Positions 1-64,000 of a DNA stretch of 64,000 bases are shown in pieces. The notes under the pieces are model-generated. The model was not told the DNA's origin and searched no databases. It saw only the letters and a list, made by a program, of their open reading frames with translations. This DNA is from Streptomyces katrae (GTDB taxonomy: Bacteria; Actinomycetota; Actinomycetes; Streptomycetales; Streptomycetaceae). The stretch's first letter is position 1, and each line of letters begins with the position of its first letter. Made by a program: the position numbers and the translations under genes. The DNA is taken from contig NZ_CP020042.1 in assembly GCF_002028425.1 (NCBI RefSeq), positions 4,092,001-4,156,000 of the forward strand. The letters run 5' to 3'.

Positions 1-881
1 CGGTCCGCGAGGTCCTTCTCCACGCCCGGGTGGGCCAGCTGGTTGTTGGCCGCGCCGCACACGACCGAGGCCGTGAGCACCGGGACGGAGGCGTCGTTCA
101 GGGCGCCGCCGAGCGCGCAGGGGGCGTAGATGTCCATGCCCTCGGTGCGGATCAGCGCCTCGGTGTCGGCGACGGCCGAGACCCTGCCGCCGGGGTGCTT
201 GTCGAGGATCTCGCGCACGGACTCCTCGCGGACGTCCGTGATCACGACCTCGGCCCCGTCCTCCAGGAGGTGCTCCACCAGGTGGCGGCCGACCTTGCCG
301 ACGCCCGCGACGCCGACCTTGCGGCCGCGCAGGGTCGGGTCGCCCCACAGGTGCTGGGCGCTGGCGCGCATGCCCTGGAAGACGCCGAACGCGGTGAGCA
401 CCGAGGAGTCGCCGGCGCCGCCGTTCTCGGGGGAGCGGCCGGTGGCCCAGCGGGTCTCGCGGGCGACGACGTCCATGTCGGCGACGTACGTGCCGACGTC
501 GCAGGCGGTGACGTAGCGGCCGCCGAGGGACTCCACGAAGCGGCCGTAGGCCAGCAGCAGTTCCTCGCTCTTCAGGACGGCCGGGTCGCCGATGATCACG
601 GCCTTGCCGCCGCCGAGGTCGAGACCGGCGAGGGCGTTCTTGTACGACATGCCGCGCGAGAGGTTCAGCGCGTCCCGGACGGCCTCCTCGTCCGAGGCGT
701 ACGCGTGGAAGCGCGTGCCGCCGAGGGCGGGGCCCAGGGCGGTGGAGTGGATGGCGATGACGGCCTTGAGTCCGGTGGCCCGGTCCTGGCACAGCACGAC
801 TTGCTCGTGGCCGCCCTGCTCACTGCGGAACAGGGTGTGCAGGACGCCGTCGGTCATTTCGGTCACGGTGGTGACTCCCAT
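1..881 (-). CDS. vdh: Valine (Leu/Phe/Val) dehydrogenase, C-terminus outside the window
   Basis: NAD-dependent oxidative deaminase of branched-chain amino acids, which supplies acyl-CoA precursors in Streptomyces. About 293 residues are visible and the gene runs off the left edge. Family marks seen: the substrate/catalytic segment [10 protein letters not shown] with its Lys, the ALGGTR segment, and a Rossmann repeat ([13 protein letters not shown]) for NAD, followed by TDVREE. The ATG at 881 is taken as the start; an in-frame GTG (866) and ATG (857, giving [10 protein letters not shown]) are alternatives. It is divergent from the next gene. Identity as vdh is supported by its place two genes from bldC, as remembered for S. 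coelicolor SCO4089. Leucine or phenylalanine dehydrogenase is the only real alternative by family. Confidence 0.93.
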
Positions 882-1089
882 GGAAGAGATGCGGCGGAAA
901 GACGCCCGCCCTGCGGGTGGGGGAGGGCGCGCTGGGAGCAGAGTAAGACCTGCGGCGGGCGCTGGTGGCCGTTGTCCGGGGATCGGAACGCCCCGGGGTC
1001 CGGCGCGGGTGCCGCCCCGGTCGCCGGACGGCCTTTCCCGTCCGCGAGTTGGAGGTGAACCGGGGCGCCAAAGCGGGGAGGACGAGGGG

Positions 1090-1959
1090 GTGAGCGAATC
1101 CCCCGACCTCCGGCCGCCGTCGGCGCGGCCCGCGCCGATGGTCCCGTACGCGTCCTACCTGAGGATCTACGAGCCCCTGGCCTCCTTTCCGGAGCCCGAG
1201 CGCACGCACTGGGCGGCGTATGCCCGGCGCGGCCCCGCGCCGACCGCGCAGGACGAACTGCGGCGGTCCCTGTCCGACTTGGTCCGGGTCCCGGTGGTCG
1301 GCGTGCCCGTGCACGAGAGCGGGGACGCCTTCACCGCCGAGCTGGACGGGGTGCTGCTGGTGTGCCCGTGGCGGACGCGGCTGCGCGGGTGGCTGGCCCT
1401 GGAGGAGCTGGTGGCGAGCTTCCCGGCGCCGGTGCTGGACGCGGCGCTGCCGCCGTCGGCCCGGCGCAGGGCCGCCGCGGAGTACGAGGCCTGGCGCGAG
1501 CGGAACCCCGACGCGCGGCCGTGGATCCGGACCGGGGTGTGGCAGGTGCCGCTGCGCTGGTTCGTGCTGGTGGCGGACGAGGAGCGGGAGTACCTGCCGG
1601 GGGAGCGGCTGCGGTACCGGACGCCGATGGTGCAGGCGCGGCGCCGGCTCGCGCGGGGGCTGCGGACGCTGCGCGAGGCGGAGGACCGGGGGCGGCCGGG
1701 GTACGGGCCGCTGGCCGAGGGGCTGGCGGAGGTCGGGCGCTGGCTGGAGGAGTTCCACCCGAGGTCGATGGTCGAACTGGACTACGGCGGGCTGCTCCAC
1801 ACCCTCCCGGCTGACGCACTGGCCGAGGACCGGTCGGCCCGCGACCTCGCGGAGGGGATCGCGGCCCTCCGCGCGGGGGACGAGGAGGGTGCGGTGGCGG
1901 TGTACGGGGAACTGGCCCGGCGCTGGAGGACGGTGAGGGAGAGACTTTTCGCGAACTAG
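1090..1959 (+). CDS. Conserved hypothetical protein
   Basis: A 289-residue soluble protein, very rich in Arg, Glu and Leu, with no signal peptide or membrane segment. The GTG at 1090 is chosen because the coding signal (third-position GC) begins there and the product starts [10 protein letters not shown]; the reading frame stays open further upstream but that part overlaps the vdh promoter. I do not recognise a catalytic motif. It lies between vdh and bldC, which matches the conserved hypothetical I remember at that place in S. coelicolor (SCO4090). Function unknown. Confidence 0.75.
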
Positions 1960-2569
1960 AGGCAGCCTTGACCCTTTCCGGAGGCGGGGTCTGCGTAGAT
2001 CATGGACGTACCTGTTCGGAACCCGTTCGGACGCTACACGTATCGCCCGTATCGGTCATGATCGGCCGAATGGCCCACAAGTCGCAGATCAGGGGCTTGA
2101 TCACGGTATTAGGGTCTTTGTTCCAGGACCTACGTCCCGATCCGGGCCATTGGCTCAAGCGTGACGGACCGCACTATCCACACCCTTGCGCCCATCCCCT
2201 ATCCTCATGCCAAAATAGGACAAGGAGTCCGGGGAGGGTTCCTTCCGCCCAACTAAGGGCGGAATGCTCGGTATTGCACTCTATGGGGGGTCTGACGACT
2301 CCTGATCGCTCTGTGACTGATCGTCACAGTGGGGTGACTGTCCGTTATAGGGCGGTCCATCGGCTTCCGCCGCTGATGAACACCTCGGAGGGCAATTCCA
2401 TCGGTTTGGCCGTCGAGGCTGGACGGATGGTGTAGTTGTAGTGCCGAGGACAAGCCGTTCGTCCTATAACCGACTCGGCCTGCGTATGTCCATTTCGGGC
2501 AACGTGGGCCAAGGTGCAGAATTTAGAGGAAAGAACCGAGATGGTTCGGTTCTCCCGAGGAGGCCGCTC
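1960..2569. promoter_or_regulatory. bldC upstream region
   Basis: A 610-bp stretch without a convincing gene, clearly lower in GC than its surroundings, lying in front of bldC. The only structured element I can point to is a perfect 7-bp dyad at 2311-2317/2323-2329 (CTGTGAC-N5-GTCACAG). The leader next to bldC carries the ribosome-binding site GAGGAGG at about 2557-2563. Promoter positions cannot be fixed by eye. Confidence 0.45.
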
Positions 2570-2776
2570 ATGACCGCTCGCACCCCTGATGCCGAGCCGC
2601 TGCTGACCCCGGCTGAGGTTGCCACCATGTTCCGCGTGGACCCGAAGACGGTTACCCGCTGGGCCAAGGCCGGCAAGCTCACGTCCATCCGCACCCTGGG
2701 TGGACACCGCCGTTACCGCGAGGCCGAGGTCCGCGCACTGCTCGCGGGAATTCCGCAGCAGCGCAGCGAGGCCTGA
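2570..2776 (+). CDS. bldC: BldC developmental regulator
   Basis: 68-residue MerR-like winged-helix DNA-binding protein that controls the timing of aerial growth and sporulation in Streptomyces. The product starts MTARTPDAEPLLTPAEVATM and includes FRVDPKTVTRWAKAGKL (helix-turn-helix) and GGHRRYREAEV (wing and following helix), which I recognise as BldC. It lacks the effector and coiled-coil parts of true MerR proteins; the family binds DNA as head-to-tail oligomers. The ATG at 2570 has the strong Shine-Dalgarno GAGGAGG 7 nt upstream. A longer in-frame extension to 2441 lacks coding character and is not used. A strong terminator follows at 2882. Confidence 0.97.
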   Translation: MTARTPDAEPLLTPAEVATMFRVDPKTVTRWAKAGKLTSIRTLGGHRRYREAEVRALLAGIPQQRSEA

Positions 2777-2881
2777 GGTCCCGCAGCACCACCGCTTTAA
2801 AGGGTGCGCATCGGATCCCCCAATCCGATGAACCCACACAGCTTCACACGGCAGGGCCTGCCCCAACAGGCGCAGTCGTCG

Positions 2882-2919
2882 ATCGCGCTGGACTCCGCCG
2901 GGTCCAGCGCGATTTTTTT
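2882..2919 (+). terminator. Rho-independent terminator after bldC
   Basis: Perfect 12-bp inverted repeat (2882-2893 with 2902-2913), 8-nt loop, followed directly by seven T. This classic U-tract terminator is unusual for Streptomyces and should insulate bldC. Confidence 0.9.
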
Positions 2920-3304
2920 GTCCCCGGAGGCGCCTGCCCGGGTAGGTGCCATTGCACATATTAAATCGAGCGGGCGTAGGGCTCCGATAAACGCGCGACT
3001 CCCGAAAACTCGTGTGGTGACTCCCGTCACACCTGATGGCTCTTGTACATCCGGCAATGCACCCCGTAAAGGGATGTCCCGCGCAGAGCGCCTCATGCGA
3101 ATGGGGGATTTCTCCCCTCTGGGCGATGTGCACCCCGAGCCGCCGCAGTGGCCCTGGAAGGCCCGTGGGCGCGAGGGGTGGCCTTGGGGGTCCGGGAGGT
3201 CGGCCGGGGCCGCCTGAGGCGCCTCCAGCGGCGCTGTGAGCCCCGCGTGATCACGAGGTGGCGGAGCGCGTCCGCATGGCCGGGGGCTGCCGGAACCGAC
3301 AACG
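2920..3304. other. Intergenic region without recognised gene
   Basis: About 385 bp between the bldC terminator and the hairpin beside tRNA-Asp. Several short open frames exist but none shows codon bias or a good start. Nothing else seen. Confidence 0.4.
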
Positions 3305-3344
3305 CGTCAGGGCCCGTATCCCTTGCGGGATACGGGCCCTGACG
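3305..3344 (-). terminator. Long hairpin downstream of tRNA-Asp
   Basis: Perfect 18-bp stem (3305-3322 with 3327-3344) closing a TTGC loop, 6 bp from the tRNA-Asp 3' end. Most likely the tRNA terminator or 3'-processing structure; it is symmetric, so it could also stop rightward transcription. Confidence 0.75.
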
Positions 3345-3350
3345 TTTCTG

Positions 3351-3424
3351 CGATCCTGACGGGACTTGAACCCGCGACCTCCACCTTGACAGGGTGGCGA
3401 GCTAACCAACTGCTCCACAGGACC
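3351..3424 (-). tRNA. tRNA-Asp(GUC)
   Basis: 74-nt cloverleaf without encoded CCA. Acceptor GGTCCTG pairs with CAGGATC (one G-U), discriminator G, anticodon loop CTGTCAA giving GUC, T-loop GTTCAAGTC. The sequence is identical to the copy at 9781-9854. Confidence 0.95.
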
Positions 3425-3504
3425 TGGCACGCGGCCGATCACTCGGCTGCGAGACAGAACTGTACAGCAGCCCGGGGGCGGGGTCGAACCAGGCCGCCCC
3501 GCGA

Positions 3505-6500
3505 TCACGGAGCGAGGGCGTCCACCGCCTTCACGATGCGCTTGTCCGAGATCGGGTACGCCGTCCCCAGCGCGTGCGCGAAGTAGCTGACCCGCAGCTC
3601 CTCGATCATCCAGCGGATCTCGGTGACCGCCTCCGGCACGGGCCGCCCCTTCGGCAGCTGCTCCAGCAGCCACAGGTACTCGTCCCGCATCTCGTGGACC
3701 TTCTCCATGCGGGTGGTGTCGCGCTGGGCGCCCGTCGGCATCTGCTGGAGCCGCCGGTCGGCCGCCACCAGGTAGCGCATCAGGTCCGGCAGCCGCTTCA
3801 GCCCGGTCAGCGTCACGAAACCGGCCGGCACCAGGGCCGCCAGCTGCGCCTTCACGTCCGCGACGTTCGCCATCAGGGCCAGGCTGTTGGTGGCCTTCAG
3901 CCGCCGCTCGCAGGCCTGCCAGGCCGCCAGGACCTGCTGCACCTGCCCCACGGTCCGCACGGTGGTGTCCACCAGGTCGGCCCGCACCGCGTCGAACAGC
4001 CGGCGGAAGCCCGCCTCGTCCCAGGCCGGACCGCCGTGGTCGGCGATCAGCTTGTCGGTGGCCGCGGTCGCGCAGTCGTCGAACAGCGCCTGGATGGAGC
4101 CGTGCGGATTGCGGGAGAGGGCCAGCTTCTGCTGGTTGGTCAGCTTGTCCGAGGCGAACTTCGCCGGGTTCACCGGGATGTTGAGCAGGATCAGCCGCCG
4201 GGTGCCCAGCCACATCGCCTGCTGCTGCTCGGCCTCGGTGTCGAAGAGCCGCACCGCGACGCTCGTCCCCTCGTCCACCAGCGCCGGGTAGGCCTTCACC
4301 GGCTGCCCGGCCCGCCGGGTCTCGAAGACCTTCGCCAGGGAGCCGATCGTCCAGTCGGTCAGCCCGGAGCGCTCCACCGACTCCCCGCCCGCCCGTTCGG
4401 CGGTGGCGGCCGCGGCCTTGGACAGGGCCTGGCGGGCCTTCGGCTTCAGCTGGAGGCGCAGGGCCTCCAGGTCCTTGGCCTCGGCCAGCTTGCGCCGGCG
4501 CTCGTCAACGATCCGGAAGGTGATCTTCAAGTGGTCCGGGATCCGGGAGAGGTCGAAGTCCTCCGCCGAGACCGGCACCCCCACCATCCGCTGGAGCTCG
4601 CGCGCCAGCACCACCGGCAGCGGCTCCTGGAGCGACGGCGGCTTCTCCAGGAAGCGGGAGGCGTAGTTCGGCGCGGGCACGTAGTGCCGGCGGATCGGCT
4701 TGGGCAGCGAGCGGATCAGCTCGGTGACGACCTCCTCGCGCAGACCCGGGATCTGCCAGTCGAAGCCCTCCTCGGTGACCTGGTTCAGCACCTGGAGCGG
4801 GATGTGCACGGTCACACCGTCCGCGTCCGCACCCGGCTCGAACTGGTAGGTCACCCGGAACTTCAGCTGCCCCTGCCGCCAGGAGTCCGGATAGTCGGCC
4901 TTGGTGACCCCGGCCGCCTTCTCCGTCAGCAGCATCTCGCGCTCGAAGTCGAGGAGTTCGGGCTCCTCGCGCCGCTTGTGCTTCCACCAGGAGTCGAAGT
5001 GCGCCCCCGACACCACGTGCTCGGGGATCCGCTGGTCGTAGAAGTCGAACAGGGTCTCGTCGTCCACGACGATGTCGCGGCGCCGCGCCCGGTTCTCCAG
5101 CTCCTCGACCTCGGTCAGCAGCTTGCGGTTGTCGGCGTAGAACTTGTGGTGGGTGCGCCAGTCGCCCTCGACCAGGGCATTGCGGATGAACAGCTCGCGC
5201 GAGACCTCGGGATCGATCCGGCCGTAGTTGATCTTCCGCTGGGCGACGATCGGCACCCCGTACAGGGTGACCTTCTCGTACGCCATCACGGCCGCCTGGT
5301 CCTTCTCCCAGTGCGGCTCGCTGTACGTGCGCTTGATCAGGTGCTGCGCCAGGGGCTCCACCCACTCGGGCTCCACCTTGGCGTTGACCCGCGCCCACAG
5401 CCGGGAGGTCTCCACCAGCTCCGCCGACATCAGGAACTTCGGCTGCTTCTTGAACAGCGCCGACCCCGGGAAGACCGCGAACTTCGCGGACCGCGCGCCC
5501 AGGTACTCGTTCTTGTCGGTGTCCTTCAGACCGATGTGCGACAGCAGGCCGGCCAGCAGCGAGATGTGGATGTTCGTCTCTGCGGCGTCGGCCTCGTTGA
5601 CGTGGATGCCCATCGTCTTCGCGACCGTGCGCAGCTGGGCGTAGATGTCCTGCCACTCCCGGATCCGCAGGAAGTTCAGGTACTCCTGCTTGCACATCCG
5701 GCGGAAGGAGGCCGAGCCGCGCTCCTTCTGCTGCTCGCGGACGTAGCGCCACATGTTCAGGAAGGAGAGGAAGTCGCTGGTCTCGTCCTTGAACCGGGCG
5801 TGGTTCTGGTCCGCCTGCGTCTGCTTGTCCGACGGGCGCTCGCGCGGGTCCTGGATCGAGAGGGCCGCCGCGATGACCATGACCTCGCGGACGCAGTTGT
5901 TCTTGTCCGCCTCGACGACCATGCGGGCCAGGCGCGGGTCCACCGGCAGCTGGGAGAGCTGCCGGCCCATCGGGGTGAGCCGCTTCTTGGGGTCCTTCTC
6001 CGCCGGGTCGAGCGCGCCGAGCTCCTGGAGCAGCTGGACGCCGTCGCGGATGTTGCGGTGGTCCGGCGGGTCGATGAAGGGGAACTTCTCGATCTCGCCG
6101 AGACCGGCCGCGGTCATCTGGAGGATGACGGAGGCCAGGTTCGTCCGCAGGATCTCGGCGTCCGTGAACTCCGGCCGGGCGTTGAAGTCGTCCTCGGAGT
6201 ACAGCCGGATGCAGATGCCGTCGCTGGTACGGCCGCAGCGGCCCTTGCGCTGGTTGGCGCTGGCCTGGCTGATCCGCTCGATGGGCAGCCGCTGCACCTT
6301 GGTGCGGTGGCTGTAGCGGGAGATGCGGGCCGTGCCCGGGTCGATCACGTACTTGATGCCGGGGACCGTCAGGGAGGTCTCCGCGACGTTGGTCGCCAGG
6401 ACGATCCGGCGGCCGGTGTGCTGCTGGAACACCCGGTGCTGCTCGGCGTGCGAGAGGCGGGCGTAGAGCGGCAGCACCTCGGTGAAGCGGAGCTTCTTCT

Positions 6501-7428
6501 TGATCAGGGCGTCGGCGGTGTCGCGGATCTCCCGCTCACCGGAGAGGAAGACCAGGATGTCGCCCGGGCCCTCGCCCTGGAGCTCGTCGACGGCGTCGCA
6601 GATCGCGGTGATCTGGTCACGGTCGCTCTCCTCGGACTCCTCCTCCAGCAGCGGCCGGTAGCGCACCTCCACCGGGTACGTACGGCCGCTGACCTCGACG
6701 ATCGGGGCGTCGCCGAAGTGGCGGGAGAAGCGCTCCGGGTCGATGGTCGCGGAAGTGATCACGACCTTGAGGTCGGGGCGCTTGGGCAGCAGCTGGGCCA
6801 GGTAGCCGAGCAGGAAGTCGATGTTGAGGCTGCGCTCGTGGGCCTCGTCGATGATGATCGTGTCGTAGGCGCGCAGCTCGCGGTCCGTCTGGATCTCGGC
6901 GAGCAGGATGCCGTCCGTCATCAGCTTCACGAAGGTCGCGTCCGGGTTCACCTGGTCGGTGAAGCGGACCTTCCAGCCGACCGTCTGCCCGATCTCGGAC
7001 CCCAGCTCCTCGGCGATGCGCTCCGCCACCGTGCGGGCGGCGATCCGGCGGGGCTGGGTGTGCCCGATCATCCCCCGGACGCCGCGCCCCAGCTCCATGC
7101 AGATCTTGGGGATCTGCGTGGTCTTCCCGGAGCCGGTCTCGCCCGCGACGATCACGACCTGGTGGTCGCGTATCGCCTCGGCGATCTCGTCCTTCTTCTG
7201 GCTGACGGGAAGGTTCTCGGGATACGTGACCTCCGGCATGCGCGAGGCGCGGCCGGCCAGTCGCGCGGCGGCCTTCTCGGCCTCCGCGGCGATCTCGTCG
7301 AGCACGGCCTGCCTGGCCTCGGGCTTGCGGATGCGGCGGGCGCCCTCGAGGCGGCGGCCGAGGCGGTGCGCGTCCCGGAGGGAGATCTCTCCGAGGAGCG
7401 TCTGCAGGGCGGCGAAGGAAGTAGACAT
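3505..7428 (-). CDS. hrpA: HrpA-type DEAH-box ATP-dependent RNA helicase
   Basis: 1307-residue superfamily 2 helicase, close to the roughly 1300 residues of E. coli HrpA. Motifs in order: Walker A GETGSGKTT (about residues 96-104), DEAH box in IIIDEAHERSLN, motif III SATID, motif V region GIKYVIDPG and motif VI QRKGRCGR. The helicase-associated and OB-fold regions follow, then the long HrpA-specific C-terminal region ending in KRIVKAVDALAP. HrpA proteins act on RNA, with known roles in mRNA processing and rescue of collided ribosomes in E. coli. The ATG at 7428 gives MSTSFAALQTLLGEISLRDA. It stands alone and divergent from the 7522 gene. Very large open frames on the opposite strand across this gene are codon-bias shadows. 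Confidence 0.96.
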   Translation of the reverse strand: MSTSFAALQTLLGEISLRDAHRLGRRLEGARRIRKPEARQAVLDEIAAEAEKAAARLAGRASRMPEVTYPENLPVSQKKDEIAEAIRDHQVVIVAGETGSGKTTQIPKICMELGRGVRGMIGHTQPRRIAARTVAERIAEELGSEIGQTVGWKVRFTDQVNPDATFVKLMTDGILLAEIQTDRELRAYDTIIIDEAHERSLNIDFLLGYLAQLLPKRPDLKVVITSATIDPERFSRHFGDAPIVEVSGRTYPVEVRYRPLLEEESEESDRDQITAICDAVDELQGEGPGDILVFLSGEREIRDTADALIKKKLRFTEVLPLYARLSHAEQHRVFQQHTGRRIVLATNVAETSLTVPGIKYVIDPGTARISRYSHRTKVQRLPIERISQASANQRKGRCGRTSDGICIRLYSEDDFNARPEFTDAEILRTNLASVILQMTAAGLGEIEKFPFIDPPDHRNIRDGVQLLQELGALDPAEKDPKKRLTPMGRQLSQLPVDPRLARMVVEADKNNCVREVMVIAAALSIQDPRERPSDKQTQADQNHARFKDETSDFLSFLNMWRYVREQQKERGSASFRRMCKQEYLNFLRIREWQDIYAQLRTVAKTMGIHVNEADAAETNIHISLLAGLLSHIGLKDTDKNEYLGARSAKFAVFPGSALFKKQPKFLMSAELVETSRLWARVNAKVEPEWVEPLAQHLIKRTYSEPHWEKDQAAVMAYEKVTLYGVPIVAQRKINYGRIDPEVSRELFIRNALVEGDWRTHHKFYADNRKLLTEVEELENRARRRDIVVDDETLFDFYDQRIPEHVVSGAHFDSWWKHKRREEPELLDFEREMLLTEKAAGVTKADYPDSWRQGQLKFRVTYQFEPGADADGVTVHIPLQVLNQVTEEGFDWQIPGLREEVVTELIRSLPKPIRRHYVPAPNYASRFLEKPPSLQEPLPVVLARELQRMVGVPVSAEDFDLSRIPDHLKITFRIVDERRRKLAEAKDLEALRLQLKPKARQALSKAAAATAERAGGESVERSGLTDWTIGSLAKVFETRRAGQPVKAYPALVDEGTSVAVRLFDTEAEQQQAMWLGTRRLILLNIPVNPAKFASDKLTNQQKLALSRNPHGSIQALFDDCATAATDKLIADHGGPAWDEAGFRRLFDAVRADLVDTTVRTVGQVQQVLAAWQACERRLKATNSLALMANVADVKAQLAALVPAGFVTLTGLKRLPDLMRYLVAADRRLQQMPTGAQRDTTRMEKVHEMRDEYLWLLEQLPKGRPVPEAVTEIRWMIEELRVSYFAHALGTAYPISDKRIVKAVDALAP

Positions 7429-7521
7429 ACCTGCTCGAGGATGTCACCTGTGCCCGGCGGGTGGCGAACGCATTTGTGCCCCTCCCCGTACCATTTCGGG
7501 ACGAGTCCCCCAGTTCGGCGA

Positions 7522-7995
7522 GTGAGAGGCAGCCCACCCTTGTCCTGCCGTCGCCGCACCCGCCCGCCGGCCGCCGCACTGTTCGCGCTGGTCATGGGCG
7601 TCCTGGCCCTGGTCCTGGCCCTGGCCGGGCCGGTACCGGGTACGGCGGACCGCCACCCCGCGCCACAGGCCGTCGGCGCCCGGGCGGGGGCCGCATCCGC
7701 CGCGGCCGCCCCGGCCGGGGCCGGACGGGCGGCCGCCCGCCCGGGTGACGGGCCGCGGGCCGTCGTCGCGGGCGCCGAGCCCGGGCCGGGGCCCGCCTGC
7801 GCGCCCGGTTCCGGCGGGGCCGGGACCGAACCCGCCCTGCCGGCCCGGGCCGGGCACGAGCACGGGTCCGTCCTCGTGGCACGGGCCGTGCCCGAGGGGG
7901 TGCGGCCGTACCGGGCCGCATGCGTACAGGTGCCCGTGCGCGGGCCCGGCCAGCGGGCGCCGGGGCCGGTGGAGCTGAACGTGATGCGGGTGTAG
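7522..7995 (+). CDS. Small secreted or membrane-anchored hypothetical protein
   Basis: About 157 residues from GTG 7522, or 151 from TTG 7540, which has AGAGGC upstream; the choice is uncertain. An Arg-rich N-terminus is followed by a single hydrophobic segment (AALFALVMGVLALVLALAG) that would serve as signal peptide or anchor, then an Ala/Gly/Pro-rich region with a pair of Cys (GPACAPG and RAACVQV) and a C-terminal VELNVMRV. Composition is extreme but the frame keeps Streptomyces codon bias and sits in front of the DsbA/CcdA-like pair. Function not recognised. Confidence 0.6.
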   Translation: MRGSPPLSCRRRTRPPAAALFALVMGVLALVLALAGPVPGTADRHPAPQAVGARAGAASAAAAPAGAGRAAARPGDGPRAVVAGAEPGPGPACAPGSGGAGTEPALPARAGHEHGSVLVARAVPEGVRPYRAACVQVPVRGPGQRAPGPVELNVMRV

Positions 7996-8043
7996 GGGAG
8001 CCGGTCCGCCGGTCCCCCGTACGTCCCGCTCTGGAGCACCCGT

Positions 8044-8796
8044 ATGCCCACCTCCCGCACGTCCTCCCGTAAGCCCCTGCTGTACGCCGCCGGGGTCGCC
8101 GTCGCCGCGATCACCCTCGGCGTCGTCTCCTGGCAGGCCACCGCGCCCCAGGACAAGGAACACCGCCCGGCCGCCAGCGCCAGCGCCGGCGCCTCCGCGT
8201 CCGACACGCCCGACGCCGACACCGGCGCCTTCGACGAGCTGAAGGCGCTCGCCCGCCGCGAAGCCGGCGACAAGCTCGCCGTGGGCCGCACCGACGCGCC
8301 CGTCGTCCTGATCGAGTACTCCGACTTCAAGTGCGGCTACTGCGGAAAGTTCGCCCGGGACACCGAGCCCGAACTGGTGAAGAAGTACGTCGCGGACGGC
8401 ACCCTGCGCATCGAGTGGCGCAACTTCCCGATCTTCGGCGCCGAGTCCGAGGCCGCCGCCAAGGCGGCCTGGGCCGCCGGGCAGCAGGACCGCTTCACCG
8501 CCTTCCACGCCGCCGCCTACGCCGAGGGCGCCAAGGCCAAGGGCTTCGGCGAGGACCGGCTGGTCGAGCTGGCCCGCGAGGCCGGCGTCCCCGACCTGGA
8601 GCGCTTCAAGGCCGACCTGGCCGGCGAGCAGGCCGCCGCCGCGCTGCGCCGCGACCGGGAGGAGGGCTACCGCATCGGCGTCCGGTCCACCCCCTCCTTC
8701 CTCGTCAACGGGCAGCCCCTCGCGGGCGCCCAGCCCCTCGACGCCTTCACCACGGCCATCGCCCGGGCCAAGGCGCAGGCGAAGGCCGGCCAGTGA
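8044..8796 (+). CDS. DsbA-family thiol-disulfide oxidoreductase, membrane anchored
   Basis: 250 residues. One N-terminal hydrophobic segment (about 12-31) anchors it outside the membrane, followed by an Ala/Ser linker. The thioredoxin-like domain has the active-site motif C97-G-Y-C100 after IEYSDFK and the cis-Pro loop RSTPSFLVNG, both typical of the DsbA/Com1 group that handles disulfides of exported proteins. The ATG at 8044 follows a weak purine stretch. Its stop overlaps the GTG of the next gene, a CcdA-like transporter, which fits a two-gene extracytoplasmic redox system. Confidence 0.93.
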   Translation: MPTSRTSSRKPLLYAAGVAVAAITLGVVSWQATAPQDKEHRPAASASAGASASDTPDADTGAFDELKALARREAGDKLAVGRTDAPVVLIEYSDFKCGYCGKFARDTEPELVKKYVADGTLRIEWRNFPIFGAESEAAAKAAWAAGQQDRFTAFHAAAYAEGAKAKGFGEDRLVELAREAGVPDLERFKADLAGEQAAAALRRDREEGYRIGVRSTPSFLVNGQPLAGAQPLDAFTTAIARAKAQAKAGQ

Positions 8797-9644
8797 GCGG
8801 CGGCATCGGGTACGCCGCCGCCCTCCTCGGCGGCCTCCTCGCCCTGCTCAGCCCGTGCAGCGCCCTGCTGCTGCCGGCCTTCTTCGCCTACTCCGTCGAC
8901 TCCCGCTCCCGGCTCCTGGCCCGCACGGGGATCTTCTACGCGGGCCTCGCCACCACCCTCGTCCCGCTCGGGGCGGCCGGCTCGTTCGCGGGCCGGTTCT
9001 TCCACTCCCACCGCGACCAGCTCGTCCTGGCCGGCGGCTGGCTGATCATCGCCCTGGGCCTGGCACAGATCCTCGGCCTCGGCTTCGCCCCGAAGCGGCT
9101 CTCCGAGCTCTCGGGGCGGATCCGCCCGACCACCGCCCTGTCGGTGTACGCGCTCGGCGCGGTCTACGGGCTGGCCGGCTTCTGCGCGGGCCCGATCCTG
9201 GGCAGCGTGCTGACGGTGGCGGCGGTCAGCGGCAGCCCGGTCTACGGCGGCCTGCTGCTGGCGGTCTACGCCCTGGGCATGGCCGTACCGCTGTTCGTGC
9301 TGGCCCTGCTCTGGGAGCGCTTCGACCTGGGCCGGCGGCGCTGGCTGCGCGGCCGCGCCCTGCGCGTGGGGCGCCTGGAACTGCACACGACCTCGCTGCT
9401 GTCCGGGCTCTTCTTCATCGCCCTGGGCACCCTGTTCCTGGTCTACGACGGGGCGAGCGCGCTGCCGGGGCTGCTGGACGTGGACGACTCGTACGCGGTC
9501 GAGGAGAAGGTGGGCGCCGTCGCGGACGCGGTCCCGGACTGGGCGCTGCTCGGGCTGGTCGGCGCCGGGGCGGTGGCCTTCGGGCTGCTGCGCTGGCGGC
9601 GGGCGGCCCGTGCGGAAGAGGCGCAGGCGGAGGAAGAGGAGTGA
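8793..9644 (+). CDS. CcdA/DsbD-like membrane thiol transporter
   Basis: 283-residue polytopic membrane protein with about seven hydrophobic helices. The CcdA hallmark Cys pair is visible: LSPCSALLLPAF in the first helix and GFCAGPILG in the fourth; these shuttle electrons from cytoplasmic thioredoxin to extracytoplasmic thiols. Compared with typical CcdA (SPCxxPLLP) the first motif is variant. The GTG start at 8793 overlaps the DsbA-like stop (GTGA), so the two are translationally coupled and probably partners. A charged tail rich in Glu ends the protein. A strong terminator follows 6 bp later. Confidence 0.9.
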   Translation: MSGGIGYAAALLGGLLALLSPCSALLLPAFFAYSVDSRSRLLARTGIFYAGLATTLVPLGAAGSFAGRFFHSHRDQLVLAGGWLIIALGLAQILGLGFAPKRLSELSGRIRPTTALSVYALGAVYGLAGFCAGPILGSVLTVAAVSGSPVYGGLLLAVYALGMAVPLFVLALLWERFDLGRRRWLRGRALRVGRLELHTTSLLSGLFFIALGTLFLVYDGASALPGLLDVDDSYAVEEKVGAVADAVPDWALLGLVGAGAVAFGLLRWRRAARAEEAQAEEEE

Positions 9645-9649
9645 AACGC

Positions 9650-9683
9650 GGAAGGCCCCGTCCGGAGACGGGGCCTTCCTTTT
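9650..9683 (+). terminator. Terminator of the dsbA-ccdA-like operon
   Basis: Perfect 12-bp stem (9650-9661 with 9668-9679), 6-nt loop, then CTTTTG. It abuts the 3' end of the converging tRNA-Phe gene and may serve both strands. Confidence 0.85.
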
Positions 9684-9684
9684 G

Positions 9685-9758
9685 TGGCTGGGGCCGGGGT
9701 CGAACCGGCGACCTATCGCTTTTCAGGCGATCGCTCGTACCAACTGAGCTACCCAGCC
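9685..9758 (-). tRNA. tRNA-Phe(GAA)
   Basis: 74 nt, acceptor GGCTGGG/CCCAGCC with discriminator A, anticodon loop CTGAAAA, T-loop GTTCGACCC. First of a leftward-read cluster of three tRNA genes (transcription order Glu-Asp-Phe). Confidence 0.95.
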
Positions 9759-9780
9759 ACGAGACTGTTTCCAGCCTCAG

Positions 9781-9854
9781 CGATCCTGACGGGACTTGAA
9801 CCCGCGACCTCCACCTTGACAGGGTGGCGAGCTAACCAACTGCTCCACAGGACC
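9781..9854 (-). tRNA. tRNA-Asp(GUC), second copy
   Basis: Same 74-nt sequence as the gene at 3351-3424, anticodon loop CTGTCAA; 22 bp from tRNA-Phe. Confidence 0.95.
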
Positions 9855-9892
9855 TGGTGTGTGCAAGAGCAAGTCTTGCACATGGTGTTGCG

Positions 9893-9965
9893 TACCCCCA
9901 ACGGGATTCGAACCCGTGCTACCGCCTTGAAAGGGCGGCGTCCTGGGCCACTAGACGATGAGGGC
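9893..9965 (-). tRNA. tRNA-Glu(UUC)
   Basis: 73 nt, anticodon loop CTTTCAA in stem CCGCC/GGCGG, T-loop GTTCGAATC. The acceptor GCCCTCA/TGGGGGT closes with G1-U72, with discriminator A. Upstream gene of the three-tRNA cluster. Confidence 0.93.
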
Positions 9966-10091
9966 TAAAGGCCCGCCGGGCACTTTGCAGCGCGTCGGGG
10001 ACGTGAGAAGCATATGGGATCGGAGGAGGTATCGCCAAAACGGATTCCGCCCGGCAGGGGGAACGGCCTGCGCGGGGGCGACAATGGCCGG

Positions 10092-10442
10092 GTGCTGGAG
10101 ATGACGCGCGAGGAGTTCGAGGAGCTCGTCGCAGAGGCCCTGGACCGGATCCCGCCGGAGCTGACGCGGCTGATGGACAACGTGGCGGTCTTCGTCGAGG
10201 ACGAGCCGCCGGCCGGCGACCCCGACCTGCTCGGCCTGTACGAGGGGACCCCGCTCACCGAGCGCGGCGAGTGGTACGCCGGGGTGCTCCCCGACCGCAT
10301 CACGATCTACCGCAACCCCACCCTGCGGATGTGCGAGGACCGGGAGAGCGTGGTCGCCGAGACCGAGGTGACGGTGGTCCACGAGATCGCCCACCACTTC
10401 GGCATCGACGACGAACGCCTGCACGCCCTGGGGTACGGGTGA
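10092..10442 (+). CDS. Small metallopeptidase-family (zincin-like) protein
   Basis: 116 residues from GTG 10092 ([11 protein letters not shown]); ATG 10101 is an alternative and an in-frame ATG at 10014 lies too close to the tRNA genes. The C-terminus carries the zinc-binding signature [16 protein letters not shown] (HExxH then H/D), typical of the minimal zincin family (PF06262, formerly DUF1025). Substrate and in vivo protease activity are not established for the family. Its stop overlaps the first crcB gene by 4 bp, so the three genes form one operon. Confidence 0.88.
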
Positions 10443-10918
10443 CCCGGCCCCTGCCGGGGGCCGAGGCGGTCGACCCGGACGTCGACCTCCACGTCCCGGC
10501 CCAGCGCGCCGAGCCGCAGGGCCGCGTCATCGCGGCGGTGGCCGTCGGCGGGGCCCTGGGGGCGTGCGCCCGCTACGCGGTGGGGCTGCTGTGGCCGGCC
10601 GCGGCCGACGGGTTCCCGTGGGCGACCTTCTGGACCAACGTGGCCGGCTGCGCGCTGATCGGCGTGCTGATGGTGCTGATCAGCGAGGGCGGCCGGCGCT
10701 CCCCGCACCCGCTGCTGCGGCCCTTCGCGGGCGCCGGGGTGCTGGGCGGGTTCACCACCTTCTCGACCTACGCGATGGACTTCTCGCGGCTGCTGGACGC
10801 GGGCCGGGCCGGGCTCGCGCTGGCGTACGCCGGGCTGACCCTGGTGGGCGCGCTGGGCGCGGTGTGGGCGGCGGCGGCGCTGGCCCGGCTGGCGCTGCGG
10901 CGGCGGGGGGCCGGGTGA
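10439..10918 (+). CDS. crcB: CrcB/Fluc fluoride channel subunit 1
   Basis: 159 residues: an N-terminal hydrophilic tail of about 28 residues, then four hydrophobic helices. Fluc signatures seen: [17 protein letters not shown] (the conserved Asn) and [11 protein letters not shown] (the TTFST motif with the Phe/Thr fluoride pathway). Fluc proteins are small dual-topology channels that export fluoride. The GTG at 10439 overlaps the preceding stop. The neighbouring second crcB suggests a heterodimer, as in other Gram-positive pairs. Confidence 0.93.
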
Positions 10919-11289
10919 ACTGGCTGCTGGTGGTGGCGGGCGCGGCCGTCGGGGCCCCGCTGCGGTACCTGGGCGACCGGTTCGTGCAGGCGCGGCACGA
11001 CTCCGTCTTCCCGTGGGGGACCTTCGTGGTCAACGCGGGCGCCTGCCTGGTGCTGGGGGTGCTCGGCGGGGCGCTCCTGGCCGGCGCGGGGTCCTCGCGG
11101 ACGTCGCTGCTGCTGGGGACGGGGCTGTGCGGGGCGCTGAGCACGTACTCGACGTTCTCGTACGAGACGCTGCGGCTGGCCGAGCGCGGCTGGAAGTTCC
11201 TGGCCGCGGCGAACGTGGCGGCGTCGGTGCTCGTCGGCCTGGGCGCCGTGACCCTGGGCTCGCAGGTGGCGCGGCAGCTGTTCGCCTGA
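10915..11289 (+). CDS. crcB: CrcB/Fluc fluoride channel subunit 2
   Basis: 124 residues, four hydrophobic helices, with [20 protein letters not shown] (conserved Asn) and [12 protein letters not shown], a variant of the TTFST motif. It starts at GTG 10915 overlapping the stop of subunit 1 by 4 bp, so the two are translationally coupled. Known tandem pairs form an obligate antiparallel heterodimer; that is inferred here. No fluoride riboswitch is visible because the operon begins inside closely packed genes. Confidence 0.93.
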
Positions 11290-11407
11290 CCCGGCGGCGG
11301 CCCGTCCGGCTCGCCCGCACAAGGGGCGTGTCTCTTACGGGGTAAAGGGAGTTGGGCTCATTGACCCGCTCACCGCGGACCCCGCCCCGCGTTCCGGAGG
11401 TGCCCCC

Positions 11408-12052
11408 GTGCGCCCGTTGCCCGCTTCCCTGTCCACCACTCTCAGACTGGCCGTCTCCGCCCTCGCGGTCGCGGCGACCGCGGGCTGCATGAGCGTCGGC
11501 GAGGACGCCGCGAAACCGGGGCCGGCCGCCTCGGTGGGCGGCAAGGGCGCCGGCGGGGCGGGCGCGGCGGCGGGCGCCGGGCACGGCTCCGGGATCCACG
11601 GCAACGGGCACGGGGTGAAGGACGGCACGCCGCAGGACGGGAAGTCCGGTGAGCCGGGGAAGGCCTCCGGGGCGACCGGGGCCTCGCCCACCCCCGGCGC
11701 GCCCGCGGGCAAGCCGGGCCAGCCCTCGCCGTCGGCCGGTCCCGGGGGCGGGGCCGGCGGGCAGGGGGGCCAGGCGCCGTCCGGCGGCGGTTCGGGGTCG
11801 GGGTCCGGGTCCGGTGCGGGTGGTTCCGGGTCGGGGTCCGGTTCGGGGTCGGGCTCCGGTGGGGCCGGGTCCGGGTCCGGATCGGGGTCGGGTGGTGCGG
11901 GCGGGGCCGGTGGGGCCGGCGGGGCCGGCGGGTCGGGGTCGGGCGGTTCCGGGGGGTCCACCCCTCCCGGTGGAGGGGAGTCCACGCCCCCTGTGACGCA
12001 ACCCACTCCGAGCCAGACGCCGCCGGCCTCACCCGGGCCGAGCGTGGCCTGA
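11408..12052 (+). CDS. Gly/Ser-rich secreted lipoprotein, function unknown
   Basis: 214 residues from GTG 11408 (SD CGGAGG at 11395-11400). The signal peptide LRLAVSALAVAATAGC ends in a loose lipobox (TAG-C), so the product is probably lipid-anchored. The mature part is low complexity: Gly/Ala/Lys/Pro, then long runs of GS dipeptides, GGAGGAGGAGG, and a Thr/Pro tail (TPPVTQPTPSQTPPASPGP) like a wall-spanning stalk. No catalytic domain is seen. The simple repeats make it prone to length variation. Confidence 0.7.
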   Translation: MRPLPASLSTTLRLAVSALAVAATAGCMSVGEDAAKPGPAASVGGKGAGGAGAAAGAGHGSGIHGNGHGVKDGTPQDGKSGEPGKASGATGASPTPGAPAGKPGQPSPSAGPGGGAGGQGGQAPSGGGSGSGSGSGAGGSGSGSGSGSGSGGAGSGSGSGSGGAGGAGGAGGAGGSGSGGSGGSTPPGGGESTPPVTQPTPSQTPPASPGPSVA

Positions 12053-12328
12053 GAGCAGGGGCGCGGGGGTGTCGCGGGGGGTGTCCCGGGGGGATCGCAC
12101 CCCGGCGTCGCGTCCCAGGTCGGAGGGGGTTCCGCAGGAACGACTTGCCAGACCCCCGGGAGGGTGCGTATGGTTATAGATCGTTTGATCCCATTGCCCG
12201 GCGCCGAATCCGAAGAGCGCCGTGTGGCGCGTACTCTCCCTAGCCGTGGCTGACCGCATTGAGGCGGTCGATTTGCGATTCACGGAGTTTGGGCGCGTGC
12301 CGAGACTCCGGAAGGTTTCGCATTTCGC

Positions 12329-14599
12329 ATGTCCATTTCCAGTTCTGACCGTTCCGTCCTGCCCGAGAACGACTCCACCGAGATCGTCGACGCCGTTGAG
12401 GCCCTTGTCGTGACCGAGGCCATGGAGGCCGCGGAGGCGAACGAGATCATCGAGGCGCTCGAGGCCGATGTGACGGCCGACGCCGCCGACTCCGACGAGG
12501 ACGCCGCCGACGCCGAGCCCACGGTCACCTTCGCGGACCTCGGTCTGCCCGAGGGCGTCGTGCGCAAGCTCGCGCAGAACGGCGTCACCACCCCGTTCCC
12601 GATCCAGGCCGCGACCATCCCGGACGCCCTGGCCGGCAAGGACATCCTCGGCCGCGGCCGCACCGGCTCCGGCAAGACCCTCTCCTTCGGTCTGCCGACC
12701 CTGGCCCGCCTGGCCGACGGCCACACGGAGAAGAAGAAGCCCCGCGCCGTCATCCTCACCCCGACCCGCGAGCTCGCGATGCAGGTCGCGGACGCCCTCC
12801 AGCCCTACGGCGACGTCCTCGGCCTGAAGATGAAGGTCGTCTGCGGCGGTACCTCCATGGGTAACCAGATCTACGCCCTGGAGCGCGGTGTCGACGTCCT
12901 CGTCGCCACCCCCGGCCGTCTGCGCGACATCATCAACCGCGGCGCCTGCTCCCTGGAGAGCGTCGAGGTCGCCGTCCTCGACGAGGCCGACCAGATGTCC
13001 GACCTGGGCTTCCTGCCCGAGGTCACCGAGCTGCTCGACCAGGTCCCGGCCGGCGGCCAGCGCATGCTCTTCTCCGCCACGATGGAGAACGAGATCGGCA
13101 CCCTGGTCAAGCGCTACCTGTCGAACCCGGTCAGCCACGAGGTCGACAGCGCCCAGGGCAACGTCACGACCATGACCCACCACGTCCTCGTCGTGAAGCC
13201 GAAGGACAAGGCCCCGGTCACGGCCGCCATCGCCGCCCGCAAGGGCCGCACCATCATCTTCGTCCGCACCCAGCTGGGCGCCGACCGCATCGCCGAGCAG
13301 CTCGTCGAGTCCGGCGTGAAGGCCGACGCGCTGCACGGCGGCATGACGCAGGGCGCCCGTACCCGCGTCCTCGCCGACTTCAAGGACGGCTACGTCAACG
13401 CGCTCGTCGCCACCGACGTCGCCGCCCGCGGCATCCACGTCGACGGCATCGACCTGGTCCTCAACGTGGACCCGGCCGGCGACCACAAGGACTACCTGCA
13501 CCGCTCGGGCCGTACCGCCCGCGCCGGCAAGTCGGGCGTCGTGGTCTCCCTGGCCCTGCCGCACCAGCGCCGCCAGATCTTCCGCCTGATGGAGGACGCG
13601 GGCGTCGACGCCTCGCGCCACATCGTCGGCGGGGCCGGCGCCTTCGACCCGGAGGTCGCCGAGATCACCGGTGCGCGCTCGCTCACCGAGGTCCAGGCCG
13701 ACTCGGCGAACAACGCCGCCAAGCAGGCCGAGCGCGAGGTCGCCGACCTCACCAAGCAGCTGGAGCGCGCGACGCGTCGCGCCGCCGAGCTGCGTGAGGA
13801 GGCGGACCGCCTCGTCGCCCGCTCCGCCCGCGAGCGCGGTGAGGACCCGGAGGCCGCCGTCGCCGAGGTCGTCGAGGCCGCCGAGGCCGAGCTGGCCGCC
13901 GCCGTGGCCGAGCAGGCCGCGCAGGCCGCCGCCCAGGAGCAGCGCTTCGAGCGCCGCGACGACCGGGGCAACTTCGAGCGCCGCGACAACCGCCGCGACG
14001 ACCGGGGTGACCGTGGTGGCGACCGCGGCGACCGTGGTGGCTTCCGTCGCGATGACCGTCCGTCGGGTGGGTTCCGTCGTGACGACCGTCCGTCGGGTGG
14101 CTTCCGCCGTGACGACCGTCCCTCGGGTGGCTTCAACCGTGACGACCGTGGTGGCGACCGTGGCGGCTTCCGTCGCGATGACCGTCCGTCGGGTGGGTTC
14201 CGTCGTGACGACCGTCCGTCGGGTGGCTTCCGTCGCGATGACCGTCCCTCGGGTGGCTTCAACCGTGACGACCGTGGTGGCGACCGTGGCGGCTTCCGCC
14301 GCGATGACCGTCCGTCGGGTGGGTTCCGTCGCGATGACCGTCCGTCGGGTGGCTTCCGTCGCGATGACCGTCCCTCGGGTGGCTTCAACCGCGATGACCG
14401 TGGTGGCGACCGTGGCGGCTTCCGCCGTGACGACCGTCCCTCGGGTGGCTTCAACCGTGACGACCGTGGTGGCGACCGTGGCGGCTTCCGCCGTGACGAC
14501 CGCCCCTCGGGCGGGTTCCGCCGCGACGACCGTCCGTCCGGCAACGGCTCCTTCGGCGCCCGCCGCGACGACAAGCCCCGCTGGAAGCGCAACGGCTGA
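12329..14599 (+). CDS. DEAD-box RNA helicase with Arg/Asp/Gly-rich repeat tail
   Basis: 756 residues. An acidic N-terminal extension of about 65 residues precedes the helicase core: Q-motif (TTPFPIQAATIP), motif I GRTGSGKT, Ia PTRELA, II VLDEADQM, III SAT, V TDVAARGI and VI HRSGRTARAG. An Ala/Glu-rich coiled region follows (about 450-525), then a long tail built of FRRDDRPSGG and FNRDDRGGDRGG units before KPRWKRNG. Such basic, disordered tails bind RNA non-specifically, and the family works in ribosome assembly and mRNA decay, often in the cold. The ATG at 12329 has GGAAGG about 13 nt upstream. A terminator follows. Confidence 0.95.
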   Translation: MSISSSDRSVLPENDSTEIVDAVEALVVTEAMEAAEANEIIEALEADVTADAADSDEDAADAEPTVTFADLGLPEGVVRKLAQNGVTTPFPIQAATIPDALAGKDILGRGRTGSGKTLSFGLPTLARLADGHTEKKKPRAVILTPTRELAMQVADALQPYGDVLGLKMKVVCGGTSMGNQIYALERGVDVLVATPGRLRDIINRGACSLESVEVAVLDEADQMSDLGFLPEVTELLDQVPAGGQRMLFSATMENEIGTLVKRYLSNPVSHEVDSAQGNVTTMTHHVLVVKPKDKAPVTAAIAARKGRTIIFVRTQLGADRIAEQLVESGVKADALHGGMTQGARTRVLADFKDGYVNALVATDVAARGIHVDGIDLVLNVDPAGDHKDYLHRSGRTARAGKSGVVVSLALPHQRRQIFRLMEDAGVDASRHIVGGAGAFDPEVAEITGARSLTEVQADSANNAAKQAEREVADLTKQLERATRRAAELREEADRLVARSARERGEDPEAAVAEVVEAAEAELAAAVAEQAAQAAAQEQRFERRDDRGNFERRDNRRDDRGDRGGDRGDRGGFRRDDRPSGGFRRDDRPSGGFRRDDRPSGGFNRDDRGGDRGGFRRDDRPSGGFRRDDRPSGGFRRDDRPSGGFNRDDRGGDRGGFRRDDRPSGGFRRDDRPSGGFRRDDRPSGGFNRDDRGGDRGGFRRDDRPSGGFNRDDRGGDRGGFRRDDRPSGGFRRDDRPSGNGSFGARRDDKPRWKRNG
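14034..14547 (+). repeat. In-frame 30-bp tandem repeat in the helicase tail
   Basis: DNA repeats with a 30-bp basic unit encoding FRRDDRPSGG, arranged in higher-order blocks separated by a spacer encoding FNRDDRGGDRGG. Neighbouring blocks are nearly identical at DNA level, with a few synonymous changes, indicating recent expansion or homogenisation. Confidence 0.85.
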
Positions 14600-14624
14600 C
14601 GCCTGAGCAACCCCTGACGAGGAA

Positions 14625-14667
14625 TCGGCCCCCACAGCACCCCGGTGCGGTGGGGGCCGAGCCCTTT
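14625..14667 (+). terminator. Terminator after the DEAD-box helicase gene
   Basis: Perfect 11-bp stem (14625-14635 with 14650-14660), 14-nt loop that can itself fold, followed by GCCCTTTTCC. Confidence 0.85.
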
Positions 14668-14783
14668 TCCGGCCGCTTCCGCCCCACCCGCACCCCGTGG
14701 CGGGAAACCGCCGGGGCCACACCCGGCGATACCCGATCGGCCAGCAGCCTCTCTGCGGCTATGCTCTGGGGTGAGCACATGGA

Positions 14784-14856
14784 GGGCCATTAGCTCAATT
14801 GGCAGAGCAGCGGACTTTTAATCCGTTGGTTGTCGGTTCGAGTCCGACATGGCCTA
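14784..14856 (+). tRNA. tRNA-Lys(UUU), integration target
   Basis: 73-nt cloverleaf: acceptor GGGCCAT/ATGGCCT with G1-U72, discriminator A, anticodon loop CTTTTAA, T-loop GTTCGAGTC. The 3' half from 14813 (within the anticodon stem) onward is the left copy of the element's 52-bp direct repeat, so the gene remains complete after integration. The integrase frame reads through it on the opposite strand. Confidence 0.96.
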
Positions 14857-16492
14857 CAGCTCGCGAGGCGGAGGAACCTTCCTCTGACCTGCGCCTTAGC
14901 GCCCCATTCGACTTCTTCGGGTGGGGCGCTTTGTCGTGCCCGGGGCGTCCGGTGGCCTGATGTGAGCCCGAGGTGAGCCCGGCGGTACGAACGGCCTGCC
15001 GGGGGACCAGCCTCACTGCGGCCTCGGCAGCCTTGCGCGCGACCTCGGGCAGGACACTGGTGTACGTGTCCGAGGTGATGGTGATGGAGGAGTGGCCGAG
15101 CATCTCCTGTACGACCTTCATCTCGGCGCCGGCCGCAAGGGCGAGGGTTGCCGCGCCGTGGCGCAGGTCGTGCAGCCGGATCGGGGGCAGGCCCGCCTCG
15201 GCAGCCAGCCGCCGGAACTGGTCGGTCACCCATGCCGGGTGGAGCCACTCGCCGTTTTCCTGCGTGAACACCCGGCCGGTGTCGACGTACGCCTCGCCCC
15301 ACGCGAGGCGCTCCCGCACCTGCCGCTTGCGGTGCTTCGCGAGCACCTTCACCGTCTCGGAGTCGAGGGCGACCACGCGCTCGCCGCTGTCCGTCTTGGG
15401 CGCGGACTCCTCGACCTTCCAGCCACGCTGCACGAGCTGAGTGGCGACGGTGAGCAGCCCGGCCCCGAGGTCGGTCTCGGTCCACTGCTGGCCGCACGCC
15501 TCGCCTCGGCGCAGGCCACGGAAGGCGATCAGGTGGTACAGCGCGTAGAGGCGGTGCTTCGCCGCACGGTCGAGGAACGCGCCCGTCTGCTCGGGCGTCC
15601 AGACCATGACGGGCGACGGCTTGTCTCCCGTCCGCTTCCACTGGGCGATGCGCTCCTCGGTCCAGACGAGTGCCTTGGGCCGCTTACCGGTCTCCAGTTC
15701 GACATGTGACGCCGGGTTGAAGGTGATGAGCTGCTGCGCAATGGCATCGTTCAGGGCCGCTCGCAGAGTGGCCCGAACGCGCTGTCGGGTCGCCGGCCCG
15801 GTGACCTTTCGGAACGGCTTCATCTCGGCGAGCTTGGCCCTCTCGGCGGCTATCCGCTCGCGCTCGGCGGGGAGCGGTCGCCCCGGTGTGGTCGGCTTGC
15901 TCAGCGCGACCTGCGCCCGGCGGTTGGCGTTCTCGACGAGGATCTCCTCGTTGTGCTCCTCGATCGCGTCGAACAGCTCGACCAGGTGGCCTACGTTCAG
16001 CCGGTCGAGGCGGTGCTGCCCGATGTGCGGCTTCAAGTGGACACGGATGTGCGACTCGTATCCGTCGAGGGTGGAGTCGCGGCGCCGCTTGCCGGCGAGC
16101 CACTGGTCGAGCCAGTCGCCGACGGTCAGCCGGGCGGTGAGGGACTGGCCGGTACGGAACCGACGCTGAGTCTCCTCGTAGTCGGGTATGGCCTCCTTCT
16201 TGGAGGCGACGGTTTCGAGCAGGTCGCCGATCAGCAGGCGCCCGTCGGGGTCATCGTCACCCGGGATGCTGAGCAGCGCGCGCAGCCGGTCGAGGTCGCC
16301 CTGCGCCTCGTTCTTCGTGGCGTAGCCCGAGCGGCGGAAGGTGCGGCGCTTGCCGTCCTTGTCGTTCGGCAGCTCTTGCCGGACGTTCCATAGGCCGTGG
16401 CGCTTCTGCGTGAGCTTGGGGCACGACTGCCCGAACTGCTTGCCCGTTTCCGGGTTGCGGCAGGCGCACCGTTTGAAGGTCGAGCCGGTCAA
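14795..16492 (-). CDS. int: Tyrosine site-specific integrase
   Basis: 565 residues from a TTG start at 16492, which overlaps the stop of the upstream XRE gene. N-terminal Cys-rich segment (KRCACRNPETGKQ...SCP) as in many Streptomyces integrases, SAM-like core-binding domain (about 120-270), and catalytic domain with R328 (FRGLRRGEAC), HDLRH (441-445), GH (466-467) and nucleophile Y477 (SDTYTSV). It catalyses integration into and, with an excisionase, excision from tRNA-Lys. The C-terminal codons run through attL and antisense through the tRNA, ending in RCSAN using chromosomal bases; in the excised circle the same frame would end EEPE (see findings). Confidence 0.95.
   Translation of the reverse strand: MTGSTFKRCACRNPETGKQFGQSCPKLTQKRHGLWNVRQELPNDKDGKRRTFRRSGYATKNEAQGDLDRLRALLSIPGDDDPDGRLLIGDLLETVASKKEAIPDYEETQRRFRTGQSLTARLTVGDWLDQWLAGKRRRDSTLDGYESHIRVHLKPHIGQHRLDRLNVGHLVELFDAIEEHNEEILVENANRRAQVALSKPTTPGRPLPAERERIAAERAKLAEMKPFRKVTGPATRQRVRATLRAALNDAIAQQLITFNPASHVELETGKRPKALVWTEERIAQWKRTGDKPSPVMVWTPEQTGAFLDRAAKHRLYALYHLIAFRGLRRGEACGQQWTETDLGAGLLTVATQLVQRGWKVEESAPKTDSGERVVALDSETVKVLAKHRKRQVRERLAWGEAYVDTGRVFTQENGEWLHPAWVTDQFRRLAAEAGLPPIRLHDLRHGAATLALAAGAEMKVVQEMLGHSSITITSDTYTSVLPEVARKAAEAAVRLVPRQAVRTAGLTSGSHQATGRPGHDKAPHPKKSNGALRRRSEEGSSASRAVGHVGLEPTTNGLKVRCSAN
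14813..14864 (+). repeat. attL: left 52-bp direct repeat
   Basis: Identical to 30193-30244. Starts in the tRNA-Lys anticodon stem and ends 8 bp beyond the discriminator. Weaker similarity continues for about 50 bp further into the element, over a terminator-like hairpin. Confidence 0.95.
14898..14933 (+). terminator. tRNA-Lys terminator carried by the element
   Basis: Stem AGCGCCCCA (14898-14906) with TGGGGCGCT (14922-14930) followed by TTGTCG. It lies in the element but resembles the hairpin downstream of attR (30274-30313), so the target tRNA keeps a terminator after integration. It also overlaps the 3' part of int. Confidence 0.65.
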
Positions 16493-16992
16493 TCCTTCTC
16501 CTCCCCCTCGCCGAGCCTGTCGAGGAACGCCTTGTCGAACGCTCGGCTTGCCTCTTCGTAGGACTGCTTCGTCTCGCGGAGCTGAGCGAGGGATTCCTCG
16601 TACTCGCGTTCTGCGGCTTCCTTGCGCCGGAGTGCTTCCTCGGTGCGGAGTCGAGTGCTCAGGTAGAGCGAGAACGACACCCGGTACGTCGATTCGATCA
16701 GCGACTGTTCCGGGCTGTCCGCCTGGTTGCCGAGCAGCTCGTTAACGGAGACGCCGAAGCACAGGGCCAGAGCGGCAGCCTCGTTGACGCGGACGGGGCG
16801 TGAACCGCCCTCCGTCTTCGCGACGGTTGTCTGGCGCCAGGAGAAACCGCTCCGGCTCATCATCGTCGCCACGTCTTCTTGCGACATGCCGCGTGCCGTG
16901 CGGAGTGAGCGCAGGGCTTCGCCCAGTGCCTTTTCAGGCTCGTAGCCGTAGCCCCACATGGTGTCTGCTTGCTGACCCTGTTCATTCTCCAC
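16489..16992 (-). CDS. XRE-family transcriptional regulator
   Basis: 167 residues from GTG 16992. An XRE helix-turn-helix (about 22-86: LGEALRSLRTARGMSQEDVATM ... WRQTTVAKTEGGSRPVRVNEAAALALCFGVSVNELL) is followed by a long charged helix (TEEALRRKEAAEREYEESLAQL) predicted to be coiled coil. Immediately upstream of int with overlapping stop/start, so it probably controls its own operon and the choice between integration and excision. Only 53 bp separate its start from the divergent excisionase-like gene, a natural place for a shared operator. Confidence 0.88.
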   Translation of the reverse strand: MENEQGQQADTMWGYGYEPEKALGEALRSLRTARGMSQEDVATMMSRSGFSWRQTTVAKTEGGSRPVRVNEAAALALCFGVSVNELLGNQADSPEQSLIESTYRVSFSLYLSTRLRTEEALRRKEAAEREYEESLAQLRETKQSYEEASRAFDKAFLDRLGEGEEKD

Positions 16993-17045
16993 GGGAATGG
17001 ACGCTACACCCTGGGTGGGGTTGACACCAGCCGATCTAGGGGATC

Positions 17046-17342
17046 ATGCTCAAGGGGAATGATGCGCCCAACCCCCTGGAGGATGCCTTGCACTCGCTCG
17101 AAGATCAGAACGTGAAGGGGATGACAGCGGCCGAGTTGATGGCCCTGCCCGTCAGCTTCGACCTCGACACGGCGAACCGAGCCTTGGCCCTTGGCCGGAC
17201 GACCGGGTACGCCCTGGCCAAGAACGGCGAGTACCCGGTGCGGGTCCTGCGCCTTGGACGGCAGTACCGCGTCACTCGGTACGACCTGCTGCGCTTTCTC
17301 GGCTTTCAGAGCCAGGAGCCGACCGAGGCGGGTGCCGCGTGA
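17046..17342 (+). CDS. xis: Excisionase-like helix-turn-helix protein
   Basis: 98 residues from ATG 17046 with SD AGGGG at 17037-17041. The C-terminal half carries a MerR/Xis-like winged helix (VSFDLDTANRALALGRTTGYALAKNGEYPVRVLRLGRQYRVTRYDLLRFLG), the usual form of excisionases in actinobacterial elements (HTH_17 family). Its place opposite the XRE-int operon and ahead of the replication genes supports an excisionase or directionality role; a transcriptional role cannot be excluded. Its stop overlaps the next gene's GTG. Confidence 0.82.
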   Translation: MLKGNDAPNPLEDALHSLEDQNVKGMTAAELMALPVSFDLDTANRALALGRTTGYALAKNGEYPVRVLRLGRQYRVTRYDLLRFLGFQSQEPTEAGAA

Positions 17343-17641
17343 GTAGCCCGGTCATCACTCCTCGCCGCTCGGCAGCCCTGCCGACGATGAGCTACCGCCT
17401 GCCCGTTTCGCACGGGTGGGCGGTGCTTCCTGATGCCACGAGGGAGTTGGGCGGACTGACCCCCACACCCAACGGGTTCCGTGCGCGCCTCTTCATCGGA
17501 GGTGCGCGCGACATCGACGAGTACACCGCCCGGACGCTCGCCGCCGTACTGGCTCGGAGCGCGGGGTATCAGGTGCACGGCACCGACCCGGACGGGCTCG
17601 CTGCTGTCGTGGCCACCCTCGCCGCACTGCTGGGGCGGTGA
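17339..17641 (+). CDS. Hypothetical protein in the replication operon
   Basis: 100 residues from GTG 17339, overlapping the xis stop by 4 bp. Sequence features: a Pro-rich start, then RLFIGGARDIDEYTARTLAAVLARSAGYQVHGTDPDGLAAVVATLAALLGR, which looks like one alpha/beta unit. No catalytic motif and no membrane segment. Encoded between xis and Prim-Pol, so a role in replication or copy control of the element is likely by context only. Confidence 0.72.
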   Translation: MSSPVITPRRSAALPTMSYRLPVSHGWAVLPDATRELGGLTPTPNGFRARLFIGGARDIDEYTARTLAAVLARSAGYQVHGTDPDGLAAVVATLAALLGR

Positions 17642-17645
17642 CGGT

Positions 17646-18698
17646 TTGACGACCCCGACCCCGACCCCTGACCCGCTCCGCGTCGCCCTGTGGCTGGCCG
17701 CTCAGGGCTACGCGGTGCACCCGCTTGCCCCGGGTGCCAAGCTGCCTGTGCGCGGCTGCGACCGCTGTGCAGCCGGGACCAAGGAGCGTCCCAACCCTCA
17801 CCACGTCCCGCACGATGGGCACGGCTGCGAGTGCATCGCCGCCGGCCGCCCCTGTCACGGCGTGCTCGCCGCGACCACCGACGCCGAGCGAATCGCCGCA
17901 TGGTGGGCCCGGATGCCGTCCGCCGGCGTCGGCGTTGCCGCGGGTCCATCCGGCCTGGTGATACTCGATGTGGACTGCCACGGCGGACAGCCTCCCGAGG
18001 AGCAGTCCGAGCTGCTCCCGGGCGTCGACCTGCCCGAGGACGTCGCCCCTGGCAGCATCGCCGATGGCCGCGACACCCTCGCTCTGCTCGTCGAGGCGCG
18101 ACGTGCGACGCTGCCTGGCTGCGGTCCGCAGACACTGACCGTGCTCACCCCGTCCGGCGGACTGCACTACTGGTTCCGTGCCCCGGCCGGTACGGCATGG
18201 CGCCCGCTCGCCGGCGCACTGGGCTGGCAGCTCGACGTGCGCGCCGGCGCCTCGTACGCCGTGGCCCCGGGCACGGTCACCCGCGCCGGCACGTACACCG
18301 CGCTCGGTGACTGCCGCACGGTCGCCGAGTTGCCCGTCTGGCTGGCGCGCGACCTCGACCGCACCGGGCACCGCGTGCGCCCCGAGAGGCCCCGTACCGT
18401 GCTGCCTTGGCGCTCCCGCCCCATGGGCAGCGGGTACGCCGCGGCTGCTGTCGAGGCCGAGCTGCGGACTGTCGCCGGGGCGCAGCCCGGCACTCGGAAC
18501 GCCACGCTCAACCGCGCCTCCTTCAACCTCGGCACCCTCTGCGCGGCTGGCCGACTCGACCGCGGACAGCTCGTCGACGTACTGCTCGACGCGGCTCGGC
18601 ACGGTGGGCTGTCCGACCGCGAGGCCGAGGCTGCGATTCGCTCCGGCCTCACCGCAGGCGAGCGGAACCCGCGCACGCACACCGGGGCCGCCGCATGA
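17646..18698 (+). CDS. Prim-Pol type DNA primase/polymerase (RepPP)
   Basis: 350 residues from TTG 17646 (SD GGGGCGG 8 nt upstream). N-terminal Prim-Pol/AEP fold: AAQGYAVHPLAPGAKLPV, a Cys/His-rich insert (CDRCAAGTKE...HDGHGCEC), WWARMPSAGVGVAAGPSGLVILDVDCHGG with the two metal-binding Asp, and TPSGGLHYWFR. The C-terminal part (EAELRTVAGAQPGTRNATLN...) matches the helical primase C-terminal domain. It primes and perhaps copies the excised circle. The next gene, overlapping by 4 bp, supplies the ATPase. Confidence 0.9.
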   Translation: MTTPTPTPDPLRVALWLAAQGYAVHPLAPGAKLPVRGCDRCAAGTKERPNPHHVPHDGHGCECIAAGRPCHGVLAATTDAERIAAWWARMPSAGVGVAAGPSGLVILDVDCHGGQPPEEQSELLPGVDLPEDVAPGSIADGRDTLALLVEARRATLPGCGPQTLTVLTPSGGLHYWFRAPAGTAWRPLAGALGWQLDVRAGASYAVAPGTVTRAGTYTALGDCRTVAELPVWLARDLDRTGHRVRPERPRTVLPWRSRPMGSGYAAAAVEAELRTVAGAQPGTRNATLNRASFNLGTLCAAGRLDRGQLVDVLLDAARHGGLSDREAEAAIRSGLTAGERNPRTHTGAAA

Positions 18699-20263
18699 TC
18701 CCTCCGGCCTTTGACCCGATTGCCGCCGCCCGCTCGGTCGTCCCCTTCCCACGGGCGGAGCAGGGTGGGGAGCAGCCGCGTGCCGCGAAGCAGGAGCGGC
18801 AGCCCCCGCAGGCCGAGGTGCTGCGTGTCCTCGGGCAGAACCGGTTCCGGTACCTGCACCACAATGGCGCCCCGTACGCAGTCCCGTACGACGGTCCGGC
18901 CGTCGCCGTGCCGTTGCGCGCAGCAGCGCACACCGGAACCGGCAGCCTGCGGCAGCACCTCACCCGTATTTACGTCACCGAGTACGACCGCACCCCCTCG
19001 CAGACCGCACTCGCCGATGCCGTTGCCACGCTCGACGCCCTCGCCATGCGCGTGCCCGAGACCGAGCTGCACCTGCGCGTCGGTGTGGACCCCGAGGACA
19101 CAGCGGTGTCTTGGCTCGACATCGGCCGCCCCGACGGGGAGTCGGTCCGTATTGCCCCGGACGGGTGGACCTTGACGTGCCCGGACCCCGAGGCGGGTCC
19201 GGTCTGGCGCCGCACCAAACTGGTTCGGCCACTGCCCCGCCCCGACCGCCCGGCCGGCGGCTGGCGCGAGGGCATCGGCGAACTCTCCACCCTGCTGCCC
19301 TTCACCCCTGAGACGCTGCCGCTCGCGATCGGGTGGCTCCTGGCCGCGCTGCGCCCGGGGATGCCGCGCCCCATCGCGTACCTGACCGGTGAGCAGGGCA
19401 CTGGCAAGAGCACCTCGGGCCAGATGCTCACCGGGATCATCGAGGGTGCCCGCGCGCCCCTGCGGCAGGCGCCCGAGAACCTGCGCGACCTCGGCCCGAC
19501 CACGGCCGCCGGATGGGTGCTCGCCCTCGACAACCTTTCGGGGCTGCCCGGCTGGCTGTCCGATGCCCTGTGCCGCATCGTCACCGGTGACGCGCAGGTG
19601 ACCCGCGCTCTCTACACCGACGACGACGTGAACGTGCTGACCTACCAGCGCCCCGTACTGCTGACCGGCATCGACCTCGGCGCCCTCCGTAACGACCTCG
19701 CCGAGCGCATGATGCCGCTCGAACTCCAGCCCATCCGCCGAGACCAGCGCCGCACCGCGGGCGCGCTATGGACCGCGTACGAGCAGGCGCACCCCCGCAT
19801 CCTTGGCGCCCTGCTCGACCTCGCTGCCGAGGTATGGGCCGACCTCCCGCAAGCCGCCGCAGACCTCACCGAACGGCCTCGACTCGCCGATTTCGCCGAG
19901 CTGCTGCACGCGCTCGACAGGGTCACAGGCTGGCGCAGCCTCGATGCGTTCAACGGGGCGCAGGACGCCTTGAACGATGCCGTCCTCGACGGTCATCCGG
20001 TCGCCGGCGCGCTACGCGACTGGACAGCCTCTCCTGCCTTCCCGCCCGGCGGATGGCGGGGGACCATGGGCGAGCTGCACCGGCAGCTCAGCAGCGACGG
20101 CCGAGGCTTTGCCGAGGGTTGGCCCAAGACCCCGGCCGTGCTGAGCGCCCGGATTCGGCAGGTAGCTCCAGCGCTCCGCGCTCGCGGTATTCACGTGGCG
20201 CGTACCTCGGGCAGCAATAAGCACGGCAAGGTGTACGCCGTTACTCACGACCCCGCCTCATGA
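18695..20263 (+). CDS. Replication ATPase/helicase partner of Prim-Pol
   Basis: 522 residues, ATGA overlap with the Prim-Pol stop. A P-loop ATPase lies in the middle: YLTGEQGTGKSTSGQMLTGII (Walker A), WVLALDNLSG (Walker B-like), then LLTGIDLGALRNDLAERMMPLEL with sensor/arginine-finger-like residues. This is the arrangement of D5/phage-type replicative ATPases that accompany Prim-Pol. The C-terminal part (WRGTMGELHRQLSS...VLSARIRQVAPALRARGIHVAR) looks like a winged-helix DNA-binding domain. Together with 17646-18698 it should form the replisome starter of the element. Confidence 0.87.
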   Translation: MIPPAFDPIAAARSVVPFPRAEQGGEQPRAAKQERQPPQAEVLRVLGQNRFRYLHHNGAPYAVPYDGPAVAVPLRAAAHTGTGSLRQHLTRIYVTEYDRTPSQTALADAVATLDALAMRVPETELHLRVGVDPEDTAVSWLDIGRPDGESVRIAPDGWTLTCPDPEAGPVWRRTKLVRPLPRPDRPAGGWREGIGELSTLLPFTPETLPLAIGWLLAALRPGMPRPIAYLTGEQGTGKSTSGQMLTGIIEGARAPLRQAPENLRDLGPTTAAGWVLALDNLSGLPGWLSDALCRIVTGDAQVTRALYTDDDVNVLTYQRPVLLTGIDLGALRNDLAERMMPLELQPIRRDQRRTAGALWTAYEQAHPRILGALLDLAAEVWADLPQAAADLTERPRLADFAELLHALDRVTGWRSLDAFNGAQDALNDAVLDGHPVAGALRDWTASPAFPPGGWRGTMGELHRQLSSDGRGFAEGWPKTPAVLSARIRQVAPALRARGIHVARTSGSNKHGKVYAVTHDPAS

Positions 20264-20278
20264 CCCCGCCCCCGACAC

Positions 20279-20315
20279 GCGCCCCGGAACGGCAACAGCC
20301 GCCCGGGGCGCTTTC
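20279..20315 (+). terminator. Terminator after the replication operon
   Basis: 9-bp GC stem (20279-20287 with 20303-20311), 15-nt loop with internal CGGC, followed by TTTC. Confidence 0.65.
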
Positions 20316-20703
20316 ATGTCGGGGGGACGCACCGGGGGACGGCGGGGACGGGCCTTCAACCGCTGATCGTCCCCCCAGGCCCGGGCAAGGACGGGACAGC
20401 AAGCGAAAGGGGGACGTGGGGGACGGTTCCACTCCCTCTCTTCTCTGTTTCACCCAGAGAGGCAAAGAAGAGGGAGAGGGGAAGCGGCCAACAGCGTCCT
20501 CTGCGTCCCCACCGTCCCCCCATGAGCGTGGCGCCGAACTTGACTGCCGCCCCTCAGTCATTGCTGCACCCCCTAGCGGGACCAATCTAGATCGCCTCGG
20601 GCCCCTGGGCGCCAGACGGGTGGCTTCCTCTTCACCAGTGCTGCCTGGTGCTATGTCCGGGGCATAACCCTCTGGGTTGTCATCGACAGTGCGAGGAATT
20701 GTC
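20316..20703. other. Non-coding region with GGGGGAC repeats, possible origin
   Basis: About 390 bp 3' of the replication genes without a convincing gene. The motif GGGGGAC occurs at 20323-20328 (as GGGGGGAC), 20334-20340, 20344-20348 (short form), 20409-20415 and 20418-20424. Inverted copies occur near 20370-20376, 20505-20510 and 20514-20521. Iteron-like arrays beside a replication operon are typical of origins, but this is only a suggestion. Confidence 0.35.
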
Positions 20704-21009
20704 ATGTCGGAACTAAGCCCCGAGGCGTCGCCGGTCGAACGCGGCCTCTATTGGGGAACTGTGGTGCTCGGTCAACAGGGAATCCAGATGGATTCTGCAA
20801 AGCTGCGCGACTCGGTGGAGTCGGCCGCCGCCGTGGTGCGGGACCGCGAAGAGCTACGTGCGGATCGGGCGACTGAGTTGTTCATCACGAATGTCACCAT
20901 CGCTGCCGGAGCCAGGGTTGCCTTCGGTGAGGAGCCGCTCACCTCGGAAGAGATCTCGCAAAGCGTGGATTTCTTTGATTGGTTTCTGAACAGCTACTGG
21001 CATGTGTGA
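20704..21009 (+). CDS. Hypothetical protein
   Basis: 101 residues from ATG 20704. Acidic and soluble: MSELSPEASPVERGLYWGTVVLGQQGIQMDSA ... ending SQSVDFFDWFLNSYWHV with a cluster of aromatic residues. GC is lower than in neighbouring core genes. Overlaps the following membrane-protein gene (TGATG), so the two are co-translated. No family recognised. Confidence 0.68.
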   Translation: MSELSPEASPVERGLYWGTVVLGQQGIQMDSAKLRDSVESAAAVVRDREELRADRATELFITNVTIAAGARVAFGEEPLTSEEISQSVDFFDWFLNSYWHV

Positions 21010-21380
21010 TGGTTGAGGGAGAGGGGGCGTCAGGTGAGCCCTCTGCCGAGCAGACGCAACAAAGATTGAAGAGCCTCTGCGTATACGTGGCGGGCGGCCT
21101 GGGTGGGCTGATCCTCTTCGGAGAGATTGCGCGGGATGCTTTCAGTGAGGTCACCGCCTATGTGCGAGCGAGCTTTGTCACCCTTGTAATCATCGGTGGT
21201 GTTCTTCTGGGTTCTGCTTGGACTTCTGCGGACTGGCCGGTCGGCGAGGTGAAGGGGAAAAGGAGGAATGTTCCAGGACTCAGAGCGTATAGGGCGGCCA
21301 CCATTGCCGTACTGCTCGCGGGCCTCAGTCTTCTCGTAGCCGTCTGGTGGGCAGCTATTTCCCCGCGGGAAGGCCACTGA
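21009..21380 (+). CDS. Small membrane protein, two transmembrane helices
   Basis: 123 residues from ATG 21009, overlapping the previous stop. Hydrophilic N-terminus (about 30 residues), then hydrophobic segments around LCVYVAGGLGGLILFG, FVTLVIIGGVLLGSA and AATIAVLLAGLSLLVAVWWAA. No recognised domain. A coupled soluble/membrane pair in element cargo could be a small immunity or exclusion module, but nothing in the sequence proves it. Confidence 0.68.
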   Translation: MVEGEGASGEPSAEQTQQRLKSLCVYVAGGLGGLILFGEIARDAFSEVTAYVRASFVTLVIIGGVLLGSAWTSADWPVGEVKGKRRNVPGLRAYRAATIAVLLAGLSLLVAVWWAAISPREGH

Positions 21381-21603
21381 ATGTAGCGGACAGGCAGCTG
21401 ATCGGGCACCGTCGCGATCGAGTTTTGCCTCCCGACCGGTCGCGCCTTGTGCGCGGGCGCGCGCGAATACCGCAGGGCACTGACAACCGCCCTCGAAACG
21501 TCGGCGCGCACCCGGTTCCCCCCCTCCCTCGCGCGCATAGGCGGCGGGCTTGGTGGAAGGCTCCCGCGACCGGTCGCTGCGCCTTACGCGCGCGGGGAGC
21601 AGC

Positions 21604-22158
21604 TCAATGAAGGTCGAGCAGCATCACGTCGTGCAGGTCCGCGCCAGCCCAAGGGCGCGCGTCGCCGATCTTGCGGTACCCCCATGCCCGGTACGCGGAC
21701 ACGGCCGCCTTGCTGTCCGGGTGGACGTTGAGCAGGACCCTCTCGGCCTCGGTGCCGTCGAGGACGGCATCGTGCAGGCGACGGGCGATGCCCTGCCTGC
21801 GCCATGCGGCACGCACGGCAAGTTCCATCAGGCCGAACGTCCGCCGGCCGTCCTCGCGCCGCATCTCGTCGGGCACGGGCACAGTCAGTTGGTCCCACCA
21901 GCCCGTCTGCGGCCCGAGGGGGTAGCCGTACGCCATGCCGACGGCGTCACCGTCCGAAGCGCTCGCCAGGGCGCCGCGAAAGGTGGCCTTGCGGGTCTGG
22001 GACCGGAAGCGGCGGAACGCGGCTGCGACGTCGGTCTCGGTCTCGTCGTAGGGCGGCTCGGCGAACGCCTCGGCGTAGACCAGGCGGAACGCTTCCTCGG
22101 CCCTGGCGGCGGCCGGCCCGTCGAGCTGCTCGACGCTGGCCTGTGCTGGCTGACTCAT
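21604..22158 (-). CDS. GNAT-family N-acetyltransferase
   Basis: 184 residues from ATG 22158. The acetyl-CoA binding motif A is visible: LMELAVRAAWRRQGIARRLHDAVL (R/Q-x-x-G-x-A/G), followed by VLLNVHPDSKAAVSAYRAWGYRKIG, the usual motif B. The substrate cannot be told. It lies 12 bp downstream of the XRE/TPR gene on the same strand, so it may share that promoter and belong to the same regulatory unit. Confidence 0.9.
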   Translation of the reverse strand: MSQPAQASVEQLDGPAAARAEEAFRLVYAEAFAEPPYDETETDVAAAFRRFRSQTRKATFRGALASASDGDAVGMAYGYPLGPQTGWWDQLTVPVPDEMRREDGRRTFGLMELAVRAAWRRQGIARRLHDAVLDGTEAERVLLNVHPDSKAAVSAYRAWGYRKIGDARPWAGADLHDVMLLDLH

Positions 22159-22170
22159 CCGGCGGCCCTC

Positions 22171-23433
22171 TCACACGGTTTCGCGGATACGTGCCACGCA
22201 TTCGCGGGCGGTTGGGCTGTCGACTACCCCGGCCGCCCGCTGGAAATCGTGCACCTTGCCCAGCAGCCGGGGAGAGGCGATGCCTCCCCAGTTATCCAGC
22301 ACGCCGCCCACCTCAGCGCACGCCTCGTCGGCCTCCCCCGCGGCGAGGAGTACACCGGCGAGCTTGACGCGGTACGAGGCGCTGTTCCGGGCGAGCCCAC
22401 CGCCAATCCCGCGCACGGCCGCCCGGAGGAACGGCACGGCGCGCTTGGGCTGGTCTGCTCGTACGTACATGTCGGCCGTGGCGTAGTCGACCTCGAACGG
22501 GCCTACGAACTTCGCCCAGTTGGGCACGTCTGTATCCGCGTCCGCGCGCCCCTGGTAGCTGACGGCGCGGGACAGGGCGCGTCGGGCGCCCGGCAGGTCC
22601 CCGGCGTGCGTGGCGACGTTGGCATCGCGCAACGCGATCACGAGGTGCACCGTCGCACCCGCCCCTGCTTGGGTTGCGAGGCGGTAGGCGTTCTCGACGG
22701 CACTCGCAGCCTCCCAGGACCGGCCGGCCTTGACCGCCAGGAGTACGAGCGTCTCCAGCACGGAGACCTGTAGCAGCGGGTTGTCGACGAGCTGCGCCGC
22801 GGCCAGGGCTTCCATGCATGCGGCGCGGCCCTCCCCGATGCGTCCCCCGTCGTAGCCGTACCAGGCCCGGTGCCCGTGCAGCTCGGCGAGCATCGTCTGT
22901 AGCTCACGGCCCACACCGGAGGTGTACGAGGCGCTGCTCAGGGCTCGCGTGATCTCCGCCTCGATGCGCTCGGCCTGCGTGCTCGCCGGCACACTGCCCG
23001 CGGTGTGGTCTGTCTGGTAGAGCCCGTCGAGGCGCTCTCTCAGCCGCCCGAGATCGGCCGTGCCGATGCGTGGGCCCGGTGCGGCGGGCAGCAGAGCAGC
23101 GGCAGCGAGGGCGCCCGCGTCTGCGACGAACGTTCTCCTCTTCACCTCTCCAGCGTCGCTGATCGGCGCCGCAACCGTCACGCGATGACCGGGGACGTCG
23201 AACCCCATCTCGGCGAGGGGCATGCCGAACATGGCTTCGAGTACGGCTTGCTGGCCCGGGTGCGGCAGGGGCGGGGGCGTCTCGCTCTCCCACCGTCGCA
23301 GTTGGCGGACGCTCACCGCGGCGGCGACGCCGAGGCGGGCGGACTCCTGCCGGAACGCCTTGACGAACGTCTCCTGCGTGTGGCCGGCAGCCCGCCGTAA
23401 CCGTGCCAGCCCGCCCGACTCCTGTTCCGTCAT
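22171..23433 (-). CDS. XRE regulator with TPR-like C-terminal region
   Basis: 420 residues from ATG 23433. The N-terminal helix-turn-helix (MTEQESGGLARLRRAAGHTQ ... VSVRQLRRWESETPP) is followed by a long helical region with repeated LAAAQLVDNPLLQVSVLETL-, AYRLATQAGAGATVHL- and MYVRADQPKRAVPFLRAA-type helix pairs, as in TPR sensors of the Rgg/NprR/AimR-like or Streptomyces NsdA-like class, which often sense peptides. It is divergent from a 55-aa peptide gene only 171 bp away, so peptide sensing is an attractive but unproven idea. Confidence 0.87.
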   Translation of the reverse strand: MTEQESGGLARLRRAAGHTQETFVKAFRQESARLGVAAAVSVRQLRRWESETPPPLPHPGQQAVLEAMFGMPLAEMGFDVPGHRVTVAAPISDAGEVKRRTFVADAGALAAAALLPAAPGPRIGTADLGRLRERLDGLYQTDHTAGSVPASTQAERIEAEITRALSSASYTSGVGRELQTMLAELHGHRAWYGYDGGRIGEGRAACMEALAAAQLVDNPLLQVSVLETLVLLAVKAGRSWEAASAVENAYRLATQAGAGATVHLVIALRDANVATHAGDLPGARRALSRAVSYQGRADADTDVPNWAKFVGPFEVDYATADMYVRADQPKRAVPFLRAAVRGIGGGLARNSASYRVKLAGVLLAAGEADEACAEVGGVLDNWGGIASPRLLGKVHDFQRAAGVVDSPTARECVARIRETV

Positions 23434-23604
23434 GCGCTTCCCCCTCGCAGCTACGGGTCGTGTACCCACCGTAGTGATCTGGCCCCGGACTCGGGCGCGG
23501 AAACGTCCGCCCAAACGTCCGGTGCCCGCTCGCCCATGACGCCCTCTCAAGCGGTGCACTGGTGACACACCGAACCACAACGCCCCTGAGCAGCGGGAGT
23601 ACGC

Positions 23605-23772
23605 ATGCCCATGACCATTCGCGTGTACGACGTCAACGGCCAGACGGGACAGGTCGTCCACGAGCGTGCCGAGGTGGTCGTCGGGCCCGGGGTCCGAGAC
23701 AGCCCGCCCATGAACTCCCTCGCCTTCCCGCCCTGCCAGTGCACCCGCTGCCGGCCGAAGGTCGAAGCCTGA
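23605..23772 (+). CDS. 55-residue Cys-rich small protein
   Basis: Short gene from ATG 23605 (SD GCGGGAG at 23593-23599), second ATG at 23611. It begins MPMTIRVYDVNGQTGQVV and ends PPCQCTRCRPKVEA, with the Cys motif C-x-C-x2-C preceded by MNSLAFPP. It is the first gene of the operon that continues with the PhyH dioxygenase (TGATGA overlap) and a 150-aa unknown protein. The divergent XRE/TPR regulator suggests a regulated unit. It could be a small metal-binding protein, a signal peptide or a modified-peptide precursor. I do not recognise a family. Confidence 0.7.
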   Translation: MPMTIRVYDVNGQTGQVVHERAEVVVGPGVRDSPPMNSLAFPPCQCTRCRPKVEA

Positions 23773-24482
23773 TGAGCGCGCCCCTCACCATCAGCTACAC
23801 GGGACCGAGCCCGCTCGGCGAGGACGGATACCGGACCGGGCTGGATTGGAACACCAACAGCCGAGCCCGCGCCCGCGCCACCGAGGTCATCGCCGAGCAC
23901 CGCGCCGAGCGGACCGAGGTCGTGCTCGACGCGCACCTGCGCTCCGAGTGGGCCGCGCACGCGGTACGCGCCCCCGGACTGCTCGCCGCCGTGCAGGAGA
24001 CGATCGGCGGGGCGGTCGCCGTCGAGAACACCTTTCTGATGATCAAGTGGCCCGGCCGTGAGTTCCGCGTGCCCTGGCATCAGGACGGCACCAACCGACG
24101 GATGCAGCTCGACCCCGCCCGCTCGGTCGCGGCCTGGCTCGCCATCACCGACGCGACCACCGCCAACGGCTGCTTGCAGGTCATCCCCGGCTCACACGCC
24201 AGCGGCTACCTCGGCAACGACCGCGAGGCGAGCAGCGCCCGCCGAGGCAGAGCCCTCGGAGTGCAGGGCATGCCCAACGGACCGCACGACCACGGCCTAT
24301 GGCTGCCGCTCGACGCCGGGCAGGCATGCCTGATGGACGTCCGGCTCCTGCACCGCTCGGACAGCAACACGACCGCCGGCGCCCGGATCGGCCTGAATAT
24401 CCGCTACGTCGCTCCCGGTGCCATCCGGTCGAGCGGCGCCCACAGCCCCAGCCTGTACCCGTTGACCGGGTCGAGCTGGTGA
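23772..24482 (+). CDS. Phytanoyl-CoA dioxygenase (PhyH)-family Fe(II)/2-oxoglutarate oxygenase
   Basis: 236 residues from ATG 23772, overlapping the small Cys-rich gene. The metal triad is visible: H and D in VPWHQDGTNRRMQ (HxD), and distal His in MDVRLLHRSDSNTTAGARIGLNIRYV, with the Arg that binds 2-oxoglutarate about ten residues on. The middle segment NGCLQVIPGSHASG is typical of the family, which hydroxylates or halogenates small molecules and carrier-bound or free amino acids. The substrate is unknown; the tight coupling makes the 55-aa protein or its product a candidate. Confidence 0.92.
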   Translation: MSAPLTISYTGPSPLGEDGYRTGLDWNTNSRARARATEVIAEHRAERTEVVLDAHLRSEWAAHAVRAPGLLAAVQETIGGAVAVENTFLMIKWPGREFRVPWHQDGTNRRMQLDPARSVAAWLAITDATTANGCLQVIPGSHASGYLGNDREASSARRGRALGVQGMPNGPHDHGLWLPLDAGQACLMDVRLLHRSDSNTTAGARIGLNIRYVAPGAIRSSGAHSPSLYPLTGSSW

Positions 24483-24529
24483 TCACGCACCACCTGCAAC
24501 GCACCATCGGCAACGAGAGGAGAACCACC

Positions 24530-24982
24530 GTGACCATCCTCGAAACCAGCGCTCCGCCGATCACCCGTGTCCGGGTGCTCACCGGCGAGGACGCCGACCC
24601 CGCCCGGCGCGGCAGCAAGAACGTCGTGGCGTTCAGCGACTGCCGGTACTACTGCCCCGACGCCGCTACCGTCGAGCGGTGCATCGAGCACCTGCGCGCC
24701 AGCGACGAGCGGCTGCGCTCCCGCCCCGACGAGCAGATGCTCTGGGACTGGGAGTGCACGTACTTCGAGGCCGACCCGGACAACGAGAACGGCGGCGGGA
24801 CGGTCCTGCTGGGCGTCGCCTGGTACGACCGCGCGTTCTTCGACGACCGTCGGGGCGCCTGGTTCGGCGCCATGCACACCCGCATCTACCAGGAGATCGG
24901 CGTCCCGTTCGAGAACGTGACCGTCGAGCACTGGCTCGCGCTCGACGCGGCCGAGTGGAAGCCGGAGGGCGCGTCTCTTTAG
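24530..24982 (+). CDS. Hypothetical protein of the dioxygenase operon
   Basis: 150 residues from GTG 24530 with SD GAGAGGAG at 24515-24522; a GTG at 24479 overlapping the previous stop is a weaker alternative. Soluble, acidic, with many aromatic residues: VVAFSDCRYYCPDAATVERC, WDWECTYFEADPDNENGGG, VAWYDRAFFDDRRGAWFGAMHTR. Three Cys sit in the first half. Third gene of the operon 23605-24982. No family recognised. Confidence 0.8.
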   Translation: MTILETSAPPITRVRVLTGEDADPARRGSKNVVAFSDCRYYCPDAATVERCIEHLRASDERLRSRPDEQMLWDWECTYFEADPDNENGGGTVLLGVAWYDRAFFDDRRGAWFGAMHTRIYQEIGVPFENVTVEHWLALDAAEWKPEGASL

Positions 24983-25021
24983 AGGCGAGCACCGTACAGC
25001 CGCGGCCACAGAGATTCGCAG

Positions 25022-25060
25022 TCTCGGCCCCCGTCGCAGTGCAGCCGACGGGGGCCGAGA
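25022..25060. terminator. Bidirectional terminator
   Basis: Perfect 15-bp stem (25022-25036 with 25046-25060) with a 9-nt loop between the convergent genes ending at 24982 and 25074. Confidence 0.85.
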
Positions 25061-25073
25061 TCCGTCGTGCCCT

Positions 25074-25817
25074 CTAGTAGTCACCTCGCGCACTGCGCAG
25101 TTGCTTGGCCGCGTACGTCAACTGTTCAATCAGATGCGCTGACCCTGCGAGTTCTTCGGCAGCGTCACGTAGTGTGTTCGCCGAGTCCTCCAGCCCCCGC
25201 AGCTTGTCGGCAGCTGACCGAAGAGTGCCAGCGCTGTCCTCAAGGCCGCGCAAGTCCTGGGCAGCCGATTGCAGCATCCACGCAGCGTCGGGATCAACAC
25301 CGAATCCATGCACGCGGGGGTCCGCCAACTCCTCGACCAGCACTCGCAGAGTCGCGGCGGCTTCGGGTGCGATGCGTGCAAGCTCAGCAAGCGCCTCGTG
25401 TGTCTCGTCGAAGAACGACTCAAACGACTCGGTCACCAGTTCCCTGAGGCGTGCCTCGGTGAGCCCCCGAAGCCCCTGCAACGCTGCCAGACCCCCGGAC
25501 TCTCGCTCCCGCTTCCATTGGCCAAGCATCGCGACGCTGTACTGGTCGCTGTCACGGCCATCGACACGCACGTGGTGGGCCTTGCACAGCAGCAGCAGGT
25601 TCCCGAAGTCGTTCTTCTCTTCGAGAGTCATCTGCGGGTCAAAGCGCTTGCCCCCGGAGCTGACGGCGCGGATGTGAGCAATTTCCAAGTTCAGGATGTG
25701 CTCGCCGTCCACCAGCTTCGTCACCGGCTCGTCGCAGCCCGGCCAGTAGCAGGTGCCACGGCACAAAGACATCAGTGCCGCGTGGGTACCCGGCGTGTAC
25801 TTCCGAGCTTCGCCCAT
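25074..25817 (-). CDS. HNH endonuclease-domain protein with helical C-terminus
   Basis: 247 residues from ATG 25817 (SD GGGGGAG). N-terminal HNH domain: CRGTCYWPGCDEPV (Cys pair), DGEHILNLEIAHIRAVSSGGKRFD (catalytic His region), DFGNLLLLCKAHHVRVD (C-x2-HH). This is the treble-clef nuclease form with zinc Cys. The C-terminal half is a chain of heptad-like helices with repeats LRGLEDSAGTLRSAADK / LRGLEDSANTLRDAAEE, perhaps a membrane- or partner-binding coil. In an element full of nuclease-like cargo, a defence or DNA-processing role is plausible. Confidence 0.87.
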   Translation of the reverse strand: MGEARKYTPGTHAALMSLCRGTCYWPGCDEPVTKLVDGEHILNLEIAHIRAVSSGGKRFDPQMTLEEKNDFGNLLLLCKAHHVRVDGRDSDQYSVAMLGQWKRERESGGLAALQGLRGLTEARLRELVTESFESFFDETHEALAELARIAPEAAATLRVLVEELADPRVHGFGVDPDAAWMLQSAAQDLRGLEDSAGTLRSAADKLRGLEDSANTLRDAAEELAGSAHLIEQLTYAAKQLRSARGDY

Positions 25818-26171
25818 GTTGCTCCCCCTCCGTCGTCAGCGATCGCGCAGCCTAGGCGCTGCCTGATGGACTTCACATCGCAGCAATCGCGGCAAGGGGG
25901 CCTAACTCGCCACGCCGACGGTACGCCGGGCATGGATGCTGTGACCCAAGGTCTGTCACGTAAAGATCACGTTCAGTTGCGGCCTTCCAGCAGTCACGCC
26001 AACGGCAGCTTCCTGCGGTGATGACGGAGTCAGCAGCGTGGCGACGAACAGCGCAGGCGGCCGGGTCCACCAGCCCTGGTGAACCCCGTGCCCGCTGTCG
26101 GTGCGCCATGCGACCCTCGACCTCGGCCACGCGCTCGTGCAGCCGGCGCACCTGTCGAGATGGGGGACGAC
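25818..26171. other. Intergenic region without intact gene
   Basis: 354 bp between divergent genes. On the minus strand a stretch (about 26090-26160) would encode VRRLHERVAEVEGRMAHRQR, which looks like a coiled-coil fragment and may be gene debris. Nothing else seen. Confidence 0.35.
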
Positions 26172-27247
26172 ATGAGTGACGACATACAGACCGCCGCACC
26201 TTCGGTGGAGGATGCGCTGCGCTCCCCCCGGCTGCTCTCCCGTGCCGAAGGTGCAGTCATGGCTCTCTTCACCACGCAGGCCTACGAATTGGGATGGACG
26301 GTACGGAGCAAATTGGGCGGCGTCCTGGACCACGTGACTCTGTCCTGCGTCGCGGGGCATTCGATCCAGGTGACGCCAGTGTCCGCGCTGCACCCCAAGC
26401 TCGGCAGCACGATTGTCCAGCCGCCCCCAGGAATGGTCAATGTGGGACCTGTCGGGTGGCCGACCGCCCTCGCGAGGTGCGAACCGTGCGCTAGGAAGCG
26501 GTGGGAGGAAGCCGCCCGTGCGTCGTTCCCTGCTTACGCCATCGAGACCGATCTCCGGATCCTGGCGGACGCCACATCCCCTAGCGGGTATCCGGCGAAC
26601 AAAGTGCGCTGCCTGCATGGGCACGAGTTCACCGTGACCGCAATGGATCCACGCACCCCGGGGCGAGTGCCGGGGATTACTTACGACTTCACGACGGGTT
26701 TTGACGGCGCCGACGCCCCCTGCGTTACGTGTCGTGGCATATCCCAGACACCCAAACTCGTTGAGTTCAGGAGCCGCGCCCGCGAGCAGAGCGTCATGAT
26801 CCTGGACGCCATGTCGAACTACGTGGGCCAGACTGTGCGCCTGTGCTGCATTGCCGGACACCTAACCTCGGCAAGCATCAATGCCGGCCTGAAACGCGAG
26901 CTGCTGTGCGTTCGATGCAGCGGAGCAGCCGTTCGCCCCGAACCAACTGTGTACTACGTGGTGACCGATGAGGCCATTGTGAAGCCTGGCATCTCTTCGG
27001 GTGACGGACGAGGGCGTCTTGATACCCACCGCAGCCAGCACGGTTTGGGTCAAGTCCGCCGACTCATAACCGACCTGCCTTTCGGCGCGGCCGCGATGTC
27101 GAGAGGCACGTCCTGGACGGCTTGGCCAGCCAGGGCATTCGTCCGATGATGGGCTCCGAGTATTTTGACGCCGCACATATAGACCAGGTGCTGGAGCTGG
27201 CTGACTTGTGGTTCGCAGAGAATCTGCCGGATTTCCGTGGACGTTGA
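26172..27247 (+). pseudogene. Zinc-knuckle / GIY-YIG-like nuclease, frameshifted
   Basis: From ATG 26172 the frame encodes about 325 residues and ends at 27149, but homologous coding clearly continues in another frame to the TGA at 27245-27247 (RDVERHVLDGLASQGIRPMM ... LWFAENLPDFRGR). The switch, around 27083-27092, equals loss of one base. The N-terminal part has three repeats of a C-x(2,3)-GH ... C-x2-C zinc-ribbon pattern (CVAGHS/CEPC, CLHGHE/CVTC, CCIAGH/CVRC). The C-terminal part looks like a GIY-YIG fold of the T5orf172 type: TVYYVVTDEAIVKPGIS, then RLDTHR, and the catalytic-type Glu in DVERHVL, which lies beyond the frameshift. Inactive unless the shift is a sequencing error or programmed. 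Confidence 0.75.
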
Positions 27248-27267
27248 GTGCCTAAGAGTTGTCGCCC

Positions 27268-28527
27268 TTAGTCAATGAAAACGGCATCCCCGCGGTTACC
27301 CGCTGGCACAGCCTGGGTTGCTTCGAGACGCCCCAGTCGGAGGGCAACAAACAGTGTGATGAGAGCTGAGCACACGACCGTCCCACCGCCCACGCCGAAC
27401 GCAAGCCGCGGGGAGACGTCAACGAGAAATGGCAGAACCAGCATTCCGGCTGTGCCGCCCGCTCTAATGACCGTTTGGTCGACCGACAGCAGGCGCAGCC
27501 GTTCTGCCGGAGCGAATGCGCCGAGGCGTGCGCGTAGGGTGACGCTCGTAGCCGGGGTGACGATGCCCGTCAGCAGGGCGAACAGAAGCAGCGCGGGCAG
27601 GTCGAGCACCAGGCCCATGCAGGCGGTCGCCGCGCCCTGCAGAGCCCACGCACCGCAGCAGACGGTCAGCCAGCCGCCCGAGCGCCGGTTGCTCGCGAGA
27701 GGATTACCCATCACCGCCCCGACGCCCACGGCCGCCGTGACGAGTCCGTACACCGCGGCGCCCGCTCCGTACCGGGTGGCGAGCAGGGCAGGCATGCCGA
27801 TGGCAGTCACGGCCGAGCAGAACAGGGCTACGCCGTGCAGGCCGATCGCCAGTCCGACCCGCGGGTGCTCACGCAGCACCGGCCCCGCCGGGACGGACGA
27901 CCGCACCCTGCCCTCGGGGCGCTCGGCAGCTCCATCTGCCGAGGTCGCGTAGCGGCGAGCCAGCCAGCGCAGCGCCACGGCGGACACGGCAAACGTCGCG
28001 CCGTTCAAGGCGAAGAGCTGTACCTCGGAGACGAAGAGCAGCAGCAGGCCGATGCTGGCCGGGCCCGCGATACGGGCGATGCGGCCCGTGAGGTCGAGGA
28101 GACCAGTGATCTGCTGCACCCGCTCGGGTTCGACGAGATCGGGCACCAGGGCGCCGAGGTTGGGGTCGAACAGCGCCCCGAGCGTGCCGAGGAGCAGCAC
28201 ACCGGCGAGCAGCAGAGCGATGCCCGGCGCGTCGGGCGACCACAGGAACGGCAGCGCGACCGCGACCGCTGCCCGCGCCCCGTCGACCCATGCGAGTGCC
28301 TGGTACGAGGAGAAGCGGGAGACGAGCCGCCGGCCCACGGTGCCGAGGGCGATGTACGGCAGCGACTCGGTCACCGCGACGAGGCCCATGAGCGAGGCCG
28401 AGCCGGTCGCGGCGTAGACGACCCACATGACCGCGAGGGCATAGAGGCGGTCCCCGAGGACCGAGAGACTCTGTGCGAGCCACAGCACCAGTACGGGCCG
28501 CCGTCGCAGCAGCCGCAGGTGTTCCAT
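27268..28527 (-). CDS. MFS transporter
   Basis: 419 residues with about twelve hydrophobic helices, of the MFS_1/MFS_3 exporter type: LVLWLAQSLSVLGDRLYALAVMWVVYAATGSASLMG at the start and an Arg-rich central cytoplasmic loop (RWLARRYATSADGAAERPEGRVR). ATG at 28527. Substrate unknown. It stands alone, convergent with the frameshifted GIY-YIG gene and downstream of the HEPN gene on the same strand but 200 bp away. Confidence 0.88.
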   Translation of the reverse strand: MEHLRLLRRRPVLVLWLAQSLSVLGDRLYALAVMWVVYAATGSASLMGLVAVTESLPYIALGTVGRRLVSRFSSYQALAWVDGARAAVAVALPFLWSPDAPGIALLLAGVLLLGTLGALFDPNLGALVPDLVEPERVQQITGLLDLTGRIARIAGPASIGLLLLFVSEVQLFALNGATFAVSAVALRWLARRYATSADGAAERPEGRVRSSVPAGPVLREHPRVGLAIGLHGVALFCSAVTAIGMPALLATRYGAGAAVYGLVTAAVGVGAVMGNPLASNRRSGGWLTVCCGAWALQGAATACMGLVLDLPALLLFALLTGIVTPATSVTLRARLGAFAPAERLRLLSVDQTVIRAGGTAGMLVLPFLVDVSPRLAFGVGGGTVVCSALITLFVALRLGRLEATQAVPAGNRGDAVFID

Positions 28528-28727
28528 GCGTCCTCCGGGCCGAGCCGTGCCAGACCGGGCACAGCAGCCCCGGCCGAATCGCGGCCCACCCTAGGCCCCA
28601 TCGGAGCAACCGGCGCAGCGTTCTCCCACACCTCACACGAATGCGGCACGCCCGGTACTGATCACGGCGCATCCAGCCGGGTCACCCCTTCCGGCGGACG
28701 CGATTGTTGGGTGCGCAGCAGCACTGG

Positions 28728-29522
28728 TCATGGCATCTTCGACCACTCCCCGACCATCTTTGCCCAAGCCGCTGTGTCGGCGAGGAAGGCTTCCCAGCCG
28801 CCGTCGCGCATGTGTCGAGACCAGCGAAAGCCCGGCTTGAGCTGCAAGTGATCGCTGAGCCCGCAGGTAGTGAGCACCGCGAGCTGGATAACAGCGCTGA
28901 GAGAGTTCCGCGCGTGGTGCGAGTGGACAGCCATTCTCTCGCCGGGGGTCTTCGTAACGATGCCTGCGTGCTCAGGGGGCTTCTGGGCCTTGTCCTGATG
29001 TGCGAAGCCGTGGCGCACCTTGACCATCGCGTCAAGGAAGCCCGCCGCCTCAGCCGCTTGATACGACTTGTTTGCCACACGCCATCCCGTGCCGTAGCCA
29101 AGCTCGCTGGGGCTGACCTGAACGTCCAAAGACCAGTCTGGGATGGGGTCATACCGGAAGAAGGTCCAGAACAGCCGGCCAACGTTGTTCGAGTTGGGTG
29201 TCTGGACTATGCCCTTGGGGCCGTCGATCTTGTACCAGTTGTCCTTGGGGGGCGTGGCTTGGCTGTCCTGAGTCTGAGCAGCGAGGGCGAGATCCTCGCA
29301 GAATGCCTCCCACGCGCCGACAGAGGCGACGACGACCGCGCGATTGAGCGACTTGTGCTGAACCTTCGGCTGGCCTGCACCCGTCTTGTAGCCGCGCGCC
29401 AACCGCTCTGCCGTGGTCTGTTGGAGTTGGGATTCGACGACCTCGTGGATGAGCCGTGCGTCTCGTAGGTAGTCGACGAGGTTGATCAGTGGCGCTTGGA
29501 GCGGATGTGGTGTGTTGGTCAT
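28728..29522 (-). CDS. HEPN-domain protein (RiboL-PSP-HEPN-like)
   Basis: 264 residues from ATG 29522 (SD GGGGAG). All-helical, soluble. N-terminal segment NRAVVVASVGAWEAFCEDLALAA and, later, the HEPN catalytic-type motif R-x4-H in DAMVKVRHGFAHQDKAQ, followed by HSHHARNSLSAVIQLA. HEPN domains with an intact RxxxxH are metal-independent ribonucleases common in toxins and anti-phage systems; I place this near the RiboL-PSP-HEPN group. No antitoxin gene is obvious beside it. It could be a stand-alone defence gene of the element. Confidence 0.8.
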   Translation of the reverse strand: MTNTPHPLQAPLINLVDYLRDARLIHEVVESQLQQTTAERLARGYKTGAGQPKVQHKSLNRAVVVASVGAWEAFCEDLALAAQTQDSQATPPKDNWYKIDGPKGIVQTPNSNNVGRLFWTFFRYDPIPDWSLDVQVSPSELGYGTGWRVANKSYQAAEAAGFLDAMVKVRHGFAHQDKAQKPPEHAGIVTKTPGERMAVHSHHARNSLSAVIQLAVLTTCGLSDHLQLKPGFRWSRHMRDGGWEAFLADTAAWAKMVGEWSKMP

Positions 29523-29615
29523 GTGGTTCTCCCCGAGTGCGGCTACTGGCTTACCGATATCAGGCACCCCGCCGGGCAGCCACTGCTTTGACCGGCGCCG
29601 AGGAGGATGTACGGC

Positions 29616-30011
29616 GTGACAGCAGACGACGTAGACAGCGACGTGGTGGAAGCGGCATGGCAGAGGCTGCTCCGATCGGACCAGGTGAGCGCCGAGCTGG
29701 TGGCTGCGGCGTACGCCGAGCCGAGGCTGCGGGAGCTTTTCCCCTGGATCGGCATGTGGGAGGTGCATTTCAGTCGGTGCACTGAGCACCGCTTCACCTG
29801 GGACGTCCCGTACATCGGGCCGCGGGCGGCTGGTGCTGATCACACCGGGCCCTACTACGTCGAAGGTCCCTCCCGCTCTGAGTGGATCGGTGAAGCTGCC
29901 ACGGCGCGGCAGGCGGTCGCCATGGTGGTCGAGCGGCTGCCGGCCGGTTGCGGTCCTGCGTTCGTCGGGACCGCGCAAGCACTAGCCGAGCGAGAGAACG
30001 CGGGGCGGTAG
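29616..30011 (+). CDS. DUF6193-like protein
   Basis: 131 residues. GTG 29616 is preferred over ATG 29607 because the SD AGGAGG (29601-29606) touches the ATG but sits 9 nt from the GTG. The segment FPWIGMWEVHFSRCTEHRFTWDVPYIGPR followed by YYVEGPSRSEWIGEAATARQAVAMVVERLP matches what I remember of the DUF6193 'natural product biosynthesis' family in Streptomyces; no biochemical role is known to me. Last gene before attR. Confidence 0.75.
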   Translation: MTADDVDSDVVEAAWQRLLRSDQVSAELVAAAYAEPRLRELFPWIGMWEVHFSRCTEHRFTWDVPYIGPRAAGADHTGPYYVEGPSRSEWIGEAATARQAVAMVVERLPAGCGPAFVGTAQALAERENAGR

Positions 30012-30192
30012 CCACACGCCGTAGCGGTCAGAAGGGCAGGTCAGGCCGCGTGTGAAGTGAGCCCGCTGTGAGCCCGGACGCCTACGGACGGGGTGTCACG
30101 GGCCGGTGGTCGGGTGGCCGGGGCACCCGTTCTGACCAGCCGGAACGGCATGGGCAGGAACGGGGCCCCAGCCGATATCACTCGGGCTCCTC

Positions 30193-30244
30193 GACTTTTA
30201 ATCCGTTGGTTGTCGGTTCGAGTCCGACATGGCCTACAGCTCGC
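30193..30244 (+). repeat. attR: right 52-bp direct repeat
   Basis: Perfect copy of 14813-14864, carrying the 3' half of tRNA-Lys without its 5' half. Marks the right end of the integrated element. Confidence 0.95.
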
Positions 30245-30273
30245 AGGCGGGGGGCACCCCCTCTGACCTGGCG

Positions 30274-30320
30274 CTGAGCGCCCCTTCTGGTTTCGGCCAG
30301 AGGGGGCGCTCAGTCGTTTC
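30274..30320 (+). terminator. Terminator-like hairpin downstream of attR
   Basis: 17-bp stem (30274-30290 with 30297-30313, one G-T mismatch) then TCGTTTC. It is probably the original tRNA-Lys terminator, or that of the older island; similar in sequence to the hairpin at 14898-14930. Confidence 0.75.
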
Positions 30321-30471
30321 CCGGCCCGTGCGTGAGCGATGCGTGAGCGGACGGCACGTCATTCCCGCCACCGCCGCCGTGGGTGAGCGTGGCCGAGACG
30401 TGGCGTAGATCACGAAGGGGGACCCAGCCGGGGGCCGGCGTCCACACCATGACCGGGATGGCTTCTCACCA

Positions 30472-30793
30472 GTGATGCGCCACCGCTCCCTGCGGGCGTC
30501 AGGCGACGACCTTGCCTGCCGCTGGATCGCCGTACGCCACGCCGCCGACCACACCACATCCTCGCCACCACCGTTCGCGAGGACGGCCGCCGCCCCAAGC
30601 GCCACGACAGCGGCATTCGCGTCGGCGACGCATGCCGACACATCGAGAAGGACTGCGGACTGCGCCGCCTGAAGAAGGGCGACCGCACAGGGACCCGCGC
30701 CCCACCCCGGCCGAGACGCACAAGGCCGAACGCCTCGGCCGGGAGCAGAGCCCGGCGGGAAGGGCACAGCCCGCCAACCGGCCCGCGTCCTGA
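30472..30793 (+). pseudogene. Decayed relaxase/mobilisation nuclease fragment
   Basis: Relaxase-like text is spread over three frames. First VMRHRSLRASGDDLACRWIAVRHAADH (the WIAVRHADDH relaxase motif). After a shift near 30553: HILATTVREDGRRPKR ... GDACRHIEKDCGLRRLKKGD. After a second shift near 30695: RPTPAETHKAERLGREQSP. This order is that of Streptomyces MobA-type relaxases, from the histidine motif into the region that follows. Both ends and the catalytic Tyr region are missing. A remnant of an older conjugative or mobilisable element. Confidence 0.65.
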
Positions 30794-30944
30794 TCACCGG
30801 CCTCCAGCACACCAGTCGACGCAGCCCCTGCCCTGTCTTATGCCCACGGTGGGGCCGCCGTGTTCGGTCAGGAGCGAATCCCTGGCCTTGTGGGCAGTAG
30901 CCGTGTTTAGCTCTTCTCACCGGAAAGGCCGGGGCCAATAAACC

Positions 30945-30975
30945 CCTCTGATCCGGAAATTATTGGATAGAGAGG
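30945..30975 (+). promoter_or_regulatory. Possible SD-sequestering hairpin before the 22-codon gene
   Basis: CCTCT (30945-30949) can pair with AGAGG (30971-30975) and ATCC (30951-30954) with GGAT (30965-30968). The 3' arm is the Shine-Dalgarno sequence of the peptide gene (start at 30985). The loop is AT-rich. Suggests translational control, by inspection only. Confidence 0.45.
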
Positions 30976-30984
30976 TGATTTCAC

Positions 30985-31053
30985 ATGCTGAAGTACTCCA
31001 AGCCGGCCGCCAAGACGGTCTCGCAGGGCACCATCCTGCGCATCAACACCTGA
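30985..31053 (+). CDS. 22-residue precursor-like peptide (lasso-leader-like, no core)
   Basis: ATG 30985 with SD AGAGGTG 8 nt upstream; too short for usual gene calls. The product starts MLKYSKPAAK and ends GTILRINT. The Y-x2-P near the N-terminus and a later Gly with Thr at the very C-terminus recall the lasso-peptide leader pattern (YxxP...G...T) recognised by PqqD-like RRE domains, and an RRE-like protein and an asparagine-synthetase homologue are encoded just downstream. Unlike lasso precursors it ends at the position of the leader Thr, has no core, and contains no Asp or Glu. It may be a scaffold peptide whose C-terminus is modified or extended. GC is lower than in the surroundings. Confidence 0.68.
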   Translation: MLKYSKPAAKTVSQGTILRINT

Positions 31054-31071
31054 TTCTGTTCAGGTTAGTTG

Positions 31072-31107
31072 AAGGTGTGCATGCCCCTTGAGGGGCATGC
31101 ACACCTT
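31072..31107 (+). terminator. Perfect 16-bp hairpin between peptide and enzyme genes
   Basis: Arms 31072-31087 and 31092-31107 with a TTGA loop, 18 bp after the peptide stop and 47 bp before the synthetase start. It lacks a T-tract. Such hairpins usually stabilise or partly terminate the precursor mRNA so that peptide exceeds enzymes; an operator role is the alternative. Confidence 0.7.
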
Positions 31108-31154
31108 ACCGGTGTTATCTGACGTCGGGTGTACGTGAATGTGAAGGAATGGAT

Positions 31155-33323
31155 ATGTGCGGTCTCGCGGGCATCGCCCGGCTTGATGGGCAGAATCTTG
31201 GGCCGGGAACCGATTCCCTGCTGAACGAACTGGCCGACATGATGCACCACCGGGGTCCGGACGACCGCGAGTTGCTGCGCCGTGGGCCCGTTGGTCTGGC
31301 TTTCACCCGGCTATCGCTCGTGAATCCCGCGGACGGCAGCCAGCCGTTGGTGAGCGACGACGGAAACCTTGTGCTGATCGCCAATGGCGAGGTCTACAAC
31401 CACAAGGAACTCGCCGCCTCACTTCCTTCCGACGTCAAGCTCAAGACCGGCTCGGACTGCGAGGTCCTGCTCTACCTCTACCGCCGCCACGGCCTGGATT
31501 TCCTCCGTGATGTACGCGGCATGTTCGCCGTCATTTTGTGGGACCGGGCCAAGGGCCAGCTGATCCTCGCCCGCGACCGGTTCGGCATCAAGCCCCTTTA
31601 CTACCACCGCAACCAGGAGCGGATCGTTCTTTCCTCGGAGATCAAGGGGCTGTTCGCCGACCCGGCAACCCCCCGTCGATTCCTCTGGGAAGAAGCGCTC
31701 ACCAACCCGACGATGGCCGCCGCACCGCGGTTCACCGCGCCCCGGATGTCCACGTGGTTCGAGGGCGTGGAGAGCGTGCCGGCGGCGACGATCCTCCGCG
31801 TCGATCTCCAGGACGGCCGCACGACAGAGCACCGGTACTGGGAACTGCCCGCGGAGCGCGACGACGCGGCCGACGCGGAGTCGCTCGTGGAGCGCTACGG
31901 CGAACTGCTCCGGGAGTCCGTCCGGGAATGCGCCACCGCGGACACCGAGCTCGGCCTCTTCCTCTCCGGCGGGATCGACTCGGCGAGCGTCCTCGCGATG
32001 GCCCTCTCCGAGGTCGAAGAGGTACACACCTTCACCGCCCTGTCCGGGGGTACGCGCCTCAACGGAGACGCCGAGCACGCCCACTGGCTGGCCCGCGAAC
32101 TGGGCGTCCACAACCACCAGGTCGTCTTCGCCGCCGACCACGGGCCCACTCCCGAGGAATGGACACGCCTGCTCTGGCTGACCGAGACCCCCATGACCGG
32201 TCCGGAAATCTATTACAAGCACGAGCTGCACCGGTTCGCCCGGACCGAGCGCCCGGAGCTGCGGGGCATGCTCCTGGGCTCCGCCAGCGACGAGTTCAAC
32301 GGCGGATACTCGGACGACGTCGGCGGGAACTGGGACAAGTTCCTGGCCAACTTGAAGGGCATGGACCGGGAAACCCGGCTCGATCAGCAGCCGGAGCTGC
32401 GGCCCTGGTCGTCCGGCGGCATGTCGCTGCTCTCGGACGCAATGCTGGGCGACCTCCAGGGGCGGGGGACGACAGACGTCTACCGCGCCTACATCGAGTC
32501 CGAGTACCGCAAGGTCCAGCAGTACAACGTATGGCACGAGGACCGGACCGCCGCCGGCAGCGGTATCGAGGCACGCGTTCCGTTCCTCGACCACCGCCTC
32601 GTCGAGCTGAGCGCCGGCATCCCGGAGCGCCTGCGTCCGCAGCTCCTGTGGGACAAGCGCATCCTGCGCGACTCGGTGAAGTCCCTCCTCCCTCAGAGGA
32701 TCGCCGAACGGACCAAGGGCCCGTTCTTCTACGGCCCCGGAACCCACTACGCCTACCGCATGCTCGTGAACCTGATGCGGAGCAACAACCAGGAACTCGT
32801 CGAGCGGGCCCTCTCGGCTCCCGGAGCGGACGCCTATCTCGACGCGGACGCCGTCAGACAGCAGCTGGCCCACTTCGGCAGTGGTGACACCGACTCCGCG
32901 TCCGTCGAGCTCCTCATGCGCGTGGTCAACATGGGACTGCTCTCGGAGCTGGTGGAACAGCCCCCGATCCTTGAGAAGATGTCCGCCGGCGCTCCGCGGA
33001 CCGCTCTGCCGAGCGGACAGGACCCGATCGCCGCGACGGAGGAGCTGTTCGCTCCCGCTCGTGAGTACGACCTCGACCAGATCACCGCACTGGCCGAGGA
33101 AGCTCTCCTGCTGTCGGACGAACAGGGGAACTGGTACCTGACGGGCCAGGGGCAGATCGAGTTCGTCCTGGAGGACGGGACTGCGATCCTCGCCGTCCTG
33201 CGCCTCATGGACGGCCGGTCCACCCTGGCCACGGCCCTCAGCCAAGCCGGTGTGGCCTTCGACGATGTCCGCGCGGAGCTGGACGCCCTCTTCGAGCAGC
33301 GCCTCCTCTCCACCACCGGCTGA
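31155..33323 (+). CDS. Asparagine-synthetase-family amide synthetase with RRE-like tail
   Basis: 722 residues from ATG 31155, chosen over ATG 31149 because it places the catalytic Cys directly after Met (MCGLAGIARL) and gives the SD GAAGGA a normal spacing. N-terminal class II glutaminase (Cys2; LSLVNPADGSQPL; ANGEVYNH), then the ATP-pyrophosphatase domain (LFLSGGIDSASVLAMALS, about 268-285; ARVPFLDHRLVE). Beyond the usual end, the last 80 residues (FVLEDGTAILAVLRLMDGRSTLATAL ... VRAELDALFEQRLL) resemble a PqqD/RRE winged helix. The enzyme should adenylate a carboxylate and transfer ammonia or an amine, here probably on the 22-residue peptide or a small acid. The glutaminase appears intact, unlike pure macrolactam cyclases. 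Confidence 0.9.
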   Translation: MCGLAGIARLDGQNLGPGTDSLLNELADMMHHRGPDDRELLRRGPVGLAFTRLSLVNPADGSQPLVSDDGNLVLIANGEVYNHKELAASLPSDVKLKTGSDCEVLLYLYRRHGLDFLRDVRGMFAVILWDRAKGQLILARDRFGIKPLYYHRNQERIVLSSEIKGLFADPATPRRFLWEEALTNPTMAAAPRFTAPRMSTWFEGVESVPAATILRVDLQDGRTTEHRYWELPAERDDAADAESLVERYGELLRESVRECATADTELGLFLSGGIDSASVLAMALSEVEEVHTFTALSGGTRLNGDAEHAHWLARELGVHNHQVVFAADHGPTPEEWTRLLWLTETPMTGPEIYYKHELHRFARTERPELRGMLLGSASDEFNGGYSDDVGGNWDKFLANLKGMDRETRLDQQPELRPWSSGGMSLLSDAMLGDLQGRGTTDVYRAYIESEYRKVQQYNVWHEDRTAAGSGIEARVPFLDHRLVELSAGIPERLRPQLLWDKRILRDSVKSLLPQRIAERTKGPFFYGPGTHYAYRMLVNLMRSNNQELVERALSAPGADAYLDADAVRQQLAHFGSGDTDSASVELLMRVVNMGLLSELVEQPPILEKMSAGAPRTALPSGQDPIAATEELFAPAREYDLDQITALAEEALLLSDEQGNWYLTGQGQIEFVLEDGTAILAVLRLMDGRSTLATALSQAGVAFDDVRAELDALFEQRLLSTTG

Positions 33324-33333
33324 AGGCGGCCCC

Positions 33334-34380
33334 GTGTACCTGCGCGCATTCAAGGAGCAGCTGCTGAGCGGGCCCGTCGAGGCCAGGCCACACGACGGGG
33401 AGTACATCAGCCGCTTCGAACGCTGGGATGCCTTGGCGAGTGTGCGCAGGAGGCCCCGGCGGGACTTCGAAGGCAAAGACCCCGGGCACTTCTTCTTCCC
33501 GCCGGAGCTCTACCCCGTGGTACTGCACCCGATGGTCGCCTCCCGAGGGGAAGGCGTGGTCAGGGGACTGCTGCTGCAACGTCTCTACGACTACCTGGAC
33601 TTCACGACCGAGCTGGAGAACCTGGCCGTCATACCCGTAGCGACCAAGATCAGTCGTGGCCGCTCGGGGCTGAATTTGCCCGAGCACATGAGGGCGGATG
33701 CTCACAAGATAGTCACCGACGAGGCCTGGCACGCCCAGTTCTCCGATGACTTCGCCCGTCAGATCGCCACCTCGACGGGCTCTGCGCGCCTCGGCGCGGA
33801 GAATTCCGCCGGACCCTCGTTCGTCACGCGACTCGACGAACTGCGGGACCAGCTGCCCCATGCCCTCAGGGGCGTGGAGGGCCTGCTCTTCGGGATCGTC
33901 AGCGAGACACTGATCTCGGGCATCCTCTCGGACATTCCGAGGGACGACCGGCTGCCCTCCGCCGTGCGGGAACTCGTTCGCGATCACGCCGAGGACGAAG
34001 GACGCCACCACGTCTACTTCCGCTCGGTACTCAGGCACCTCTGGCCCGCGCTGACGCCTTCGGAACGACGCGACGTGGGCCCCCTCGTACCCGGAGCGAT
34101 CCACGCGTTCCTCGAACCGGACTACGACCGGGCCGCTTACCACCTCGGCGGCATCGGCCTGAGCCGCGACGAGATCGATCAGGTCATCTCCGAATCCTGG
34201 CCGGCTCACCAAGTCCGGCACGACATCTCCGCAGCGGCGTCCCAGCTCACGCGCTACTTCGCCGAGGTGGGCGCGCTGGACGACGTCCGGACGCGGGACT
34301 CATTCGCACAGGCAGGGCTGGTCGGCACCGTCCGCGAGTCCGAGCAGACCGGCTGCACGCCGAGGGAGGTCACGGCGTGA
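33334..34380 (+). CDS. AurF-like non-haem diiron oxygenase
   Basis: 348 residues from GTG 33334 (SD GAAGGCGG), 10 bp after the synthetase. The diiron ligand pattern is visible: Glu in TTELENLAVIPVA (about residue 93), DEAWHAQ (ExxH, about 129-135), Glu in IVSETLISG (about 190) and DHAEDEGRHHVYF (H and ExxH, about 218-230). This order is that of the AurF/CmlI family, which oxygenates amines to hydroxylamines or nitro groups. By context it may N-oxidise the product of the synthetase. The stop overlaps the MFS gene by 4 bp. Confidence 0.83.
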   Translation: MYLRAFKEQLLSGPVEARPHDGEYISRFERWDALASVRRRPRRDFEGKDPGHFFFPPELYPVVLHPMVASRGEGVVRGLLLQRLYDYLDFTTELENLAVIPVATKISRGRSGLNLPEHMRADAHKIVTDEAWHAQFSDDFARQIATSTGSARLGAENSAGPSFVTRLDELRDQLPHALRGVEGLLFGIVSETLISGILSDIPRDDRLPSAVRELVRDHAEDEGRHHVYFRSVLRHLWPALTPSERRDVGPLVPGAIHAFLEPDYDRAAYHLGGIGLSRDEIDQVISESWPAHQVRHDISAAASQLTRYFAEVGALDDVRTRDSFAQAGLVGTVRESEQTGCTPREVTA

Positions 34381-35624
34381 CCACAGAGACGACCGCCGCA
34401 CCCAAGGCCGGCGTGGCTCAGGTGTTCTGGAAGTACTGGCTGGCCACGACGGTCAGCGAGGTCGGCTCGGCCATGACCGCGGTGGCCCTGCCGCTCGTAG
34501 CGGTGACGGCCCTCGACGCCACCGTTCTGCAGACGACGCTGCTCGCGGCCACGAGCCAGGTGGCATGGCTGATCCTCTCGCTGCCTGCCGGAGTCATCGT
34601 CCAGCGTGCCCCGCTACGGCGCCTGCAGGTGACCCTGGACCTGGTGAGACTGGTGGCGATCGGCTCCGTACCGGTGGCCTGGTGGCTGGGGCAGCTCACC
34701 TATCCCCACGTCCTGCTGGCAGCCTTCGTCAGCGGCCTGGCAACCGTACTCTTCGCCATCGGAAACACCACGTTCCTGCCGGCCATCATCGAGAAGGACG
34801 AGCTGAGCTCCCGCAACAGCCTGATGTCGGGAACCCTCGCGGTCACCCAGACCGGCGGACCTTCCCTGAGCGGCCTGCTCATTCAGCTCACCGGGCCCGT
34901 CGGTGTCCTGGCCATCGACGCGGTCAGCTATCTGGTCTCCGCCGTCACCCTGCGGACCCTGCCCGAGCGCAAGCCCGCCGCGCAGCCGCAGGCCAGCCCC
35001 CTCCAGCTGATCCGTGAGGGCTGGAACTTCGTGGTCCGCCATCCCGTCATGCGGCCGACCATGGTCTATGCCACATTGATGAACTTCGTGAACGCGGCCC
35101 TGGTCGCCCTGACACCGCTGTACCTGGTACGCGAAGTGAAGGCATCGGCCATGGTCGTCGGGCTGGTCATCGCCATGGACGGCGTGGGCGCGCTCCTGGG
35201 CTCGACCGTCGCGACGAAGGTGTCCCAGCGCGTGGGAACCGCACGGGCCATGATCGTGGCCAGCGCGTTCGGCGGAACACTGGCGCTGGCCATTCCGCTG
35301 ACGACCTCGATGACGAATGTCTTCTTCTACGGGCTCGGCATGGCCGGCTTCTCCTTCGGCGCCGTCATCGGCAGCATCATGGCCAGGACCCACAGGCAGA
35401 CGGACTCGCCCCCGGAGCTCCTGTCCCGGGTGATGGCCACGGTCCGCTTCGTCTCGTGGGGTGCGCTGCCGCTGGGCGCCGCGCTGAGCGGCTTGCTCGC
35501 GTCGGCCACGGGAGTGAGGACGGCGCTGTGGGTCACCTGCGCGAGTACCCTCGTCGCGCCCTTGTTCCTCCTGCTGTCCTCGGTGGGTCGTCGCCGTAAC
35601 CTGAGCGATCACCCCCAGGGCTGA
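34377..35624 (+). CDS. MFS exporter of the peptide-linked cluster
   Basis: 415 residues, twelve hydrophobic helices, MFS_3-type exporter (FWKYWLATTVSEVGSAMTAVALPLVAV at the N-terminus, central loop LRTLPERKPAAQPQASPLQLIREGWNF). GTG 34377 overlaps the oxygenase stop (GTGA). Placement inside the operon indicates export of, or immunity to, the pathway product. Confidence 0.9.
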   Translation: MTTETTAAPKAGVAQVFWKYWLATTVSEVGSAMTAVALPLVAVTALDATVLQTTLLAATSQVAWLILSLPAGVIVQRAPLRRLQVTLDLVRLVAIGSVPVAWWLGQLTYPHVLLAAFVSGLATVLFAIGNTTFLPAIIEKDELSSRNSLMSGTLAVTQTGGPSLSGLLIQLTGPVGVLAIDAVSYLVSAVTLRTLPERKPAAQPQASPLQLIREGWNFVVRHPVMRPTMVYATLMNFVNAALVALTPLYLVREVKASAMVVGLVIAMDGVGALLGSTVATKVSQRVGTARAMIVASAFGGTLALAIPLTTSMTNVFFYGLGMAGFSFGAVIGSIMARTHRQTDSPPELLSRVMATVRFVSWGALPLGAALSGLLASATGVRTALWVTCASTLVAPLFLLLSSVGRRRNLSDHPQG

Positions 35625-35674
35625 CGGGCGTCCGGTAGCAGGAATTGGTAGGTAAACCGGTGAAAGGCCATGGA

Positions 35675-36463
35675 ATGCAGACAGCGACAACAGACGGCTG
35701 GCTGGCAGCTGTCGAAGCGAGGAACCTGCTGCCCGAAGGGACCCTGGCGGCGTATGTCGTCGGCTCCACCGCCCGCGGCTGGGACAACGCACGAAGCGAC
35801 TTCGACATCTATGTCGTCCTCGATGCCGATGAATTGCCGACCACGCCGAATTCGATCCCTCTGCCGCTTGACCCGCCCTTTATCCGAAGTGAGGTCTTCT
35901 TCGAAGCGGGGAAGCGCTGGGAGGTGACCTACTGGCTCGACAGCCAGATCGACCAGATACTCTCCAAGGTCTCCTGGGAAGCCTACGAAGCAGGCACCAT
36001 CGCCGAGAACACTCTGGTCAAGAAGGAAGAGCAGTCACTGGCCCGGCTGGTCAACTGCCTGCCGCTCCGCGGCCAGGAATGGCTCGATCAGGCCAGGAAG
36101 AAGCTCGCGGAGACGGCCTTTCGGTCGTTCACCGTCGTCCGCTCCCTGGTACTGGCCGATGACGCCGTCGAAGACGCTCTGGGACAGATGGACGCGGGCG
36201 ACCTGTACAGCGCCACGATGTCGGCCCGCATCGCATTCGGTTATTCGATCGACGCGCTCCTCGACGGAGAAGGAGAATACGGAAGCCACCAGCCCAAGTG
36301 GCGCCCCAATCGTTTCAAAGCGGCAGCACCGTCGGCGATTTCGTTCGAGGACTACTGGAAGATCGAGACCATGCAAGATTTCGACCCTGCCGACCCCCGA
36401 CCGTGGATCACAAGAGTCCTCACCATTTGCCAGGACATTGCCATGCGCGTGGAGACCTCATGA
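35675..36463 (+). CDS. DNA-polymerase-beta-like nucleotidyltransferase 1
   Basis: 262 residues from ATG 35675 (AAAGG about 8 nt upstream; GTG 35660 and TTG 35645 are weaker). The nucleotidyltransferase signature is clear: AAYVVGSTARGWDNARSDFDIYVV, i.e. G-S then D42-x-D44, as in MNT/kanamycin nucleotidyltransferases. The C-terminal half is helical (RSFTVVRSLVLADDAVEDALGQ, SARIAFGYSIDALLDGEGEYGSHQPKWRP), like the substrate-binding half of aminoglycoside nucleotidyltransferases. It probably transfers NMP to a hydroxyl, as a biosynthetic step or as self-protection. Overlaps the PqqD-like gene. Confidence 0.82.
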   Translation: MQTATTDGWLAAVEARNLLPEGTLAAYVVGSTARGWDNARSDFDIYVVLDADELPTTPNSIPLPLDPPFIRSEVFFEAGKRWEVTYWLDSQIDQILSKVSWEAYEAGTIAENTLVKKEEQSLARLVNCLPLRGQEWLDQARKKLAETAFRSFTVVRSLVLADDAVEDALGQMDAGDLYSATMSARIAFGYSIDALLDGEGEYGSHQPKWRPNRFKAAAPSAISFEDYWKIETMQDFDPADPRPWITRVLTICQDIAMRVETS

Positions 36464-36741
36464 GCGAGCAGACCACGCGCGACCTCGACGCCGTACCCCG
36501 CAGGGTGCTCGGCACGCGCATCCGCCTGGTCCGAGGCGACTACTGGATCGGCGGGGAGGGCGACGCCCTCCAGCTCACAGGGCCCGCCAACATCATCTTC
36601 GCCGCCCTGGACGGCCGGCGCAGCGTCGCGAGCGTGATCCGGCTCGTCGTCACCGAATACGACGTCGACCCGGAGGAGGCCGCCGCGGACGTCTGGGAGT
36701 TCCTCGACGACCTGACGGACAGAGGCATAGTCGCGTGGTAG
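36460..36741 (+). CDS. PqqD-like RRE protein
   Basis: 93 residues, ATGA overlap with the nucleotidyltransferase. Typical PqqD-like layout: short beta strands (RIRLVRGDYWIGGEGDALQLTGPANIIFAALDGRRSVASVIRLV) then the winged helix (DPEEAAADVWEFLDDLTDRGIVAW). Such stand-alone RRE proteins (lasso B1, PqqD) bind leader peptides at the YxxP motif and deliver them to modifying enzymes. This is the main reason to read the 22-codon gene as a true precursor or scaffold. Confidence 0.88.
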   Translation: MSEQTTRDLDAVPRRVLGTRIRLVRGDYWIGGEGDALQLTGPANIIFAALDGRRSVASVIRLVVTEYDVDPEEAAADVWEFLDDLTDRGIVAW

Positions 36742-36769
36742 CAACATTTCCCAGCCGGGCCCCGATGCC

Positions 36770-37720
36770 TTGATCCGGCTGCAGATCGATGACGCGACCC
36801 TGTACAGGACCCGCCTGACGATCAGTCCCCTGTGGGAGACGATCGGCAGCCTGGCCATCCTTGCCCGCTATCGCGGAGACGTCCCGAACCCGTACACGAA
36901 CTGGGCCCGGTCGGTCCGGCCCGGGATGCCGGCCGAGCTCAGCCGGGACCTGGTGGACGCGATGAGACACCGCGACTCCCTGCTCCTCGATCCGGGCTTC
37001 GTCCCGGTGCCGAGTCCGTCCCGCAGCAGCATCACGGACGAGTTGGAACACCTCCGGGCCACGCAGCCCCGTAACGACCGAACAGACCGTATCATCGGCC
37101 TGCTCGAGCGGTACTGGGACTGGGCGATCGCTCCTCACTGGGGTTCGATCAGGTCTTCCCTGGAGGAGGAAACCCTCTTCCGGGGACGCACCCTCGTGGT
37201 CCAGGGTCCCGAGGCGATGCTCCACGAGCTGGACGGCCGGGTGATGTGGTCGCACCCCACACTGACCGCGCCCTACCATCACGACCTCGATCTCACCGTG
37301 ACGCAGTCCCAGTTGCTGCTCGTGCCGACGGTCTTCGCCGGCGGCCTCCGTCTCTTCGGCAGACAGGAGGATGCGATGGCGATGGCCTACCAGGCACGCG
37401 CCACCGGCTACTTCCACGTGCTTTCCGAGTCGGTCCTGAACCAGGAGTCCGACGACCGGCTGGCGCTTCTCCTGGGCAAAGGCCGGGCCCAGGTGGTCCG
37501 TGCCCTGGAATCACCCCAGACCACGACCTCACTGGCCGGCACCCTGGGTCTGGCGAAGAGCACCGTGTCCCAGCACCTCACAGTGCTGATCGACTCCGGG
37601 ATCGCATGGAAGCAGCGGGTGGGCGGCCGGGTCTTCTACGAACTCGACAACGACGGGCGGGCGTTGCTCGGACGGCTGGGGCAACCGAGTCGGGTGGCCC
37701 GGTCGTCCATCCCCGGGTGA
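36770..37720 (+). CDS. ArsR-type winged-helix regulator (DUF5937-like N-terminus)
   Basis: 316 residues from TTG 36770 (weak SD; the next good start would remove conserved sequence). The N-terminal 180 residues begin with a DUF5937-like segment (TISPLWETIGSLAIL); the C-terminal winged helix is ArsR-like (LAGTLGLAKSTVSQHLTVLIDSGIAWKQRVGGRVFYEL). There is no Cys metal site, so the ligand is probably organic. Most likely the pathway regulator, transcribed with the operon, 28 bp after the PqqD-like gene. A few short repeats (GGTGCGCAAGGACCG twice near 37735-37770) follow. Confidence 0.85.
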   Translation: MIRLQIDDATLYRTRLTISPLWETIGSLAILARYRGDVPNPYTNWARSVRPGMPAELSRDLVDAMRHRDSLLLDPGFVPVPSPSRSSITDELEHLRATQPRNDRTDRIIGLLERYWDWAIAPHWGSIRSSLEEETLFRGRTLVVQGPEAMLHELDGRVMWSHPTLTAPYHHDLDLTVTQSQLLLVPTVFAGGLRLFGRQEDAMAMAYQARATGYFHVLSESVLNQESDDRLALLLGKGRAQVVRALESPQTTTSLAGTLGLAKSTVSQHLTVLIDSGIAWKQRVGGRVFYELDNDGRALLGRLGQPSRVARSSIPG

Positions 37721-38126
37721 GCAAGGACGACACGGCGGTGCGCAAGGACCGCTCCGGGGGTGCGCAAGGACCGGCCCCGGGGGATCAGGAGTTCACCCCA
37801 GCGGACGGCGGCGGACCCGAAACGGAATCATCCACCCGATCGGCAAACGACCGTATTCCCTTGTAACCACCGGCTTTGGCCTCATCGGGCCACCGAAGAC
37901 TGGAATCGCATTCGGCAATCGGACAACCTGTCATTCACCGCATCTCATTCCCCGAGACATCACAGGTTTACGGTTTACAACCCGCCCACTGCGCCTTTAG
38001 GTTCACTTGAGAGTCGGCGGGGGGGCCGAGTTCAGAACCATGGATTCACCGGACAGAACTTGTGTCCCTGGTGCGCGCCTTCCCTCCTTCGATAACGGAA
38101 CGGAACAGCTCACAAGGGTGGTCGAA
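37721..38126. other. Intergenic region, likely promoter for the second half of the cluster
   Basis: About 400 bp, notably AT-richer (37850-37990) than its surroundings. An in-frame ATG at 38040 could extend the kinase gene by 29 residues. Two copies of GGTGCGCAAGGACCG lie just after the regulator stop. No other gene seen. Confidence 0.45.
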
Positions 38127-38795
38127 GTGCGCGCACAGCAAAACCCTGCGGAATCGGGATCCAGGACCGGACGCCTCGTGGCCGTAATAGGTCTGGACGG
38201 AGCCGGCAAGTCGTCCCAGGTACGCATGCTCGGCGAATGGCTCCGCTCCCAGGGCGTCCCGGGCCAGGCCCATCAGAGCGTCACCATGGCACCTGTCCGC
38301 AAGGCCCTCAACGCCATGGCCGAACAGGAAGGTCTGGCAGACCACTTGGAGCTCATCGGCGGCGAGACCATGCGTCTCGTCTCCGCCTGCTCCCAGCTGG
38401 CCCGGGTCGCCGCGTTCGAGCCGATCCTCAAGACGTCCCCCGACATCGTGATCCTCGACCGCTTCGTCTACTGCCAGTACGCCCTGGCCAAGGCGGAAGG
38501 GGTTGGTAGCGTAGATTTCCTGCGCAGGCTCCTCGGAAACGCGCCCAAGCCGGATCTCACGATATTCCTGGACGTATCCCCGGCCGAAGCGGTACGCCGG
38601 ATCAACATACGCGGAATCGACGAAGAGAGCGCGGAGTTCCTCGAATCCTTCCGGTCCGCGTACATCGATCTCCCCGAGTTCACCGAATTCGTTTCGGTTC
38701 CGGGTGACGGCGACTTCGAGACGGTGCAGCTCGCGATGAGACAGGCGATCATCGACGCGTTCCCCGAGAACTTCGCGAACGTCGCGGCCACCTGA
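38127..38795 (+). CDS. Thymidylate-kinase-like P-loop kinase
   Basis: 222 residues from GTG 38127 (AAGG 9 nt upstream; GTG 38118 and ATG 38040 are alternatives). Walker A GLDGAGKSSQ (22-31), the DR motif in VILDRFVYCQYALA, and the typical PDLTIFLDVSPAEAVRRI segment with the LID-like RGIDEESAEF. TMP-kinase family proteins in biosynthetic clusters phosphorylate nucleotides or small phosphorylated substrates; housekeeping tmk is not expected here. It may act with the nucleotidyltransferases and the aldolase on a phosphorylated building block. Confidence 0.83.
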   Translation: MRAQQNPAESGSRTGRLVAVIGLDGAGKSSQVRMLGEWLRSQGVPGQAHQSVTMAPVRKALNAMAEQEGLADHLELIGGETMRLVSACSQLARVAAFEPILKTSPDIVILDRFVYCQYALAKAEGVGSVDFLRRLLGNAPKPDLTIFLDVSPAEAVRRINIRGIDEESAEFLESFRSAYIDLPEFTEFVSVPGDGDFETVQLAMRQAIIDAFPENFANVAAT

Positions 38796-39237
38796 GCCTC
38801 TGCTCTCGTCGCCGACCCGTCGGCCGGCGGCTGTATTTCCCGCTGACATACGGAATCGGAATCTGACGGACCAGGCTTCGGGCGGCGCCTGAACAGGCGC
38901 CCCGAGCCGCTGTGAGCCGTCCTGATACCTGTCACCCGACACCTCACCAAGGCCCGGCACTCCGAGCCGCTTCGAGCCACGCCACGTCGATTACCTCGGC
39001 GATGCCGGTGGCCCTCGTCCTCACGCCCGGCCACTAGGGCCATCGCCCGGCGCCAGCCACCCATGGGCCGCCTGATGCGTCGTCGCCAGCCGCCGTGATC
39101 GCAACACACCTGGCGCTGAGCGAACCGCGAGGCAGCCGAACCTGCGGGTTCGACTTCAGCAATGCACCCACCAACGAGGGGATCACGTCATCAAAGGCTC
39201 CATCGTTCTGGTCAACGACACTGACGAACTCGAAATC
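38796..39237. other. Intergenic region, or extended aldolase leader
   Basis: About 440 bp. The aldolase frame is open for some distance upstream of GTG 39238 and GAGGGG lies at 39175-39180, but there is no ATG/GTG/TTG in frame there. No other gene or strong hairpin recognised. Confidence 0.4.
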
Positions 39238-40014
39238 GTGCGGTCCATCCCTCAGGAGCGGCAGCACCGACTGACGCAACTGATCGCCGCACTCCGCCTG
39301 TTCTCCCGATGGGGGTACGACGAAGGCGAGGGCTTCGCCGGACACTTCGCGTGCCGGGACCCCGAAGTGACGAACGCCTTCTGGGTCAACCCCGTCGGGG
39401 TGCACCTGTCGATGATCGACGTCGACGATCTCGTACTGCTCGACTACGAGGGCAACGTGCTGGCCGGCCACCACCCCGTCAACATCGGCGCTCTGGTGCT
39501 CCACTCCCGCGTGCACGCCGCCCGGCCGGATGTCGTCGCGTCAGCACATTTCCATTCCCCGTACGGACGCATCTGGGCCAGTACCGGCCGGGTACTCCCG
39601 ATCATCAGCCAGGACACCTGCGCCTTCTACCAGGACCAGGCGGTGGACCACGAATTCGGCGGTCTTCCCCACAGCTTCGAAGACGCCCAGGCAACCGCCG
39701 AGTCGCTCGGCGATATGAACACGCTGATCATGAAGTACCACGGCCTGCTCACCGTCGGAGCCTCGGTGGAGGCAGCCGCCTGGCGCTACATCACCCTGGA
39801 GAGGGCTTGCAAGGCGCAGGTGCTGTCCGCGGGACTCGGGCCGCTGGAGCCGATTCCGCACGATGTCGCCCTCAAAACGCAGCGCTACGTGGCCTCCGAG
39901 GAAAGCGCGCGCGTGCAGTTCCAGCCCCTCTACGACTACATCGAACACGTCGACGGGGCGTGGACCACTGACGCGTCCCGCATGCCCGTGGTGCCCACCG
40001 CCACTCCGGTCTGA
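39238..40014 (+). CDS. Class II aldolase/adducin-family protein
   Basis: 258 residues from GTG 39238. Zinc-binding pattern of the fuculose-/ribulose-phosphate aldolase family: H-x-H in ASAHFHSPYGRIWA (about 103-105) and the third His in IMKYHGLLTVG (about 167), plus GFAGHFACRDPE near the start and NPVGVHLSMI. These enzymes split or epimerise ketose phosphates, but the family also includes many members without assigned reactions. It is followed 92 bp later by the aminotransferase; together they could make an amino-alcohol or amino-sugar fragment. Confidence 0.85.
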   Translation: MRSIPQERQHRLTQLIAALRLFSRWGYDEGEGFAGHFACRDPEVTNAFWVNPVGVHLSMIDVDDLVLLDYEGNVLAGHHPVNIGALVLHSRVHAARPDVVASAHFHSPYGRIWASTGRVLPIISQDTCAFYQDQAVDHEFGGLPHSFEDAQATAESLGDMNTLIMKYHGLLTVGASVEAAAWRYITLERACKAQVLSAGLGPLEPIPHDVALKTQRYVASEESARVQFQPLYDYIEHVDGAWTTDASRMPVVPTATPV

Positions 40015-40106
40015 TCCCCTCCGCCCTCAGACGGCCTGCCGCAAGGCGAACCGGAGGCCTGGTTACGGCAATTCGTGCGGATCAGCCCACCATTTCAGGA
40101 GGACCG

Positions 40107-41198
40107 TTGAAGACTCAGCTCACCCGGCCGGAACTGGACAGCTTGCCGTCCTACCTGCCCAGCCCCATCCCGCTGGACAGCAGTGGGGCTCCGCAGGTGA
40201 ACAACGCCGCGAGACTCGCGCTCAACGAGCTCCCTTTCGGGCCGCTGCCCGGCGTTCTCGACGCGATCATCGCCGCCGCCGGTGACACCAACCGATATCC
40301 CGACATGGCAGCTCTGGCCCTGCGCAAGGCATTGGCCGACCGACACGGACTGACACCGGATCGAATAGTGACCGGCTTCGGGTCGGTCTACCTCCTTGAA
40401 CTGCTGCTGAAGGCCGTATGCGCACCGGGCCAGGAGTTCGTGTTCTCCCAGCGGTCCTACGAGGCATATCCAGTCGTCGCAGTGGGCGGCAGCCTGCGGC
40501 CTGTAGCAGTACCCTGCACCGATGATTTCCGTCAGGATCTCGACGCGATGGCGGCGGCGATAACCGCCGACACCCGAGTGGCCCTCATCTGCAATCCAAA
40601 CAACCCGACCGGCACTGCCGTCACCCGTGCGGAGCTCACCAAGTTCATCGACTCCGTCCCGGAATCGGTCCTGGTCGTTATGGACGAGGCCTACGGTGAG
40701 TTCGTCACGGATCCCGAGGTGCCGGACGGCTTGGTCGAGTACAGCGACCGCCGCAATGTCGTGGTGCTGCGCACCATGTCAAAGGCCTGGGGCCTTGCGG
40801 GCCTGCGCCTGGGTTGGCTGGCTGCCGCACCGGAAGTCGCCGAAGCCATGCGCAAGCTCCTCGCCCCCTTTGCCACGAGCACCATCGCCGAAGCCGCCGC
40901 ACTCGCCGCTTTCGGGCAGGAGGACGAGGTGCGCCGCCGGGTCGACTGCATCACTGCGGAACGTGCCCGCATGTTCCCGGCACTGAAGGAATTCGCACCC
41001 CGGACCCCGGAGTCGCACGCCAATTTCTTCTGGCTCCCCATGGAAGATCCCGCAGCCTTCGCGGCACACTGCGCAGCCGCCGGGGTGCTCATCCGCGACT
41101 TTCCCGAAGCCGCCCGCGTGACCGTCGGCAACCCCGCAGAAAATGACCGGCTGCTCGCGATAATAGCCACGGCGGACAGACTGCTGGAAGCCGGGTAA
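40107..41198 (+). CDS. HisC-like PLP aminotransferase
   Basis: 363 residues from TTG 40107, backed by the strong SD CAGGAGG (40096-40102). Fold-type I aminotransferase of the HisC/CobD group: ARLALNELPFGPLPGVLDAI, NRYPDMAALALRKALADRHGL, ICNPNNPTGTAVT, VVMDEAYGEF, and the PLP Lys in RTMSKAWGLAGLRLGW (about residue 225). Housekeeping hisC is unlikely here, as no his genes are near. It probably aminates the aldolase-derived carbonyl compound or supplies an amino acid for the cluster. Confidence 0.88.
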   Translation: MKTQLTRPELDSLPSYLPSPIPLDSSGAPQVNNAARLALNELPFGPLPGVLDAIIAAAGDTNRYPDMAALALRKALADRHGLTPDRIVTGFGSVYLLELLLKAVCAPGQEFVFSQRSYEAYPVVAVGGSLRPVAVPCTDDFRQDLDAMAAAITADTRVALICNPNNPTGTAVTRAELTKFIDSVPESVLVVMDEAYGEFVTDPEVPDGLVEYSDRRNVVVLRTMSKAWGLAGLRLGWLAAAPEVAEAMRKLLAPFATSTIAEAAALAAFGQEDEVRRRVDCITAERARMFPALKEFAPRTPESHANFFWLPMEDPAAFAAHCAAAGVLIRDFPEAARVTVGNPAENDRLLAIIATADRLLEAG

Positions 41199-41208
41199 GG
41201 ATCGACCA

Positions 41209-42009
41209 GTGTTTATTCCTCTTGACGCCGACGGCTATCTGATAAATCTTGCCGACGCCGAGAAAGTGGACCGGCCGTGGCTCCCGCTGATCGAGAGTCT
41301 GGTGGATGAGTACCGGGCACGCTATCCAGATCTCGCCAGCATCTACGTGCGGGGATCGGTCGCCACCGGTACGGCCGTATTCGGATATTCGGATCTCGAT
41401 CTGATAGCCGTGACGTACGAGGAGAGTGCGTTCGACAGGGTCTGGATGGCCGAGGCTGTCGAACGAACGCTCAGCCGGCACTCGGTTTCGGTGGACATCG
41501 ATCTCGCGACGACGTCCGCGAAAGCGGTTCTGACGGACCGGAAGAGCGGATTCTACATCAAGACGCAATCGGCTCTGATGTACGGCGAAGACTTTGCGCC
41601 ACGGATCTCCCCTTATCGGATTGACCCCGACGCGTTCAGTCATCTGTTCAATCTCGAACTCGATCTCTCGGCGGTCCGCTACGCGATGGACGGGGCCTCC
41701 GAGGCATTGGCGCAAACCCTGGTCCTGCGACTTGTGAAGCGAGTTCTGCGGGCCGGTCTGGAATTGTTTGCCGAACGGCAGCAGGTATATACGCGCGACC
41801 CTCGGACATGCTGCGAGCTCTTCGGGCAACAGTATCCTGAAAAGGCTGCTGCCATGTGGAGCGCTCTGGATCTGATGGCCGGTTCCACCGATCCCGGCGA
41901 GTGTCTTGAACTCATCGAATCATTGATTCAGTGGCTGGTGGCCGAGCGGGCGCGTATTTACCCACTGGAAGTGCCGAAGATTGCCTTTATTGACGACCTT
42001 GGAGTCTGA
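41209..42009 (+). CDS. DNA-polymerase-beta-like nucleotidyltransferase 2
   Basis: 266 residues from GTG 41209, 10 bp after the aminotransferase. The signature SIYVRGSVATGTAVFGYSDLDLIAVTY gives G-S (49-50) and D62-x-D64, with VSVDIDLAT as third-acid region. The C-terminal half is helical. It shares the fold but little sequence with nucleotidyltransferase 1 at 35675, so the cluster has two separate nucleotidyl-transfer steps, or one biosynthetic and one protective enzyme. Last gene of the island. Confidence 0.82.
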   Translation: MFIPLDADGYLINLADAEKVDRPWLPLIESLVDEYRARYPDLASIYVRGSVATGTAVFGYSDLDLIAVTYEESAFDRVWMAEAVERTLSRHSVSVDIDLATTSAKAVLTDRKSGFYIKTQSALMYGEDFAPRISPYRIDPDAFSHLFNLELDLSAVRYAMDGASEALAQTLVLRLVKRVLRAGLELFAERQQVYTRDPRTCCELFGQQYPEKAAAMWSALDLMAGSTDPGECLELIESLIQWLVAERARIYPLEVPKIAFIDDLGV

Positions 42010-42064
42010 GGCGTCGCCGGACCTCGGCGGACCGAGCGGGACGGCCCGGCATGGTCTTTCCGAA

Positions 42065-42095
42065 ACTTTTCATCTGTTGGCTGTCGGGTCGTCCG
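42065..42095 (+). repeat. Degenerate tRNA-Lys 3' segment (old att remnant)
   Basis: 42065-42091 matches 14814-14840 (anticodon loop to T-loop of tRNA-Lys) at 23 of 27 positions without gaps, then TCCG after a 2-nt gap. Too good for chance; read as the decayed far end of the older island. Confidence 0.7.
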
Positions 42096-42268
42096 CGGAG
42101 GCGCGCCACGCCGGAGGGACACCCCTTCGGTCCATTGGTGATGGGCCATCGCGCTGACGCTGCTGCGCGCCTCCCGCTGACCGCGGATATGTCGGTCAGA
42201 TCATGTGAAAGGAGGCCCAATCAGGCGCTTCCGGGCCCATCTCTTCGGTTCCCCAAGGAGCAACACGC

Positions 42269-43135
42269 ATGAGTCCTGAGAAGAGGACCGCATCCCGTCT
42301 CGGCCCCCTCCCCCGGCAGGGGAGGTATCTCGCAGGCAGCGCGGTGGCGTCGCTGGCCGTCGTGGTGCTGGGCCTCGCCACCCCGGCGCTGGCGTACGGC
42401 ACGAGCCCGCTGCCGTCGGCGTCGGCAGCGGTGGCCGGCGGTGACCGGTGCAAGGAGCACGACCGCGACCACGACGATGACGACGGGGACCGCGCCTCCG
42501 CCGCGCGTGGGGTCGCGGGCGGCGGCTACGACGACGACTGCAAGCGCGGGCCGCGGGGTCCGAAGGGTCCGAAGGGTCCGAAGGGCGACACCGGTCCGAC
42601 GGGTCCGACCGGGCCTACGGGGTCCACGGGCGCGACCGGGCCCACGGGTCCCACGGGTCCCACGGGTCCGACCGGTGCCACGGGTGCGACCGGCGCCGGG
42701 TGTGGCATCGGCGTCGACTCGATCCTGTCCAACAACACGGAAGAGTTCGCCGTCGTCCTGTTCAACGGTGTCGCGTACGCCGGGCACCGGGACGACCCGC
42801 AGACGGGTCCCTACAAGTTCGAGGCCCTCAACAACCCCGCGCAGAACCCCGGGTACCCCGACCCCTCCATCGTCTGCTCCGCCAGCATTTCGTCCCTGGG
42901 CCAGGTGACGAACTTCAAGGTGCTGACCTCGACCGGCTTCCTGTACGAGCTCCAGTGCACGTCCAACGGGACGACCCTGAACTGTGGGTCCACCGCCCCC
43001 CTGGATCAGCGGCCCTGGAACGTGGTCCCGCCCCAGTTCGTGGCCAGCGGCCCCTTCCTCGCCGGCGGGGCGCCCCCGAGCTCCGGCTTCGGGGGGAGGG
43101 AAAAGGGGCTCTCGAAGAGCGAAAAGCGCTCCTGA
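42269..43135 (+). CDS. Secreted collagen-like repeat protein
   Basis: 288 residues from ATG 42269 (SD AAGGAG at 42255-42260). Twin-Arg-free signal peptide ([22 protein letters not shown]), then a His/Asp-rich segment ([14 protein letters not shown]), then 17 uninterrupted Gly-X-Y triplets (about 93-144: [20 protein letters not shown]...GATGATGAG) that should form a triple helix. A C-terminal domain follows with four Cys ([27 protein letters not shown]). Collagen-like proteins in bacteria are usually surface structures; trimerisation may come from the C-terminal domain. It is the first gene after the old att remnant. Confidence 0.88.
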
Positions 43136-43297
43136 CCCGCTCGCGAGCCCGCTGACCGTGCCCGCACCCGGGATCGTCCGGGTGCGGGCACGAGTTCCTT
43201 TTGGGGCTCTGACCTGCGGTGATGTCGTTCAGGAGGGGTCGCGGCGGGTTAATTGGCGGGAGGCGTCCCCCGGATGCCGTAGAGTTGGGTTTACCGA

Positions 43298-43371
43298 CGC
43301 GGGGTGGAGCAGCTCGGTAGCTCGCTGGGCTCATAACCCAGAGGTCGCAGGTTCAAATCCTGTCCCCGCTA
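43298..43371 (+). tRNA. Initiator tRNA-fMet(CAU)
   Basis: 74-nt cloverleaf. Initiator marks: unpaired C1 (opposite T72) and three G-C pairs in the anticodon stem (GGG-CTCATAA-CCC). Discriminator A, T-loop GTTCAAATC. Confidence 0.95.
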
Positions 43372-43377
43372 CTAGAA

Positions 43378-43416
43378 ACGAAGGCCCGGATCCCATGGAT
43401 CCGGGCCTTCGTTGTG
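43378..43416 (+). terminator. Terminator of tRNA-fMet
   Basis: 16-bp stem (43378-43393 with 43397-43412) closing a CAT loop, then TGTG. The next gene's SD is about 90 bp on. Confidence 0.8.
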
Positions 43417-43509
43417 TCCGCCGTCACCCGACCGGTCCGGTCCGGTCGCCGGACGGGGCCCGGGCGGCCAGCCTGGAGGGGCGGGGCTTCCGGGCGGCAG
43501 GAGAGCGGC

Positions 43510-44685
43510 GTGGGGCTGGGCCGGCAGGGCAACGGTGGGAGCGCGGACGGTGCCGCCCGGCGGGTGGTGCGGATCCTGCCCTTCGTGCTGATCCTCCTCG
43601 GGCTGGTCTTCGACGTCGTGACCCCGCCCAGCTTCACGGGTTCCCCCTTCTTCTCCGCCGCCCCGCTGATCGCGGCCCCGCTGTTCAGCCTCGGGGCGAC
43701 CGCGCTGACCGGGATCGTCTCCTCGGCGGCGGTCGTGGCCCTGCACTTCTACAACGGCACCAGCTGGAAGGCGGAGGCGCTGACCGAGCTGGTGACCGTG
43801 CTGACCGTCTCGGGGCTGGCCCTGCTGATCAACCGGGTGGTGCGGCGCAGCGGCGAACGGCTCGCCTCCGCGCGCGGGATCGCCGAGGCCGCCCAGCGGG
43901 CCGTGCTGCCGACCCCGGCCGAACGGATCGGCGGGCTGCACGTCGCCGCCCGGTACGAGGCCGCACAGGCCGACGCCTTCATCGGCGGGGACCTCTACGC
44001 CGTGCAGGACACCCCGTACGGGGTGCGGCTCGCGGTGGGCGACGTACGGGGCAAGGGGCTCGGCGCGGTGGAGGCCGTCGCGGTGGTGCTGGGGGCCTTC
44101 CGGGAGGCGGCGGAGACGGAACCGACCCTGGAGGGGCTGGCGCAGCGGCTGGAGCGGGCGCTGGCGCGCGAGGGCACCCGGCGCGACGGCCTGGACGCGG
44201 TGGAGGGTTTCACCACCTGCGTGCTCGGGGAGGTCCCGGCCGGCGCCGGACTGCTGCGGCTGGTCAACCGCGGGCACCCCGAGCCGCTGCTGCTCTACGC
44301 GGACGGGGGCCTGTCCGTGCTGGCCCCGGCCGAGCCCGCGCTGCCGCTGGGCCTGGGCGAGCTGGCCGAGGGCCGGCCCGACACGGCCGGGGAGTGGCCG
44401 TTCCCGGCCGGCAGCACCCTGCTCCTGTTCACGGACGGGCTGACCGAGGCGCGGGACCGGACGGGGGCCTTCTACGATCCGGCGGTCCGGCTGCGGGGGC
44501 GGGTCTTCCCCGGGCCGGAGGAGGTGCTGAGCGCGCTCAGCAGCGACGTGCGCCGGCACACGGGCGGCGGGACGACCGACGACATGGCCCTGCTGGCGGT
44601 GGGGCGGGCGGGCGAGGGGCAGCCGGAGCGGCGGCGGACGGTCCCGGTGGTGCGCCGTGAGGGCGGGGAAGGTGACGGTGCGTAG
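43510..44685 (+). CDS. Membrane-anchored PP2C (SpoIIE-type) phosphatase
   Basis: 391 residues from GTG 43510 (SD AGGAGAG). Three or four N-terminal hydrophobic helices (VVRILPFVLILLGLVFDVVT; PLFSLGATALTGIVSSAAVVALHFY; VTVLTVSGLALLINR) are followed by a PP2C/SpoIIE domain with the metal-binding motifs IGGDLYAV, VGDVRGKG and the C-terminal TTDDMALLAVG. In Streptomyces such phosphatases act on anti-sigma-factor antagonists in stress and development. No HATPase or PAS domain is present. Confidence 0.92.
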   Translation: MGLGRQGNGGSADGAARRVVRILPFVLILLGLVFDVVTPPSFTGSPFFSAAPLIAAPLFSLGATALTGIVSSAAVVALHFYNGTSWKAEALTELVTVLTVSGLALLINRVVRRSGERLASARGIAEAAQRAVLPTPAERIGGLHVAARYEAAQADAFIGGDLYAVQDTPYGVRLAVGDVRGKGLGAVEAVAVVLGAFREAAETEPTLEGLAQRLERALAREGTRRDGLDAVEGFTTCVLGEVPAGAGLLRLVNRGHPEPLLLYADGGLSVLAPAEPALPLGLGELAEGRPDTAGEWPFPAGSTLLLFTDGLTEARDRTGAFYDPAVRLRGRVFPGPEEVLSALSSDVRRHTGGGTTDDMALLAVGRAGEGQPERRRTVPVVRREGGEGDGA

Positions 44686-44964
44686 CTCATGAGGGGCCGA
44701 GCGCAAGGTAGTTGACGGCCAGTCGTTTGGCTGCTGTGGCTGGAGTGGCGAGGGAGGGGATTCCCTTTCGCGTTGGTTGTGGGCGTATGCGGCTTATGCG
44801 GCGGCCAAAGTTGTTCAGGGGGTGGCCGATTGGCGTTAACGATCATTCGCGTCAGCTTGGAATCACTCCCCCGCGTCTATTACCGTTTGATAACGCAGCG
44901 CGGTCGTCCAGCCGTCGGCACGACGGCACCCGTGCGCGTTCTCGTCCCTGAGGAGCGTGCCTCC

Positions 44965-46014
44965 GTGGCCTCCAACTCGCCTGCCCCCGAAGGCACCGAA
45001 CTCCAGGAGACGCCCGGCGCGGGCGCCTGGGGCGAGTGGAATCCCACGGAGGACTCCGCCCGTCCGCTCCGCGGCAAGCACCGGGTCCTCAAGCCGCGCG
45101 GCGGACTCGCCCGTAGCTCGACCGTGCTCGGCGTCGGCGTGATCGCGGCGGTCGGCGCGGGAGGCATCGCCACCGCGCAGGACCGCCCCCAGGTCGCCAT
45201 ATCCGTGCCCTCCCTCCCGGACCTGCTCGGCGGCGGGAACCACGGCGGTGCGGCCGCCGCCCAGGCCGACTCCGTGACCGTTCCCCGGCAGGCCGACGGG
45301 CAGCAGGCCGCCCCGGCCCAGGCGCACGGCGACGCGGGCGAGGCGCTGCGCCACCGCATCCTGCAGCAGGCCGAGTCCCAGCAGGACGCCGCCGAGGCCC
45401 AGGCCCGGGCGGACGCCGAGCGGGCCGCGCGCGAGAGCGCCGCGCAGGAGGCCCGCAACCAGAAGGAAGCGGCCGACCGGGAGGCCGAGGCGGTCCGCGC
45501 GGCCGCCGAGAAGGCCGCCGCGGAGAAGGCGGCCGCGGACCAGGCCGCCACCGGGCAGGCCGAGACCAAGGCGGCGGCGGACACGGGCTCCGGCGGCGGC
45601 CCGGCGGTGAAGGCCTCGGGCGGCTGGTCCCTGCCGACCTCCTCCTACACCCTCACCTCGCACTACGGCGACTCCGGCTCCATGTGGTCCTCCGGCCACC
45701 ACACCGGCCTCGACTTCGCCGCGCCGACCGGGACCCCGGTCAAGGCCGTCGGCGGGGGCACGGTCGTCTCGGCCGGCTGGTCGGGCGCCTACGGCTACCG
45801 GATCGTGCTCCGGCTCCAGGACGGCACCGAGGTCTGGTACTGCCACCTGTCCTCGATGGCGGTGACCTCCGGCGCGGTCGGCGCGGGCGACACCATCGGC
45901 CGGGTCGGGGCGACCGGCAACGTCACCGGCGCCCACCTGCACCTCGAGGTCCGCAAGGGCGGATCGACGGTCGACCCGCTGACCTGGCTGACCGCCCGGG
46001 GCCTCGACGTCTGA
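44965..46014 (+). CDS. M23-family peptidoglycan endopeptidase
   Basis: 349 residues from GTG 44965 (SD GAGGAG); the frame is open to 44773 but without coding character. A single internal signal-anchor (SSTVLGVGVIAAVGAGGIA) is followed by an Ala/Gln/Glu coiled-coil region (about 115-215) and a C-terminal lysostaphin-type domain: HHTGLDFAAP (H and D zinc ligands) and GAHLHLEV (H-x-H). It should cut cross-bridges in the cell wall, as partner of growth or sporulation. No ydaO-type riboswitch is recognisable in the 280-bp leader. Confidence 0.9.
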   Translation: MASNSPAPEGTELQETPGAGAWGEWNPTEDSARPLRGKHRVLKPRGGLARSSTVLGVGVIAAVGAGGIATAQDRPQVAISVPSLPDLLGGGNHGGAAAAQADSVTVPRQADGQQAAPAQAHGDAGEALRHRILQQAESQQDAAEAQARADAERAARESAAQEARNQKEAADREAEAVRAAAEKAAAEKAAADQAATGQAETKAAADTGSGGGPAVKASGGWSLPTSSYTLTSHYGDSGSMWSSGHHTGLDFAAPTGTPVKAVGGGTVVSAGWSGAYGYRIVLRLQDGTEVWYCHLSSMAVTSGAVGAGDTIGRVGATGNVTGAHLHLEVRKGGSTVDPLTWLTARGLDV

Positions 46015-46050
46015 GCCCCGCCCCTACTCCGGGGTTCGCGGGGCCGGGGC

Positions 46051-47337
46051 TCAGACCGGGGCCGCGGAGAGTTCCGCGCGCCTCGGGGCCGGTACGGCCA
46101 CCGGGACCGCCTGCCGCGCATGGCGCGCGTGGGTCGTGGCCGGTGGGCCGGAGCGTGGCGGGAGCAGTTCCTCCAGCACCGCCGCCCGGGCCAGGGCCGG
46201 CGCGGCCGTCGCCCGGCGCAGCCAGAGCCGGCGCAGCAGTTCCCGCTCCCGCTCCGTGAAGCCGGGGTCCCCGTCCGGGCCCGCGTGCCGGGCCTGCCGG
46301 CGCAGCAGGGCCAGGGCGGCGGCGTCCGCCGCGTAACGGGACACCGCGCGGGCGGCGGGACGGCCCCCGGTGGTGCGGGCGAGGTCCCGCGCCAGGGAGC
46401 GGGCCGCCATCGAGGCCAGCGCCGGCACCTCCGCCGGACCGATCCACCCCGCGGCCGCGTACACCGACAGCTCGGCGGCGATGACCCGCAGCCGCTGGCG
46501 CCGCATCCGCACCGCCAGCCACAGCAGCAGCCCGAACACCGGGACCATCACGCAGCCGTAGACCCAGTAGAACCCGTACCTCCCCACGTGCGACGAGCCG
46601 TTCCACACCGCGTGCGCCGCCATGGCCAGGGCGAGGCCGAGCAGCGGGAGCCCGGTCCGGCGGGCGCGGCGGGTGCTGAACGCGGCCATGCCGAAGCCGA
46701 GGCCCGTGAGCACGGTGAACAGCGGGTGCGCGAAGGGGGAGAGCACGACCCGGACGAAGAAGGTCGCCGCCGTCACCGAGTCCAGGGCGCCAGCGCCCTT
46801 GGCCAGGTCCTCCTCGAAGGCGTTGCCCAGGTAGAGGACGTTCTCGGTGAAGGCGAAGCCGGTCGCCGTGAACCCGGCGAAGACGAAACCGTCGGCCGCG
46901 CCGGCGAACGGCGGTCTTCGGAAGGCGAACACCGCGAACAGGGCCGCTGCCTTCGCGCACTCCTCCACGACCGGAGCCACCGCCACCGAGCCGAGGAGGT
47001 CGGCCGCGGAGGGGTCGGCGGCCTCGGCCATCCACTCCGTCGCGAAACTGTTGGCCAGTATCGCGATCAGCGCCGCGGTGCAGGCCCCCCAGCCGAAGCA
47101 GAACAGCAGCTGCCGCCAGGGGCCGGGCGCCGCCCGGCCCAGCCACCGGAACGCCGCCATCAGCGGCGGCACCGGCAGCAGGGCCAGGCCGAGGCCTACG
47201 AAGAAGCCGGCCGTACCGGTCTGCTCCCGCACGAGTTCGAGGATCGCGGCCCCGGTCGCGCCGAGCAGGACGACGAGCACGCACGCGCGGGCCGTGCCCG
47301 ACGGGCGTGCGAGCACACGGGAGAGCGCTCGGAGCAC
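46051..47337 (-). CDS. PrsW-family intramembrane metalloprotease
   Basis: 428 residues from GTG 47337. About eight hydrophobic helices with the PrsW/CAAX-like motifs: VAPVVEECAKAAALFAVF (EExxK), GFTATGFAFTENVLYL (FxxxEN) and AHPLFTVLTGLGFG plus AMAAHAVWN (zinc His residues). The C-terminal 150 residues are a cytoplasmic Arg/Ala-rich helical region, not part of the minimal family. PrsW proteins start anti-sigma-factor degradation in Bacillus; the target is unknown here. Convergent with the M23 gene. Confidence 0.9.
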   Translation of the reverse strand: MLRALSRVLARPSGTARACVLVVLLGATGAAILELVREQTGTAGFFVGLGLALLPVPPLMAAFRWLGRAAPGPWRQLLFCFGWGACTAALIAILANSFATEWMAEAADPSAADLLGSVAVAPVVEECAKAAALFAVFAFRRPPFAGAADGFVFAGFTATGFAFTENVLYLGNAFEEDLAKGAGALDSVTAATFFVRVVLSPFAHPLFTVLTGLGFGMAAFSTRRARRTGLPLLGLALAMAAHAVWNGSSHVGRYGFYWVYGCVMVPVFGLLLWLAVRMRRQRLRVIAAELSVYAAAGWIGPAEVPALASMAARSLARDLARTTGGRPAARAVSRYAADAAALALLRRQARHAGPDGDPGFTERERELLRRLWLRRATAAPALARAAVLEELLPPRSGPPATTHARHARQAVPVAVPAPRRAELSAAPV

Positions 47338-47378
47338 ATGATGACCCTACAGAGCCGCTCGGACACTCGGAGTGACGT

Positions 47379-48209
47379 TTATCGGTTCTTGGGTTCTGCG
47401 TTGGGTTCTGTGCGAGTGAAGAGGAGGTCGTGTACGACGTGCCCCTTGTCGAGGCCCTGGCCCTCGAACCGGGTGAGCGGGCGGAACTCCGGGCGCGGGG
47501 CGTAGCCGCCGTCGGCCTGGGTGTTCTCGAACTCGGGGTGCGCGGTGAGCACTTCGAGCATCTGCTCGGCGTACGGTTCCCAGTCGGTCGCGCAGTGCAG
47601 CAGCGCGCCGGGCGCCAGGCGGGTGGCGGCCAGGTCGAGGAACTCCGGCTGGATCAGGCGGCGCTTGTGGTGGCGGGCCTTGGGCCAGGGGTCCGGGAAG
47701 TACACGCGCATCCCCGCGAGGGAGGCGGGCGGCAGCATCTCGCGGAGCAGGATGATGGCGTCGCCGTTCGCCACGCGGACGTTCGTCATCCCGCCGCGCT
47801 CGGCGAGGGCGAGGAGGTTGCCCTGGCCGGGGGTGTGGACGTCGGCGGCGAGGATGCCGGTGGTGGGGTCGGCGGCGGCCATCTGGGCGGTCGCCTCGCC
47901 CATGCCGAAGCCGATCTCCAGGACTACGGGGAGGCCGCCGAAGAGGCGGTCGAGGTCGATGACCTCGCGGCCGTCGATGTCCAGGCCCCAGGTGCCCCAG
48001 AGGCGCTTGAGCGCCTCGCCCTGGCCGGTGGTGACCCGGCTGCGGCGCGGCTGGAAGCTGCGGATCCGGCGCTCGTGGTGCGAGCCGGCGGGGTCGGGCG
48101 CGGGGCCGTCGGGAAACCGCGGCTCGGTCCGCCACTTGGGCGGCACGTACGCGTCTGCCTCCGGCGGTGCGTCGGGGAGGCTGGGCTGGGGGTTCAGGGA
48201 CTCAGACAC
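47379..48209 (-). CDS. trmB: tRNA (guanine-N7)-methyltransferase
   Basis: 276 residues. SAM-binding motif VVLEIGFGMGEATAQMA and the TrmB signature VYFPDPWPKARHHKRRLIQPEFLDL are both present, as is TDWEPYAEQML. It makes m7G46 in tRNA. The N-terminal 60 residues (PKWRTEPRFPDGPAPDP) are an extension seen in actinobacteria. 42 bp downstream of, and on the opposite side from, the PrsW start; both genes read leftward. Confidence 0.95.
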   Translation of the reverse strand: MSESLNPQPSLPDAPPEADAYVPPKWRTEPRFPDGPAPDPAGSHHERRIRSFQPRRSRVTTGQGEALKRLWGTWGLDIDGREVIDLDRLFGGLPVVLEIGFGMGEATAQMAAADPTTGILAADVHTPGQGNLLALAERGGMTNVRVANGDAIILLREMLPPASLAGMRVYFPDPWPKARHHKRRLIQPEFLDLAATRLAPGALLHCATDWEPYAEQMLEVLTAHPEFENTQADGGYAPRPEFRPLTRFEGQGLDKGHVVHDLLFTRTEPNAEPKNR

Positions 48210-48309
48210 AATGCGGCCGATTCTACGCCGGGCGGCGGCTTCGAGCCGGGCGGCGGCGGGGTGGCCGGGCCCCTCCCAGCGGTAGCCGGGGGAGATCGAG
48301 GCGGGACGG

Positions 48310-49512
48310 TCAGGCCGACTGGAGGACGCGCAGGGCGCGGCCGGCGATTTCGCGGCCGATCGGGAGGGAGGCCGTCGCCGCGGGGGAGGGGGCGTTCAGG
48401 ACGTGCACCGTGCGGGGGGCCTCGCGGATGAGGAAGTCGTCCACCAGCGTCCCGTCCCGCAGGACGGCCTGCGCCCGGACCCCCGCCGCGGCGGGGGTGA
48501 GGTCCGCTTCCGTGACGGCGGGCAGCAGGCGGCGTACGGCCTCGGTGAAGGCCGCCTTCGACAGGGAGCGGTGGATCTCGCCCGCCCCGTACCGCCAGTG
48601 CCGCGCGGCCATCCGCCAGGATCCCGGCCAGGCCAGCTCGGTGCCGAGGTCGCGCGGCCGGACGGTGCTCCAGCGGTAGCCCTCGCGGGCCAGCGCCGGT
48701 ACGGCGTTCGGGCCGACGTGGACCCCGCCGCCGATGCCGCGCGTGAGGTGCACCCCGAGGAAGGGGAACGCCGGGTCGGGGACGGGATAGACCAGCCCGC
48801 GCACCAGCGAGGGCCGGGCCAGGTCGTGGTACTCGCCCCGGAAGGGGATGATCCGCATGCCCGGGTCGTCACCGGCCAGCCGGGCGATCCGGTCGCACTG
48901 CAGGCCCGCGCAGTTCACCAGCACCCGCGCCCGCACCACCCGCCCCGAGGTGGTGCGCACCGCGACCGCGGACGGGCGGCGTGAGATCAGGTCCACCTCG
49001 GCGCCGTAGACGATCTCCGCCCCGGAGGACTCGGCGAGCTGCGCGGCCACTTGGCCGTAGTCCACGATCCCGGTGGTGCCGACGTGGATCGCGGCCAGGC
49101 CGCTGACCTCCGGCTCGTACTCCGCTATCTGCGCCGGTCCCAGCTCGCGCACCGGGATGCCGTTCTCCCGGCCGCGCTGGACCAGGGAGTGCAGGCGCGG
49201 CAGCTCGGAGCGGTCCGTGGCGACGATCAGCTTGCCGGTCACCTCGTGCGCGATGCCGTGCTCCGCGCAGAACTTCACCATCTCGGCGGCCCCGCGCACC
49301 GCGAAGCGCGCCTTGAGGGAGCCGGGGCGGTAGTAGATGCCGCTGTGGATCACCCCGCTGTTGCGGCCCGTCTGGTGCAGGGCGGGCCCGGACTCCTTCT
49401 CCAGCACGGTCACGCGGGTCCCGGGCGCCAGGCTCGACAGGGCATGCGCCGTCGACAGGCCGACGATCCCGCCACCGATCACCAGCACATCGCAGTCCAC
49501 ACCGCCGCCCAC
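48310..49512 (-). CDS. lhgO: L-2-hydroxyglutarate oxidase-type FAD oxidoreductase
   Basis: 400 residues from GTG 49512 (SD GGGAGG). DAO-family FAD enzyme: N-terminal CDVLVIGGGIVGLSTAHALS (GxGxxG), QTGRNSGVIHSGIYYRPGS (the LhgO signature), VNCAGLQCDRIA, and C-terminal LNAPSPAATASLPIG. LhgO oxidises L-2-hydroxyglutarate to 2-oxoglutarate and passes electrons to quinone; membrane association is expected. Assignment at family level is firm, substrate by homology. Followed on the same strand 98 bp later by trmB. Confidence 0.9.
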   Translation of the reverse strand: MGGGVDCDVLVIGGGIVGLSTAHALSSLAPGTRVTVLEKESGPALHQTGRNSGVIHSGIYYRPGSLKARFAVRGAAEMVKFCAEHGIAHEVTGKLIVATDRSELPRLHSLVQRGRENGIPVRELGPAQIAEYEPEVSGLAAIHVGTTGIVDYGQVAAQLAESSGAEIVYGAEVDLISRRPSAVAVRTTSGRVVRARVLVNCAGLQCDRIARLAGDDPGMRIIPFRGEYHDLARPSLVRGLVYPVPDPAFPFLGVHLTRGIGGGVHVGPNAVPALAREGYRWSTVRPRDLGTELAWPGSWRMAARHWRYGAGEIHRSLSKAAFTEAVRRLLPAVTEADLTPAAAGVRAQAVLRDGTLVDDFLIREAPRTVHVLNAPSPAATASLPIGREIAGRALRVLQSA

Positions 49513-49562
49513 GCTGACACCTCCCACCCCTGCATCTTGCACCCCGCCACCGACAATAGGGG

Positions 49563-51167
49563 CTACGCGGGAGTCACCAGCAGCGGCCGGGCACGTTCGC
49601 GCAGCTCGGCGACGCGCGGCTCGTCCCCGTACGGCTCCAGGCGGTGCAGCAGGTCCCGCACGTACTCGGTGGTGCGGGCGGAGGAGATGCGGCCCGCGAC
49701 CTCCACGGCCCGGGTGCCGGCGGCGCAGGCCGCGTCGAGGTTGCCCGACTCCAGCTCGGCGACCGCGCTCACCACCAGGCGCAGGCCGTGCGAGCGCACG
49801 TACTCCTCCGTGGGGCGGGACAGGGCCTGCTCGGTGAAGCGGCGGACCTGCCGGGGGAGTTTGAGGTCCCGGTAGCATTCCGCGGCATCCGCCGCGAAAC
49901 GGTCGTACGAGTAGAAACCCAGCCAGGTCGGGTCGGGATCCCCCTCGCGGGAGCGCTCCAGCCAGCCCTCCGCCGCACGCAGGGCCGAACCGGCCGCCGC
50001 CGAGTCCCCCGCCTTCGCGTGGGCCCGGGCCTCCACCAGGCGGAAGAAGCTCATGGTGCGGGCGGTGGCCAGGCCGCGGTTGCGTTCGACGGCCGCCTGG
50101 GCCAGGTCCACGCCCTCGTCGGGGAAGTCCCGGTAGGTCGCCTGGAGGGACATCGAGGCCAGCACGTACCCGCCGAGCGGCACGTCGGCGGCCGCGCGGG
50201 CCAGGCGCAGCGCCTGGATGTAGTAGCGCTGGGCCGCCTCCTGCTGGCCGGTGTCGAAGGCCATCCACCCGGCCAGCCGGGTCAGCTCCGCGGTCGCCCC
50301 GAACAGGGCGCGGCCCACCTCGTCCGTGTAGGAGCCGAGCAGCAGCGGCGCCGCGTCCACCCGCAGGCACTCGGGGACCATCGACGAACGCCAGTCCCCG
50401 CCGCCGTACTTGGAGTCCCAGCGGCGCGCGTCCTCGGCGGCCTCGCGCAGCTTGGTCACGTCGCTGTGGCCCACCCGCTGAGGGGAGGCGTCCGGGAGCA
50501 CCGCCGCGGGGGCGGTGACCGGTGCCGGCGCGGCGGTTTCCGTCCCGGGGCGGACGGGCACAACGCCCTGCGCGGGGGCTTCCGGAGTGCGCCGGGGCGC
50601 GGCGACGGAGGCGGCGCGCACCGGAGCCGCCGTACGTACGGCGCCGACACCGCCCGCGGGGACGGGCGGTCCGGGGTCGGAGGCGGGGCCGGGCTCGCGG
50701 GCCACCGAGCTGTCCGCGGGCGATATCAGCCACCGAGAGGCCGGCGTCGCGTAGGCGGACACCGAGAAGGAACCGGCGAGCGACTGCCAGATCCCGCCAC
50801 CGCCGCGCCGCCCCGCGAGGTCGAGCCGGTACAGGTCCGTCGCCGACCGCACGGCCGCGCCGACGTCGCGCGGGAAGGCCAGCCCGACCTCCGGCGCGGG
50901 GTCGGCATCGGCCAGGCCGATCTCGTGCAGCGGCACCGGACGCCCCAGCTTCGCGCCGATCGCGGCGGCGATCAGGTGCGGGGCCGCGCCCTGCGGCACC
51001 ATCCCCTTCGACACCCACCGCGCGACCGAGGTCTTGTCGTACCGGAGCGTCAGACCGCGCTGCGCTCCCAGGTCGTTGACCCGCCGGGCCAGTCCCGCGT
51101 TGCTGATGCCCGCCAGGGCGAGGACGGCGCCGAGCTTCTCGTTGGGCTCGCGGAGCTCCCTGGACAT
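49563..51167 (-). CDS. NsdA-like/sporulation-associated XRE-TPR regulator
   Basis: 534 residues from ATG 51167. N-terminal degenerate helix-turn-helix ([44 protein letters not shown]), Pro/Ala linker, then a long TPR-like helical region ([22 protein letters not shown]..., [36 protein letters not shown]...). I recall this as the sporulation-associated protein class of Streptomyces that includes NsdA, with S. coelicolor SCO4114 at this position; these modulate development and antibiotic production. Divergent from the asparagine-synthase-like gene across a 650-bp gap. Confidence 0.88.
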
Positions 51168-51819
51168 GCGCCACCCCTCGTCACACGCGGAACGCAGACG
51201 CCGCCGGGGCATAGGCGCCCGGCATTTCGTAAACCCAGCGTAGTTCCCCGCCTCCCAAGCGTTAAGGCCCCGAGTTCCGTATGGCGAGATTGTTGTCCGT
51301 GCACACCGTCCGCCGGGGCCCGCTCCCCGGGGCGTACGCCTCGGATCGTGCTCCGGCCGTGTGGCCGTGCGCCCGGCCGTGCGCTCTGGCCGCACCCGGG
51401 GCCCGGCGATTCGATGTGCCGTGCGTGGGTCGGCCCGCCGGGTGGATCCGGCAGGCCGGGGGATGCCGCTGCCTCAATCCCCGCGGGTGGCGGAACGGTC
51501 CGGGGGGTGCGATCAGGCCTCCCGGACCGCGCCCCGCGGCCTCCCGCCGCTCCTCGCGCGAGGACGCCTACGGGCACTCAGTACGGCCGAAGAATGGCCG
51601 AAACCGACCTATGGGGCGGTGGGAACGGAACGCCAAAAACCGTGTGGCCGAGGCGTGTTCGTTTACCTGTGCGCCCCCGAAGCCGCTCCCGCACGCCCGT
51701 CTCGTGGCAGCATGGACCCCGAGCCACCGGGGTCCCGCCGGCCGCGCCCTCAGCGCCGACCACGTCGTCCGTGCCGCCCGTTGCCCCGGTCATGTGCCCA
51801 CGGGCTGGGGGAGGCGGCG
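51168..51819. other. Long divergent promoter region
   Basis: About 650 bp between the divergent NsdA-like and asparagine-synthase-like genes. The 51820 frame stays open through it but lacks coding bias before the SD GGGGGAGG at about 51806-51813. No RNA gene or strong dyad recognised. Confidence 0.4.
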
Positions 51820-54033
51820 GTGCGCTGGTTGGTCGGGTGGAGCAGTATCGCCGCGAGCTTCGGCACGGCCGGACGCGTCCCGCCGCCGGCCGGCGGGACC
51901 TCGCACGACACCCCCTACGGCGAACCCCTGCACGGCGGCATCGCCGACGCCGCCCACGCCGACGATCCCGCAGGCCAGGACGCCGAACGCACCGTCCACC
52001 CGGTCGGCGCCCAGCTCCTGTGGGGCGACCCCGACCCCCTCTGGGCCGTCGGCGACTGGCGCCCCGACGAGATCCGCACCGTCACCGCCGACCCGGCCGA
52101 CCCCTTCACCCGGCTCGCCGTCCTCGGCTGCTGCGGCGCCACCGACGAGGAGCTGCGCCGCGCCCTGTACGCCGCCCGCGGCGGCGCCCTGCGCCACCTC
52201 ACCGAATGGCCCGGCAGCTACACCGCCGTCGTCCAGGCCGGCCGGCGCATCACCGTCCTTGGCGACCTCGCCGGCGCCCGCCCCGTCTTCTACACCCCCT
52301 GGGCGGGCGGCACCGCGTACGCCACCGCCGCCCTGCCCCTCGCCGACCTCATCGGCGCACAGCTCGACATCGGCCACCTCGCCGCCCTGCTCGCCTGCCC
52401 CGACAGCCCCGAGGCACTGGGCGACGGCACCCCCTACGCCGGTGTGCGCCGCATCCCGCCCGGGCACACCCTGATCCTGCGCGAGGGCTCCCGCGAGATC
52501 ACCGGGTACGAGCCGGTGGCCTCCCTCGCCGTGGCCGCCCCGGAAGCCGACCCGGAGGGGGCGGTCGAGGGAGTGCGGGAAGCGTTGACGGCCGCGGTGC
52601 GCGCCCGGCTCACAGCCCCCCGGCATGCTCCCGACACCCTCCTGCCCGACCCCGGACCCGTGCCCGGAATGGGCCCCGCCGACCGCCGCGCCGCCCGCGG
52701 CGCCCCCGCCCCCGGAGTCGGCGCCGACCTCTCCGGCGGCACCGCCTCCGCCACCGTCGCCCTCCTCGCCGCCGGACTCCCCGGCGCCCCCGGCACCCTG
52801 CCCGGCTCCGGCTCCCGCCTCCTCGCCGTCACCTTCAACGACCTCGCCACCCCGCGCGGCCGCGAAGCCGAACTGGAACGCGCCCACGCCCTCGCCGCCG
52901 ACCCCCGCCTCCACCACGTCGTCGTGGCCGCCGCCGAGGAAGCCCTCCCCTACGCCGACCTCGACGGCCCCCTCACCGACGAACCCGGCCCCTGCCTCGT
53001 CAGCGCCGCCCGCGACCGGCGCCGTCTCGCCGCCGGCTCCGCCGACCACTTCACCGGCCACGGCGCCCGCCAGGTCCTCGACGCCCACCCCGCCCGCATG
53101 GCCGACCTCCTGCTCGACCGCCGGCGCCGCCACCTGCTGCGCCCCGTCGCCGCCCTCGCCCGCTCCGCCCCCGAAGGCCCCCTGCTCGTCCCCTTCTCCG
53201 TCTACTCCGCCGCCCGCCGCCTCGCCCGCACGCCGTACCGCACGGGCATCGAAGCGGCCGCGGCCCGGCTGCGCGAGGGCGGCGTCACCACCGCCGCCTC
53301 CGGGCCGGTCGACGCCTCCCTGGCCGCCCTCACCTGGTCCCGGCCCGGACCGGCCGCCGGCTGGCTGACCGGGGAGGCACTGGCGGAAGTATCGATCCGC
53401 CTGCGCGCCGCCGCCGGCCGCCCCCCGCTCTCCCTGCGGCCCGGCGAGGCCCGCGCCCGCGCCCTGCTGGCCCGCCACGCCGCCGACCACCGGGTCTTCG
53501 AGCAGGCCGTCGAGGTCCGCAGCCAGCGCCTGCACGCCCCGTTCCTCGACAACCAGGTCGTACGGGCCGCCCGCGCCCTGCCGGAGTCCCTGCGGGTGCA
53601 GCCCGGGGCCCGCGCCGAGATCCTGCGCAGCGTGCTGGCCTCCGCCGGGGTGCGGGAGCTCCCGCCCGGCTGGGGGGTCTCCGCGCCGGGGCCGAACGAG
53701 ACCGCCGTACGGCTGGGGCTGCGGGCCGCCCTCACCTCCCTGCTGGCCCTCTTCAACGCACCGCTGCTGGCCGACGCCGGGCTGGTCGAGGCCCGCGTGG
53801 TGCGGCAGGCGTTGACCGACGCCGCCGACGGCCGGCCCGTACCGCTCGACGGGCTGGCGGAACTCGTCTCGATGGAACTGTGGCTCCGCCGGCTGATGTC
53901 CCGCCGGGGCACCTGCTGGACGGGCACGTCCACCCCCCGCCGCCGAGCGGTCCCACCCCTCCCGACCCCCCTTCCCCGCCTCACCGCAACCCCCCTCCCA
54001 CCCCTGCCCCTGGGCGGCCCGACGAGCCGCTAG
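51820..54033 (+). CDS. Asparagine-synthase-like protein without catalytic Cys
   Basis: 737 residues from GTG 51820 (product VRWLVGWSSIAASF). The N-terminal half has the glutaminase-like fold (GAQLLWGDPDPLWAVGDWR, DEELRRALYAARGGALRHLTEWPGSYTAVV) but Met is followed by Arg-Trp rather than Cys, so it cannot hydrolyse glutamine. The synthase half keeps a PP-loop-like VGADLSGGTASATVALLAAG and VRSQRLHAPFLDNQVVRAA. I recall the equivalent S. coelicolor gene at this position; no function is known. Amide or macrolactam formation with an amine donor is possible, but no precursor or RRE gene lies here. Confidence 0.85.
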   Translation: MRWLVGWSSIAASFGTAGRVPPPAGGTSHDTPYGEPLHGGIADAAHADDPAGQDAERTVHPVGAQLLWGDPDPLWAVGDWRPDEIRTVTADPADPFTRLAVLGCCGATDEELRRALYAARGGALRHLTEWPGSYTAVVQAGRRITVLGDLAGARPVFYTPWAGGTAYATAALPLADLIGAQLDIGHLAALLACPDSPEALGDGTPYAGVRRIPPGHTLILREGSREITGYEPVASLAVAAPEADPEGAVEGVREALTAAVRARLTAPRHAPDTLLPDPGPVPGMGPADRRAARGAPAPGVGADLSGGTASATVALLAAGLPGAPGTLPGSGSRLLAVTFNDLATPRGREAELERAHALAADPRLHHVVVAAAEEALPYADLDGPLTDEPGPCLVSAARDRRRLAAGSADHFTGHGARQVLDAHPARMADLLLDRRRRHLLRPVAALARSAPEGPLLVPFSVYSAARRLARTPYRTGIEAAAARLREGGVTTAASGPVDASLAALTWSRPGPAAGWLTGEALAEVSIRLRAAAGRPPLSLRPGEARARALLARHAADHRVFEQAVEVRSQRLHAPFLDNQVVRAARALPESLRVQPGARAEILRSVLASAGVRELPPGWGVSAPGPNETAVRLGLRAALTSLLALFNAPLLADAGLVEARVVRQALTDAADGRPVPLDGLAELVSMELWLRRLMSRRGTCWTGTSTPRRRAVPPLPTPLPRLTATPLPPLPLGGPTSR

Positions 54034-54171
54034 CGGCCCGGGGGCCGGGGTCCGGGGGCCGGGGGGCGAAGCCCCCCCAGGGGTCCGGGGCGCAGCCCTG
54101 GGGAACGGGCGAAGGGCGGGGCGGGGAGAAAACCCCCGCGGCCCAGCGCAGCGACCCGGCAGAATAGCCCG

Positions 54172-57367
<3,196 letters not shown>

Positions 57368-57381
<14 letters not shown>

Positions 57382-59341
57382 TCACCGCGTCCGCCCAGCT
57401 CGCCAGCGTCGGGAGGCTCCCCTGCCCGGCCTGCTCCACCACCAGCCGCAGCGTCGAACGCCCGGCCAGCGGCGCCTGGACGGCCGCCGGGGCGTCCCCG
57501 TACCCGAGCACGCCCGAACGCCACAGCCGCTGCCCGTCGGCGTAGACGGAGAACCGCACCGTCCCGTCGGTCAGCAGCGACAGCCCGTCCACCCCGGCCC
57601 GCGCCGAGAAGGAGGTGCACTGCCTGTTGAGGGTGATCTCCACCGCCGACCGGGAGCTGACGGTGATCCCCTGCCCGAACCGCTGTCCCCCGGCCACCAG
57701 CCCCCACCGCTGCCACACCCAGCTGCTGCTCCAGGTCTCCAGCTCCGGACCGGTGTGCCGGCCGAGGACCGAGTGCTCCAGCCGGGCCAGCGGGAACGCC
57801 TGGGCGGGCAGCGGCGACGGCGTGGGCCTGGGCCGGGACGACGAGGGCGACGGCGAGGGCTTCGGCCGCGGGGACAGGGACGGGGCCGCCGGCGCCGGGG
57901 CGGACACCGACGGCGACACGGGCCGAGGAGCCGCCACGGACGGCGTCGCCGTACGCGCGGGCGGTACGGGTCCACCCGCCGCCGGGGCCGGATCCGCCGG
58001 CGGGGTCGACTCCGGCGGGGTGGCCGCGGGCGCCCTGGGCACCACCGGCGCCACCGCACTGGGCGCCGACTTCGCCTCCGGCTCGGGCTCGTCCCCGGTC
58101 AGGGCGAACACCACCCCGGCGGCGGCCGCGACCGCTATACCGGCGGCGAGGGCGGCCTTGGCGGGCAGCCCCAGCCCCTCCGAGACCACCGCCCCGCCGG
58201 TCCCCCCGGCGGCACCGGCCCCACCGCCGGCCGCACCCGCGGCCCCGGCAGCACCGCCCGCGGCCCCGGCAGCAGCCCCCGCGGCCGACGACCCGCCCGC
58301 CGCGGCGGCGGCAGCACCCGCGCCTCCCGCGGCGACGACCCCGCCGGCCACCACACCGGCCGCCTTCGCGGCGTACCCGGCGGCGAACCACCCGATGACC
58401 GCCACCGGCAGCAGCGCGGGGATCCCCGCGTTCACGTCCTTGAGCTCACCGGCGACCAGCCGGCACTTGGCGCACTCCTCCAGGTGCCCCCGCAGCCCGC
58501 GCTCCGCCCGCATCCGCAGCCCGCCCCGCGCGTACGCGCCCAGCCGGTCCGCGTAGCGGGCGCAGTCCCCGCCGGCACTGAGCGCGGAGCTCACGTGCGC
58601 CTGGAGATAAGCCTGCTTGAGGCCCTCCCGGGCCCGGCTGGCCAGTACCGCCGTCGCGTTGGCGCTCAGCCCGAACAGCGGGGCGATCGCACTTGGCGAG
58701 GCCTCCTCGACCGTGGTGTGCCAGAGCACGGCCTGCCACCGCTCCGGCAGGCTCCGGAAGGCCTGCATCGCGAGGGACCGCTCGGCCTCGTGCATCGCCC
58801 GGACGTCCGCGCCCAGTTCCAGGGTGTCGTCCCCGGACAGCCCGCCCAGCGCCCCGCCGCTCTCCGCACCGGCGGCCGCCTGCTCCGCGAACACGGCGAA
58901 GTCCTCGACCAGATGCTCCCGCCGGGCCGTTTTCGCCCAGGCCGCCGCGACCCGCCGTACGGTGGTCAGCAGATAGGCCCGCACCGACTGGTCCGGGCCC
59001 GCACCGCCCCGCACCGCCTGGAGCGTCCGCGCGAACACCTCGGCGGTCAGGTCGTCGGCGGTGTGCCCGTCCCGGCAGCAGGTCCGCGCGTAGCGCCGGA
59101 CGGCCTCGGCGTGCCGGCGGAACAGCTCCTCGTACGCGCCGTCGTCGCCGCCGCGCATCCGGGCGACCAAGTCCCCGTCGGACGGCGGCAGCTCGCCGCC
59201 GCCCGCCCCGGAAGCGGCGTGCCGCCCCCGGCCGGGCTCGCGCTGGGCCGGGACCTGCCGGGCGGGCAGGCTGCCCGCCGACGCCCCGCCACTCGCGTCA
59301 CTGACGCCACCGGGAGACTCGTCCCGCCCGTCAACGCTCAT
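57368..59341 (-). CDS. ECF sigma factor with zinc finger, membrane segment and NPCBM-like sensor domain
   Basis: 657 residues from ATG 59341. Sigma2 (AYEELFRRHAEAVRRYARTCCRDGHTADDLTAEVFARTLQ) and sigma4 (LPERWQAVLWHTTVEEASPSAIAPLFGLSANATAVLASRAREGLKQAYL) are followed by an anti-sigma-like zinc motif HLEECAKC, hydrophobic Ala/Gly-rich segments including AALAAGIAVAAAAGVVFAL, a long Pro/Ser linker and a C-terminal beta domain (LEHSVLGRHTGPELETWSSSW ... ITLNRQCTSF) that resembles the carbohydrate-binding NPCBM module. This puts sigma, its own inhibitor-like finger and an extracellular sensor in one chain. Confidence 0.9.
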
Positions 59342-59746
59342 CGCGGAAGCCCCCGCACGACACACTCAGACCGGTCCACCGATCCAGCGTGTCACACGGC
59401 AGGGCCGCCCCGGCCCGCCTTCCGCGCCATCCACCCATCCGGGGACAATCCGGCGATCACCGAACCGCTCCTCACCCCTTCGAGTGACCGCCCGCACCAG
59501 CCGCCCAGTTGACCCCAGGCAGCCGGACCGCCGGGCCCGGCCGGCCCCCACCCCTGCGGGGACCGGCCGGACCGACGACACGAGACGAGACGGCACGAGA
59601 CGGCACGGGACGCCAGGCCACGGCAGAAGACGACACCGCCCGCGCGGACCCGCAGCCGGGCCCTACGCCGCACGACTCACGCCGCACGACTCACGCCGCA
59701 CGACTCACGCCGCACGACTCACGCCGCACGACTCACGCCGCACGAC
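59342..59746. other. Intergenic region with tandem repeats
   Basis: About 400 bp between the sigma-factor start and the atrA stop. It includes short GAGACGGCAC-type repeats near 59585-59610 and the 14-bp array listed separately. No gene recognised. Confidence 0.5.
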
Positions 59747-59750
59747 TCAC
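59667..59750. repeat. 14-bp tandem repeat at the 3' end of atrA
   Basis: Six perfect head-to-tail copies of GCCGCACGACTCAC, then a broken copy. The last unit contains the atrA stop codon (59747-59749). Confidence 0.93.
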
Positions 59751-60514
59751 GCCGTGCGGGACCGCAGCCCCTCCAGCAGGATGTCCAGCAGCCGGGCCGA
59801 AGCGGCGGCCTGCTGTGCCGGGTCCGGCAGCGCGGGCGCGGCGGTCGCGATCACCAGCAGCACATCGGCCACCGTGACATCGGTCCGCAGCTCACCGGCC
59901 TCCCGCGCCCGGTCCACCAGCCGGCCGACGACCTCCAGCAGCGCACCCGCGCCCGCGTCCTCCGACGGCTCGTCCTCGACCGGGTTCCGCGCGCCCACGA
60001 CGCGCAGGTCCGGAGCCCCGCCCGCGACGGCCTGCCGCTGGTGCGGAACCCGGGCCGCGCCCTCGTCCTCGGCGTCCTCCTCGGCCGAGCCGACCCGCAG
60101 CACCTGCGGGGGCAGCAGCCGGCCCGCGCCCGAGGCCACGGAGGTGCGAAGGAACCGCGACAGCGCCTGCCACGGCTCCTCCTCCTGGCCCAGAGCGGAC
60201 TTCGCCTGCTCCGTCAGCCGGGCGGTCTCCTCCTCGGCTATGCGCCGGACCAGCACGTCCTTGCTGGGGAACCGCCGGTAGACCGTCCCGACGCCGACCC
60301 GGGCGCGCCGCGCCACGTCCTCCATCGGGGCCCCGTAGCCCAGCTCGCCGAAGACCTCGCGCGCGGCACGCAGGACGTGCTCGAGGTTGCGCTGCGCATC
60401 GACGCGCAGCGGCGTCGAGCGGCCCGTGCCGTGGGTGGTCGTGCCCGCGATCACACGGCCGCCGCTCTCTGCGGACAGAGCGGTGGCAGAACCATGGAAA
60501 TCGGAAATATGCAT
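59747..60514 (-). CDS. atrA: TetR-family regulator AtrA
   Basis: 255 residues. TetR helix-turn-helix in NLEHVLRAAREVFGELGYGAPMEDVARRARVGVGTVYRRFPSKDVLV (about 43-89), then an all-helical ligand domain with an Ala/Glu-rich middle (VGSAEEDAEDEGAARV), ending LLDILLEGLRSRTA. Position next to NDH-2 and the phosphatase matches what I remember of S. coelicolor SCO4118, AtrA, which activates actII-ORF4 and other antibiotic genes. The start at 60514 gives MHISDFHG; internal starts would remove only the N-terminal tail. Confidence 0.88.
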   Translation of the reverse strand: MHISDFHGSATALSAESGGRVIAGTTTHGTGRSTPLRVDAQRNLEHVLRAAREVFGELGYGAPMEDVARRARVGVGTVYRRFPSKDVLVRRIAEEETARLTEQAKSALGQEEEPWQALSRFLRTSVASGAGRLLPPQVLRVGSAEEDAEDEGAARVPHQRQAVAGGAPDLRVVGARNPVEDEPSEDAGAGALLEVVGRLVDRAREAGELRTDVTVADVLLVIATAAPALPDPAQQAAASARLLDILLEGLRSRTA

Positions 60515-60856
60515 ATGTATCCCCCGGTAATCATTTGTCTCCCCCCGGAGACACTCCCCGCCTTCGTGTCGAGGGGGGCCACGGTCATGAGGGCCCTGGT
60601 CCTACTCCTCGACGAGATACGAACATAGTTGAGCCAGAGTCAATTCAGAAGAGGCAGCCCCCGACGGAGCACCGCCCGATCGGAGCATTCACCCCCACTT
60701 TTCCGCCGCAAGCCCCCGGAATCACCCCCTCCGCATGCTCTGACCTGCGAACTTCTCACCCGACCCGGCCCGCCCGGCCACCCCGGCCCACCCCCACCAC
60801 TGGTCACACAATTTGTCGGGCCTGTGGACAAACTCCCGGCCACGTTGCGTCATGGG
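60515..60856. promoter_or_regulatory. Divergent atrA-NDH-2 promoter region
   Basis: 342 bp. A TTGA-N7-TCAA dyad at 60629-60643 could be a regulator site, as could CATATGTAT near 60512-60520. No gene seen, although a GTG at about 60824 would extend the NDH-2 frame. Confidence 0.4.
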
Positions 60857-62275
60857 ATGGTGAAGGCTGCTAACTCGCGGGGCGACGCCCCCGGTACCCC
60901 GCCCCGCACGCGCATCCTCGTCATCGGCGGCGGATACGTCGGCATGTACACCGCCCTGGGCCTCCAGCGGAAGCTCAGATCCGGCGAAGCCGAGGTCACC
61001 GTGGTCACCCCCGAGCCGTACATGACGTACCAGCCCTTCCTCCCGGAAGCCGCCGCGGGCGCGATCTCCCCCCGCCACGTCGTCATCCCCCTGCGCCGCG
61101 TCCTCGACCGCTGCCGCATCGTCATCGGCCAGGCCCAGCGCATCGACCACGCCAAACGGACGGCGACCGTCACCACCCTCGCCACCCCCGAAGAGGGCAC
61201 CGGCGACCTCCAGATCGAGTACGACGAACTCGTCCTCGCCCCCGGCTCCGTCTCCCGCACCCTCCCCGTCCCCGGCCTGGCCGACTACGGCATCGGGTTC
61301 AAAACCGTGGAAGAGGCCATCGGCCTGCGCAACCACGTCATCGAACAGATGGACATCGCCTCCTCCACCCGCGACCCCGCGATCCGCGACGCCGCCCTCA
61401 CCTTCGTCTTCGTCGGCGGCGGATTCGCCGGCGTCGAAGCACTCGGCGAACTCGAGGACATGGCCCGCTACGCGGCCCGGTACTACCACAACATCAAGCC
61501 CGAGGACATGAAATGGGTGCTGGTCGAGGCCAGCGACCGGATCCTCCCCGAGGTCGGCCCCGAAATGGGCACCTACACCGTCCGCGAACTGCGCCGCCGC
61601 AACATCGACGTCCGCCTCGAAACCCGGCTCGAATCCTGCGAGAACCGCGTCGCCGTCCTCAGCGACGGCGCCCGCTTCCCCACCCGCACCGTCGTCTGGA
61701 CCGCCGGCGTCAAACCCCACCCCGTCCTCGCCGCCAGCGACCTGCCCAGGAACGAACGCGGCCGCCTGCGCTGCACCTCCTTCCTCACCGTCGAAGGAGT
61801 CGAACACGCCTGGGCCGCGGGCGACGCCGCCGCCGTCCCCGACATCACCGCCCAGACCCCCGGCAGCGAATGCGCCCCCAACGCCCAGCACGCCGTCCGC
61901 CAGGCCAGACAGCTCGCCGACAACATCGTCGCCGCCCTCCGCGACGAGGCCCTCACCGAATACGCCCACAAATACGCCGGCTCCGTCGCCTCCCTCGGCC
62001 TCCACAAGGGCGTCGCACACGTCTACGGACGCAAGATCAAGGGCTACCCCGCCTGGCTCATGCACCGCACCTACCACCTCAGCCGCGTCCCCACCTTCAA
62101 CCGCAAGATGCGGGTACTCGCCGAATGGACCCTCGCCGGACTCTTCACCCGCGAGATCGTCTCCCTCGGATCCCTCGAACACCCCAGGGCAGAATTCGAA
62201 CTCGCCGCCGGCGGAGGCCCCCGGCACCACCTCCAGCACCCCGCCCCCAACCCCCCGGCCGACAGCGAGGGCTGA
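60857..62275 (+). CDS. ndh: Type II NADH dehydrogenase (NDH-2)
   Basis: 472 residues from ATG 60857. Two dinucleotide folds: RILVIGGGYVGMYTALGLQRKL (FAD) and LTFVFVGGGFAGVEALGELEDMA (NADH), with AWAAGDAAAVPD and the C-terminal amphipathic region (YHLSRVPTFNRKMRVLAEWTLAGLF) that holds single-subunit NADH:quinone oxidoreductases at the membrane. It feeds electrons to menaquinone without proton pumping. Divergent from atrA. The long open frame on the opposite strand is a shadow. Confidence 0.94.
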   Translation: MVKAANSRGDAPGTPPRTRILVIGGGYVGMYTALGLQRKLRSGEAEVTVVTPEPYMTYQPFLPEAAAGAISPRHVVIPLRRVLDRCRIVIGQAQRIDHAKRTATVTTLATPEEGTGDLQIEYDELVLAPGSVSRTLPVPGLADYGIGFKTVEEAIGLRNHVIEQMDIASSTRDPAIRDAALTFVFVGGGFAGVEALGELEDMARYAARYYHNIKPEDMKWVLVEASDRILPEVGPEMGTYTVRELRRRNIDVRLETRLESCENRVAVLSDGARFPTRTVVWTAGVKPHPVLAASDLPRNERGRLRCTSFLTVEGVEHAWAAGDAAAVPDITAQTPGSECAPNAQHAVRQARQLADNIVAALRDEALTEYAHKYAGSVASLGLHKGVAHVYGRKIKGYPAWLMHRTYHLSRVPTFNRKMRVLAEWTLAGLFTREIVSLGSLEHPRAEFELAAGGGPRHHLQHPAPNPPADSEG

Positions 62276-62447
62276 CGTTGTCAGTGCGGTCCGCCACACT
62301 GGACGTGTGACCATAGGTGGGCTCACACCTGCACAGAGTGACGCCCCACGGAGTGACAGCAGCAAGCGACCGACCACACGGGGCACCTCCCGGCACCACC
62401 GGGAGGAGACACCGCGACCACTTGCGACACCACGAGGCTTGAACGCA

Positions 62448-64000
62448 GTGAACTTCACGCGCTGGAGCGCCCGGCTTCCCGGCACGCAGCGCCGCGCCGC
62501 CGCCCGGAACGAGCACGCCGCCGCCCAGGCCAAAAGGGGTGAAGGCTCCGTCCCGGCAGCCCGCGGCGCCGCCGCCCACCCCGCCGCGCCCCCCGAGGGC
62601 AGTCCCGCCGACGCCACCGTCTCCGGCACCGGCACGGCCCCGCTCCCCGCCGCACCCGCCCTCGACGAGCTCTCCGTCAAGGAGGTCCTCGGCCTCCTCC
62701 CCGCCCTCGTCGCCCTCGTCCACGGCCCCGAGCACCGCGTCGCCTACGTCAACGACGCCTACACCGCCGGCTTCGGCCCCCGCACCACCGGCGCCCCCGC
62801 ACACCTCGCCCTCCCCGAACTCGGCGAGCTCGGCCTGCTCCCCCTCCTCGACCAGGTCCAGCGCAGCGGCAAACCCCGCACCGCCAAGAACCGCCAGGCC
62901 CCCGGCGGCGGCAGCTCCTACACCGTCACCTGCACCCCCGTACGGTTCCCCAAGGCCGACACCGACGGCCGGCCCGACCCCCACCACACCGGGATCCTCG
63001 TCCACCTCGCCGACGTCACCGACCACGCCGAAGCCGTCGACCGCCTCCGCGCCAGCGAACGCCGCCAGCGCGAAGCCGCCGTCACCCTCCAGCGCTCCCT
63101 CCTCCCGCAGGAACTCGAACAGCCCGACGACCTCCGCATCTCCGCCACCTACCAGCCCGGCGGCACCGAAGCCGCCGTCGGCGGCGACTGGTACGACGTC
63201 ATCACCCTCGGCGCCGGCCGCACCGCCCTCGTCATGGGCGACGTCATGGGCCGCGGGGTGCGCGCCGCCGCCGTCATGGGCCAGCTGCGCACCGCCGTCC
63301 GCGCCTACGCCCGCCTCGACCTGCCCCCGCACGAGGTGCTCCAGCTCCTCGACGGACTCGCCGCCGAGATCGACGCCAGCCAGATCGCCACCTGCGTCTA
63401 CGCCGTCCACGACCCCAACGAAGGCCTCCTCGCCTACGCCTCCGCCGGCCACCTCCCCATCCTCGTCCGCGACGAAGACGGCACCGTCCGCCGCGCCGCC
63501 GACCCCACCGGCCCCCCGCTCGGCACCGGCGGCTGGCTCCACACCTCCGGCACCATCGCGCTGGGCCCCGGCTCCACCGCCGTCCTCTACACCGACGGCC
63601 TCGTCGAACGCCGCGGCGAGGACATCGACGAAGGCGTCTCCGCCCTCGAACGCGCCCTCGCCGGAGCCCAGGGCACCCCCGCGATCATCTGCGACCGCCT
63701 CATGCGCGCCCTCGGCGTCGACGCCGACCACGACGACGACGTCGCCGTCATGGTCCTCCAGCAGCCCGCCCGCACCGGAGCCGACGCCGAGCTCTTCCAC
63801 AACGCCGCCCTCGAACTCCTCGGCGGCGTCGAGGCCGCCCCCCGCGCCCGCGCCTTCGCCCAGGGCGTCCTCACCTCCTGGCGCTTCCCCATCGAGCTCC
63901 GCGACCTCGGCGTCCTCGCCGCCAGCGAACTCGTCGCGAACTCCCTCCAGCACGGCACCCCGCCCATGCGCCTGCGCCTGCGCCGCACCGACCGCCGCCT
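62448..64000 (+). CDS. PAS-PP2C-HATPase (SpoIIE-type) regulatory phosphatase, runs off the right edge
   Basis: At least 517 residues from GTG 62448 (SD GAGG 10 nt upstream). Ala/Pro-rich N-terminus, PAS-like domain (VLGLLPALVALVHGPEHRVAYVNDAYTAGF ... LVHLADVTDHAEAVDRL), SpoIIE/PP2C domain (AAVGGDWYDVITL; LVMGDVMGRGVRAAAVMGQLRTAVRAYA; DDDVAVMVLQQP) and the start of an anti-sigma-type HATPase (WRFPIELRDLGVLAASELVANSLQHG). Such proteins switch sigma-B-like stress or development circuits in Streptomyces. The C-terminus lies outside the window. This frame is the true gene; the long minus-strand frames here are shadows. Confidence 0.92.
   Translation, partial: MNFTRWSARLPGTQRRAAARNEHAAAQAKRGEGSVPAARGAAAHPAAPPEGSPADATVSGTGTAPLPAAPALDELSVKEVLGLLPALVALVHGPEHRVAYVNDAYTAGFGPRTTGAPAHLALPELGELGLLPLLDQVQRSGKPRTAKNRQAPGGGSSYTVTCTPVRFPKADTDGRPDPHHTGILVHLADVTDHAEAVDRLRASERRQREAAVTLQRSLLPQELEQPDDLRISATYQPGGTEAAVGGDWYDVITLGAGRTALVMGDVMGRGVRAAAVMGQLRTAVRAYARLDLPPHEVLQLLDGLAAEIDASQIATCVYAVHDPNEGLLAYASAGHLPILVRDEDGTVRRAADPTGPPLGTGGWLHTSGTIALGPGSTAVLYTDGLVERRGEDIDEGVSALERALAGAQGTPAIICDRLMRALGVDADHDDDVAVMVLQQPARTGADAELFHNAALELLGGVEAAPRARAFAQGVLTSWRFPIELRDLGVLAASELVANSLQHGTPPMRLRLRRTDRR

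Follow-up and report, generated by a model that had tools for sequence, protein, structure and literature searches.

A 22-residue gene-encoded peptide beside AsnB-like and AurF-like enzymes: a candidate actinobacterial RiPP family with a possible C-terminal hydroxamate

In a 64,000-nucleotide stretch of Streptomyces katrae DNA (NCBI RefSeq assembly GCF_002028425.1, contig NZ_CP020042.1, positions 4,092,001 to 4,156,000; hereafter the window), a 22-codon gene precedes a gene for an AsnB-family amidotransferase. This raises the question what so short a peptide, which an earlier sequence-only reading had regarded as a leader without a core, is used for. The features concerned are listed below by position in the window, with their basis and, where counted, their occurrence among 43 non-redundant loci that carry the cluster AsnB.

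~30972 to ~30979, plus strand: Shine-Dalgarno sequence gaggtgat of the precursor gene (sequence; like the G-rich stretches before the start in relatives)
30985 to 31053, plus strand: precursor peptide gene, MLKYSKPAAKTVSQGTILRINT, 22 codons and TGA (42 of 43 loci; column conservation)
31072 to 31107, plus strand: hairpin in the precursor-asnB spacer, a 16-bp perfect inverted repeat without a U tract (fold energy)
31155 to 33323, plus strand: AsnB-family amidotransferase with a C-terminal PqqD/RRE-like domain, residues ~640 to 722 (profiles, alignment, model)
33334 to 34380, plus strand: AurF-like diiron N-oxygenase (Pfam/NCBIfam; 35 of 43 loci)
34377 to 35624, plus strand: MFS exporter (Pfam/NCBIfam; family in 23 of 43 loci)
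35645 to 36463, plus strand: Pol-beta-type nucleotidyltransferase (GS...SDxD invariant; 37 of 43 loci)
36460 to 36741, plus strand: stand-alone PqqD-like RRE (PqqD profiles, PDB chains; 35 of 43 loci)
36770 to 37720, plus strand: ArsR-type HTH regulator with an extended N-terminal region (18 of 43 loci)
38007 to 38795, plus strand: thymidylate-kinase-like P-loop kinase, an optional member (11 of 43 loci, window included)
39238 to 42009, plus strand: class II aldolase, HisC-like aminotransferase and second nucleotidyltransferase (membership uncertain)

We propose, with a probability of about 0.5, that the peptide gene and the core enzymes form an undescribed actinobacterial RiPP family in which the AsnB and AurF homologues make a C-terminal hydroxamate. 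The gene, which is conserved in many actinobacteria, is probably the source from which very small modified peptides of a hitherto undescribed family are made, and no description of a 22-mer/AsnB family was found in the open-access literature searched.

The short ORF, its Shine-Dalgarno sequence and its stop codon lie where the sequence-only reading had located them. That reading had suggested looking for short ORFs before asnB in other genomes. After removal of L061-L065 and L067, which are copies of earlier loci, 42 of the 43 loci contain the peptide gene, and in 41 of the 43 it lies at most 600 nt upstream of asnB, an association far beyond chance. L078 carries two copies with different ends ~5 kb upstream of asnB, and L015 and L021 have three tandem copies each. 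Clusters lacking the short ORF, which were to speak against the proposed pathway, are limited to one of 43 (L059), whose AsnB is 37% identical and forms the deepest branch of the family in the tree, and the remaining 42 have an intact frame. The 1.57 Mb of fetched, partly redundant DNA was scanned in six frames for [MV]xxYxKP with 11-19 further residues before a stop; apart from one unrelated 18-mer, all hits (44) were members of the family. Genes of 22 codons may well escape gene finders.

The length of the peptide is fixed, since 43 of 44 distinct peptides have exactly 22 residues. M1, Y4, K6 and P7 are invariant in the 41 distinct 22-mers and V12 is present in 39 of them, giving a leader pattern Y4-x-K6-P7 ... 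V12 ... mostly [GS]T[VI]L over residues 1-18, in line with the Y-x-x-P leader that had been noticed in the window. Over 41 loci the stop codon (TGA in 32, TAA in 6, TAG in 3) stays at the same place throughout, and the bases 3' of it are not conserved, on which grounds a longer precursor was rejected. The conservation of residues 1-18 ends at the last four, which are hypervariable: the terminal residue is A in 11, V in 10, R in 8, T in 7, K in 2 and I in 1 of the 41 distinct 22-mers, with two others, so that a conserved terminal Thr, as initially supposed, is not found. Amino acid change is concentrated at this end (pooled pN/pS 1.54 for codons 19-22 versus 0.79 for codons 2-18).

The peptide end also co-varies with the accessory genes. 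Six such associations, chosen after looking at the data and not corrected for relatedness, were tested over 39 loci (leaving out L004 and L010, where contigs end beside the cluster, and L059 and L078, which have no upstream peptide): Thr at -2 in 5 of 5 loci with LanM versus 1 of 34 without (p 1e-5); two small aliphatic end residues in 8 of 8 with the HAD/NDK/c9 cassette versus 4 of 31 (p 8e-6); terminal V/C in 7 of 8 with c9 versus 3 of 31 (p 6e-5); terminal T in 4 of 5 with GNAT versus 2 of 34 (p 0.0009); N at -2 in 5 of 6 with ABC c13 versus 5 of 33 (p 0.002); and terminal A in 6 of 10 with the TMPK-like gene versus 4 of 29 (p 0.009). LanM and Thr at -2 occur together in the lineages L005, L014+L015 and L016+L017, and both are absent from L078. 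LanM exceeds its cut-off in L014 (488.3 bits, cut-off 304) and has homologues in four more loci, but as the peptides of these five loci contain no Cys they do not qualify as class II lanthipeptides. Instead of a leader without a core, the 22-mer thus appears to consist of a leader of about residues 1-18 and a tiny core of about residues 19-22, the last 3-4 of which behave as a hypervariable core co-varying with tailoring enzymes. The family thereby shows the features expected of a RiPP: an encoded precursor, a conserved leader, a variable core and adjoining modifying enzymes with an RRE. As evidence that the peptide is modified, the co-variation of its core with LanM and the cassette is indirect.

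A short ORF and a strong hairpin directly before asnB could also be a regulatory leader peptide with its terminator, that is, an attenuator of the asnB operon, and the fold energy is indeed low (z of -3 or below in 32 of 41 precursor-asnB spacers, 40 shuffles each). We rejected this explanation as very improbable, since the invariance of Y4, K6 and P7 and near-invariance of V12, the co-variation of the peptide end with enzymes, the copies 5 kb from asnB in L078, the tandem triplets in L015 and L021, and the absence of a U tract from the window hairpin all argue against it. The window hairpin is no classical terminator and has no Rfam match; at a guess, it may set the precursor:enzyme ratio or stabilise the precursor mRNA. 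Neither this hairpin (31072-31107) nor the C-terminal PqqD-like domain of AsnB had been mentioned in the sequence-only reading.

The AsnB homologue starts with MCG, and has the glutaminase Cys2, an SGGxDS loop, E380/Y385 and K501. Its catalytic residues, C2 included, are invariant in 40 of 40 aligned sequences (of the 43 loci, L005, L010 and L071 were not aligned). The protein passes the AsnB model TIGR01536 (320.5 bits, cut-off 267.1), and the family forms its own clade (support 97/100). A YxxP leader, a discrete PqqD-like RRE (which scores 25.5 bits against the lasso PqqD model, cut-off 70) and an AsnB homologue are shared with lasso peptides that have split B1 (PqqD) and B2 proteins, so the cluster could be read as a degenerate or minimal lasso-type pathway with AsnB as the cyclase. 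This is hardly credible: while TIGR01536 is passed, the scores against the lasso cyclase models NF033535 (186.7 bits, cut-off 525) and NF033561 (76.7 bits, cut-off 300) fall far short, the glutaminase Cys is kept, and the partners are AurF and a nucleotidyltransferase. In addition, no B2 leader peptidase (PF13471) was detected in the window's genome, and the matches in 12 of 23 genomes searched are never near the cluster, the nearest on the cluster's own contig being ~0.8 Mb away (G980). The peptides end at position 22 and contain no ring-forming core with Asp/Glu, and in a tree without classical NF033535 cyclases the family separated from the three albusnodin/ikarugamycin-type rows. The earlier argument against a lasso product is therefore borne out, and we rejected the latter.

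Since the end of the peptide co-varies with accessory enzymes, the C-terminus is probably the substrate, and AsnB most likely acts at its carboxylate. This agrees with the site proposed in the sequence-only reading, apart from the special role given there to Thr. The best fold match of the predicted AsnB model is the hydroxyamidotransferase TsnB9 (7ylz, E 1.4e-28; E. coli AsnB 4.6e-26), whereas by sequence E. coli AsnB (9.6e-38) is slightly ahead of TsnB9 (1.5e-36). TsnB9 also belongs to a broad AsnB clade that is common in Streptomyces, with matches 51-57% identical to it in 55 of 150 genomes. In view of this clade and of the sequence scores, the fold match is weak evidence for hydroxylamine transfer.

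In an alignment of the AurF-like oxygenases to AurF (3chh), the seven positions that correspond to the diiron ligands are conserved without exception in 31 of 31 cluster homologues. AsnB, AurF, nucleotidyltransferase and PqqD occur together in 33 of the 41 loci where a peptide lies upstream. As a control, we used 24 AurF homologues outside the clusters, for 20 of which regions were fetched (all but G693:C294:5323, G752, G869 and G801); AsnB was present in the fetched stretch of 1 of 20, or 1 of 17 when three second copies lying 11-15 kb from a cluster AsnB are discounted. The nearest AurF homologue outside the family (L096) adjoins an N-acetyltransferase of PF00797. As AurF homologues mostly occur without AsnB, a hydroxamate cannot be deduced from AurF by itself. 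The window cluster has two features of AsnB/AurF hydroxamate pathways, namely an adjoining AurF-like oxygenase with diiron ligands and an AsnB-like enzyme with the glutaminase nucleophile. This pair had not been remarked upon in the sequence-only reading.

According to PMC5719088, the trichostatin hydroxamate is made by AurF-like TsnB7 and AsnB-like TsnB9 with the helper TsnB6, and ActI/ActJ (actinonin) and MatA/MatC (matlystatin) are proposed pairs of the same kind (see also PMC13418202), with no TsnB6-like helper found in the act and mat clusters (PMC5719088). In PMC12130866, where both the AurF and the AsnB gene were absent, it was predicted that no hydroxamate is formed. The window cluster shares the two enzymes with these three pathways, but their known or proposed substrates are trichostatic acid, benzoic acid or acyl-CoA and not a ribosomal peptide, and the window AsnB differs from TsnB9-type systems in its extra PqqD-like domain and in having a peptide, PqqD and a nucleotidyltransferase as partners.

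AsnB-like enzymes that act at the C-terminus of a ribosomal peptide, as proposed here, are described in PMC13060819: thiostrepton TsrC and scytodecamide ScdTA form an amide and nitrilobacillin PesC a nitrile. These systems differ from the window's in that PesC has MNIO and HExxH partners, TsrC and ScdTA belong to a thiopeptide and a cyanobactin, and the precursors are dissimilar; in the main text of PMC13060819, the words AurF and PqqD have 0 occurrences. With such precedents, AsnB might make only a C-terminal carboxamide or nitrile, and AurF act elsewhere, on another amine or a small-molecule part. The intact glutaminase and synthetase residues, the slightly higher sequence score of E. coli AsnB, and the loci that have peptide and AsnB without AurF, which are L020 and the subclade L057/L058/L079/L080 (no AurF, nucleotidyltransferase or PqqD within ~9 kb), would agree with this. 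We nevertheless consider it rather unlikely, as AurF is kept in 35 of 43 loci and the AsnB+AurF pairs that turned up in the literature are tied to hydroxamates.

PEARL or scaffold-peptide pathways (ammosamide, 3-thiaglutamate) build a small natural product onto the C-terminal end of a ribosomal peptide. Likewise, the 22-mer might merely carry an amine-containing small molecule coupled by AsnB to its C-terminus, with no peptide residues in the product, as the constant length with a variable terminal residue and the differing kinase-, phosphatase-, aminotransferase- and ligase-like genes between clusters would allow. That the terminal residues change along with LanM and the HAD/NDK/c9 cassette is unexpected for an inert carrier, and the intact glutaminase domain suggests that nitrogen comes from Gln and not from an external amine, making this option improbable. 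Compared to PEARL systems, the cluster has AsnB in place of a LanB-like tRNA-dependent ligase, none of which was seen among the cluster proteins scanned with Pfam (part of the neighbours), and the precursor has 22 residues.

For a C-terminal hydroxamic acid as the product, the odds appear about even. The ribosome would provide a 22-mer of fixed length with residues 1-18 as leader and the last ~3-4 as core, and the leader would dock onto the stand-alone PqqD, onto the PqqD-like domain that AsnB carries, or onto both. With its length constant, the peptide would hold its C-terminal carboxylate a defined distance away from the RRE. AsnB would adenylate this carboxylate and then add a nitrogen taken from glutamine or from a derivative of it. 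In concert with the AurF-like oxygenase, this could yield the hydroxamic acid by one of two routes: transfer of hydroxylamine from glutamyl-gamma-hydroxamate, as for trichostatin, or N-hydroxylation of the newly made amide, as proposed for actinonin and matlystatin. Lineage-specific enzymes, for instance LanM at Thr -2, may modify core residues afterwards, a general or some other protease would free the very small hydroxamate, and MFS or ABC pumps would export it. Among the genes scanned, no dedicated protease was found.

The PqqD-like protein stays below the cut-offs of all PqqD models (best 32.0 of 46 bits), and PDB PqqD/TfuB1 chains match weakly. The RRE partner that the sequence-only reading had assigned to the peptide is supported; in L003 no PqqD was detected. 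The first nucleotidyltransferase scores 20.1 bits in Pfam, just under the cut-off of 21, but its SDxD motif (alignment of 36 of 37 loci, without L010) and predicted fold agree with the assignment, the model resembling ANT(4')/kanamycin nucleotidyltransferase. The enzyme might modify the product, perhaps on the hydroxamate oxygen, so as to activate it or to protect the producer, and the product might inhibit metalloenzymes; both roles are conjectural. A tentative and more far-reaching view is that of a new RiPP class with a core of 2-5 residues, in which AsnB and AurF form a C-terminal hydroxamate that is then nucleotidylated (R-CO-NH-O-NMP).

Trichostatin is a histone-deacetylase inhibitor with a hydroxamate warhead. 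If the proposal is right, such warheads, found in metalloprotease and deformylase inhibitors, would be made on gene-encoded peptides as well, so that codon substitutions could alter the residues that precede them; if the nucleotidylated form is right too, gene-encoded, evolvable peptide hydroxamates or Trojan-horse nucleotides might result. With the unusually short fixed-length precursor it can be tested cleanly how an AsnB-type enzyme is supplied with a C-terminus by an RRE and a set spacing, and the family bears on the ~300 uncharacterised AsnB-like RiPP candidates mentioned in PMC13060819.

Pfam/NCBIfam confirmed the assignments made for AsnB, the AurF-like, MFS, ArsR-like and thymidylate-kinase-like proteins, the aldolase, the aminotransferase and the second nucleotidyltransferase. 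A single pathway reaching to 42009, as first assumed, is not supported by locus clustering: the aldolase and second nucleotidyltransferase belong to no family common to at least three loci, and the only genes that cluster with the aminotransferase are those of three other loci (L054, L069, L077), at 4-10 kb from AsnB, making the membership of all three genes doubtful. The second nucleotidyltransferase was considered as a paralogue of the first, but BLASTP gave no significant similarity between the two. PADLOC matches reached at most 37.5 bits.

By the anatomy of its precursor the gene family is a RiPP family, and the tailoring pair that it carries is one known from hydroxamates of non-ribosomal origin. 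The locus lies in a genome of 8.06 Mb and is laid out, with its flanks, as follows.

28728-29978 (-): protein with a HEPN_RiboL-PSP match of 28.3 bits, just below the Pfam cut-off of 28.4, upstream of the precursor gene
30985-31053: precursor peptide gene, 22 codons, clear Shine-Dalgarno sequence; product MLKYSKPAAKTVSQGTILRINT
31072-31107: perfect 16-bp inverted repeat, directly after the precursor ORF and before asnB
31155: likely start (MCG) of the AsnB-type gene, after the inverted repeat
Downstream of asnB, in order: AurF-like oxygenase, MFS pump, pol-beta-type nucleotidyltransferase, PqqD-like protein, ArsR-type regulator, thymidylate-kinase-like protein (38007-38795)
42269-43135 (+): collagen-like repeat protein, immediately downstream of the region

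One genome-collection scan found a close AsnB at 20 loci, and the records carrying one are actinobacterial, about half of them from Streptomyces. In three overlapping genome samples, AsnB was present in 9 of 297 genomes of the family (E<=1e-120), in 23 of 392 of the genus (E<=1e-110) and, phylum-wide, in the window's own genome only (396 genomes). Removal of copies left 43 loci (L-numbers below). In 41 of these the peptide gene lies upstream of AsnB at a distance of at most 600 nt, and L078 has two copies ~5 kb upstream; L015 and L021 have three copies apiece. Clusters without the short ORF, which the sequence-only reading had held to speak against it, come down to L059, whose AsnB is 37% identical and forms the deepest branch of the tree, while the other 42 of 43 loci have the peptide. 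Exactly 22 residues were found in 43 of 44 distinct peptides and 20 in the remaining one (L020). The peptide pattern was matched by one unrelated ORF in 1.57 Mb of fetched, partly redundant DNA. In the window's own genome the pattern of the first seven codons occurs 3 times and a backward control six times, so the motif start by itself is not rare, and the weight of evidence is in conserved place, length and sequence.

Among 41 distinct 22-mers, M1, Y4, K6 and P7 are invariant, position 12 is V or I, positions 15-18 mostly read G/S-T-V/I-L, and positions 19-22 are the most variable. The pooled pN/pS, a crude value, was 1.54 for codons 19-22 versus 0.79 for codons 2-18, and the stop position is constant with all three stop codons in use. 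Judged from these sequence patterns, the peptide is composed of a leader of ~18 residues and a core of ~four residues. The peptide had been read as a leader without a core, with its end to be checked for conservation; this view did not hold, as the end is the most variable part and behaves like a core. If the lasso rule that the penultimate leader residue is Thr (PMC10368454) were valid here, T16 would, speculatively, put the cleavage site between residues 17 and 18 and leave a core of five residues. The lack of Asp and Glu noted earlier is true of the window's peptide but not of some relatives (D13, for instance, in 11 of 41). Since these residues are not shared by all peptides, the C-terminal carboxylate is the sole carboxylate common to all.

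Without exception, the 40 aligned AsnB sequences keep C2, the SGGxDS loop, E380, Y385 and K501, and the five-residue spacing of E380/Y385 equals that of the Glu363/Tyr368 pair described for PesC in PMC13060819. The cluster AsnB passed the NCBIfam AsnB model and failed both lasso-cyclase models, which speaks against its identity as a lasso cyclase. The best structural match of its predicted model (mean pLDDT 89) was the hydroxyamidotransferase TsnB9 (E 1.4e-28), followed by E. coli AsnB (4.6e-26), whereas the sequence search ranked these two in opposite order. The last ~80 residues are predicted to form a strand/helix domain, of which 50-72 columns align with the profile of the cluster PqqD at a probability of 88-92%. 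The family forms a single clade (97/100) in a 33-row tree; support for placing it nearer AsnB/TsnB9 than lasso-type rows is weak (82/99) and depends on three lasso-type rows with long branches. A second AsnB-domain protein in the window (51760-54030, +) is a relative of the macrolactam cyclases of the albusnodin/ikarugamycin family (215.6 bits with NF033561, cut-off 300); in the trees it groups among lasso-type rows, apart from the cluster AsnB. It is followed by a 1069-aa ORF (54172-57381), putatively regulator-like by eye.

Profiles found the nucleotidyltransferase in 37 of the 43 loci, AurF and PqqD in 35 each, and all three together in 33 of the 41 loci with an upstream peptide and likewise in L078. 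PqqD was not found in L003 nor AurF in L020, L010 and L014 are truncated by contig ends, and all three genes are absent from the fetched stretches (~9 kb per side) of L057, L058, L079 and L080. In a control covering 20 of 24 AurF homologues outside the clusters, with surroundings, AsnB was present in one stretch of 20, or one of 17 once three additional AurF copies, situated 11-15 kb from the AsnB of a cluster, are left out. L098 (G693:C285), in the same genome as L003, has a separate AurF homologue ~5 kb from an AsnB gene; genes for aldehyde dehydrogenase and CDP-alcohol phosphatidyltransferase lie between the two, and this is perhaps another N-oxygenase/AsnB cluster. The sequence-only reading had extended a single pathway to 42009. 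The kinase recurs in 11 of 43 loci, the window counted. Clustering of loci gave no family common to three or more loci for the aldolase and the second nucleotidyltransferase, and the aminotransferase has cluster mates solely in L054, L069 and L077, where they lie 4-10 kb away from AsnB; judged by sequence clustering, these three are not counted as part of the family, and the larger extent was given up. Stand-alone pyruvate-kinase barrel proteins occur near L006, L007, L012, L019 and L022, some with two copies, and L008, L009, L011 and L013 largely share an upstream cassette (alcohol dehydrogenase, beta-lactamase fold, pantoate-ligase-like protein, class III aminotransferase, TauD dioxygenase and 2-hydroxyacid dehydrogenase).

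A LanM-type protein is encoded near AsnB in five loci (L005, L014, L015, L016 and L017). Thr occupies position -2 in all five, whereas among the other 34 only L018 has it (Fisher p 1e-5). A second cassette, encoding a HAD phosphatase, an NDK-like protein and two families lacking any Pfam match, is associated with a pair of small aliphatic residues at the peptide end (8/8 versus 4/31, p 8e-6). Both p values belong to six tests in all that were picked after inspection of the data and ignore relatedness. The LanM association seems to span three lineages, as L014 and L015 form a single clade (100/98), L016 groups with the LanM-free L072 (90/92, under the starred level) and the L005 AsnB is 69% identical to that of the window. 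Cys is absent from the peptides of all five loci, which makes a lanthionine within the peptide impossible, and dehydration or phosphorylation would be expected. Both WCRG and CHG are still present in the LanC part of four of the five LanM proteins and have been lost from that of L014. In four clusters with the HAD/NDK-like cassette a second AurF homologue lies ~11-15 kb from AsnB (G228:C34:268449, G687:C1:9584006, G765:C409:71443 and G693:C294:5323, genome and contig handles).

According to PMC5719088 and PMC13418202, the trichostatin hydroxamate module has the AsnB-like TsnB9 beside the AurF-like TsnB7, and such a module was proposed for actinonin and matlystatin; PMC12130866 predicts a product without hydroxamate from the absence of the module. 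For FzmA, a related AsnB homologue, transfer of hydrazine from glutamyl carrier onto carboxylate has been suggested (PMC6133997), and other AsnB-like enzymes modify ribosomal peptides at their C-terminus (PMC13060819). The three hydroxamates are non-ribosomal, whereas here the same pair stands beside a ribosomal peptide precursor. Because of these precedents, and of a precursor of fixed length with a C-terminus that varies along with the enzymes, our best reading is a ribosomal peptide on which AsnB and the AurF-like oxygenase would form a C-terminal hydroxamic acid. Amidation alone, or nitrile formation, at the C-terminus is a plausible but less probable alternative, chiefly for the subclade without AurF. 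A search of the open-access literature gave no description of such a family.

Consistent with the hydroxamate reading, seven AurF positions, which we take to be the metal ligands of AurF 3chh and located by alignment to it, are the same in all 31 gene-called members. As a bold extension, the nucleotidyltransferase might then nucleotidylate the hydroxamate group. Its GS...SDxD motif is invariant (36 of 36 aligned), and its predicted model (pLDDT 93) resembles ANT(4')/kanamycin nucleotidyltransferases, which put a nucleotide on a hydroxyl, at 10-12% identity and a TM of about 0.5.
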